From Desulfobacterales bacterium HSG2 (GTDB lineage: Bacteria > Desulfobacterota > Desulfobacteria > Desulfobacterales > 4be13), in the NCBI GenBank assembly GCA_030378035.1, contig JAUCGI010000034.1, positions 1 to 38,458 of the forward strand: a DNA stretch of 38,458 nucleotides, written 5' to 3'. Position numbers and translations under genes: made by a program. The notes beneath the pieces are model-generated. The model saw only the letters and a list, made by a program, of their open reading frames with translations, ran no database searches and was not told the origin of the DNA. How positions within the stretch are numbered: the stretch's first letter is position 1; the number at the start of each line of letters is the position of its first letter. Below, in pieces: positions 1-38,458 of the stretch.

Positions 1-875
1 GCGGGTCAGAAACATGGCATCCCTCATTTGTCAGTTCGCACCTTTCTGTAGAACGATTTTCCAAATCGTTCGGAACAGTTTGAAAAACTGGCATCCTTCA
101 TTTGTCAGTTTACACTTTTCTGTAGAACGATCGTTCGGAACAGTTTGCAAAACTGGCATCCTTCATTTGTCAGTTTACACTTTTCTGTAGAACGATTTTC
201 CAAATCGTTCGGAACAGTTTGCAAAACTGTTCAGCGGGTCAGAAACATGGCATCCCTCATTTGTCAGTTCGCACCTTTCTGTAGAACGATTTTCCAAATC
301 GTTCGGAACAGTTTGAAAAACTGGCATCCTTCATTTGTCAGTTTACACTTTTCTGTAGAACGATCGTTCGGAACAGTTTGCAAAACTGGCATCCTTCATT
401 TGTCAGTTTACACTTTTCTGTAGAACGATTTTCCAAATCGTTCGGAACAGTTTGCAAAAACTGTTCCGCGGGTCAGAAACATGGCATCCCTCATTTGTCA
501 GTTCGCACCTTTCTGTAGAACGATTTTCCAAATCGTTCGGAACAGTTTGAAAAACTGGCATCCTTCATTTGTCAGTTTACACTTTTCTGTAGAACGATCG
601 TTCGGAACAGTTTGAAAAACTGGCATCCTTCATTTGTCAGTTTACACTTTTCTGTAGAACGATTTTCCAAATCGTTCGGAACAGTTTGCAAAACTGGCAT
701 CCTTCATTTGTCAGTTCGCACTTTTCTGTAGAACGATTTTCCAAATCGTTCGGAACAGTTTGCAAAACTGTTCCGCGGGTCAGAAACATGGCATCCTTCA
801 TTTGCCAGTTTACACTTTTCTGTAGAACGATTTTCCAAATCGTTCGGAACAGTTTGCAAAACTGTTCCGCGGTTC
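1..875. repeat. Higher-order tandem repeat, about 233 bp units
   Basis: A unit opening with GCGGGTCAGAAACATGGC begins at 1, 234, 468 and 775, giving periods of 233, 234 and 307. Each unit is built from subunits of about 73-90 bp that carry GCATCCTTCATTTGTCAG, then a hairpin around GAACGATTTTCCAAATCGTTC-like sequence, then a second small palindrome, AACAGTTTGCAAAACTGTT. Some subunits lack the loop and read GAACGATCGTTC. The third unit has one extra subunit, which explains the 307 spacing. Reading frames through this block follow the repeat and are not genes. Confidence 0.9.
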
Positions 876-920
876 AGTTTTCATGAAAAATGCCAAGCTC
901 ATCGCCTTTGAAAACTTTAT

Positions 921-957
921 AAAAAAGCCGGCAGATGTGAACCTGCCAGCTTTTTTG
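921..957. terminator. Bidirectional rho-independent terminator-like hairpin
   Basis: A run of A, then a GC-rich stem (GGCAG pairing with CTGCC around the loop ATGTGAAC), then a run of T. The A-run and T-run flank the stem, so it could stop transcription from either side. The rest of 876-1284 holds no gene that I can support. Confidence 0.65.
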
Positions 958-1284
958 TTTTTGCGCCCTTCAGGACTCCTGTAAACAAAAAAAGTGTTTC
1001 GGATTCCTGTACATGCTCCTCTTGGGAACTTTAAAATCTGCCAAGCACCTCGGATGAGGCTGCTCGTCAGACAGATTGAACAGCAGGATTTTTTTCAAAA
1101 AATGAGACTTCTTCCGCCGGAACGCTCCTGAAATTTCAAAAAACGGCCAGGACTCGCCCGCTTTATGCCTGTCAATCCGGCAAATTGTTTTACTTTGCTC
1201 CGAATTAAAATCTTGTAAACAAAAACCGGATCAGGTAAATTGGAAATCAGGTTCTTTAATGATGAAAAAAATAAGGAAAAGGAG

Positions 1285-2170
1285 ATGAGTGTGATAAGAA
1301 AAATTATCAGTATGGCAATTGTTGCCCTGGGTATTATGGGAATCCTTTCAGGAGGAACCTTTGCAGGCGAAGCAGGCAAGCATTATGTAAACGGAGTGGA
1401 AGGACTCAAAGCATCTTCCCTGCCGCCTCCTATCGGATGTATAATGTTTTCTACACAGCGGATACGCTGACAGACGACAACGGAGACGACATCGACGCGG
1501 TGGATTTTGATGTGTCTGTTTTTGCAAATGTACACCGGTTTATATGGATGTCAGACTTAAAAATTCTGGGCGCTGATTTTGGCGCAAATATCATTATCCC
1601 GCTTATTAGTACGGATATAGAGGTAAAGGCAAAAGGCGGCCCCACGCTGACGGATGACAGCAAATTCAGTCTCGGTGATATTTGCCTTGAGCCGTTTATG
1701 TTGTCTTGGCATGGTCCCCAGTATGACGCGGCAGCCGGCCTGGGGGTTTATTTTCCGGTGGGAGAGTATGACAAAAATGAACCGGCATCACCCGGTAAGG
1801 ATATGTGGACAGGAATGTTCACCTTGGGAGGAACCCTTTATTTTGATGCTGAGAGATCCTGGTCCGCTTCGATTCTCGGGCGGTATGAAACCCATAGCGA
1901 ACAGGGTGACAGGGATGTGACTTACGGGGATGACCTTCATTTTGAATGGGCGTGGCCAAAACATTCAACAAGTTCTGGGATGTTGGTCTGGCTGGTTATT
2001 CCCAGTGGCAGGTGAGTGATGACAGCGGTTCGGATGTGACTTGGGACAAAAGTGTGCATGATACCGTCCATTCAATAGGCCCGGAGATCAATGCATTCAT
2101 TCCTTCTTGGAAATTTTTTATCTCTTTCAGAAATTTGTGGGAATTCGGAGCGGAGGATCGCTCTGAAGGA
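1285..2170 (+). pseudogene. Broken SphA/MetA-type outer-membrane protein (two frameshifts, 3' end lost)
   Basis: The reading starts at ATG 1285 behind AAGGAAAAGGAG, with a Sec signal peptide (basic start, hydrophobic core, cut near TFAGEA). The mature part opens HYVNGVEGLKASSLPPP, the typical start of the SphA / 'MetA-pathway of phenol degradation' outer-membrane beta-barrel family. The frame then breaks near 1425-1437: the expected YRMYNVFYTADTLTDD continues in another frame up to about 1940. A second shift near 1945 moves to a third frame (AKTFNKFWDVGLAGYSQWQV). The family-like end LWEFGAEDR is followed directly by sequence belonging to an antisense ATPase remnant, so the last strand is missing. 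Beta-strand alternation is preserved in all three pieces, so the damage looks recent. It probably encoded a porin-like transporter of hydrophobic compounds; it is not expected to work now. Confidence 0.8.
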
Positions 2171-2485
2171 AGTCACCAGACCAAAGGCTTCCGAAGATAG
2201 TACCTGATCCGCCCGCCTGCCTTTCAGAGTTTCCCTGTTTACAATCCTGGCGGTCACAGTGTTGTCTTCATACTCGTCATCCAACTTCAGAAGCATGGCG
2301 TTTTCAATGTCAGCAATCCCTGATGCCGTGAGCGGCGTATGGGTGGTCGTGACAATCTGCGTCTTCGGGAACTGTTTCCTTATTCGCCGAACAATATATG
2401 AATATCGGTCCCAAACATCAAAGAAGCCTGATGGACAGCTATCAATTCTGGCATTGTGGTTAATCTGATTCATATCATCGTCCAA
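2168..2485 (-). pseudogene. C-terminal remnant of an AAA ATPase (AAA_21/OLD-like)
   Basis: The minus-strand frame reads IVRRIRKQFPKTQIVTTTHT, then PLTASGI, then a typical acidic tail with EDNTVTARIVNRETLKGRRA. This is the region after Walker B in SMC-like or OLD-like AAA ATPases, including the TTHTPL switch motif. Walker A and Walker B are absent: the sequence before the motif (codons read from a TTG at 2485, first ATG at 2473) is not ATPase-like. The last 30 or so codons of the open frame are only the antisense of the SphA pseudogene. It starts a few bases after the CARF-HEPN stop and is most likely the wreck of a defence or CRISPR-ancillary ATPase. Confidence 0.7.
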
Positions 2486-2489
2486 ACCC

Positions 2490-4250
2490 TTATGACTGAC
2501 AGATTTCGGCTACGGTCCGAAAGCTGAACGCATTCTTGTGAAAGTTAAATTCAGTTATGTCCGCTGTCATGTTGATTTGCCTTTTCAGATCATCATTCAA
2601 CTCTGCCCAGAGTTCCTTGAGAAAGGCTTTGGCCTGTTCTTCCAATTCTATGATTTCTTCGGATGAACCTCTGCCAATTGAATGGATAATTGAGAGGTTG
2701 TTGCGAATGTCAGCCAATTCTCCTAACCGCTTTGTCTTTTGGCTGTCATTAAATATTTGACCATATATTTCAGAAGGTTGCAATGATACAGGGTCACCAT
2801 TGTCTTTTCGGAAAGGATTATTCCCTTGCTTTATAAACATATATTGGGCATATATCTCCAGAATACGAGTCAGTCTGACCGTTGCATCTTCAAATCGTCC
2901 CTGACGTTTTCTTCTTTTCGCGTTACAGAACAAATCAAAGGCAAAACAGATAAACCACTTGCGCTCGGCCATTGGCATCAGAGTCTCCAGAGTCTCGCAA
3001 TTAATTCTTCTCGTATTGCCGAACTTATCGAAAATTTTCCTTGTTTTTGCAGGTTTAAAATCAGAAGGCCGTCCGATTTCTTTATAGAAGTCAGATATGC
3101 AGTTTTGCCTTTCTCTCTCATCATGACACCCTGAAAACTTATGATAAGTTTCTTTTAACCGATCAATTGATCTCCCGTTTGTACAGGTTTGGAAGTAAGT
3201 ATCCAGATTACTTTCGACGCTTCTGCGAATTTCGTCAACTTTCTTTAATGAATTAAGTATGAGTCCGATCCCCGATTCAGTTGACGCTAATCTGCCATAT
3301 GCTTTGTTGTATTCAAATCGATCCCACCATTTATAAGCCTCTGCAGATTGCCTCAGTTTCCGAATCTCACCTGATAAATCCCCGAGTTCAAAAATCCTTA
3401 TCTTTTCGTTCAATTTATTTTCAATTTCAGTGAAAATATCACAAGCCGCCTGATAATTATGATTATCAAACAACTCCTTACCCTTATTCATCAAATCCAC
3501 GTTATAAATGTCATAAGGATTATCCAATTTGTTCAGAAACTCTGTTCCGCACTGGACCTTATCTTTATCGTAGCCCTCAAAATCCACATAAAAGATATGA
3601 ATATCCTTTTCAATGGCCGCTGCCAAAAATGCGGAAACATCCATGGATTTCTTCCCTCCGGTGATATCAATGGCAACTTTCTTGTCCTTGCCGGCATCCT
3701 GAATGATCTGACGAATTTTTTGAAACGCGTCAATTGAGCCGATTGTATTGACAATCACAGGTTCCATAATGGCAATGGATTTACCCTCTCCGCATTGACT
3801 GATAAGGTGTTCAAAATAACTCTCAATCGGAATATTTCCGTCAAAACGTCTTGTCTCATTGGTCACAAGCGGATAGACACGAGTAGGGCAAATCGTCAGG
3901 ATGGTATGTATCAGCGGCTGAAGGCTAAAGCCCACAAGTGTAATCAGAACATCATAAGATTCATGTAACTGAACAAGCCCCGGTAGTCCCAAGTTATCCG
4001 GATGCTGTTTCTGCAACTCATAAACCGCCCTGAAAATTTCAAGGGACTGACCGAAAAAGTTGCGTTTATCAGTGCCTGATACCGGTTTTATGCCTTTTTT
4101 AGCTGTATTGAAATAGCTGTGAATTCCTGAGTTCCCGGATAATGTATCCGCTTTTCCAATATTCCGAAGTCGTTCTTCCCACTCCTTTTCCGTTTTTCCA
4201 TTATTGCCATTTAACAATTTTTTGCGTCGGTTTAAAATCTTTTTATCCAT
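2490..4250 (-). CDS. CARF-HEPN CRISPR ancillary ribonuclease (TIGR02710/Csm6-like)
   Basis: This 586-residue protein is the last gene of the csm operon. The N-terminal half has a CARF-type Rossmann layout: a first strand and helix near residues 100-120 (VLITLVGFSLQPLIHTI) and the signature DITGGKKSM at 195-203, which in CARF proteins lines the cyclic-oligoadenylate pocket. A helical middle follows, then a C-terminal HEPN region with RNNLSIIH at 516-523, an R-x6-H catalytic motif. The order CARF, helices, HEPN and the length fit the TIGR02710 family of type III accessory proteins. The expected role is an RNase switched on by cOA made by Cas10. Its ATG overlaps the stop of the upstream receiver-HEPN gene by one base (TAATG), so the two are translationally coupled. 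The assignment to CARF is firm; which cOA ring size it reads cannot be seen. Confidence 0.85.
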   Translation of the reverse strand: MDKKILNRRKKLLNGNNGKTEKEWEERLRNIGKADTLSGNSGIHSYFNTAKKGIKPVSGTDKRNFFGQSLEIFRAVYELQKQHPDNLGLPGLVQLHESYDVLITLVGFSLQPLIHTILTICPTRVYPLVTNETRRFDGNIPIESYFEHLISQCGEGKSIAIMEPVIVNTIGSIDAFQKIRQIIQDAGKDKKVAIDITGGKKSMDVSAFLAAAIEKDIHIFYVDFEGYDKDKVQCGTEFLNKLDNPYDIYNVDLMNKGKELFDNHNYQAACDIFTEIENKLNEKIRIFELGDLSGEIRKLRQSAEAYKWWDRFEYNKAYGRLASTESGIGLILNSLKKVDEIRRSVESNLDTYFQTCTNGRSIDRLKETYHKFSGCHDERERQNCISDFYKEIGRPSDFKPAKTRKIFDKFGNTRRINCETLETLMPMAERKWFICFAFDLFCNAKRRKRQGRFEDATVRLTRILEIYAQYMFIKQGNNPFRKDNGDPVSLQPSEIYGQIFNDSQKTKRLGELADIRNNLSIIHSIGRGSSEEIIELEEQAKAFLKELWAELNDDLKRQINMTADITEFNFHKNAFSFRTVAEICQS

Positions 4251-5794
4251 TATACTGGTCTGACCTCCTTGACAACACCGTCTTCAATTCTGGTAATTTC
4301 AACATTCTGGCTCGTCGTATCCGGCGGAGAACTCCCCTTCAAACCCGCCGGGCGAGGCTGTGCTTTGATTTCCACTTTTCTGGGGCCAAGCTTTACTGCA
4401 TTTTTGATGACCTGACCTTCTCTCCAAAACGACTCGTTGAAAATGCGCTTTGCCAATTCATCAAGAAAAGCGATCTGGGACAAATCATTAACAATGAATG
4501 TTATCTTAATATCAACCTGATTTGTATTCAAACTCAAGGCCACTTCAGGTGGTAATTTTACAGGAAATAATCCATGCCAGAAAGCTTGATAAAGAAGCTT
4601 GACAGACCATTTCTGCACCATTTCCCTGGGTTGCTTTTTTGGCCCCCCAAACTCTTGTATCAGCGTGATAAATTCCCCTGCAATAAACCCCTCCTTCATC
4701 TCCTTGCGATTTTTCAAAAGCAGGTAATAGGATTCCACCAGATGATTTCCTATATTCTTCATGTAATCTGAAGAAAGTTCAAAAAGTTCGAATAGAATTT
4801 TTTCATAATGTTCAGATTTTCCAATATCCAAGTTCATGTATGCCTGCATTCCTGTTATAAACAGATAAGCCACTTCCTTTTCCGCCAGTTCTCTGTCCAT
4901 CTTACTATGAGCTGTCCAATTTCTCAATATTCGCATCTGGTTCTGGCAGGTTGTTTCAAACATAAGTTCCGGATTTGTGCGATCAGGCACTCCCTTTATA
5001 GAACTATTCGTCTCCCAATCAGCGGCGAGTTCCTTCAGAAACAAAAAATACATATTTCTTCTGCTTTCCTCATCCACAGGCGGATGCAGAGGAAAGAATC
5101 GCTCTAATATCTTTAAATAATTCAAAACATAGAGGCGTTCATCTTCTGAAACGTCTTTGCTTTTGTGGAAAATCAGAAAATCCCTCAGTTCATCGGAACT
5201 TTTCTCTTTCAGCCGGTCTGTCAGAAAGCGACATCCTTCAATTACCCCGCGCCGCAGGGTCAGATAAGGACTGTTTGCCTTTTCGCTTAACCAATTTCTC
5301 AGTTCCGAGTCATCTTTTCCTTTTGTGAAAGGGTGCTTGGGTTTCTCAATTTTTAATGCATTGCATGCTTTTTCAAACACTTCCAACTGATCGTCATTGG
5401 CTGTAAAAAAACCGATGTTATCATCAGGAAATCCCTTTTTAATAAGCTGGTCATAAATGTAAAACCCCGCTCTTTTGTCGAAATCCTCATCTGATCGGAA
5501 ATCAGGAGGGCGTTTTTCAGAAGGGGTTTCATATCGTTCCAGATTAATGTCAATCAAAATCACGTCAAAATCATCCGCTTTGTATGTTTCAAACCAATCC
5601 TGATACGATTTGCAGACAGCGATCCGATGGACGCTGTGATTTTCAAACAAGGCAGGGAGAGCTGTATCTATCTCTTTATTTTTATCATAGTATCTCTTAA
5701 AAACATCTTCCGAAAACAGAGATTTGAACATATTTTTTGCCATCACAAAAATATTGGGAACATTGTCAAAATCCTCTAGCCATAAAATTTTCAT
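4250..5794 (-). CDS. Receiver-domain HEPN protein in the csm operon
   Basis: This 514-residue protein starts like a response regulator: LWLED at 4-8 supplies the acidic pair E7/D8, DVILIDINL at 77-85 gives D82 as the candidate phospho-acceptor, and FFTAND near 129-134 gives the conserved Thr (T131). A Lys-Pro region follows near 151-158, as in strand 5 of receivers. There is a 40-residue insertion between strands 1 and 3. After a helical linker, the motif RNWTAH at 291-296 (R-x4-H) lies in a helical region and marks a HEPN nuclease. The last 45 residues resemble the tail of Csm5. It overlaps the histidine kinase gene by 4 bases (ATGA) and the CARF-HEPN gene by one. A receiver joined to a HEPN RNase in a CRISPR operon is unusual. 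The likely role is a phosphorylation- or docking-controlled RNase; it could instead be a pseudo-receiver without phosphotransfer. Confidence 0.75.
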   Translation of the reverse strand: MKILWLEDFDNVPNIFVMAKNMFKSLFSEDVFKRYYDKNKEIDTALPALFENHSVHRIAVCKSYQDWFETYKADDFDVILIDINLERYETPSEKRPPDFRSDEDFDKRAGFYIYDQLIKKGFPDDNIGFFTANDDQLEVFEKACNALKIEKPKHPFTKGKDDSELRNWLSEKANSPYLTLRRGVIEGCRFLTDRLKEKSSDELRDFLIFHKSKDVSEDERLYVLNYLKILERFFPLHPPVDEESRRNMYFLFLKELAADWETNSSIKGVPDRTNPELMFETTCQNQMRILRNWTAHSKMDRELAEKEVAYLFITGMQAYMNLDIGKSEHYEKILFELFELSSDYMKNIGNHLVESYYLLLKNRKEMKEGFIAGEFITLIQEFGGPKKQPREMVQKWSVKLLYQAFWHGLFPVKLPPEVALSLNTNQVDIKITFIVNDLSQIAFLDELAKRIFNESFWREGQVIKNAVKLGPRKVEIKAQPRPAGLKGSSPPDTTSQNVEITRIEDGVVKEVRPV

Positions 5795-8241
5795 CCCTCT
5801 GCTCCTTCGCTAAAAAGTTTTTTTGGAACTTTAAACTCCGCCATAAACTTTAATCCTTCGGTTTTATGATTGAAATCACTGCCCAGAGCCTTGTTCAACT
5901 GTGTGAGAAAATGCAGGCCTTTCCGATTGTGTGAGACACGATTATTGAAGGTATTCCTGCATGAAAAGAGAAAATGATTATTTTCCTCTTTCCATATCAA
6001 CTGAACAGGCTCTCTGCCGTCAGCATATTTCAGAGCATTATAAATTAATTCTGATAAACAGACAAACAGAAAATTGAAGCGTATCCCCCTCTCATTTAAA
6101 AACAGATTATCGTGGACAGAAATCTTCAGAACAGGGAGATGAACAGTCATCCAATCTAAAACCTTATGTGCGTTTTCAGGATTAATATCCAAGCTTAACA
6201 CATTATTCAGAAAGGATTCCCGCAATTTTGACAATGAATCCTCATTCTCAAAATTTATCAGACGCTTGCGCTGGCCAATAAAAGCATCTGAAAACATTAT
6301 ATGCGTTAATTCATGTTTGAAAATCAGGGCAAACAGATATGTCACATTGTGCTGTCCTCCGTGGTCTTCTGCCCATTTCCGACGGAGGGCGCGGGTTTTT
6401 CTTGCATAAAATTTGAACATTTCAAGCAGGTTGTTCACTAAGTTGAATGTTGAAATAAGATTTATCACATAGTTAATATTGTCATAAACTTCTTTGTCCT
6501 GATAATTTTCACCTGCAATTTCTCTCAGAAAGTTCAGAACTTCTTCTGCAAGTGCGGGGCCTGTACTCAGGATATTGCCCAGAGTATGCTTTAAATCTGA
6601 GAAGAGGCGTTTTTCTGTTTCGAGTTTAATTCTTAAATGCTCTTCTTCTCGCTCCTTCTGATTCGCAGAAGTTATCAGGAGAAAAATCGTTTGTTCGTTG
6701 ACATATTTTTTGTTTTTTAAAACAAACTGGATATATGATTGAGAATCTCCGATAGCCCAGGCACGGGAAAAGGACTCAGTTGCCTTTTCGATTTCATTTT
6801 GGTTATCATAGATAATTCCCAGATCAGTCAGGGCGGTCAGAATGCGGTTATCCTCGATTACAAAGCCATTCCTGTAAGAACTATAGGCTTTTTCATAGCA
6901 ATCCATCGCCTCGTAATAATTTCCCAAAGCATTAGAAATGATTCCCAGGCCCACAAGCGCATCTGCGTGATCGGATCTGATCTTCAAAGCTTTTTCATAC
7001 GCTTCGACAGCGCTTTCATATTCCTCTGACTCGGTATATATATCTCCCAGCTTGATATAAGGTTCCGGAGTTTCAGGATTGATGTCAAGAATTTTCTGGT
7101 AACATTGAATTGCTTTGTCATCTTTTAATTCTTGATAGACAGTTGCCAGTGTGTAAAGGGTTTCAGCATCATGAGGGGCTATATTTAATATTGCCCGAGC
7201 GTATTGAATAATCTTCTCATTGCTTGTGGTGTCAGTCTTAAACTGATAGTCCTCTGATTTCTGATAGATCTCCGAGAACCCTGATCTTTCGATGTCACTC
7301 TTAATTTGAAGATCAAGGGCTTCCCGATAATCCCGAAGAGCATCTTCTGATTGTCCTGACTTTTCATGGCAAAGGCCCAAATGAAAAAAGGCATCCGGGT
7401 CATCCTGTCTGATTTCTATATACTTTTTATAATATTCGGCTCCTTTTTCATATTTTTTTAATTCTTCAGAATAAATGGTGGCGATATTATAAAGCGCATC
7501 TTCGATAGAATCTGGCCTGATTTCCAAAAATTTCTCATACCATTCAATAGCTTGTTCATACTTCTTCCAATCGTCATAAGTAACTGCTATTTCGTAAAAA
7601 ACATCAGCTTTTTTTTCTTTTTCCTGAGCGGCTTTTAACGCCTGTCTCAATCCTTGAACCGCATCTTCATGTCGATTTTTTTCTCGGTATTCCCTGGCAT
7701 GTTCTGTTAATTCATCATAAATAAACGCCAATTCATTGAGAACTTCGACTTCTTGTTCTTTTTGTGTGATACCCAAATCCCAATTCAAGGTTTTAATCGC
7801 ATTTTCATAGTGACTTCGACATTCCTCATGCTCTGCTAATTCGTCATAAATAAATGCCAATTTTTTAATCGCATCTTTATACTGATCTCGATATTCCCTG
7901 TCATGTTCTGTTAATTCATCATAAATAAATGCCAATTCACTGAGAACCTCGACTTCTTGTTCTTTCCGTGCAATACCCAATGCCTGATTCAAGGTTTTAA
8001 TCGCATCTTTATACTGATTTTTTTCCCTATACTCCATGGCCTGCTCTGTCAATTCATTACAAACAAATGAAAATTCATTGAGAACCTTGTATTTTGCAAT
8101 ATCCAAAGCCTGCTTCAAAGTTTCAATCGCATCTTTATAACATCCGTTACGGCGATAATTTTCCGCCAACTGTATTGATTCATGAAACTCGGAAAGTTCA
8201 TCTTCTATTATTTGAGCCTGCGCTAACATCATATCCACCAT
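5791..8241 (-). CDS. Cytosolic TPR-sensor histidine kinase in the csm operon
   Basis: This protein of about 816 residues has no signal peptide or membrane helix. Residues from about 10 to 500 are TPR-like repeats (for example YNIATIYSEELKKYEKGAEY, DAFFHLGLCHEKSGQSEDAL). A coiled segment leads to FSDLKHTLGN, with H552 as candidate phospho-acceptor in a dimerisation helix. The C-terminus is a GHKL ATPase: N-box ELIYNALKYADG (N735) and a glycine box KGLHFL. The classic DxGxG box is replaced by a CRNTF-type sequence, as in LytS/DegS-like kinases. The open frame can also begin at TTG 8250; neither site has a good ribosome-binding site, and ATG 8229 behind GGTGG is another option. It begins about 10 bases after csm5 and overlaps the receiver-HEPN gene, which makes that gene its obvious partner. 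The input is unknown; TPRs suggest protein binding, perhaps the Csm complex. Confidence 0.8.
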   Translation of the reverse strand: MVDMMLAQAQIIEDELSEFHESIQLAENYRRNGCYKDAIETLKQALDIAKYKVLNEFSFVCNELTEQAMEYREKNQYKDAIKTLNQALGIARKEQEVEVLSELAFIYDELTEHDREYRDQYKDAIKKLAFIYDELAEHEECRSHYENAIKTLNWDLGITQKEQEVEVLNELAFIYDELTEHAREYREKNRHEDAVQGLRQALKAAQEKEKKADVFYEIAVTYDDWKKYEQAIEWYEKFLEIRPDSIEDALYNIATIYSEELKKYEKGAEYYKKYIEIRQDDPDAFFHLGLCHEKSGQSEDALRDYREALDLQIKSDIERSGFSEIYQKSEDYQFKTDTTSNEKIIQYARAILNIAPHDAETLYTLATVYQELKDDKAIQCYQKILDINPETPEPYIKLGDIYTESEEYESAVEAYEKALKIRSDHADALVGLGIISNALGNYYEAMDCYEKAYSSYRNGFVIEDNRILTALTDLGIIYDNQNEIEKATESFSRAWAIGDSQSYIQFVLKNKKYVNEQTIFLLITSANQKEREEEHLRIKLETEKRLFSDLKHTLGNILSTGPALAEEVLNFLREIAGENYQDKEVYDNINYVINLISTFNLVNNLLEMFKFYARKTRALRRKWAEDHGGQHNVTYLFALIFKHELTHIMFSDAFIGQRKRLINFENEDSLSKLRESFLNNVLSLDINPENAHKVLDWMTVHLPVLKISVHDNLFLNERGIRFNFLFVCLSELIYNALKYADGREPVQLIWKEENNHFLFSCRNTFNNRVSHNRKGLHFLTQLNKALGSDFNHKTEGLKFMAEFKVPKKLFSEGAEG

Positions 8242-8252
8242 TAATAACAAAA

Positions 8253-10070
8253 CTATTTTTTACGAACCTTCACCACAATGCCGTCCTGTATTTCCACAAC
8301 CGTCACGTTCATCACTCTGGCATACATGGACGGTTTGCCGATTAAAGCTGCCGGCTGTCTCTGTCCTTTAATCTTTATTTCGCACGTCTCACCGGCCTTG
8401 ATGATAGGCGCGTTTCGGATGACATCCCCTTTTTCATACCTTGACTTGGAAGCCGGTTCTGGGTGACTTTTCTGCAAATTGGCCAATGCTTCCCGCATTA
8501 CATCCGAAGATACGCTTTCAGAAGCTGTGCGGGATTGCTTTTTTGTTTTAGAGATTTTCTTCTTCTCATCTTTAAAAGGGCGTTGGGCGGGTAGTTCGGC
8601 ATTTTCCACAATCCTGAGATGACACCATCCCAAAGGCATAACCGCTCTGTTCTGTCCCACAACCAAAGCCCGTGATTTCGGAGCCGGTTCATTTCGCCGC
8701 ATTCTCAGATCACGAATCCCTTTGCGCTGTTCCGGTTCAAGATTCATAAACTGGGTTTTGGTCAGCAGACCGCCGCCCCATCCGGTTCGGAAGATATAGC
8801 CTCCGTCATTTACCCGTGTGCGAGAATAAAATTTTTCAATATCCTGAGTATCCACTTTGAACTGCCGTTTTGAATGGTCGTCCCTGGTGACAGGCTTTTT
8901 GTTTCTGAAAAACACGTCTTCCTCCAGCCATAAAGATTGAAAGAACGCATTCACAGCAGATAACAGATTTTCAACGCTTTGCAGATACGGAGGCAGATTT
9001 CCCTCTCCGAAAAATGTTTCTGCCATATCCAGATCAATAGTAATTTTGAATCGCGCCAGGCTATCCGCAGAAACGCATTGGAGATCAATATCAAATCCTT
9101 TCTGATAGGTCTGATTACCCTGGACACAGACTGCCCTTGCCGTCTCGTTGCAAAGTTCCATCCGGAGGAAATTGGCGTCACTGACCTTTACGACACGGAA
9201 CACGTCTCGGAGGATGCCGCTGGTGTGTCTCCAGCGTTTGGAATAAGGGCCCTGAACCTCTCTTTTGTCAATGATAAAACTCTGATCACTGAGAGTTTTT
9301 CCACGGGCATCACTGAACTGGGCAGAGAATTTCTCGGCCAAATCACGCTTTCCTGTTCTCCTGTTATTTTTGTTTTTCAACTGCCCTTTTTCCAGCCGAG
9401 TCAACTTATCGCTCACAAAATCTTGCAGCCACCGCTTTTTTCCGGGTTCAGACATCACCTTCCATAACACTGCATTTCGGATCGCGCCTTTGAGTGACGA
9501 ACCGGGGATGAAATATCGGTCCTTGGCACTCTGGATAAATGTCTGACGTTTGCCGGCCTCATCAATCTGAATGATTCCGGTTGCCATCTGCCTGAGTTCT
9601 TCAAGGGACGGAAAGATATTATAACGGGTCAGAAAATAGTCAAGCGATATGTTTTTATATCGATCATAATCATCACGTCTGAAGCTGAACTGAAGTGAAG
9701 GATTCTGTTTTCTCATATAATTTTTGAACTCACGGACATTGACCCGATATCCCTGTCCGTCTTTCTTCACATAGGCTACGGGCCCCCGGATATGGCCACT
9801 GGCAATAAAGTCCTCCAATCGGATTCGGATATTCAGAAAATCGGCAAACCCTTGGATATCGTTGTACCCCTGATCTTCATCGCGGACAAAGTATTTCACA
9901 TATTCATCCACCTTGGCTTTTCTGTCAATATACTCACACAGTTTGTCATTATCAATCTGATAGACATTGCCGTCTTTTCCTTTGAGCAATCCTTCGCCGT
10001 AATCAAACGCCTTGCCTTTGATATGCATGAGGCTGAGGGTTTTCAGTTCAACAATTTTGCTTATGTACAT
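8253..10070 (-). CDS. csm5: Type III-A effector subunit Csm5, with C-terminal extension
   Basis: A RAMP (Cas7-like) protein that caps the crRNA 3' side of the Csm complex. The hallmark FIPGSSLKGAIRNAVL is present near residues 190-205, and a Gly-rich segment TGWGGGLLTKT, then PKSRALV and PLGWCHL, mark the usual Csm5 end. At 605 residues it is far longer than common Csm5 proteins. The extra length is mainly the final 100 residues: a Lys/Ser-rich linker (KKKISKTKKQSRTAS), then a short beta-like module ending IQDGIVVKVRKK. That module resembles the end of the receiver-HEPN protein two genes downstream. ATG 10070 follows csm4 by 17 bases. Function is secure from motif and position; the extension is unexplained. 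Confidence 0.9.
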   Translation of the reverse strand: MYISKIVELKTLSLMHIKGKAFDYGEGLLKGKDGNVYQIDNDKLCEYIDRKAKVDEYVKYFVRDEDQGYNDIQGFADFLNIRIRLEDFIASGHIRGPVAYVKKDGQGYRVNVREFKNYMRKQNPSLQFSFRRDDYDRYKNISLDYFLTRYNIFPSLEELRQMATGIIQIDEAGKRQTFIQSAKDRYFIPGSSLKGAIRNAVLWKVMSEPGKKRWLQDFVSDKLTRLEKGQLKNKNNRRTGKRDLAEKFSAQFSDARGKTLSDQSFIIDKREVQGPYSKRWRHTSGILRDVFRVVKVSDANFLRMELCNETARAVCVQGNQTYQKGFDIDLQCVSADSLARFKITIDLDMAETFFGEGNLPPYLQSVENLLSAVNAFFQSLWLEEDVFFRNKKPVTRDDHSKRQFKVDTQDIEKFYSRTRVNDGGYIFRTGWGGGLLTKTQFMNLEPEQRKGIRDLRMRRNEPAPKSRALVVGQNRAVMPLGWCHLRIVENAELPAQRPFKDEKKKISKTKKQSRTASESVSSDVMREALANLQKSHPEPASKSRYEKGDVIRNAPIIKAGETCEIKIKGQRQPAALIGKPSMYARVMNVTVVEIQDGIVVKVRKK

Positions 10071-10087
10071 GGTCGGATTCTCCGTGA

Positions 10088-11179
10088 TCAGTCATTCGGA
10101 TCAATTTTCATGGGAACGGTCAGCGCGTAGCCGTACCGATAAATCGGATGGGGATAGCCCTGACCCGAGGGCGTCACATCGGGTGACAGGTCAGTCAGAT
10201 GCCCCACCGGCTTGCCTGTAAAGACACTCCCTTCCGAGAACATATAAACTGTCTTGCGTTTCACCTGATGGGCCACGCTGAGTGAACCGGTCCACCCTTT
10301 TCGCAAGACCAGGTTATACGCAACGGCTGTTTCGTGATACGCATCATTACCGGTTGGCTCGTCTCCGATTGAATTGGGATGCCAGAGCGAAAGCAGACAG
10401 TATGCGTTCTTTCCCTCATCACTCCCGGGAAATATTGCTCCCCAATCGTCCTGATGATTCCCTGTTTCATCAAAACTGAGAAATTCAACATCCCGAATTG
10501 CTCCCAGACCGATGCCCCGATTCCCCCCGATACCGGATGTGTCTTGTATGATTCCCAATATCCGTTCCACGGCAGATTTGACTTCCTGGTATTTTTCTTC
10601 CTCTGTTTGCAGCAAGAAATAGAAACCGGATTGCTTCTCGGCGTCAAAATACGTTGTGCCTGAATGATAAATCTGTGAAGCCAACGATATCCTGTCCAAT
10701 GTGTTATGGGGGCGGAGGATGTCTGCCATCTTTTTGGGCTGATTTTCCTCATCAGCAATCTCATCAATGCCGGTCTCATCAGCGGTTTCATCAAATCCGA
10801 TCCAGTTCTTAAAATGAGAAAGCCTGATAAAGTTCAGCGATTTAATCTCTTTCTTGTTATCCGGATCATCCGGTTCAGGATTGCTTTTTGAAAAAGGAAA
10901 CGGCACAGACAGAGGCTTTGGCAGCCAGTATTCATCACCATCACAGGGAAAAGCAGAGGAAATTTTAAAAAGCGGATTCCCTGTTTTAAATGAATCGAGA
11001 AACGTATCAAACGGAATGCCGGCCACTTTCCCTGCAATGGCCCAGTTATTGCATAATGCGGCCCAGAGGGTGTCTGAATGGATAAGTTTGTCTGTTCCTT
11101 CGATACCTGTCCCCGGGGTGGATGCGCCGATGTGGATGGCATTTTTAAAATAAAGTCTGACGATCAAAGTTTTTTTCAT
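10088..11179 (-). CDS. csm4: Type III-A effector subunit Csm4
   Basis: A 363-residue RAMP protein that holds the 5' handle of crRNA next to Cas10. It starts with the RAMP strand RLYFKNAIHIGAS, then LIHSDTLWAALCNNW, the standard Csm4 signature near residues 32-46. The glycine-rich helix-capping loop GIGGNRGIGLGAI lies near residue 215, and the C-terminus has the Csm4 block VYMFSEGSVF and a short final strand. The length is near normal. It sits between csm3 (33 bases upstream) and csm5 (17 bases downstream). Nothing essential appears to be missing. Confidence 0.9.
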   Translation of the reverse strand: MKKTLIVRLYFKNAIHIGASTPGTGIEGTDKLIHSDTLWAALCNNWAIAGKVAGIPFDTFLDSFKTGNPLFKISSAFPCDGDEYWLPKPLSVPFPFSKSNPEPDDPDNKKEIKSLNFIRLSHFKNWIGFDETADETGIDEIADEENQPKKMADILRPHNTLDRISLASQIYHSGTTYFDAEKQSGFYFLLQTEEEKYQEVKSAVERILGIIQDTSGIGGNRGIGLGAIRDVEFLSFDETGNHQDDWGAIFPGSDEGKNAYCLLSLWHPNSIGDEPTGNDAYHETAVAYNLVLRKGWTGSLSVAHQVKRKTVYMFSEGSVFTGKPVGHLTDLSPDVTPSGQGYPHPIYRYGYALTVPMKIDPND

Positions 11180-11211
11180 CGCACCTTACTCGCTTTGAAT
11201 TACACATCATA

Positions 11212-12045
11212 TCAGGCAAAAGAAATGGTCCGAATCGCGTCTTTGCAGTTGGAAAAAGAGAAAGTTTCAGGAGGGATAAAATCTTCCAAAGTTTCCCCCT
11301 CAACGGATTTCACGTCAAACCTGTTAATTTCAAAACTGACCTGTCCGTGTCCGCGGGAGGTGTTGCCTCCGAGTCCTGTATGCTCCTGGATGGTTTCCAA
11401 TGCCCACAAGATATTCTTCAAATCCTCACGGAGTTTTTTATTGCATTTTGTATGCGGGTCATCTCCGGCATCTGCCACGAAGTTCCCGTTTTCATAAGTT
11501 TGGATTTTGTAAACCATTTCAAAGTCGAATTTTGCGCCGGCAGGTACGCGCTCAATGGTACGCGGCATGGCATGAGCCGTGATCCGGTCCACGACAATTT
11601 CGATTTTGGCTTCTGTCACAGGCAGATTGTTGAGCATATAAAAATGGCTGCTTTCCTCAGACAACATTGCATCCCGCACCACAAGAACAGAGGGCAGGCC
11701 CGGTTCAGAAGCTGAATTGCCAAAAACACGGCATGCCTGGGATTTCAGGGCGAGTTCATACGCTGCCTCACCATGATCTTTTTTGCTGTAGAATTCCAAC
11801 CAGAGATTTTCGCTCATCTTTGTCAACGTATTTCCCACTTTCTTTTCCACCAAGGCTCTCATTCTTCCGCGAAGCGAACTTCCGGGAATGTATGGTTCAT
11901 TGGTAACCGGATTTTTAATCACCGGGCTGTCAATGCCGCCCTTGTCAATGGAATCCGATGTGCCGCCGATATGGAGGCCCGTAACGGCCTCAATCTCGCC
12001 CCCTATTTTTACAAACCCGAGCAGTTTTATTTGTTTGTCCGGCAT
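11212..12045 (-). CDS. csm3: Type III-A backbone subunit and target RNase Csm3
   Basis: The 277-residue Cas7-type filament subunit that binds the crRNA spacer and cuts target RNA every six bases. The start VTGLHIGGTSDSI leads to GGIDSPVIKNPVTNEPYIPG, followed by SSLRGRMR. D39 corresponds to the catalytic Asp (D33 in Streptococcus thermophilus Csm3), so target RNA cleavage should be intact. A second RAMP glycine loop, GLGGNTSRGHGQVSF, is near residue 220. ATG 12045 lies 11 bases after the csm2 stop. Length is typical or slightly long for the family. Confidence 0.93.
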   Translation of the reverse strand: MPDKQIKLLGFVKIGGEIEAVTGLHIGGTSDSIDKGGIDSPVIKNPVTNEPYIPGSSLRGRMRALVEKKVGNTLTKMSENLWLEFYSKKDHGEAAYELALKSQACRVFGNSASEPGLPSVLVVRDAMLSEESSHFYMLNNLPVTEAKIEIVVDRITAHAMPRTIERVPAGAKFDFEMVYKIQTYENGNFVADAGDDPHTKCNKKLREDLKNILWALETIQEHTGLGGNTSRGHGQVSFEINRFDVKSVEGETLEDFIPPETFSFSNCKDAIRTISFA

Positions 12046-12056
12046 GTTAAATCCTC

Positions 12057-12491
12057 CTATCTGAAAGTTTCGTGATAATCCAGAATGGCTTCGAAGAATT
12101 CTATGAACAATTCCAGGTCTTTCACCTCTTGGATACGGTTGTCATGGAGACAACTGGCAATGACCCTGTACAGCGGCTCAATTTTGCTTTTCTCAGTTCT
12201 CTTGACGCTGCCTGCCAGCTTCGGCAGCAAAAATTTCAGTTTGGCTTTGTCTTTGATTTCCTCATCAGGTTTAAGATGCAGATTCTTCTGGCCGATAGCT
12301 TTGACATAAGTATAAAAACGTCGCAGTTGGGTTGGGGTAATCCTTTTTTTGTGAAGTTCCTCTGCAATCATAGCCGCGTAACAGGGCAGTTCTTCCTCCT
12401 GATCACCCAGCGGAATATTTTTAAGATTCTCAAGGATCGTTTTTACAGGTATCTTTTCTTCACAAACTTCGTCTATAAATATGTTTGACAT
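12057..12491 (-). CDS. csm2: Type III-A small subunit Csm2
   Basis: This all-helical 144-residue protein carries the Csm2 signature TPTQLRRFYTYVKAI near residues 52-66. Csm2 forms the inner filament along the crRNA-target duplex. Its ATG overlaps the csm1 stop (TAATG), so the two genes are coupled. Its size, position between csm1 and csm3, and the motif together make the call firm. Confidence 0.9.
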   Translation of the reverse strand: MSNIFIDEVCEEKIPVKTILENLKNIPLGDQEEELPCYAAMIAEELHKKRITPTQLRRFYTYVKAIGQKNLHLKPDEEIKDKAKLKFLLPKLAGSVKRTEKSKIEPLYRVIASCLHDNRIQEVKDLELFIEFFEAILDYHETFR

Positions 12492-14473
12492 TATCGGGTC
12501 CTCCTCAGAAATGAAATCCAGTTCAGCGCGATGTGCAGGTGGGGCATATTCGGATTATTTCTCCTGTAAAGATAGACCATGAGTTTTAAAAACAGTTTTT
12601 CCTGTCCGAATCTCTTTAGTCCTCTGCAAACATCCGCCATTATTCGCGCCATTGTCGGCATATAACGCTCGCCGGACTGCTGAAATTTTTCTGTTATCAT
12701 AAAGCATTTTTCAATGCTCTGATGACTGATTTTATCCATAACAAACAGGCTGCGTTTATTTTCCTCTCCGGATATGAATCCACCCAGTTTAACAAATTCC
12801 CGCATGAGTGGCAACAAAAATCTGTTTCCTTTTTCCCAAGACATTGAGAGCATGTAGCGAATTTCCCGTTCATTTCCTTTTTGTTTTAATTGATTGCGGC
12901 GTTGAACTTTGACCGGGTCATGAAACAAAGCAATTCGATTCTTTTGCGGTTCTGTATCATTTTTTTCCTTGCATGTCTTGGCCTCATGTTCCGCTGCTTT
13001 ACTGCGCGCCGCCATCTGGTAAAGCGGGAATTTGGGGTGATGCAGGGTCAGGCCCCCGGAAATTGAGGCTGGTTCGCCATCTTTATTTCTAATATCATTC
13101 TTTTCACAATACTGGGCAAAGCATTTCCGGATGTCAAAGGCCAGTTCTGCAACCTCATTCCACGCCCCGACGATGAACAGATCGTCTCCGCCTGCATATA
13201 TGATCGAAATATTGCGTTTTTTTGCTTTCTCTGTTTCATCTTCAATATTTTTGTCAATCCGGGTGGGAAGTTTCCCTGATTTTAACGCATCGGCATTAAA
13301 AAGCGCAGCGGCATTTTTTTCCGAACTGCTTCTGATTTCTCGGAAATTCCCTTCACAAATCCGGTTCAGAATCACTTTGAAGAAATAATTCAACTGATGG
13401 GATCGCTGTGCCAACTCCGTGGGGGATTTGATTTCGGAAAACAGCTTTCCGAGATTGTCCACATCCATACGGAGCGCGGCGATCATATCCGCGCCACAGG
13501 AACACGCGGCAAGTCCGGCAAAGGAAGCCGTCTGGTATTTGATCTCATCTGAGGTTATATCCGGCTTTGTCTCCTGAGTGACTTTGAGTTCCGCATCTTT
13601 TGCATATTGAGGGAGGTCTTTAACTTTTCGGACATAGTAAGCATAGAAAAAATCTGTCCCGATTTTCCGCCAATCTCCTTTTTTATGATTATTGTCAATC
13701 GGCTTAATTGAGTAAATCATATAAGTGTCATAAGGTGTGGGAAAACAGATATGCCCTTTTGTTCCTTTTTCCGGTGTTATTTTTTCAGAATCATATCGGT
13801 AAATCTGCTTTCCATCCATCAGTTCTGTCAGATGATCGCCAAGATGCCACAAATGAAATGAAAGCGGGCTTACAGACATATCATCCAATTTTTTCATTAC
13901 AGACAAATCATCCCGCCTGGTTATCTGACATTCTTTTTCAATATCCGTCTGCACAGGCATTGTAGGCCTTAATAATGTTTCAAGCAAAGTGCAGTTATCT
14001 TTTCTCCAGAATTTTCGCCGTTTCAGTTTGTCCAACTCATCAGCCTGCTTCTGTCGTTTTCTTTGAAAATCGGTATTAATTTCATGAGTGGAGGCTTCAA
14101 GCAGATGAATGGCAATAAACAATTTCCCGGAAAATTCATCATACGCCCATTTATTCAGTTTATTGGAAAAATTTCTGATTTTGGTATTAAGTCCGTTTTT
14201 ATTTTCCAGAAGCAGGGAAAAAGCTCCGCCTCCTGAGTAAATAACACCGGTTCTCACTTTTCCGGCCCGGATCAGATAGTCCTTCGGTTTATTTTTGACC
14301 GGGGTTTTTCCTGCTAATTTCAAAATTTCACAGACGATATGCTCGGTCAGCAGTTCCAACATAAAACTGCGCGCGCGCAACGATTTTAGCGCGCCTTTGG
14401 ATGATATGGTATAAACAGTATCCTGAATTCCTGAAAAATCACCGGATACCAGCATTAGTTCTTTGTGGTTCAA
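12491..14473 (-). CDS. csm1: Cas10/Csm1 without HD domain, GGDD cyclase intact
   Basis: This 660-residue Cas10 starts at TTG 14473 behind AGAGG (spacing 5). It opens directly with the first Palm block, SGDFSGIQDTVYTIS at residues 10-24 and KGALKSLRARSF, which in common Csm1 proteins follows an N-terminal HD nuclease domain of roughly 200-270 residues. An in-frame TGA at 14498-14500 closes the frame upstream, so the HD domain is truly absent here. The second Palm has AALRMDVDNLGKLF and YAGGDDLF, with GGDD at 428-431, the active site for making cyclic oligoadenylates. The protein should therefore signal to the CARF-HEPN protein but lack HD-type single-strand DNA cutting. It heads the csm operon. 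Confidence 0.92.
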   Translation of the reverse strand: MNHKELMLVSGDFSGIQDTVYTISSKGALKSLRARSFMLELLTEHIVCEILKLAGKTPVKNKPKDYLIRAGKVRTGVIYSGGGAFSLLLENKNGLNTKIRNFSNKLNKWAYDEFSGKLFIAIHLLEASTHEINTDFQRKRQKQADELDKLKRRKFWRKDNCTLLETLLRPTMPVQTDIEKECQITRRDDLSVMKKLDDMSVSPLSFHLWHLGDHLTELMDGKQIYRYDSEKITPEKGTKGHICFPTPYDTYMIYSIKPIDNNHKKGDWRKIGTDFFYAYYVRKVKDLPQYAKDAELKVTQETKPDITSDEIKYQTASFAGLAACSCGADMIAALRMDVDNLGKLFSEIKSPTELAQRSHQLNYFFKVILNRICEGNFREIRSSSEKNAAALFNADALKSGKLPTRIDKNIEDETEKAKKRNISIIYAGGDDLFIVGAWNEVAELAFDIRKCFAQYCEKNDIRNKDGEPASISGGLTLHHPKFPLYQMAARSKAAEHEAKTCKEKNDTEPQKNRIALFHDPVKVQRRNQLKQKGNEREIRYMLSMSWEKGNRFLLPLMREFVKLGGFISGEENKRSLFVMDKISHQSIEKCFMITEKFQQSGERYMPTMARIMADVCRGLKRFGQEKLFLKLMVYLYRRNNPNMPHLHIALNWISFLRRTR

Positions 14474-14551
14474 TTGTTCCTCTATATATTTCTTTATTCA
14501 TTGATCAATCGTTGTGAACTGACAACGCTCTTAAGTAGTCTGTCCATATCC

Positions 14552-14821
14552 TTACGGGTCTCCGAATATCTTTGTGCTGGTGATTGATAATAAGGTGTTC
14601 CCACTAAATTTATTTCTGTATGACATACTTCCATGGGTTTTGCAATCTCTTTTTTTCACTTTTTTCCCCAGCCCGAAACTCGTCCCCTTTCCCACACTCA
14701 CCCAAGCCCCCGGAATAAGCAGAGGCAGAAATTCGCCAAGCTTCCCCTCGTAGCTTACCGTCCCCCCTGACATAAACATGGGTGTAATGGTTTCTATCTC
14801 AAATTCTGTCTGTTGTTTCAC
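14552..14821 (-). pseudogene. Chimeric RAMP remnant (Cmr1-like start joined to Cas6-like end)
   Basis: The frame starts at GTG 14821. The first 20 residues, with FEIETITPMFMSGG, read like the start of Cmr1. They run straight into VSYEGKLGEFLPLLIPGAWV and GKGTSFGLGK, which is the C-terminal glycine loop of Cas6-family RAMPs. After GLGK the sequence is unlike any RAMP. At 89 residues it is far too short for either family, so a deletion has probably joined two genes. It is the only trace of Cas6 in the window, so crRNA processing must come from elsewhere in the genome. Confidence 0.7.
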
Positions 14822-14892
14822 GCTGTTTTCCGTTTTTTATACGATTCATCAACCGCTGCATCCAGAATATCGTCTTTAATATGATCAATCAT
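14818..14892 (-). CDS. Possible 24-residue overlapping small ORF
   Basis: ATG 14892 overlaps the end of the HEPN gene and its TGA overlaps the GTG of the Cmr1/Cas6 remnant. The peptide starts MIDHIKDDILDAAVDESYKK and is strongly charged. The tight overlaps on both sides suggest a coupled small gene, or a surviving bit of a larger lost gene. No function is recognised and it could be chance. Confidence 0.3.
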   Translation of the reverse strand: MIDHIKDDILDAAVDESYKKRKTA

Positions 14893-15478
14893 CAATCAGT
14901 TCAATTATCTTATGATTTAAACAATTAAATTCGTCTCTGTCAACATTCATGCCCTGTCCATGGGCAACGGCATTTCTTATTCTCAATAACTGAGAATCAA
15001 TAATATTTGACTGTAATTCATACGGAGAATAATCTATGCCTATGGTAATCAGTATCGCCTTCAGCACTTCTGATTTCAGATTATCCTCAGTTTTTATAAT
15101 ATCTCTGTATGGTATTTTTGCCTGATTAGACAATCCCTCAAGCATGAACTCAACCGTTTTGACATAGAAGGCCGAAGCCTTAACGGTTGCCTTGTCTTTG
15201 GCCATCTCCCCTCTCAAAGCCATCGCGATAAAGGGATGGCTCAGTTCGTCACAGTTCAGCCCTTTCGCAGCAACGAATCTCAGATAATTCTCAGCGGCAT
15301 TTTTTACAAACTCCTCCCAGTGGGCACACAGCAGAAGCACTCCCGCTCTCAAATGCGCTTTTCGGTTCTCTTCTGTGGAACTGTCAATCGCTTTTTTGAG
15401 GGAGTCGAGTTCTTTTATTCTCCATTCCGGGTCACTCTCAAGTCGTCTCCGAAGTTCCTCGGCAGTTCTAATCCTCAC
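14885..15478 (-). CDS. HEPN ribonuclease-like protein (MAE_28990/RiboL-PSP-HEPN type)
   Basis: I place the start at GTG 15478 (VRIRTAEELRRRL), with GAGGAG about 10 bases upstream; it overlaps the DUF262 gene by 11 bases. An open frame extends to 15532, but those residues are the antisense-free overlap with the partner gene. The helical protein of about 197 residues has the HWEEFVKNAAENYL block near residue 55 and ends with RIRNAVAHG, an R-x4-H HEPN catalytic motif. This family is commonly found beside DUF262 genes in predicted defence or toxin-antitoxin modules. The predicted role is an RNase toxin controlled by the DUF262 partner; this is inference from family and pairing. Confidence 0.8.
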   Translation of the reverse strand: MRIRTAEELRRRLESDPEWRIKELDSLKKAIDSSTEENRKAHLRAGVLLLCAHWEEFVKNAAENYLRFVAAKGLNCDELSHPFIAMALRGEMAKDKATVKASAFYVKTVEFMLEGLSNQAKIPYRDIIKTEDNLKSEVLKAILITIGIDYSPYELQSNIIDSQLLRIRNAVAHGQGMNVDRDEFNCLNHKIIELIDD

Positions 15479-16607
15479 GACCAAACCACTCCTCAGCCAG
15501 CGGAAGCAGATGAAGAACCCGTTCCTTGTCATCCCCTGATTTTTCCCAGGATTTGAATCGCCTGTTCTCCCACAGAGACCTGATTTTCATTTTTATCTTA
15601 TCCGTATCCGCGTCCTCCCATTTGTCAATGTTCGCACCGATTCCTGTGGCAATGATTTCATAGGCGGCCATTGAAAATCCGCCTGAAAACGAATCGCTGT
15701 GCTTGTCAAATTTTCTGAAAGCATCATCTTTCAGCATGCCGAGGAGAAGATTAAATGTTCTTTCAAATATCTCTTTTTCCCTGTTTGTATTAAAATCATC
15801 ACTTCTGGCGAATTCTGTCATTTTATTCGTGACAAAGTCGGATAATGCCGGGGATTTCCGGATATCCTCCGTGTCGGAACTCCTGAACACCAGGAACCTT
15901 GAAACCAGTTCCAGTTCATGCTGCTCCCCGAACACGGAATCCGGAAATGAGGCAATGCACTGAAGAAAGGGGGGATATGACGCCAGTTTTCTGAAAAAGC
16001 TGAGGAAAAAATCCTTGCTGATCATCACCAATAAAAAATTCCTCACCTCCTGTTCGGACAGACTGATCCCTCCCGTGTTTATCCTCCTGAAAAGCTCATA
16101 TCCGGCATCCTGCTCATTCTCTTCCTTGATAATTTTTATATCAAGCCGGACCCTTTTTAACTCGATTCTCTGGAACATTGTGAAATAGTTTTCCGGGTCA
16201 CTGTCGTCATCATCATCCTCCTCCTCCTCATTTCTCCACATCTTTCCCTCGAGAGAGGGCAGATAATCTGTTCCCGTCAACCGGAGCGGGGCATATTTCT
16301 CACCAGCCTCATCTTCCAATATCCCGACAAATTCAAAAATCGCTGACAAACGCCGCACCCCGTCTATGACATCCCACACGCCGTCTTCACGCTGATATAC
16401 AAAGATGGAGGGTATGGGAATGCCGATGAGCAGGGATTCGACAAACCGGGTTTTTTGTAACAGATTCCACCTGAAAAACCTCTGAAATTCCGGATGCAGG
16501 TCAAGCTCCTTGTCTCTGTAAAGGCTTATCAGCCCGCCGATGGACAGGGAGTACCCGTCACTGTGAATTTCTTTTGCCTTTTTTTCGATTTCCTGCTGAA
16601 GAGACAT
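15468..16607 (-). CDS. DUF262 (ParB/GmrS-like) defence protein
   Basis: This 379-residue protein has SIGGLISLYRDKELDLHPEF near residue 22, and a DGxxR motif present as IDGVRRLSAI near residue 80 in place of the more usual DGQQR. The pattern is that of DUF262 ParB-fold nucleotidase or nuclease domains, as in GmrSD and related systems. An acidic stretch near residue 130 (EEEEDDDDDSD) is probably a flexible loop. It starts at ATG 16607 behind GGAGGA and overlaps the HEPN gene that follows. The C-terminal DUF1524 HNH domain found in some relatives is absent, so the HEPN partner may supply the nuclease. Confidence 0.82.
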   Translation of the reverse strand: MSLQQEIEKKAKEIHSDGYSLSIGGLISLYRDKELDLHPEFQRFFRWNLLQKTRFVESLLIGIPIPSIFVYQREDGVWDVIDGVRRLSAIFEFVGILEDEAGEKYAPLRLTGTDYLPSLEGKMWRNEEEEDDDDDSDPENYFTMFQRIELKRVRLDIKIIKEENEQDAGYELFRRINTGGISLSEQEVRNFLLVMISKDFFLSFFRKLASYPPFLQCIASFPDSVFGEQHELELVSRFLVFRSSDTEDIRKSPALSDFVTNKMTEFARSDDFNTNREKEIFERTFNLLLGMLKDDAFRKFDKHSDSFSGGFSMAAYEIIATGIGANIDKWEDADTDKIKMKIRSLWENRRFKSWEKSGDDKERVLHLLPLAEEWFGRED

Positions 16608-16737
16608 TTTTCCTCCGTCACGGTGTTATGTTATGTTGAGAACTTTTGGCCTGTTTTTTAAACGATTGGATATCCGGGTTGTTTTGAAGAAAATAATCTG
16701 CCACGACAAAATTGGGCAAAGGATTCGTGGCGATGAG

Positions 16738-17736
16738 TCAGGCAGCTTTCTTAACATCCGAGGGTATTGCTTTTCCAAGATGTCTGAAATCATACAGCCT
16801 GACAACAGTTCCGGATTTTGCCTGCAAAATACCATTGAACAATGTTTCCAGGCTTACGTTGTGGTCAAAGCGGACAATACCGTAGCGTCGGCTGATGAAC
16901 TTCTCTCTTTCGGCTTCCTGCACGGGATCGTAATAACGATGGCAGTAGCCGTTGCATTCCAACACCAGCATCAGTTTGGCGACAAAGAAATCCACCCTGT
17001 ATTTGCCGACAGGGTGGTTGCAGCGCAGGTCAAAACCGTCGAAAATTTCGGACAGCACTTTTCGCCATCGAATTTCCTCCCTGGTATCCGGCCTGACAAA
17101 CGGGCAGACCTGTCCGAAGACTCTCTTTTTCAGTTCCATGCCGACCACGCTGTCCATTCCCATGACGATTCTGGCCACGTCATCAGGATGATAGCCGTTC
17201 ATGCGTGACGCTTTGCTGCCGGCAGAGCGGATGGCAGCCAAACCAAGCCGTACAGGGCTGATTTCGTTCTTATGCTTCCTGAGAAAGCTGTTGAGCGTAC
17301 TCTCCGGGATTCCGAGGAATCGTGTGATATCCTTTTTGGTGGCAATATCATTGCCGACGGAGCAGGTGAAACCGAACTCTCTGACAAGTTCGACAATATT
17401 TGTGTAATTTTTCCGGGCGGTTTCCTGAATATCGGAGGATAATCCGCAGGCTTCCCTGATGGCGGTGTCAAGGGCGGTTCGTACAAGGGAACCCATCAGA
17501 AAAACACATCTTTTCCCGATATGATGTTGTGCCTTGCGAAGTTTGTCGCCTGCAAGGGCGAAAGCATAGGCCTGTATCAGGGATTCGATGAGGCAACTGT
17601 CATAGACGGTAATTTTTCTTCCCTTGTGATGACTGTTTTCCGCAACTACCGCCACTGTTTTGGTCGCAATGTTCAAACCCTTGTCAGCAAAGGGTCTGAG
17701 CGTTTTAGGAATGCCTTTGGTCGCAATGTTCTGCAA
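16738..17736 (-). CDS. HTH protein with DUF559-like PD-(D/E)XK nuclease domain
   Basis: The C-terminal part reads GKYRVDFFVAKLMLVLECNG, then YCHRYYDP and YGIVRFDHN. This is the layout of DUF559/Vsr-like PD-(D/E)XK nucleases, with D and E as likely metal ligands. In the middle, TKKDITRFLGIPESTLNSFL looks like a helix-turn-helix. The first 100 residues are not recognised. There is no convincing start: 17736 is a TTG, and the frame stays open upstream for another 15 codons of coding-like sequence until a TGA next to the CRISPR array. The N-terminus may therefore have been cut by the array end. A 16-bp direct repeat (GAACATTGCGACCAAA) lies in the first 60 bases. It is downstream of the array on the same strand, so array read-through could express it. 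Confidence 0.6.
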   Translation of the reverse strand: MQNIATKGIPKTLRPFADKGLNIATKTVAVVAENSHHKGRKITVYDSCLIESLIQAYAFALAGDKLRKAQHHIGKRCVFLMGSLVRTALDTAIREACGLSSDIQETARKNYTNIVELVREFGFTCSVGNDIATKKDITRFLGIPESTLNSFLRKHKNEISPVRLGLAAIRSAGSKASRMNGYHPDDVARIVMGMDSVVGMELKKRVFGQVCPFVRPDTREEIRWRKVLSEIFDGFDLRCNHPVGKYRVDFFVAKLMLVLECNGYCHRYYDPVQEAEREKFISRRYGIVRFDHNVSLETLFNGILQAKSGTVVRLYDFRHLGKAIPSDVKKAA

Positions 17737-17804
17737 GACTTTGTAGTGGATAGACAGAAGTTCCGCTGTTCCGGTTATGCCTCATCCGCTTGGCGGAAGC
17801 CGGG

Positions 17805-20800
17805 GTTTCAATCCTTGTTTTAATGGAAGTGAGTCTCAAAGCACCCAAGAAACGACCAAGAAACCCCGGAAGCAGGTTTCAATCCTTGTTTTAATGGAAG
17901 TGAGTCTCAAAGTCCGTAACAGCAAGCTGGATGAGCAGGCTGTCCGAGTTTCAATCCTTGTTTTAATGGAAGTGAGTCTCAAAGAAGTGCCAGTATGTCA
18001 CTTATGATGAAGTTTCAATCCTTGTTTTAATGGAAGTGAGTCCGGAAACGGGAAGTATCCGAGTTTCAATCCTTGTTTTAATGGAAGTGAGTCTCAAAGA
18101 ACTGAAGCAGGGAAAGAATGCTATGTTTCAATCCTTGTTTTAATGGAAGTGAGTCTCAAAGTTGAAGAACGGAAGGCCGCTCTTGACTACGAAAGTTTCA
18201 ATCCTTGTTTTAATGGAAGTGAGTCTCAAAGTATATTCTGTGTTCAGAGCGGGAAGGTTCGATTCACGTTTCAATCCTTGTTTTAATGGAAGTGAGTCTC
18301 AAAGAGGACGGGGTTTTTTCATTCCGCCATGCTGCCTTAAAGTTTCAATCCTTGTTTTAATGGAAGTGAGTCTCAAAGCTTTTCAATCTGCGGTAAAGAA
18401 CTCAGCTATGCAAGTTTCAATCCTTGTTTTAATGGAAGTGAGTCTCAAAGCGGTGACGAATGCCGCCACTTCTTTCCGCTGAAGTTTCAATCCTTGTTTT
18501 AATGGAAGTGAGTCTCAAAGTACAGTTGTTTGCCATCTCTTCATAGAGTATCTGGGTTTCAATCCTTGTTTTAATGGAAGTGAGTCTCAAAGAGAAAGTG
18601 GTGACAGTTCGTCCTTATGTCATCCAAGTTTCAATCCTTGTTTTAATGGAAGTGAGTCTCAAAGACGACATCTTGCGGGAAACATACCGAGCTATGGGGT
18701 TTCACTTGTTTTAATGGAAGTGAGTCTCAAAGTCTGCTTCCGGTACTCCTGCGGAAGCAGGTCCAGACTGTTTCAATCCTTGTTTTAATGGAAGTGAGTC
18801 TCAAAGTCGTTGAAGTTAATCACGACCCTGATAAATATGAGGTTTCAATCCTTGTTTTAATGGAAGTGAGTCTCAAAGCTCCTCTGTGATGAATTCTTGC
18901 CATCTGATCGTGAAGTTTCAATCCTTGTTTTAATGGAAGTGAGTCTCAAAGATATGCTTGGCACTTATGTCGCATCTTCGTTGTTGAGTTTCAATCCTTG
19001 TTTTAATGGAAGTGAGTCTCAAAGTCCACCATCACATTCCAAAGATCCCACGCCTTCCTACGTTTCAATCCTTGTTTTAATGGAAGTGAGTCTCAAAGAA
19101 GCCGTCACCATCGGCTCCACTGCAACCGGAAAGTTTCAATCCTTGTTTTAATGGAAGTGAGTCTCAAAGTTACAAACTGTTTGATACGATGAATGTTCTC
19201 AGAAAGTTTCAATCCTTGTTTTAATGGAAGTGAGTCTCAAAGCGCAATTGTAGGAAGTCGGAAGCTAACAGCCACGGCGTTTCAATCCTTTTTTTAATGG
19301 AAGTGAGTCTAAAAGCGACAAGCTGTTCAACCACGCCTAATTATAAGGTGTTTCAATCCTTTTTTTAATGGAAGTGAGTCTCAAAGTCGCCTACATCGAA
19401 TACTTGGCGGAAGTCGGGTATGTTTCAATCCTTGTTTTAATGGAAGTGAGTCTCAAAGACCCGGAAACCATTTAATCGCTCGGCTCGGACTGAGTTTCAA
19501 TCCTTGTTTTAATGGAAGTGAGTCTCAAAGAAGCTCGTCTAAAGTTAAGGGTTCTTCATCCTCTTGTTTCAATCCTTGTTTTAATGGAAGTGAGTCTCAA
19601 AGCGGGACCGCTCAGGCGATCCCGGATTCCATCAAAGTTTCAATCCTTGTTTTAATGGAAGTGAGTCTCAAAGTTCAGCCGGTTTACGATCTCAAACGTA
19701 GTAACAGAGTTTCAATCCTTGTTTTAATGGAAGTGAGTCTCAAAGACTATCAAGCTGGATGTCCATTGGTCTTCCGGAGGGTTTCAATCCTTGTTTTAAT
19801 GGAAGTGAGTCTCAAAGAATACGAAGTTGTACCGGGAAATTGGATCCCGGTTGTTTCAATCCTTGTTTTAATGGAAGTGAGTCTCAAAGAATCAAACAGG
19901 AGAGGAAAGCATGAAAATCGCAGTGTTTCAATCCTTGTTTTAATGGAAGTGAGTCTCAAAGAGGAAGCCATCAACGAAATGTCAGATTGCGGATGGGGTT
20001 TCAATCCTTGTTTTAATGGAAGTGAGTCTCAAAGAAGAGGAACTGCGGGAGGCCGTTAGGACGCAGATGTTTCAATCCTTGTTTTAATGGAAGTGAGATA
20101 GATATTCCGAACTAAAAGCTTTCAGATCATATGTTTCAATCCTTGTTTTAATGGAAGTGAGTCTCAAAGTCAGACAAGACAGGACATAACAGACAGGAAA
20201 AGATGTTTCAATCCTTGTTTTAATGGAAGTGAGTCTCAAAGAACAGGAAGAGAAGGGGCAGACAAATCGACAGGGCGTTTCAATCCTTGTTTTAATGGAA
20301 GTGAGTCTCAAAGTCAGGGTGTCAAACTCGGCCGGCCTGAAGGACCCGGGTTTCAATCCTTGTTTTAATGGAAGTGAGTCTCAAAGGTTGCAATCGTAGG
20401 AAGCCGAAAGCTAACGGCCACAAAGTTTCAATCCTTGTTTTAATGGAAGTGAGTCTCAAAGATCGGATTTCCTTTCGGCCCCTGCCCAGAGAACATGTTT
20501 CAATCCTTGTTTTAATGGAAGTGAGTCTCAAAGAACGAGCGGATAGATGCTCTTGTAAGCAGTGTCAACGGGTTTCAATCCTTGTTTTAATGGAAGTGAG
20601 TCTCAAAGCCACAATCCAAGCGGAATGACGGGGACTCCTACCGGTTTCAATCCTTGTTTTAATGGAAGTGAGTCTCAAAGAAAGAAAATATCTGACTCAT
20701 GGAGTCAGGCCTACGCAGTTTCAATCCTTGTTTTAATGGAAGTGAGTCTCAAAGCAGTAATAGGACGGTGACTATGTGGGGCCTGATGGTTTCAATCCTT

Positions 20801-21406
20801 GTTTTAATGGAAGTGAGTCTCAAAGAAATCAAACGTGATACGCCTCAGGTTGTTTTAGGATGTTTCAATCCTTGTTTTAATGGAAGTGAGTCTCAAAGTT
20901 GAATGCAAATACGCCGACTACACGGAGGCTTTTGGTTTCAATCCTTGTTTTAATGGAAGTGAGTCTCAAAGTATGTTGGAACCGTTGGCAGGTCCGTTAA
21001 AATCGTGTTTCAATCCTTGTTTTAATGGAAGTGAGTCTCAAAGCTGCCTTTGCTGATTTGGCACAACTTCATCACGGGAGTTTCAATCCTTGTTTTAATG
21101 GAAGTGAGTCTCAAAGAGCCCGGAGCTTTCAAGGCTGTCAGAGTAGGTGAGTTTCAATCCTTGTTTTAATGGAAGTGAGTCTCAAAGATGCAAAGAATGT
21201 GCTTTTAAAAATATGTGTTCAGAATGTTTCAATCCTTGTTTTAATGGAAGTGAGTCTCAAAGGTTCAAGTACATCTGGATCATACGTTACAACCATGTTT
21301 CAATCCTTGTTTTAATGGAAGTGAGTCTCAAAGTGTAAGCATGTTTCAAATCCTTAATTAAATTGTTTTGTTTCAATCCTTGTTTTAATGGAAGTGAGTC
21401 TCAAAG
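17805..21406 (-). CRISPR. Type III CRISPR array, 51 repeats and 50 spacers
   Basis: The repeat is 37 bp. On the plus strand it begins GTTTCAATCC and ends GTCTCAAAG; spacers are mostly 33-38 bp. On the minus strand the repeat ends GGATTGAAAC, the standard crRNA 5' tag ATTGAAAC, so I assign transcription to the minus strand, away from the leader at the right end. Altered repeats: 18012 lacks its end, with a shortened spacer; 18699 lacks 3 bases; 19279 and 19350 share a G-to-T change; 20069 loses its last third. All lie away from the leader, as expected for old units. The spacer at 18100-18124 is only 25 bp. No cas1, cas2 or intact cas6 is in the window. Confidence 0.97.
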
Positions 21407-21640
21407 AGCCATTTTGCGATTTCGCTTTTAATATCAGCGAATTACAGATTTTTTGAAGCAGGGATATCTGCACCCTTTTCACCCTCTGCCCCCCTTTTTT
21501 GGCATGATTTCAGGGCACCAGAGTACAGTTAACCTGCCGATATCAAAGAGCAAAATCGGAAAAACCCCGTTTCTGCCGATAATTTTGTCCCAAAGTTGAA
21601 AATTTTTGTACTCTTTAAAAATCATTATGTCAAGATTTTT
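21407..21640 (-). promoter_or_regulatory. CRISPR leader with sigma-70 promoter
   Basis: AT-rich DNA touching the last repeat. On the minus strand TTGACA (21628-21633) is followed after exactly 17 bases by TACAAA (21605-21610), a good sigma-70 promoter pointing into the array. Transcription would start about 190 bases before the first repeat. The end next to the array reads GAAATCGCAAAATGGCT on the minus strand. Confidence 0.7.
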
Positions 21641-21687
21641 TCTGGAATAAAAATCAAACGGCCAAATGTTTTAATGAGCATCCTTTA

Positions 21688-21788
21688 TTTATAGGTTTAC
21701 ACTTTTAAGTTCATAACGCCGCATGAACGCGGAACCACGAACTTATAAAGTACAAACTACTTTCAAGCAAAATGAAAGATGCTAAATG
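21688..21788. repeat. Imperfect palindrome of about 100 bp between two leader copies
   Basis: The left arm GCATCCTTTATTT and GTTTACACTTTTAAGTTC pairs imperfectly with GAACTTATAAAGTACAAACT and AAATGAAAGATGC on the right, around a short GC-rich centre. The left arm is also related to the subunit of the repeat at 1-875 (GCATCCTTCATTT, then GTTTACACTTTT). It looks like a MITE or REP-type element. Confidence 0.6.
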
Positions 21789-21809
21789 TTTTTTATCAGG
21801 CGGTTATTC

Positions 21810-21985
21810 CTGTTTTCCAGAAGGGATATCCGACGGCTCCGCCCTCTGAGTTACCTTTTTCAGGCATCATTCCGACCTTCCGGGAAGTTAAGTGACTGTA
21901 TTCTCAGAAGATGGCCTCGGAAACCGCTATTTCCCCGATAATTTGGTCTCAAAATACGCTTTTAAAAAACTGGTGTCAAGCTTTT
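21810..21985 (-). promoter_or_regulatory. Orphan second copy of the CRISPR leader
   Basis: Read on the minus strand, this segment repeats the leader's landmarks in order: TTGACA (21974-21979), 17 bases, TATTTT (21951-21956); then CAAATTATCGG; GATGCC followed by an A-rich run; CAGAGGG; and GATATCCCT. The same landmarks occur in the array-adjacent leader. No repeat follows this copy; the palindrome and the first leader do. Confidence 0.6.
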
Positions 21986-22094
21986 TTTGCAATAAAATTT
22001 TGCCAGACCTGGAAAGTTTCGGAAACTTTCCGGACGAAAACAGCGCACAGACCTGTTAATTAAGGAATTATGTACTGACAGTATCCTGTTTGTG

Positions 22095-22285
22095 AGTTTT
22101 GGAAACTTCCAAAGCACTCGGTCGGATTTCAGAAGTTTTGGAAACTTCCGAAGTCCCCGGACAGATCTCAAAAGTTTTGGAAACTTCCGAAGTCCCGGAC
22201 AGATCTCAAAAGTTTTGGAAACTTCCGAAGTCCCCGGACGGATCTCAAAAGTTTTGGAAACTTCCGAAGCGGCCACTGGCCAGTC
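22095..22285. repeat. Five tandem copies of a 38-39 bp unit
   Basis: Units begin with AGTTTTGGAAACTTCC at 22095, 22134, 22173, 22211 and 22250. Each contains the near-palindrome GGAAACTTCC and is followed by CCGGACAGATCTCAAA or a close variant. The open frames on both strands through here are repeat artefacts. Confidence 0.85.
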
Positions 22286-22329
22286 CATTTTCCAAGGTAG
22301 CGGATTTAAGCCCATCTTATAGTGCTGAA

Positions 22330-23575
22330 TATCACAGATAAGAAAACAGTGGATTCCCGCTTTTGAAGTCATTAAGTTCAATCTGTCCGAAGTTTCCGAA
22401 GTCAACAAGTCCAAGCTGTCCGAAGGAGCGGGAATGACAGGGTTTGGTAAAAGTGTTCATTAAGCTGTTCAAAGGAGCGGGAATGACAGGGTTTTGGTAA
22501 AAGTGTTCATTAATGTATGTGGATTGCTTTCTTGGCAGAACACCCAAATTCATGTCGTTCCCGCCATCGAATGAGATCAACTGACTGACCTCAAAAACTT
22601 CAAATGGGCCCAACTGATTGACAAAAGCGGGAACCCACTGTCAATCCGAGGAGGTGCGAACTTACAAAAGTGGTGTGCCCGGATGAACAGCCAAATGCTG
22701 TAATATCAGGCTTTCCAGTGCCAGTTGGTCTGGCTGATCCGGTCAGTCCGTTTTCCAAGGCATCGGATTTAAGCCCGTGTTGCAGGGATGGGAAGTGCTG
22801 AGGCAGAATGAATATTGCAGACAGGAAAACAGTGGATTCCCGCTTTTGAAGTCATCAGGTTCGGGCTGTCCGAAGTTTCTCAAGTCAACAAGTTTAAGCT
22901 GTTCAAAGAAGCGGGAATGACAGGGTTTGGTAAAAGTGTTCAGGCTGTCCGAAGTTTCCGAAGTCAACAAGTTTAAGCTGTCCGAAGGAGCGGGTTTGGT
23001 AAAAGTGTTCAAAGGAGCGGGAATGACAGGGTTTGGTGAAAGTGCTGAGGCAACGTGAATATCACAGATAAGAAAACAGTGGATTCCCGCTTTTGAAGTC
23101 ATTAAGTTCAAGCTGTCCGAAGTTTCCGAAGTCAGCAAGTTTAAGCTGTTCGAAGAAGCGGGAATGACAGGGTTTGGTAAAAGTGTTCAGGCTGTCCGAA
23201 GTTTCCGAAGTCAACAAGTTTAAGGAGCGGGAATGACAGGGTTTGGTGAAAGTGTTCAAAGGAGCGGGAATGACAGGGTTTGGTGAAAGTGTTCAAAGGA
23301 GCGGGAATGACAGGGTTTGGTAAAAGTGTTCAAAGGAGCGGGAATGACAGGGTTTGGTGAAAGTGCTGAGGCAACGTGAATATCACAGATAAGAAAACAG
23401 TGGATTCCCGCTTTCGAAGTCATTAAGTTCAAGCTGTCCGAAGTTTCCGAACTCAACAAGTTTAAACTGTTCAAAGAAGCGGGAATGACAGGGTTTGGTA
23501 AAAGTGTTCAGGCTGTCCGAAGTTTCCGAAGTCAACAAGTTTAAGCTGTCCGAAGGAGCGGGAATGAAAAAAAAA
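22330..23575. repeat. Mosaic repeat region (GAGCGGGAATGACAGGG type)
   Basis: Short modules recur in varying order: GGAGCGGGAATGACAGGGTT, GGTAAAAGTGTTCA, GCTGTCCGAAGTTTCCGAAG, CAACAAGTTTAAGCTGT, and GAAAACAGTGGATTCCCGC. Several blocks of about 330 bp (from 22800, 23045 and 23380) repeat nearly unchanged. No gene is supported between the leader copies and the tRNAs. Confidence 0.85.
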
Positions 23576-23659
23576 TTCACCCCCGATGATGAAATGCATT
23601 TTCATGGTAAATAATTTGTCCCGCACAGAACCGCGGGACTGTCTTCTTCTTAATGTAAT

Positions 23660-23693
23660 AAAAAAAGGGTTTAACCAATTTGGTCAAACCCTT
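23660..23693 (-). terminator. Rho-independent terminator of the tRNA pair
   Basis: On the minus strand AAGGGTTTGACCA pairs with TGGTTAAACCCTT around a short AT loop, followed by a T-run. It lies just downstream of the tRNA-Cys 3' end. Confidence 0.85.
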
Positions 23694-23703
23694 AAATTTT
23701 TTT

Positions 23704-23778
<75 letters not shown>

Positions 23779-23787
23779 AAAAAAAAA

Positions 23788-23862
23788 TGGAGCGGGAAAC
23801 GGGATTTGAACCCGCGACTTCGACCTTGGCAAGGTCGCACTCTACCACTGAGTTATTCCCGC
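23788..23862 (-). tRNA. tRNA-Gly (GCC)
   Basis: The minus strand starts GCGGGAATAACTCAGTGG and ends TTCCCGC, then U73 and an encoded CCA. The anticodon stem-loop CGACC-TTGCCAA-GGTCG gives GCC. The T-loop is GGTTCAAATCC. A strong promoter lies 15 bases upstream. Confidence 0.96.
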
Positions 23863-23876
23863 TCAATGAAAGACCC

Positions 23877-23905
23877 TTTATATACCCTTGTTTTCCCCTT
23901 GTCAA
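23877..23905 (-). promoter_or_regulatory. Sigma-70 promoter of the tRNA-Gly/tRNA-Cys operon
   Basis: On the minus strand TTGACA (23900-23905), 17 bases, then TATAAA (23877-23882), just before tRNA-Gly. This is nearly consensus in both boxes and in spacing. Confidence 0.88.
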
Positions 23906-24159
23906 GAAAAAAATGAACAAGAAAAATTTTTTTTTAGCCTTCCCAAGTTAGCTTTTAAAACTTGGATGAATCATCAGCATCAAGATGGTACTTTGTGATC
24001 GCGAGCTTGAAGATGAACCGCCATCGCTACAATAGCAACCCAAAGTACGCGAAGCTGAAGACTCACAACAGTATGGAAAAAATCCCCTAAAGAGCCTTAA
24101 TATTTTAAAGTAAGGCAGGGTTTCCCTTTGTCAAGGAAAAAAAAATCAGAATTCTTAAA

Positions 24160-24435
24160 CTTGAACTTGAACTTGAACTTGAACTCAACAATTCTAATAA
24201 ACCACGAAATAAGCGAAAGACACGAAACGGGAATCGGGACCCGGCTGCGGGCATAAGTGTTTTTCGTGGGTCTGACACAGGCGTCCCGGCCTGAGACCGC
24301 GCCTGTCCAAACCATCTCCGCACGGATATTTGCACTGATTTTTCCCAAAATTAGAATTGCTGACTTGAACTTGAACTTGATACTTGCCCGTTTACGTTCA
24401 CGTTTACGTTCACGTTCATGTTTACATTCACGACC
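24160..24435. repeat. Hexanucleotide repeats (TTGAAC and ACGTTC types)
   Basis: TTGAAC is repeated at 24161-24185 and 24363-24380, followed by ACGTTC/TACGTTCACGT repeats to 24430. Short TTGAACTTGAAC runs also occur near 30165, 32160 and 34010, so this is a dispersed family. The rest of 23906-24427 contains no gene that I recognise; a possible promoter copy near 24129 is discussed in the findings. Confidence 0.75.
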
Positions 24436-25003
24436 GAAGAAGTTTTTTGAACCTTATGAAATAATCTGCCCCGGACCAGATCGTAAAAAACAACGCGCCC
24501 CACAAAAAAAAGAGACCGATGGCGTGAAAGTTGATCCCCAAGTATGGAAAATGCATCAGAAGAGGGATAATGGCAGCAATCTGAAAACCAGTTTTGTATT
24601 TCCCCAGAAAAGACGCCGAAACATCCTCCCCCTCTCCGGCAATAAGATTCCGCAGCCCGGTCACGGCCAGTTCCCGTCCGATAATAATACAGGCCATCCA
24701 ACCGGGTATCCATTTAAGAGAGACCAGCATGATCAGCGAACAGGAGACCAGAAGCTTATCTGCCAGAGGGTCCATCATTTTTCCCAACTCGGAAACAAGA
24801 CCCCGCGTCCTTGCAAAATAACCATCAAAAAAGTCGGTAATCGCCGCAGCGCTGAACAGAAGAGCAGCCATAAACGTACAAAGCTTGCTGGTCGGAAATA
24901 AGAGCAGAATTACAATCCCGGGAGCCGCCGCAATCCGAAACAATGTCAGAAAATTGGGATGGACCAATATTTTTTTTATTTTCCCGTTTAAAAGCATGGG
25001 CAT
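24428..25003 (-). CDS. pgsA: CDP-diacylglycerol-glycerol-3-phosphate 3-phosphatidyltransferase
   Basis: The membrane enzyme that makes phosphatidylglycerol phosphate from CDP-diacylglycerol and glycerol 3-phosphate. The full CDP-alcohol phosphatidyltransferase signature is present near residues 55-80: TDFFDGYFARTRG, then LGKMMDPLADK, which supplies the Asp ligands. Several hydrophobic helices flank it, as expected for this inner-membrane family, and the length (about 191 residues) is normal. ATG 25003 is preferred over the TTG two codons earlier. The 3' end runs into the hexanucleotide repeat, so the last residues (IRFKKLLRS) border repeat DNA. Confidence 0.95.
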   Translation of the reverse strand: MPMLLNGKIKKILVHPNFLTLFRIAAAPGIVILLLFPTSKLCTFMAALLFSAAAITDFFDGYFARTRGLVSELGKMMDPLADKLLVSCSLIMLVSLKWIPGWMACIIIGRELAVTGLRNLIAGEGEDVSASFLGKYKTGFQIAAIIPLLMHFPYLGINFHAIGLFFLWGALFFTIWSGADYFIRFKKLLRS

Positions 25004-25026
25004 TTTCAAATTCTAAAAGGATGATT

Positions 25027-25375
25027 TGTAGGGTGGGTGAAGCGCAACGTAACCCACCACCATAAACAAGCGTCATTTCTGTAGGGTGAAGCGCAACGTA
25101 ACCCCACCATAAACAAGCGTCATTTCTGTAGGGTGAAGCGCAACGTAACCCCACCATGAACAAGCGTCATTTCTACAGGGTGGGTGAAGCGTAGCGTAAC
25201 CCATCATCATTTCTGTAACCCACCATGAACAAGCGTCATTTCTGTAGGGTGGGGAAGCGCAGCGTAACCCACCATCATTTCTGTAACCCACCGACATTTC
25301 TACAGCGTAACCCACCCATGAATAAATGTCATTAAAAAGATGATTTCCGCGTAGCGTAACCCTGAAAAATAGACA
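25027..25375. repeat. Tandem repeat of about 50 bp (GTAGGGTGGGTGAAGCGCAA type)
   Basis: The unit TGTAGGGTGAAGCGCAACGT followed by AACCCACCA, CCATAAACAAGCG and TCATTTC recurs about six times with small deletions, between pgsA and fsa. Open frames through it are artefacts. Confidence 0.85.
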
Positions 25376-25422
25376 AGAAGGCAGAATTCGCCGCGCTTCA
25401 CCCGCTCGCGAGAAGCTCGGAT

Positions 25423-26067
25423 TTATTTCCGCATTTTTTCCCAGTCATCCAGAAAAGCTTTGATCCCCTTATCGGTCAGAGGGTGGGCAGCCAGTTTGCT
25501 GAGGACATTAAAAGGAATCGTGGCAACATGAGCGCCCATCTTGGCCGATTCAAGAACATGAAGCGGATTTCGTACGCTCGCGACAATGATCTCTGTATTA
25601 AATTCATAAATCTCGTAAATATCCGCAATCTGCTCCACCAGAACAAGGCCGTCATGGGAAATGTCATCCAACCGGCCCACAAAGGGACTGACATATGTGG
25701 CCCCCGCTTTTGCCGCCATGAGAGCCTGAAGCGGTGAAAATATCAGGGTGACATTTGTCCTGATCCCCTCTTCCGTCAGTTGGCGGGTTGCCTTCAGGCC
25801 ATCCACCGTCATGGGGATTTTTATAACGATATTATCATGAATCGCTGCCAGATCGCGGGCCTCTCTGACCATCCCTTCGGTATCCAGAGCAATCACCTCG
25901 GCGCTGATGGGGCCATCCACGATTTCACAGATGTCTTTTATGATCTCCTCGAAACCCCGGCCCTCTTTTGAGATGAGTGAAGGATTGGTTGTCACGCCGT
26001 CAACCATGCCCATTGCGTGGGCTTCCTTTATTTCATCAATGTTTGCTGTATCTATAAAAAATTTCAC
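25423..26067 (-). CDS. fsa: Fructose-6-phosphate aldolase / transaldolase-like protein
   Basis: A 214-residue class I aldolase of the short transaldolase family. It opens [16 protein letters not shown], then [13 protein letters not shown], then IVIKIPMT near residue 82 with the Schiff-base lysine, and [11 protein letters not shown] and IPFNVLSKL. The length matches FSA/TalC rather than full-length transaldolase. The start is GTG 26067 with AGGAGG 6 bases upstream. It would interconvert sugar phosphates in the cytosol; whether transaldolase or F6P aldolase activity dominates cannot be read from sequence. Tandem hairpins sit immediately upstream. Confidence 0.93.
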
Positions 26068-26089
26068 TAACGACCTCCTATTATTTAAA

Positions 26090-26440
26090 ATCCGGAGTGC
26101 TAAAACAGAATTTTAGCACATAAAAATCCGGCGCGCTAAAAACAGAAATTTAGCACATAAAAATCCGGCGCGCTAAAACAGAATTTTAGCACATAAAAAT
26201 CCGGCGCGCTAAAACAGAAATTTAGCACATAAAAATCCGGCGCGCTAAAAACAGAATTTTAGCACATAAAAAAATCCGGCGCGCTAAAAACAGAATTTTA
26301 GCACATAAAAAAATCCGGCGCGCTAAAAACAGAATTTTAGCACATAAAAATCCGGCGCGCTAAAAACAGAATTTTAGCACATAAAAAATCCGGCGCGCTA
26401 AAACAGAATTTTAGCACACATTTAAAATCCGGCGCGCACT
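26090..26440. repeat. Nine tandem hairpins, 36-39 bp period
   Basis: Each unit holds TGCTAAAACAGAATTTTAGC (stem GCTAAAA/TTTTAGC) followed by ACATAAAAATCCGGCGCG. The first hairpin is at about 26097 and the CCGGCGCG marker recurs from 26129 to 26429. Changes are limited to A-run length and single bases. Confidence 0.9.
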
Positions 26441-26459
26441 CCGGGATCTGTTCTGAAAA

Positions 26460-26490
26460 GGTGCAAAAATTTCATTTTTGCACTCCGGAT
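26460..26490 (-). terminator. Hairpin after the YHS-like gene
   Basis: GTGCAAAAAT and ATTTTTGCAC form a perfect stem around a 3-base loop, just beyond the stop at 26502. On the minus strand it is followed by CTTTT, so it may end the folK transcript. Confidence 0.55.
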
Positions 26491-26501
26491 TTTGTCTTTT
26501 T

Positions 26502-26786
26502 TTATGAGCGGGACTCAATAAATTTGTTCCTGCATTCTATGCTGCAAAAATGTAAAGTCTTTCCGTCCACATTCAGGGGTGCCCCCTCCCGCTTTGGAAA
26601 ATAGACTTTGCAAAAGGGATCCTGAACCATTATGTCATCAATTTCAGCCCGAGCCTGACTGGAGATTGTATATGCTTCTATATTCTTCAATATCCAGGAT
26701 TTGACCTCTTTGTAACCTAAAAACATCAGTCCGCCGAATATTAATAATCTAATCAAGGTGAAATATCCTTTGTTCGTCGTCATCAA
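26502..26786 (-). CDS. Small membrane-anchored YHS/TRASH-like protein
   Basis: This 94-residue protein has one N-terminal hydrophobic segment (IRLLIFGGLMFLGY) and a C-terminal metal-binding-like module: QDPFCKVYFPKREGA, then FCSIECRNKF. The CxxxxC-type spacing and order resemble YHS domains and PP0621-type proteins. It overlaps folK by 38 bases in another frame, so the exact start is uncertain; an internal start would still keep the membrane segment. Function unknown; heavy-metal or iron-sulfur handling is only a family-level guess. Confidence 0.75.
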   Translation of the reverse strand: MMTTNKGYFTLIRLLIFGGLMFLGYKEVKSWILKNIEAYTISSQARAEIDDIMVQDPFCKVYFPKREGAPLNVDGKTLHFCSIECRNKFIESRS

Positions 26787-27237
26787 GGTTGTTTAACAAG
26801 TATTGCATATTCTTTTTTAAAACCGGATGAACAATTGTTGTATCTATATCACAAAGCGGTTTTAATACAAAGCGTCTTTTATGCATTCTCGGATGCGGTA
26901 TGGTCAGTTCGGGCAAGCTGATGACCGCATCATTATAAAGAATAATATCCAAATCAAGAATCCGCGGCCCGAATCTGACAGTATCGGTACGTCCCGCGTC
27001 CCGTTCAATGGATTTCAGTTCTGTGAACAGTTCAAACGGATCGAGTGCAGTCCCGATTTTTACCACCGCGTTTATGAACCAGTCCTGATCAGTGTAATCC
27101 ACAGGCTCGGTCTTATAAAATCGGGACTGACCTTTTAAGACCGATTTATCGGATTTTGTCAGGGCAGTGATGCCGTTCTGACAGTTCAAAAGCTTATTTC
27201 CGATGTTAGAGCCGATGGAAATGTATGTGGTATTCAT
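26749..27237 (-). CDS. folK: 2-amino-4-hydroxy-6-hydroxymethyldihydropteridine diphosphokinase
   Basis: HPPK, which transfers pyrophosphate from ATP to the pterin in folate synthesis. The 162-residue protein opens YISIGSNIGNKLLNCQNGI and carries the signature RFGPRILDLDIILY near residues 88-101, including the Asp pair that binds magnesium, followed by IPHPRMHKRRFVL. Length and motif order are typical. Its ATG 27237 is just left of the TTAAGGG repeat, and the downstream YHS-like gene overlaps its end. Confidence 0.96.
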   Translation of the reverse strand: MNTTYISIGSNIGNKLLNCQNGITALTKSDKSVLKGQSRFYKTEPVDYTDQDWFINAVVKIGTALDPFELFTELKSIERDAGRTDTVRFGPRILDLDIILYNDAVISLPELTIPHPRMHKRRFVLKPLCDIDTTIVHPVLKKNMQYLLNNLDDDEQRIFHLD

Positions 27238-27249
27238 ATCTTTAAGGGA

Positions 27250-27375
27250 AAAGGTAAAAGGGTTAAGGGTTAAGGGTTAAGGGTAAGGGTAAGGTTAAGG
27301 TTAAGGGTTAAGGGTTGCATAGGAAATCCTTAACCCTTAAATCCTTAACCCTTAACCCCTTAACCCCTTAACCCT
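27250..27375. repeat. Heptamer TTAAGGG repeats forming a large inverted repeat
   Basis: About eight TTAAGGG/GGTTAAG units (27256-27315) are followed after a short spacer by CCTTAACCC units (27326-27375). The two arms are complementary, so the region can form a long hairpin. It sits between folK and dapF and runs into the last dapF codons. Confidence 0.9.
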
Positions 27376-28187
27376 TTTCCTTCCCAAAATTCCCCTTTAT
27401 ATATGATCCGGGCGTCACCTTCAAGATAAATATCATAAAATCGGCCATTTTTTTCTTTATAGTGAACAATCAGCCGGCCTCCGCTTTTTGTGATAATATC
27501 AATTGGGGAGTCTGTTCCGTATTTGTATGCCATGATAATCGCCGAGGCAACGCATCCTGTGCCACATGCCAGGGTTTCATCCTCGACACCCCGCTCATAA
27601 GTACGGTTTGCAAAACTGCCGTCTTTCAGGCCGCATACAAAATTCACATTGGTTCCCGCGGGCGCAAATGATTTGTGAAACCGGATTTCCCTGCCTGTCC
27701 GAACCACTTCGACGGGCTCAGTATCCGATGTTTCCAAAACTATGTGGGGCACACCGGTGTTTACACTGCTGACAGAGAGCGGCCCTTTTTCAAGTTGAAT
27801 GGCATAATCCGTTCTGAGGTCTGTGGGATCTGTCATCTTTATCTTTACCTGGTCATCGGCAATGTATGCGGAAATGATCCCCACATCAGTCTCAAAAGCC
27901 ATTTCAGTCCCGGCGATACCATTTATATAAGCAAATCGGGCTGCACAACGCGCACCGTTCCCGCACATTTCGGCCCTGCTTCCGTCAGAATTGAAGAACT
28001 GCCATCTGAAATCGGCCTTGTCCGATTCTTCCACAAGTATCAGCCCGTCCGCTCCCACGGACATCTTTCTGCGGCACACATTGACAACAAAGTCTGACAA
28101 ATTCCTTTCATCGACAATTTTGTTTCTGTTGTCAATGATAATAAAATCGTTGCCGCTGCCACTGAATTTATAAAAATTAAATGCCAT
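27360..28187 (-). CDS. dapF: Diaminopimelate epimerase
   Basis: This enzyme converts LL- to meso-diaminopimelate for lysine and peptidoglycan. The 275-residue protein has both catalytic cysteines in standard context: MCGNGARCAARF near residue 75 and DETLACGTGCVASAI near residue 213. The start FYKFSGSGNDFIIIDNR is also diagnostic. The ATG overlaps the stop of the GNAT gene (TAATG). The final residues (EFWEGKGLRG) are coded partly by the edge of the TTAAGGG/CCTTAAC repeat, so the C-terminus may have been altered by repeat growth, but the active site is intact. Confidence 0.97.
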   Translation of the reverse strand: MAFNFYKFSGSGNDFIIIDNRNKIVDERNLSDFVVNVCRRKMSVGADGLILVEESDKADFRWQFFNSDGSRAEMCGNGARCAARFAYINGIAGTEMAFETDVGIISAYIADDQVKIKMTDPTDLRTDYAIQLEKGPLSVSSVNTGVPHIVLETSDTEPVEVVRTGREIRFHKSFAPAGTNVNFVCGLKDGSFANRTYERGVEDETLACGTGCVASAIIMAYKYGTDSPIDIITKSGGRLIVHYKEKNGRFYDIYLEGDARIIYKGEFWEGKGLRG

Positions 28188-28633
28188 TATTCTTTAATGC
28201 CTAATAGTTGACGTATAAAACAGTTAAAAGAAGCAATATCAGGAATCATAAGAGTTTCCTTTGTTACCCATTGATTATCCTGGGCCAGTTTCTTCATTTT
28301 GGTATTTTCCGCCAGCACATCTGCCACAAATCCCCTGATTCCCTTTATGCGCGCATACTCTGCCATACGCTTCTGCAATAATGTGCCAAGTCCGACCCCC
28401 TGCCATTCCGCCGGGATCATGTAGGCCACTTCAGCCAGATTGACTGTTGGGTTCAGGAAATAGCAGGAACTTCCCACAATCTGCTCGTTTTCATGCTCTC
28501 CTATCGTGGCCACAAATGCCATTTCGTTTTCATAATCAACATTGCACAGATGCTCCGCCTTGTCCACGGAAAGAGATTTGAGACAGGTAAGATCAGGATC
28601 AAGATTAAGTTTTTGTCCTGTACTCATAATCAT
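28187..28633 (-). CDS. GNAT acetyltransferase domain, N-terminally shortened
   Basis: This 148-residue protein contains NVDYENEMAFVATIG, then AEVAYMIPAEWQGVGLGTLL with the acetyl-CoA pyrophosphate loop (QGVGLG), and VLAENTKMKKLA. It resembles the GNAT domain at the end of Pat-type protein acetyltransferases. The first strand and helix of the fold are missing. Instead the gene starts with ATGAGTACAGGACAAAAA, which matches the terminal repeat of the element at 34744-34869. It may be a fragment or a reduced enzyme; it is coupled to dapF. Confidence 0.7.
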   Translation of the reverse strand: MIMSTGQKLNLDPDLTCLKSLSVDKAEHLCNVDYENEMAFVATIGEHENEQIVGSSCYFLNPTVNLAEVAYMIPAEWQGVGLGTLLQKRMAEYARIKGIRGFVADVLAENTKMKKLAQDNQWVTKETLMIPDIASFNCFIRQLLGIKE

Positions 28634-28793
28634 CAGATAAAAAATGCTGCGTATGCCGAGGGGCTACAGGAGGCCCCTTTTTTCCGCACCCGCATAAAAG
28701 GAAAACACCGGTCATTATCAGAATCAGATATTTGCTGAAACGGTCAAATATTCGCAAGCTCTTTCTCAGCCTCCCTGACAGCCGCCATGACAT
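28605..28793 (-). CDS. Small LptM-like lipoprotein
   Basis: A short secreted lipoprotein: basic start, hydrophobic stretch YLILIMTGVFLL, then the lipobox LLCGC and GKKGPPVAP. The CGxKGP start after the lipidated Cys is the hallmark of LptM/YifL proteins, which help the LPS translocon and are often encoded near lysA, argH and dapF, as here. The start is uncertain: ATG 28793 lies inside argH, TTG 28757 is closer to the signal peptide. The C-terminal tail overlaps the GNAT start in another frame. Confidence 0.75.
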   Translation of the reverse strand: MSWRLSGRLRKSLRIFDRFSKYLILIMTGVFLLCGCGKKGPPVAPRHTQHFLSDDYEYRTKT

Positions 28794-30126
28794 TTTCCGA
28801 AGCCGTTCCTCCGAAAGACGTTCTGCGGTTTATCATCTGTTCAATGGTTAAAAATTCAAATATATCTTCTGAAATCAGAGATGAAAAGGATTTCAGATCT
28901 TCCAGAGTCAGTTCATGCAGTTCTTTTTTCTGATTCAGGGCGTAACTAACCGCCCGACCCGCACAGTTGTGGGCTTCACGGAACGGCATCCCTTTGGCGG
29001 CAAGGTAATCCGCCATGTCCGTTGCATTCAGAAATCCCTCGGATGCGGCATGCAGCATGGTCTCTTTGCTGATTTTCATGTTCGGCAGCATGCGGATGTA
29101 AATTTCAATACATGCTTGTAAGGTGTCCGTTGCTTCAAACAGGGGCTTTTTGTCTTCCTGCATATCCCGGTTATACGCGAGGGGCAGGGATTTCATCATG
29201 GTCAGCATGGCGAACAGATGTCCGAAAACAGAGCCGGTCTTTCCCCGGACAAGCTCCGGCACATCCGGGTTTTTCTTCTGGGGCATGATGCTGCTTCCGG
29301 TGGTGAACGCGTCCGAAAGTTCGATGAAAGCGAATTCGGATGACGACCAGAGGATCAGTTCTTCCGACATTCTGCTCAGGTGCATCATGCAGATGCTCGC
29401 GGCTGACAGAAATTCGATGATAAAATCTCTGTCCGACACGGAATCGATGCTGTTTGCCGACACCTTCGGAAAATCAAGGAGTTCCGCGGTGTAATGCCGG
29501 TCAATCGGATAGGTCGTTCCGGCAAGGGCCGCAGCGCCCAAGGGCATCACGTCAGTGCGCCCGAGGCAGTCCCGGAATCTCTCCGCATCCCTTGAAAACA
29601 TCTCATAATACGCCATAAGATGATGGGAGAAGAGCACCGGCTGGGCCCGTTGCAAATGCGTGTATCCCGGCAGAACCGCATCCGTGTGGGGCTTTGCAAG
29701 TCGGACAATCACCTTCCGCAGTTCAGTCAGGCGACTGATGATGTTTGCGGTTTCGGCCCTCAGATACATACGCACATCCAAGGCGACCTGGTCATTTCGG
29801 CTCCTCGCGGTGTGGAGCTTTCGGGCAACCGTTCCCACGATCTCACCCAGCCTGGCTTCGATATTCATATGAACATCCTCCAAGGTGTCATCGAATTGAA
29901 ACTGCCCTGTCTCGATCTCCGCCTTGATCTTCTCAAGCCCCTGAATTAAGGACGAAGCCTCATCTTCTGTAATGATGGAAGACTTTGCGAGCATTTTGCA
30001 GTGGGCGATACTCCCCTCAATATCGTAAGCATAAAGCCGCCCGTCAATGTCAACGGAAGCGGTAAACGCCTCAACAAGCGTATCGGTCTTTTCTGAGAAT
30101 CTGCCATCCCAAAGTTTTTCGGACAT
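28744..30126 (-). CDS. argH: Argininosuccinate lyase
   Basis: The last step of arginine synthesis, splitting argininosuccinate into arginine and fumarate. The protein of about 460 residues opens EKLWDGRFSEKTDTLVEAFT and contains the fumarase/aspartase-family signature GSSIMPQKKNPD near residue 276, plus ARSRNDQVALDVRMYL and GYTHLQRAQP. ATG 30126 has AGAGG 5 bases upstream and is preferred to GTG 30132. Full length, no defect seen. Gene order argH, LptM-like lipoprotein, (GNAT), dapF is a common proteobacterial arrangement with lysA missing here. Confidence 0.97.
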   Translation of the reverse strand: MSEKLWDGRFSEKTDTLVEAFTASVDIDGRLYAYDIEGSIAHCKMLAKSSIITEDEASSLIQGLEKIKAEIETGQFQFDDTLEDVHMNIEARLGEIVGTVARKLHTARSRNDQVALDVRMYLRAETANIISRLTELRKVIVRLAKPHTDAVLPGYTHLQRAQPVLFSHHLMAYYEMFSRDAERFRDCLGRTDVMPLGAAALAGTTYPIDRHYTAELLDFPKVSANSIDSVSDRDFIIEFLSAASICMMHLSRMSEELILWSSSEFAFIELSDAFTTGSSIMPQKKNPDVPELVRGKTGSVFGHLFAMLTMMKSLPLAYNRDMQEDKKPLFEATDTLQACIEIYIRMLPNMKISKETMLHAASEGFLNATDMADYLAAKGMPFREAHNCAGRAVSYALNQKKELHELTLEDLKSFSSLISEDIFEFLTIEQMINRRTSFGGTASENVMAAVREAEKELANI

Positions 30127-30189
30127 ACTCACCTCTGATTTCCGTATTTAATCTTCTGATTACTTGAACTTGAACTTAAACCTGCCCGT

Positions 30190-30305
30190 AAGTGAATGTC
30201 GGAGGATGAAACGGATTTTCCCGCTCCGGCAAATCCCGGAATGTGACGGCGTGCCGGGGACGGATATCCGTTTCATCCTCCGATCCGTTGTCATATTTCC
30301 CGGGA
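30190..30305. repeat. Palindromic element (GGAGGATGAAACGGA arms)
   Basis: GGAGGATGAAACGGA at 30201 is answered by TCCGTTTCATCCTCC at about 30266, with GC-rich DNA between. The arms recur in the element at 31880-32157. Confidence 0.7.
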
Positions 30306-30361
30306 CCACAAAAAGCGTTAAAACCAGGAATGTTCAAGTTCACATGATACTGAAAAAACAG

Positions 30362-30552
30362 TTCGGATTTGTCAATCCGAACCGAGCGAGAGTCTCCCTC
30401 CGTCTTGGAAGAGACTGACGATCCTGACGGAACGGTTCGGATTTGTCAATCCGAACCGAGCGAGAGTCTCCCTCCGTCTTGGAAGAGACTGACGATCCTG
30501 ACGGAACGGTTCGGATTTGTCAATCCGAACCGAGCGAGAGTCTCCCTCCGTT
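30362..30552. repeat. Three tandem 74-bp units with a hairpin
   Basis: Units start TTCGGATTTGTCAATCCGAA at 30362, 30436 and 30510. Each begins with this near-perfect palindrome and continues with CGAGCGAGAGTCTCCCTCCG. The third is cut short at about 30551, just after the end of the 33-residue ORF on the minus strand. Confidence 0.9.
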
Positions 30553-30562
30553 TGGATCAATA

Positions 30563-30664
30563 TTATGAAACTCTCAGGCGATTAACCCGTCTTGACTTCC
30601 GGGCTATCTTTCGCCGGACTTTACGTCTTCTTCGTTCTTTCTTGCTTAGTTTTCTTTCTGCCAT
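30563..30664 (-). CDS. 33-residue highly basic protein
   Basis: ATG 30664 has a perfect AGGAGG 8 bases upstream. The peptide is MAERKLSKKERRRRKVRRKI followed by 13 more residues ending NRLRVS, with more than half Arg or Lys. Strong ribosome-binding site, clean stop and biased composition make it likely to be translated. It recalls small ribosome- or RNA-binding proteins, but I do not recognise the family. Tandem palindromes follow it. Confidence 0.6.
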   Translation of the reverse strand: MAERKLSKKERRRRKVRRKIARKSRRVNRLRVS

Positions 30665-30700
30665 TAAATTTCCTCCTGTTATTTTTTTTGAGTGTATCCG

Positions 30701-30840
30701 TTATGTCGCTCTGGTCAGAACTAGTTTCAGACCGGAACTCTTCGTGACAATGATGACAGCAGAAATGGATTCCGGGTCAGAATTGAAAAAATGTCCCATT
30801 TTTTCAATTCTGCCCGGAATGACAGGTGGAGGGACATTTT
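30701..30840. repeat. Dispersed palindromic element, copy 1
   Basis: Starts TTATGTCGCTCTGGTCAGAA, with a strong internal hairpin: TCCGGGTCAGAATTGAAAAA pairs with the mirrored TTTTTCAATTCTGCCCGGA. Copies 2-4 are at 36736, 36891 and 38271. Confidence 0.9.
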
Positions 30841-30863
30841 TTTTGTCCGGTTCCGATCTGCAA

Positions 30864-31172
30864 TCATTTTTTCAGAACAGAACGATCAAGCAGGACTGCG
30901 AGTCCGTCTATAAAATTCCTGACCTGTCTGACATCAAGCTCATAATCTTCCGCAATTTCTGAGATTGTAGCATTCTCTCCCAATTCAGCAATGATTCTGG
31001 ACACCGGCATTCGTGACCCCTTTAAAACCGGAATACCGCCACGGATTTCAGAGTTTATTTCAACAGAATCGGACATTTTTTTCAGAGCATACGTCAGACG
31101 TTCAGCGAGCAGGTAACCTGGGCTGTCAAATGCCTTATCCGGTAATCTTATCCGGTCTTTTTCTGTAATCAT
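30864..31172 (-). CDS. DUF433 antitoxin-like protein, copy 1
   Basis: A 102-residue protein with the DUF433 core VLKGSRMPVSRIIAELGENA, then ISEIAEDYELDVRQVRNFID, a winged or homeodomain-like helix-turn-helix. DUF433 proteins often act as antitoxins to PIN-like (DUF5615) toxins. No toxin is next to it. Start at ATG 31172 with GGGAG upstream. It is a paralogue of the next gene. Confidence 0.8.
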   Translation of the reverse strand: MITEKDRIRLPDKAFDSPGYLLAERLTYALKKMSDSVEINSEIRGGIPVLKGSRMPVSRIIAELGENATISEIAEDYELDVRQVRNFIDGLAVLLDRSVLKK

Positions 31173-31303
31173 GTAAATCTCCCGACTTCTTGTGTTACAG
31201 ACTTTAAGAAAAAAATTGTTCCAAAGAAACCGGGTTTTTTGGGAAACACCCGGTTTCTCTGCCGGACAAACATTATCTTAAAAGCTCTGACATCACCAAT
31301 TCT

Positions 31304-31579
31304 TCATTTTTTCAGAAGAGAATGAGAAAAAAGGAACGCGAGTCCCTCTATAAAATTCCTGACCTGTCCGACATCAAGCTCATACTCTTCCGCAATCTCT
31401 GAAATCTTGGCATCCTTGGATATTTCCAAAAGAATCTTTGCCACAGGCATCCGCGACCCTTTTAAGACCGACAGCTCGCTATGCGGCTCAGGATGTGGAT
31501 CAACGGACTCGGACAAATTTCCAAGGGCTTGAATAAAGGGGTTAGATGATGGCGGACGGTTTCTTCTATCTGCAAACAT
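31304..31579 (-). CDS. DUF433 antitoxin-like protein, copy 2
   Basis: This 91-residue paralogue of the previous gene shares VLKGSRMPVAKILLEISKDA and EYELDVGQVRNFIEGLAFL, and the same LLKK end. The N-terminus is different and low in complexity. Start at ATG 31579 with AGGAG 7 bases upstream. Tandem duplication without a toxin partner suggests orphan regulators or a lost toxin. Confidence 0.8.
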   Translation of the reverse strand: MFADRRNRPPSSNPFIQALGNLSESVDPHPEPHSELSVLKGSRMPVAKILLEISKDAKISEIAEEYELDVGQVRNFIEGLAFLFSHSLLKK

Positions 31580-31879
31580 ATAAATCTCCTGATTTTTTTC
31601 TGATTATAACGCCTTTGGGGAGGCACTGACACTCTCCCGCAGACGCTGAAAACAAAAGGTTCTGTAGCCAATTTCGGGACAACGGAACCCGCCGGGTCGC
31701 CCGGCCGGACTCCGAAGTCCGTCATACTTTGCAAGAGTCCGCGAACCAGAGGGGGAAACTGAGAATGATCGCCCGTCCGAGTTCCGCGGAAAAATCCGCC
31801 GCGGAAATATCATACCTCTGCAAAGCTGATTTCTTCAATGTTTATATCAAACTTACGATGTTGTCAACATAAAAAAATA

Positions 31880-32157
31880 ACGGATTATAACGGATTTTGG
31901 GGAAGCCCGGGAATATGACAGCGGATTTCAGGATGAAACGGATATTCCCGGATCGGACATGACAGCGGATTCCGGGGATTAAACGGATATATCCGTTTAA
32001 TCCTTCTATCCGTTGTCATATTCCCGGGCCTCCGGGATGAAACGGATATTCCCGGATCGGACATGACAGCGGATTCCGAGGATTGAACGGACATATCCGT
32101 TTAATCCTTCTATCCGTTGTCATATTCCCGGGCCTCCCCAAAATCCGTTATAATCAG
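31880..32157. repeat. Large compound palindrome (cruciform-like element)
   Basis: The outer arms are ATAACGGATTTTGGGGA on the left and TCCCCAAAATCCGTTAT on the right, continuing into CCCGGGAATATGACAGCGGA and its complement. Inside are two tandem copies of a unit of about 103 bp with its own palindromes (AAACGGATATATCCGTTT). Related ends (TGATTATAACG) also occur at 31603 and 33983. The rest of 31580-32204 has no recognisable gene. Confidence 0.8.
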
Positions 32158-32204
32158 TTAAGTTCAAGTTCAAGTTTACGGGGCTCCCTAAATTCTTGTT
32201 CTTG

Positions 32205-33947
32205 TCACTTAAATCCGAATCCCACCACGGTCACATCATCCTGTCTTTCCATTCCGCCTCTGTGCGCCTCATAAGCATTGAAAAGCAGTTCCCGCTGCTC
32301 TCTGAAAGACAGATCGCTGTGTGTCCGGATCAGTTCCCCAAACCGTTTTTTGCTGAAGCGTTTCACCCCGAACCGGCTCCCCGTGTGTTCGCCCAACTGA
32401 TCTTCAAAACCGTCTGTTGCCATGTAAAAAGAGATGCCTTCGGCGATATCCACTGTGTGACTGGTAAAAACGAAATTGATATCCGTGCGTCTGTATCCGA
32501 TACTCCGGCGGTCCCCCTTGATGCTCTTTAACTCGCCGTTACGGACACAGATCAGAGGCAGGCCCGCTCCGGCGAAGCGTATGACGCTTTCCCGGGGGCT
32601 GATAAAACAGACAGCGGCATCCATCCCCTCGTTTGAACTGCCTCCCTGCTTCTGCTGTCTCAGCAATGTTTTGACAGAGGCGTTCAGACGTCTGAGGATT
32701 TCACCCGGATCCCGGCACTCGTCATCTCCGGTGATCCGTTTCAGTTCCGAACATGCTAGCATGGTCAGCAATGCGCCGGGGACCCCGTGTCCGGTACAGT
32801 CAATCACCGCGAGCAGAAAGTCGTTACACCGTCTCTCACTTCCGGCAGAAGGATATTCTGCAAAAAAAATGATATCTCCTCCCACAATGTCTCTGGGCAT
32901 CCACAGCAGAAAACTCTCAGGAAGATGCATCTTTATATCTTCCAGCGTGGGCAACAACGCGCTTTGTATCAGACTGGCATACTGGATACTCTCCATGATC
33001 TTCTGGTTCAGGGCTTCGGCAATTTCCCGTTCCCGTTCCGCTCTTTCTTTCTCTCTGATGCTCGTTATGTCTGCAAACCATCCCTCATACCGGATAATTC
33101 TGCCAGTTTTGTCCCGGATCGCCCGGGCCGATATGGAAACCCATAAAATGCTCCTGTCCTTGCGGAAAAACCGGGTCTCAAATCCGCTGACATGATCGTC
33201 ATTTTCTTCCATAAGGCGGGCAATTTCTTCGCGATCTCCGCGATTTGCATAAAGTTGTTCCCCGGCATTTGTGACGGATGAAATCAGTTCCTCGGGAGAA
33301 GCAAACCCGAGTATTCGCACCATGTGCGGATTTGCGCTGATGACACGACCTTCCCGCGTAGTCTGAAAAATGGCTTCAATGGCATTGTCGTGCAGATTCC
33401 GGTACTTCTTTTCAGACCGTTTCAGCCGGATATAATAAAATGCGATAACAATGATGACCGCACTCATCAGGACAATGGGAGGCAGTGTGTTCAGAGCCAG
33501 TTTCCTGTAAATCCCCTCCCGTGAGACAGCAATGAAGACCGTTCCGCTTTTTTCTCCGTCATAAGAAATATCCCGCGTTCCCGTGACAAAGTGAGCGGAT
33601 TCCCTGAAAAAAAAGAACGGTTTCCCCTCAAAGATAGACCGGGTTCTGAGGGCAAGCTCTTTCCGAACTGGCGGGATCCGAACCTGAACCTGTGCATAGA
33701 CAACGCTCTCTTCTGAAAACAGGGCGCTGACAAAGTTGTCCGCATACTCCTCGTTAAACTGCCATACCGCCTGGGGAAGCGTGATTTCGGCCAGTTTCAG
33801 GGCATGTTCCAGCCTCCCGGCTAATCCCTGATTGATGCGCCGAATGTTGTGGTGCATGATGATTCCGGAAAGAATGCACAGAATCAGGGCGATGCCCAGA
33901 ACAAAGAACCGGCCGTTCCGAACGTATTTTGAGAGACGTAATTTCAT
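32205..33947 (-). CDS. Membrane PAS-SpoIIE (PP2C-like) phosphatase
   Basis: A 580-residue sensor. TM helix 1 spans about residues 13-33 and TM2 about 158-178, with an extracytoplasmic domain between. A PAS domain follows (EAIFQTTREGRVISANPHMV to ITSIREKERAE), then a coiled linker and a SpoIIE phosphatase domain: PRDIVGGD near 350, VIDCTGHGVPGALLTML, GMDAAVC, YMATDGFEDQ and RQDDVTVVGF. The metal-binding Asp residues are present. Such proteins usually dephosphorylate anti-anti-sigma factors in partner-switching pathways. No partner gene is adjacent. Start at ATG 33947. Confidence 0.9.
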   Translation of the reverse strand: MKLRLSKYVRNGRFFVLGIALILCILSGIIMHHNIRRINQGLAGRLEHALKLAEITLPQAVWQFNEEYADNFVSALFSEESVVYAQVQVRIPPVRKELALRTRSIFEGKPFFFFRESAHFVTGTRDISYDGEKSGTVFIAVSREGIYRKLALNTLPPIVLMSAVIIVIAFYYIRLKRSEKKYRNLHDNAIEAIFQTTREGRVISANPHMVRILGFASPEELISSVTNAGEQLYANRGDREEIARLMEENDDHVSGFETRFFRKDRSILWVSISARAIRDKTGRIIRYEGWFADITSIREKERAEREREIAEALNQKIMESIQYASLIQSALLPTLEDIKMHLPESFLLWMPRDIVGGDIIFFAEYPSAGSERRCNDFLLAVIDCTGHGVPGALLTMLACSELKRITGDDECRDPGEILRRLNASVKTLLRQQKQGGSSNEGMDAAVCFISPRESVIRFAGAGLPLICVRNGELKSIKGDRRSIGYRRTDINFVFTSHTVDIAEGISFYMATDGFEDQLGEHTGSRFGVKRFSKKRFGELIRTHSDLSFREQRELLFNAYEAHRGGMERQDDVTVVGFGFK

Positions 33948-33985
33948 TATTTATCCATGTAGGGTAGGGTATCCAAAGTTTCTGA

Positions 33986-34120
33986 TTATAACGGATGTAG
34001 GATCCCGTGAACTTGAACTCCGACTATAAACTCGGCATACTGAAGAATCTTTTCGGGTAAGACCGTCCTGAGAACATCTCTGTCGGATTCACCTTCAGTG
34101 ATGATATATACCTGAGTCAT
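33986..34120 (-). pseudogene. Truncated TOPRIM protein start
   Basis: ATG 34120 opens MTQVYIITEGESDRDVLRTV, with TEGESD the first TOPRIM motif (catalytic Glu followed by Gly). The frame reaches EFIVGVQV and then enters the TTGAAC/TGATTATAACGG repeat and stops after 44 residues. The DxD half of the TOPRIM fold is lost. It lies 55 bases after the 34175 gene on the same strand. Confidence 0.65.
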
Positions 34121-34174
34121 GTTCCCCCCCGTCCCACAAGAGCATGATTTGCGGAGCAGTGAATCGTGCGAGCA

Positions 34175-34648
34175 TCAAAATTCCTTCCTGATTTTTTCAA
34201 TTCTTTCCTCCAAGTCATTAACGAATTCTTCCGGAAAGAATTTCTTGTTTGCCTTGTTATTGAATCGTCTGGCTTCCTCAAATAACAGATCATAGCTCAG
34301 TTCCAGTGATTTTAAAACATCGGTCCAGAATCTTTTCCGCATTTCCGGGGAATGGCAAGGTCCGTCAGCATCATTTTTAAATCTGTCAGGATCAATTATG
34401 AGTAATTCCTCATAATTCAAACCAAATCTCTCCGCCCCAGTCTTCCTTTCTTCTCTCAGGTCCCAGTTGTCGAACCAATGCTCGCCATAGTCATTGTCTA
34501 AGATAAACAGCCTTCCGATCCAGACAACCGGATTCCATTCGCTCAGACCGAGATGTTCTGCAATCTTTTTGTATTCATCTGTTACGATGAAACAATCCAA
34601 CTCATCTATATATTTAAAGATTTTCAGTGTTTTCTTCTCATCCGGCAT
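34175..34648 (-). CDS. Hypothetical protein
   Basis: A soluble acidic protein of about 157 residues. ATG 34648 is preceded by AAAGGGG and is preferred to the GTG at 34666. Aromatic-rich middle (VVWIGRLFILDNDYGEHWFD) and a helical, charged C-terminus. No signal peptide or membrane segment and no family recognised. It lies between the HEPN gene and the truncated TOPRIM gene, so it may belong to the same defence-like cluster. Confidence 0.6.
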   Translation of the reverse strand: MPDEKKTLKIFKYIDELDCFIVTDEYKKIAEHLGLSEWNPVVWIGRLFILDNDYGEHWFDNWDLREERKTGAERFGLNYEELLIIDPDRFKNDADGPCHSPEMRKRFWTDVLKSLELSYDLLFEEARRFNNKANKKFFPEEFVNDLEERIEKIRKEF

Positions 34649-34743
34649 TTCCCGCCCCTTTCTCACTTTCTTTGCATGGGTCGGCAGTCACCTTTCAAAT
34701 ATTCAGTCCGATGAAATCAAAGGGAATATCTATAAACTTCTTC

Positions 34744-34869
34744 TGTGTACAGGACAAAAAACGTCGGATGCCTGAAAACCGGGCATCTGTCATTCCGGGC
34801 GGAAGTGCCGGGAATCGGCAGGATTCCCGGCACTTCCGACCCGGAATCCATTTTTTGTCCTGTACTCAG
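34744..34869. mobile_element. 126-bp MITE-like element with 10-bp target duplication
   Basis: Terminal repeats GTACAGGACAAAAAA (34747-34761) and its exact complement (34851-34865). The element is flanked by direct repeats AAACTTCTTC at 34734-34743 and 34870-34879. The interior is itself palindromic (GGAAGTGCCGGGAATC and complement). It is inserted in the last codons of the HEPN gene. Confidence 0.8.
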
Positions 34870-35458
34870 AAACTTCTTCAATGATGCGTATCAATATGTT
34901 ATAAATGTCTTCGATTTCAGGTTTTATTCCGGGCTCTTTTATGCCTTCTCTTTTTCCGTAATTTTTCCCATGTGAGAGCCAATTCCTATAGTCAATAATT
35001 TCTTCAAGTTCCTCATGCAGCTCTTCCGATATCTGCTTTATCTGCTTTCCCAGAATATTGCTCGCTCCTGACAGGCTGCGGATATCTTCCCTGGTTTTGA
35101 TGAATGCGCTTGCAGAATGATACAAAGGGGTCGGCTTATGATTCTTCCGCATCTTTTCATATCCCGATTTCACAACCCTCCTAATCACTCCGGCTGTATC
35201 TCCTAATCGGTCGAACACAAGCCCTTCAAATGTCGAGATGAGTTCCAAGGCATAGTGCTCCTCAATCCTTTCGCATAATGAGTCGAAATAAGCCTCAGTC
35301 TCTTTCTGTTTCTCCTTTTTCCCTGATTTCGGAATCACCCCCAATTTTTCGCCGAACCTGCGATCCCCTCTTTTAACACGATTCTCAGCAGCATCACAAA
35401 TCTCTTTCAGAGATTCATACGATTCAAATATTTCTTTCAGTATCTCTTTTGCCGACAT
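34790..35458 (-). CDS. HEPN-domain protein with end altered by an element
   Basis: A 222-residue helical protein with IIDYRNWLSHGKNYGKRE near residues 155-172; RNWLSH is an R-x4-H HEPN motif. The last residues (SEYRTKNGFRVGSAG and on) are coded by the MITE-like element. On the far side of that element the duplicated target continues in a frame reading EEVYRYSL and a stop, which is probably the original end. The catalytic motif is untouched, so activity may remain. It follows a 170-residue unknown gene by 6 bases, in an operon with a TOPRIM-DUF433 gene. It is a likely RNase toxin or defence effector by family. Confidence 0.75.
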   Translation of the reverse strand: MSAKEILKEIFESYESLKEICDAAENRVKRGDRRFGEKLGVIPKSGKKEKQKETEAYFDSLCERIEEHYALELISTFEGLVFDRLGDTAGVIRRVVKSGYEKMRKNHKPTPLYHSASAFIKTREDIRSLSGASNILGKQIKQISEELHEELEEIIDYRNWLSHGKNYGKREGIKEPGIKPEIEDIYNILIRIIEEVSEYRTKNGFRVGSAGNPADSRHFRPE

Positions 35459-35464
35459 TATCTG

Positions 35465-35977
35465 CTATCTCTCTATATTCGCCCATCGCTCCAGCCATTC
35501 ATCCAGCAGTTTTTCAAGTACATCCTTGTCAAAGGGAATGCCCTCTCTCTGCTTTCTGCTTTTCCACACATCCCAGTGCAGTTTTTCACCGTCACCGTCA
35601 TCCCGAACAAGCAAAAGAGATATCTTTTCATCTTTATGGCCCCTGACGTACAAATTTATTTTTCCGAAAGCGTCCCGGACATTTATTCCGGCAGGCTCAA
35701 AGACAACTGAAAACTCTCCGGGAATATGTAATTCCAAAGTCACAGTTTCAGAATAATACTCATATTGCTCGGATTCCGAATAATAAAACTCAGGCTCTAT
35801 GTAGCCTTCCTCAATATATTCCCTAAACCAGTTTTTCGTAATATCCTCATACAGGCTGTCCAGCGCCCCCATCCATGTATCTTCTGTCCTTTGTTGCTCA
35901 GTGGTGGTGTTCTCTCTGAACAGTCCGGCCAGCTTCTCTTTCAAACTCATTTTTCTGAAAGCTTCTTCGGTAACCAT
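35465..35977 (-). CDS. Hypothetical protein between TOPRIM-DUF433 and HEPN genes
   Basis: A 170-residue soluble acidic protein. The N-terminal third is helical, followed by Tyr/Glu-rich sequence (EFYYSESEQYEYYSE), a beta-rich middle (VTLELHIPGEFSVVFEPAG) and a helical Trp-rich end. It starts 11 bases after the TOPRIM-DUF433 stop and ends 6 bases before the HEPN gene. It may be the regulator or antitoxin partner of the HEPN protein; this rests only on position. Confidence 0.6.
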   Translation of the reverse strand: MVTEEAFRKMSLKEKLAGLFRENTTTEQQRTEDTWMGALDSLYEDITKNWFREYIEEGYIEPEFYYSESEQYEYYSETVTLELHIPGEFSVVFEPAGINVRDAFGKINLYVRGHKDEKISLLLVRDDGDGEKLHWDVWKSRKQREGIPFDKDVLEKLLDEWLERWANIER

Positions 35978-35988
35978 AATGTTATCCT

Positions 35989-36717
35989 TTAAATCTCTAT
36001 GTCTTCAAGAACCGTCGCCGCATAATCCAGACATGCAAGAATATCATCACGTTTTAATGCGGGATAATCCGTAATCACTTCTTCAAAGCTCTCGCCTTTG
36101 GCTAACTTACGGATGACCTGATTAACCGGAATCTGCGCCTCCTTGATATAGGGTCTCCCATCGCAGGTTGCGGAGTCAATGGCGATGCGCTCCGTCGTCA
36201 GTTTTTCTTCCAGATTCTGCAACAATTCGACAAATGAGGAAAAACTGGCGTTACGCTTTTTCATCCGGTCAATATCTGCTGCCTGAGCGATCTTTTCCAT
36301 GTCCTCACCGGTCAGTTTTTCAACTTGCATGGCTTCAGCCAACATCGCTGTCGGCTCTCGATAGATTTCAGGGCGTTCAAGATAATTTCCCAATAACCAC
36401 GCCTCAATCTGAGGCACAACCGGGCAGACTGTGACCCATCGCTGCAAATTATGCTTTCTGAATTCACGTTCATATTCCCTTACATTTTGTTTAACTGAAA
36501 CCTGATCCGCAGAATCTGTGTCAAACAAAAAAATAACATGATTATATGCTTTGTCCAAAAATTCAAAAACTGTTATGTAATTCAAATGGAAATGGCTTTT
36601 CCCTTTTGTAACAGTATAAATTTGAATGTTTGAAGGTAATATGCGATGCACTAATGTTCCGACAATGATCTTATCCACTTTGTCTTCGACAATAAAACTG
36701 AGTTTGAGATTCTTCAT
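35989..36717 (-). CDS. TOPRIM-like domain fused to DUF433
   Basis: A 242-residue protein. Residues 1-110 are TOPRIM/DUF4276-like: LSFIVEDKVDKIIV (acidic motif 1), VIFLFDTDSAD (the DxD motif) and VVPQIEAWLLGNY. The last 60 residues, from DSATCDGRPYIKEAQIPVNQ, are a DUF433 domain. In the paralogue at 37204 the first motif is VEGDTDK; here Gly is replaced by Asp, which might weaken metal binding. It leads a three-gene operon with an unknown gene and a HEPN gene. A TOPRIM nuclease joined to an antitoxin-type DNA-binding domain is unusual. Confidence 0.75.
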   Translation of the reverse strand: MKNLKLSFIVEDKVDKIIVGTLVHRILPSNIQIYTVTKGKSHFHLNYITVFEFLDKAYNHVIFLFDTDSADQVSVKQNVREYEREFRKHNLQRWVTVCPVVPQIEAWLLGNYLERPEIYREPTAMLAEAMQVEKLTGEDMEKIAQAADIDRMKKRNASFSSFVELLQNLEEKLTTERIAIDSATCDGRPYIKEAQIPVNQVIRKLAKGESFEEVITDYPALKRDDILACLDYAATVLEDIEI

Positions 36718-36735
36718 TTTATTCCATCTGTCCCC

Positions 36736-36853
36736 TTATGTCGCACTGGTCAAAACCGGTTTCAGACCAGGCCCCTTCGTGACAGCAGAAGTGGATTCCG
36801 GGTCAGAACTGAAAAAATGTCCCATTTTTTCAATTCTGCCCGGAATGACAGGT
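36736..36853. repeat. Dispersed palindromic element, copy 2
   Basis: Same start (TTATGTCGCACTGGTCA) and internal hairpin as copy 1; the hairpin left arm differs by one base (AGAACTGAAAA). Confidence 0.9.
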
Positions 36854-36890
36854 CGGGACTCTGTAAAAAAGTATCTCAGAAAATGTCCCA

Positions 36891-37018
36891 TTATGTCGCA
36901 CTGGTCAGAACCGGTTTCAGACCGGGACCCTTCGTGACAGTAGAAGTGGATTCCGGGTCAGAATTGAAAAAATGTCCCATTTTTTCAATTCTGCCCGGAA
37001 TGACAGGTGGAGGTGGGA
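36891..37018. repeat. Dispersed palindromic element, copy 3
   Basis: Nearly identical to copy 4 and followed like it by GGGACACA and TCATTTTTGCACT. A degenerate fragment (CTCTGGTCAGAACCGGGCCC) continues near 37180. Confidence 0.9.
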
Positions 37019-37058
37019 CACATACCTCATTTTTGCACTCTGTAGAAAAGTATCTCAG

Positions 37059-37155
37059 AAGGTGTTTGAAAACTAGCCTGACCGCGAAGAACATGCCAGA
37101 AAGACAGGCATCGTGAGGTCGGAAACAATGCCTTGTAGGAGTTTTCAAACACCTT
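37059..37155. mobile_element. 97-bp MITE with 5-bp target duplication
   Basis: Perfect 16-bp terminal repeats AAGGTGTTTGAAAACT and complement, flanked by direct repeats CTCAG (37054-37058 and 37156-37160). The interior has a smaller palindrome (ATGCCAGAAAGACAGGCAT). It carries no coding sequence. Confidence 0.85.
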
Positions 37156-37203
37156 CTCAGAGAACGTCCCCATCATGTTACTCTGGTCAGAACCGGGCCC
37201 GTT

Positions 37204-37725
37204 TTAATGTGACGAAGGAATTCCCAAATTTTGCAACATTTCAACAAATGAAGCAAAACTGGCATTACGTTTTTTCATTAAGTTAATATCCGCTGTCTGA
37301 ACCAATTTCTCTATGTCGAGTTGTTTTTCCTGTATTGTTTCAGCTAACATCACTTTGGGGCGATATATTTCAAACGGTTCAAAGTAATTGGCTAACAGCC
37401 AAACTTCTATTTCCGGAATAACCGGACAGACAGTGACCTGCTTCAACAAGTCATATCTTCTAAACTGTTCCTCACAATTCAATACCCTCTCTCCAATTGA
37501 ATCCTGGTCTGTAGAGTCGGTATCAAACAAAGCAATAACATGATTATATGCTTTGTCCAAGAATTTGAAAACGGTTATATGTGCTGAATGAAACAACTCG
37601 CTTTTGCTCCCAGTACGAACTGTGTGGAATTGAGTATCTGAGGGTAAAAGACGACGGGCTAATGTCTCAATAATAACTTTGTCTGTATCCCCTTCAACAA
37701 TAAAGCCAAGTTTGAAATTTTTCAT
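37204..37725 (-). CDS. TOPRIM-like protein without DUF433, probably shortened
   Basis: This protein of about 173 residues starts at ATG 37725, one base after the nuclease stop, with GAGGGA 8 bases upstream. It has FIVEGDTDKVIIETL (TOPRIM Glu-Gly motif), VIALFDTDSTD (DxD) and PEIEVWLLANY, and is a close paralogue of the 35989 protein as far as ASFASFVEMLQNL. It then ends in GIPSSH, where repeat DNA begins (a degenerate copy of the dispersed element). A DUF433 tail may have been lost there. It pairs with the upstream PD-(D/E)XK nuclease. Confidence 0.72.
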   Translation of the reverse strand: MKNFKLGFIVEGDTDKVIIETLARRLLPSDTQFHTVRTGSKSELFHSAHITVFKFLDKAYNHVIALFDTDSTDQDSIGERVLNCEEQFRRYDLLKQVTVCPVIPEIEVWLLANYFEPFEIYRPKVMLAETIQEKQLDIEKLVQTADINLMKKRNASFASFVEMLQNLGIPSSH

Positions 37726-37726
37726 T

Positions 37727-38245
37727 TTATATTCCCTCATCATCCAAATAATGAGCATAAGAATATTTAACTACCCCGTATTGAGCAGCTTTTCGTAATT
37801 TTACCTTTAATATGTCTTTGAACGAATGTTCATCCTTTAAAGCAAAGTTAATGTCGTTACCATCAAACAGCAACACATTGATCTCTTTGCCATAAGTCAG
37901 GGCTATCGGCGCATTTGTGGAGAATCCGTTAATAGCGATAAAAATGCCGATTGTCCCTATGAGCTTACCATCTACTTTGGCCCGGAAAGCATAGACACTT
38001 GAAGCCGGAAGCGGATTTTTCTCCCACTTGGTCTCCAATGAAAAATAACGACCTTCCATCTCAAACAAGCCGTCTATTTGTTCACCTCTGCTTCGATATG
38101 GCGGAGACGGGTTCAGACCTTCCAACGCCAGCAAGTCCATAATCAGTGTTTCCAACTGATAGCCCCGCTTTTGAAGTTCCTCTGACGGGGCATCATCCAA
38201 GGCGCGCAAACTTTGCCATCTTTGACGAAGCTTCGCTTGCTTCAT
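37727..38245 (-). CDS. PD-(D/E)XK restriction endonuclease-like protein
   Basis: A 172-residue protein with an Mrr-like core: RGYQLETLIMDLLALEGL, then RGEQIDGLFE and YFSLETKWEK. The Asp of EQIDG and the Glu-x-Lys of LETKW fit the catalytic D-ExK set. The rest is an alpha/beta fold (IGIFIAINGFS). No DNA-binding or methyltransferase partner is next to it; the only tight neighbour is the TOPRIM gene. The pair may be a two-gene defence module, or a type IV-like restriction system. Confidence 0.75.
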   Translation of the reverse strand: MKQAKLRQRWQSLRALDDAPSEELQKRGYQLETLIMDLLALEGLNPSPPYRSRGEQIDGLFEMEGRYFSLETKWEKNPLPASSVYAFRAKVDGKLIGTIGIFIAINGFSTNAPIALTYGKEINVLLFDGNDINFALKDEHSFKDILKVKLRKAAQYGVVKYSYAHYLDDEGI

Positions 38246-38270
38246 TTTTGAGCGTGTACCATCTGTCCCA

Positions 38271-38400
38271 TTATGTCGATCTGGTCAGAACCGGTTTCAG
38301 ACCGGGACCCTTCGTGACAGTAGAAGTGGATTCCGGGTCAGAATTGAAAAAATGTCCCATTTTTTCAATTCTGCCCGGAATGACAGGTCGAGGTGGGACA
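38271..38400. repeat. Dispersed palindromic element, copy 4
   Basis: Starts TTATGTCGATCTGGTCAGAA and is nearly identical to copy 3 over its length, including the tail with TTTTTGCACTTTGTA. It lies just upstream of the nuclease gene and reaches the window end. Confidence 0.9.
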
Positions 38401-38458
38401 CACCCTCATTTTTGCACTTTGTAAAAAAGTATCTCAGAAAAGCAGGTTTACCCTTACC

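What the first reader, a model, noticed from the sequence alone, without database searches (positions are those of the whole stretch)
4250..8241. Histidine kinase and receiver-HEPN pair built into a type III-A CRISPR operon
Seen: a cytosolic TPR protein ending in a GHKL ATPase (H552, N735) overlaps by 4 bases a protein with a receiver-like N-terminus (E7/D8, D82, T131) and an R-x4-H HEPN motif (R291-H296). Both lie between csm5 and a CARF-HEPN gene with no gaps. Known: type III ancillary effectors are normally switched on by cyclic oligoadenylates; TPR-CHAT is known in III-E. Inference: here target binding may be relayed by phosphotransfer or by TPR contact to a HEPN RNase. This would be a two-component CRISPR effector.
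Basis: partly seen in the sequence, partly recalled or inferred. Interest (0 to 1): 0.95.

Follow-up and report, generated by a model that had tools for sequence, protein, structure and literature searches.

The report
Kinase-switched RNase inside CRISPR operon
Inside a bacterial CRISPR operon sits a pair of genes for a histidine kinase and a receiver protein that carries the signature of an RNA-cutting enzyme; the kinase would likely switch the predicted RNA cutter on by handing it a phosphate, which would be a new way to arm CRISPR immunity.

Summary
Between csm5 and csm6 of a type III-A operon lie a TPR histidine kinase (5791-8241/8250) and a receiver protein with a HEPN-type R-x4-H motif (4250-5794), overlapping by 4 bases. 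The pair is a widespread two-gene module: of 65 ORFs matching the receiver-HEPN profile in 63 fetched loci, 57 have the same kinase family upstream, and the two proteins co-diverge (Mantel r 0.75, 0 of 2000 permutations). Acceptor D82 and HEPN R291/H296 are each kept in 86 of 88 proteins; kinase His and Asn are invariant in 40 of 40. The relatives found elsewhere mostly stand alone; a few lie by defence genes, CARF-like regulators or a CRISPR array. In the window's lineage the module joined a type III-A locus: it is also beside one in a second genome of the family (other position, partly decayed), and equal contig lengths link pair and Csm6 on two more contigs. Most likely phosphotransfer arms a HEPN RNase. 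Coupling to the Csm complex is inferred; HEPN fold, RNase activity and phosphotransfer are untested.

The parts
5791..8250 (-). TPR histidine kinase (819 aa from TTG 8250; 816 aa from ATG 8241)
   Evidence: TPR Pfam hits to E 1.4e-43; HATPase_c matched by 15 of 40 family members at E <= 0.5, best 0.0026; H555, E734, N738, G778 invariant in 40 of 40
6403..6696 (-). DHp helical hairpin with presumed phospho-donor H555 (H552 from the ATG), model residues 519-616
   Evidence: AlphaFold2 helices 519-579 and 586-616 (mean pLDDT 76.5; pLDDT in this stretch about 56-77); H invariant 40/40
5794..6363 (-). GHKL-type ATPase (CA) domain with N box E734..N738
   Evidence: alpha/beta order in the model; conservation; weak HATPase_c family hits
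4250..5794 (-). receiver-HEPN protein (514 aa)
5270..5794 (-). receiver (REC) domain, residues 1-175: E7/D8, acceptor D82, T131, K158
4427..5269 (-). helical output region, residues 176-456, with HEPN motif R291-N292-x3-H296
   Evidence: R291/H296 in 86 of 88; R291 near the end of helix 275-295, H296 in the next loop, the placement stated for HEPN in PMC3710099 (passage)
4253..4438 (-). Csm5-like C-terminal tail of the receiver-HEPN, residues 453-514
   Evidence: BLASTP E 5e-7, 23/63 identical to Csm5 541-603; shuffle test; found in 3 of 152 other receiver-HEPN sequences, P0001-P0003
8256..8450 (-). C-terminal tail of Csm5, residues 541-605, the presumed source of the receiver-HEPN tail
   Evidence: same tail in Csm5 of G495 and G399
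8253..10070 (-). csm5 (605 aa)
   Evidence: PADLOC Csm5 E 3.5e-26
2490..4250 (-). csm6 (CARF-HEPN)
   Evidence: PADLOC CARF_HEPN E 3.9e-81; Pfam Csm6 HEPN and 6H domains
12491..14473 (-). cas10, cyclase motif GGDD present, HD domain apparently missing
   Evidence: PADLOC Cas10 match starts at model position 195 of 577; GGDD; Cas10 ORFs of similar length and start in two relatives
10088..12491 (-). csm4, csm3, csm2
17804..21400 (.). CRISPR array, about 51 repeats (end approximate)
   Evidence: family D1, 51 copies, spacing about 72

Best explanation
Between csm5 and csm6 of a type III-A CRISPR operon lies a two-gene module, a TPR histidine kinase and a receiver protein with a HEPN motif, in which the kinase is predicted to phosphorylate the receiver and would thereby switch on a HEPN RNase alongside Csm6. 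Shown: the operon order and gene overlaps, pairing of the two families in many genomes, conservation of donor His, ATP-binding Asn, acceptor Asp and HEPN Arg/His, co-divergence of the two proteins, and a tail on the receiver-HEPN homologous to the Csm5 tail. Inferred: ATP-dependent autophosphorylation of H552/H555, transfer to D82, pairing of HEPN domains into an active RNase, and RNA cleavage that halts growth of the infected cell. Also inferred: the input. The variable TPR array is the presumed sensor, and the most likely input in this lineage is contact with the target-bound Csm complex, helped by the shared Csm5/receiver-HEPN tail. The Cas10, without HD part but with a cyclase motif, would arm Csm6 through cyclic oligoadenylate in parallel, so one operon would run two RNase outputs by two kinds of signal.
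For: Pairing: of 65 receiver-HEPN-profile ORFs in 63 loci, 57 have the kinase family upstream on the same strand, 48 of 57 within 25 nt, 21 with exactly a 4-base overlap; Mantel r 0.75 over 53 distinct pairs, permuted maximum 0.18. Active sites. Receiver fold. Linkage to type III-A: window; G399 (L142) with cas10-csm2-3-4-5-csm6, then about 2 kb on the kinase and the first 22 codons of the receiver gene; triple contig-length matches 12193 (P0001, P0090, P0094) and 10029 (P0003, P0092, P0097). Purifying selection on the kinase between window and G399, dN/dS 0.22 over 423 codons, like csm6 0.25 and cas10 0.19. Tail. Defence genes near stand-alone copies: PtuA (L104), mad3 (L108), PDC-M55C (L099), cas1-cas2 and array (L092), a nSTAND gene (L025).
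Against: The other loci fetched have no match to the window's cas proteins, so the module can work without CRISPR. No HEPN family profile matches the window protein (one of 47 members matched HEPN_Apea at E 0.096), and hhalign to three very small HEPN sets found nothing. The family is rare around the window: 1 of 395 genomes sampled in the phylum, the window's own, and 4 of 291 in the order. In G399 the kinase is shorter (498 aa), a second csm6 beside it is decayed, and the receiver reading diverges after 22 residues near the contig end. In G495, of the same family, a III-A operon with the tailed Csm5 has no such module next to it. In L107 a fused kinase-HEPN ORF lacks the receiver half that would carry D82. 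The 12193 and 10029 contigs were not read. No experiment.
Confidence: 0.47

Rival explanations
1. The pair is an autonomous two-component abortive-infection system that merely shares the operon. Its TPR kinase senses a phage product directly and never receives a signal from the Csm complex; co-transcription gives layered defence.
For: Copies in other phyla with no match to the window's cas proteins nearby and with quite different sensor parts: Sel1 (matched by 21 of 40 kinases at E <= 0.5), TPR, ATPase-TPR, or none. Position relative to csm6 differs between window and G399.
Against: Csm5-type tail found only in the window receiver-HEPN and its three closest relatives; linkage to Csm6 on related contigs by equal length.
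Confidence: 0.31
2. The kinase restrains rather than arms the RNase: constant phosphorylation keeps the HEPN off, and infection that blocks the kinase releases it, as in a toxin-antitoxin pair.
For: HEPN proteins are described as toxins of MNT-HEPN toxin-antitoxin systems (PMC3710099, passages); the two genes are tightly coupled.
Against: L109 and L110 carry a receiver-HEPN reading without a kinase of this family in the fetched stretch, though these are short, start WIES instead of WIED and may be inactive.
Confidence: 0.12
3. The receiver is a cyclic-nucleotide switch, as proposed for the type III protein Cam2, and phosphorylation is secondary.
For: Cam2 has a receiver domain and was proposed to bind cyclic oligoadenylate (PMC11229360, passages); receivers working without kinases are discussed for conflict systems (PMC8195603, passage).
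Against: For Cam2 the authors argued from the lack of an associated kinase; here a kinase is adjacent and co-diverges, and acidic pair, acceptor Asp, Thr and Lys are kept.
Confidence: 0.07
4. Not exclusive of the others: the Csm5-like tail is only a scar. The module landed at the csm5/csm6 junction and copied the csm5 3' end, whose last codons carry the ribosome-binding site of csm6, so the tail serves translation and not docking.
For: The tail abuts csm6 in the window and holds AAGGAGG just before the csm6 start; in two relatives the tailed csm5 directly precedes csm6. Most of the tail is of low confidence in the model.
Against: 15 positions are invariant across one Csm5 and four receiver-HEPN tails; the two window tails differ mostly at silent sites (dN/dS 0.19, but near saturation and only 60 codons).
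Confidence: 0.4

Closest known systems
Detocs (defensive two-component system: DtcA kinase, DtcB receiver 'buffer', DtcC response regulator with effector)
   Same: A histidine kinase passes a defence signal to a response regulator with a toxic effector (passages in PMC11249213, and PMC11728103; the primary paper, recalled as Rousset et al. 2023, was not held).
   Different: Two genes, no separate receiver 'buffer'; HEPN-type motif instead of the PNP effector; here inside a type III-A operon. Sequence relation to Detocs was not tested.
Cam2, receiver-domain protein of type III CRISPR loci
   Same: A receiver domain in a type III locus (PMC11229360, passages).
   Different: Cam2 has an N-terminal transmembrane part and a C-terminal receiver, and no associated kinase according to that paper.
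Csm6/Csx1 CARF-HEPN RNases
   Same: HEPN-type RNase motif, same operon.
   Different: Csm6 is gated by a CARF domain that binds cyclic oligoadenylate; neither protein of the pair has a CARF match.
DefensePredictor predicted systems with TPR, HATPase and REC domains
   Same: A figure legend lists TPR, HATPase and REC among the abbreviations for predicted systems (PMC13092281, passage).
   Different: Only the abbreviations were seen; whether they stand in one system, and with which effector, was not seen.

Membership tests
Type III-A CRISPR-Cas locus | cas10 with csm2, csm3, csm4, csm5 and a CRISPR array | tested here: met
Type III-A CRISPR-Cas locus | Cas10 with HD nuclease domain (common, not universal: 65% of III-A in PMC11229360, passage) | tested here: not met
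   Cas10 match starts at model position 195 of 577; Cas10 ORFs of similar length and start in G495 and G399
Two-component system | phospho-donor His in DHp and N box of the GHKL ATPase | tested here: met
   H555, E734, N738 invariant in 40 of 40; model
Two-component system | receiver fold with acidic pair, acceptor Asp, Thr/Ser and Lys | tested here: met
Two-component system | phosphotransfer between the two proteins | not testable with these tools
HEPN RNase | Rx4-6H motif with polar residue after R, at the end of a helix and start of a loop | tested here: met
   R291-N292-x3-H296, kept in 86, 85 and 86 of 88; model; criterion from PMC3710099 (passages)
HEPN RNase | HEPN fold or family profile | tested here: inconclusive
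   fold lists were filled by receivers; HEPN_Apea matched 1 of 47 members at E 0.096; hhalign negative with tiny sets
HEPN RNase | RNA cleavage | not testable with these tools
   -
Detocs | three genes including a stand-alone receiver (DtcB) | tested here: not met
   kinase, receiver-HEPN and csm6 abut; no third receiver between csm5 and csm6
Detocs | sequence homology to DtcA/DtcC | not tested
   no Detocs sequence was at hand
Cyclic-oligoadenylate-gated ancillary effector | CARF (or SAVED) sensor domain | tested here: not met
   no such match in the receiver-HEPN (Pfam, PADLOC); none among the listed matches of the kinase (25 of 31 Pfam families and both PADLOC families shown)
Cam2 | N-terminal transmembrane part followed by the receiver | tested here: not met
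   receiver starts at residue 1

The most novel reading that the evidence does not exclude
A CRISPR system armed by phosphorelay: the target-bound Csm complex activates a TPR histidine kinase, which recognises a tail shared by Csm5 and the receiver-HEPN, and the phosphorylated receiver turns on a second RNase that needs no cyclic oligoadenylate. The parent module is a widespread two-gene defence family with exchangeable sensors, recruited by CRISPR more than once.
Probability: 0.27. Interest if true: 0.94.

Novelty: new variant of a known kind. Interest (0 to 1): 0.82.

Why it matters
Type III systems are known to signal by cyclic nucleotides. A histidine-aspartate relay inside the operon would be a second, reversible signal channel with its own off-switch (dephosphorylation). 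The parent family, a kinase with exchangeable sensor plus a receiver with a HEPN motif, has matches (fragments counted) in 20 of 42 genomes of the order of L003 and 41 of 251 of the order of L010, so there are many simple two-gene systems in which the question can be tested.

Tried and rejected
Rejected: chance motifs (residue conservation). Rejected: a pair that is always CRISPR-linked (0 of 63 loci with a match to the window's cas proteins; other cas types would have been missed there, and L092 showed one). Rejected as Csm6 neighbours: the two PADLOC 'Csx1/Csm6' matches among 102 neighbour proteins are CARF-sigma54 regulators of L005 and L016. Led nowhere: viral contigs (no relative); BFVD (no match at E <= 0.001); PDB by sequence; hhalign to HEPN sets; a Csm6 profile against the neighbour ORFs and a sigma54 motif scan. 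HEPN and GHKL folds did not appear in the structure lists, which receivers and TPRs filled; this is no evidence against them. One more equal contig length between the receiver-HEPN and Csm6 lists, 7137 (P0066, P0158), comes from different sources and is taken as chance. A crude repeat test flagged 4 of 63 loci (L027, L092, L093, L122); only L092 was examined and is an array. The print label '|gap|<=20' stands for a cut of 25 nt. No paper with a histidine kinase/receiver-HEPN pair in a type III locus appeared in the listings of searches of an open-licence library; subscription papers are missing and only passages of a few papers were seen.
Full report
What is there. On the - strand, csm5 (8253-10070), a TPR histidine kinase (5791-8250), a receiver-HEPN protein (4250-5794) and csm6 (2490-4250) follow each other at the end of a type III-A operon with cas10, csm2, csm3 and csm4. 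The junctions are tight: 2 or 11 bases before the kinase start, a 4-base ATGA overlap between kinase and receiver, a 1-base overlap with csm6. A CRISPR array of about 51 repeats starts at 17804. Cas10 keeps GGDD but its profile match lacks the first 194 positions, where the HD part lies; the Cas10 ORFs of two relatives have a similar length and start.

Distribution. Eighteen loci came from genome contigs, one from plasmids (Methylomonas), none from viral contigs. By genome search at E <= 0.001: 1 of 395 in the phylum sample (the window's own), 4 of 291 in the order sample (one of them a short C-terminal piece), 7 of 124 in the phylum of L002 (one full-length, one C-terminal fragment, five weak receiver-part matches), 20 of 42 in the order of L003, 41 of 251 in the order of L010, fragments counted. 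From these I scanned 63 loci: 65 ORFs match the receiver-HEPN profile (one of them, in L027, only weakly, E 6e-7); 57 have the kinase family upstream on the same strand, 48 of 57 within 25 nt and 21 with a 4-base overlap (some places were held twice, 53 distinct pairs with the window). The eight without: a contig edge (L026), L093, three fragments (L101), a fused ORF without the acceptor half of the receiver (L107), and L109 and L110, whose receivers are short and start WIES instead of WIED. Kinase and receiver distances correlate (Mantel r 0.75, permuted maximum 0.18 in 2000). The sensor part varies: Sel1 matched by 21 of 40, TPRs, ATPase plus TPR, or none. So this is a modular two-gene two-component family.

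Defence setting. I scanned 102 of 246 neighbour ORFs from 27 loci with PADLOC (only 25 of 181 matched families were listed). Matches include Cas1 and Cas2 (L092), PtuA (L104), mad3 (L108) and PDC-M55C (L099), weaker ones mad2 (L097) and PtuA (L111). Of the 20 single proteins looked at had no match. In L092 a sensor-less kinase starts 65 bases from a CRISPR array with Cas1b/Cas2b-like genes. In L016 (Lentisphaerae) and L005 (Neomarinimicrobiota) a sigma54 activator with a CARF-like N-terminus lies upstream of the pair, next to it in L016 and with one gene between in L005; the Pfam CARF match is above its cut-off in L005 only. L025 has a nSTAND gene upstream.

Link to type III. None of the 63 loci matched the window's cas proteins at E <= 1e-3. 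The type III-A linkage I could find is confined to the window's lineage. The closest Csm6 relative P0094 (66%) lies on a contig of 12193 bases, as do the closest receiver-HEPN P0001 (79%) and a kinase P0090 (72%); P0097 (75% over 54% of the query), P0003 and P0092 share 10029. These contigs could not be read; the inference rests on equal lengths. In G399, of the same family, the III-A operon ends in csm6 and is followed by a GmrSD-like and an AAA-like gene, a decayed second csm6, the kinase (E 1e-146 to the window's catalytic part) and the first 22 codons of the receiver, after which the reading diverges near the contig end. The kinase is under purifying selection between the two (dN/dS 0.22). 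G495, of the same family, has a III-A operon without the pair beside it.

The tail. The window receiver-HEPN ends in about 60 residues that 3 of 152 other receiver-HEPN sequences share, the three closest P0001-P0003 (E <= 2.2e-34; next best E 2; 131 of the 152 reach the end of the family profile). It is homologous to the end of Csm5: BLASTP E 5e-7, 23 of 63 identical; score 88 against a mean of 29.8 and a maximum of 52 in 2000 shuffles, with other window proteins at 16-29. In the window's genome the tail profile finds only these two proteins and one weak short ORF (E 0.005). In 281 genomes of the order the two strong further hits are Csm5 of G495 (4.8e-11) and G399 (1.6e-6); four more are weak hits (E 0.003-0.008) in ORFs under 100 aa, not examined. 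So the tail probably belonged to Csm5 and came to the receiver-HEPN when the module joined the operon. It may dock both proteins to one partner, the TPR array being the obvious candidate, or be a scar that brought the csm6 ribosome-binding site (AAGGAGG).

How it most likely works. Target-bound Csm complex (input inferred) -> TPR kinase autophosphorylates (inferred) -> D82 (inferred from conservation and pairing) -> HEPN RNase on (inferred) -> arrest of the infected cell (inferred), in parallel with Csm6 switched by cyclic oligoadenylate (established for that family). The phosphotransfer step I hold likely; CRISPR input is roughly a coin toss against an autonomous sensor.

Compared with what is known. 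It works like Detocs but lacks the stand-alone receiver and the PNP effector; sequence relation was not tested. It differs from Cam2, whose authors note the lack of an associated kinase.

Noticed in passing
L092 7720-18217: Sensor-less kinase (298 aa) and receiver-HEPN next to a CRISPR array (28-nt repeat, about 37 copies) with cas2 and cas1 of I-B type; an RtcB RNA ligase gene lies on the other side, on the opposite strand.
   Followed up: partly
L016 5957-11278; L005 276-6458: Sigma54 activators with CARF-like N-termini (RtcR/PspF type) upstream of the kinase/receiver-HEPN pair in two phyla.
   Followed up: partly
P0087: A close receiver relative fused to a diadenylate-cyclase-like domain (PF02457) in place of the HEPN region, which suggests exchangeable effectors.
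   Followed up: no
L027 (G000 contig C207, 60000-70000): The window's own genome holds a second TPR kinase/receiver cluster with an extra receiver-like gene and several short DHp-like proteins.
   Followed up: partly
window 14885-16607: RiboL-PSP-type HEPN gene overlapping a DUF262-like gene (name recalled for the latter), a separate toxin-like pair upstream of the operon.
   Followed up: no
window 14552-14821: Only a C-terminal fragment of cas6 (89 aa) lies before cas10.
   Followed up: no
window 7637-8085: Direct repeats of 107-135 nt inside the kinase's TPR part; the type III-linked kinases differ in length (P0092 593, P0090 705, window 819 aa).
   Followed up: partly
L142 8823-10860: GmrSD-like and AAA-like genes and a decayed second csm6 between csm6 and the kinase in G399.
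   Followed up: partly
L010 12056-13735 and similar Methylococcales loci: A conserved protein of about 560 aa (NUDIX match in L010) and PIN-like genes downstream of the pair.
   Followed up: partly
L025 1853-11203: 1830-aa zinc-ribbon/nSTAND protein followed by ATPase-TPR kinase and receiver-HEPN.
   Followed up: partly
window 35989-37758: Two look-alike genes of unknown function (242 and 184 aa) with repeats between them.
   Followed up: no
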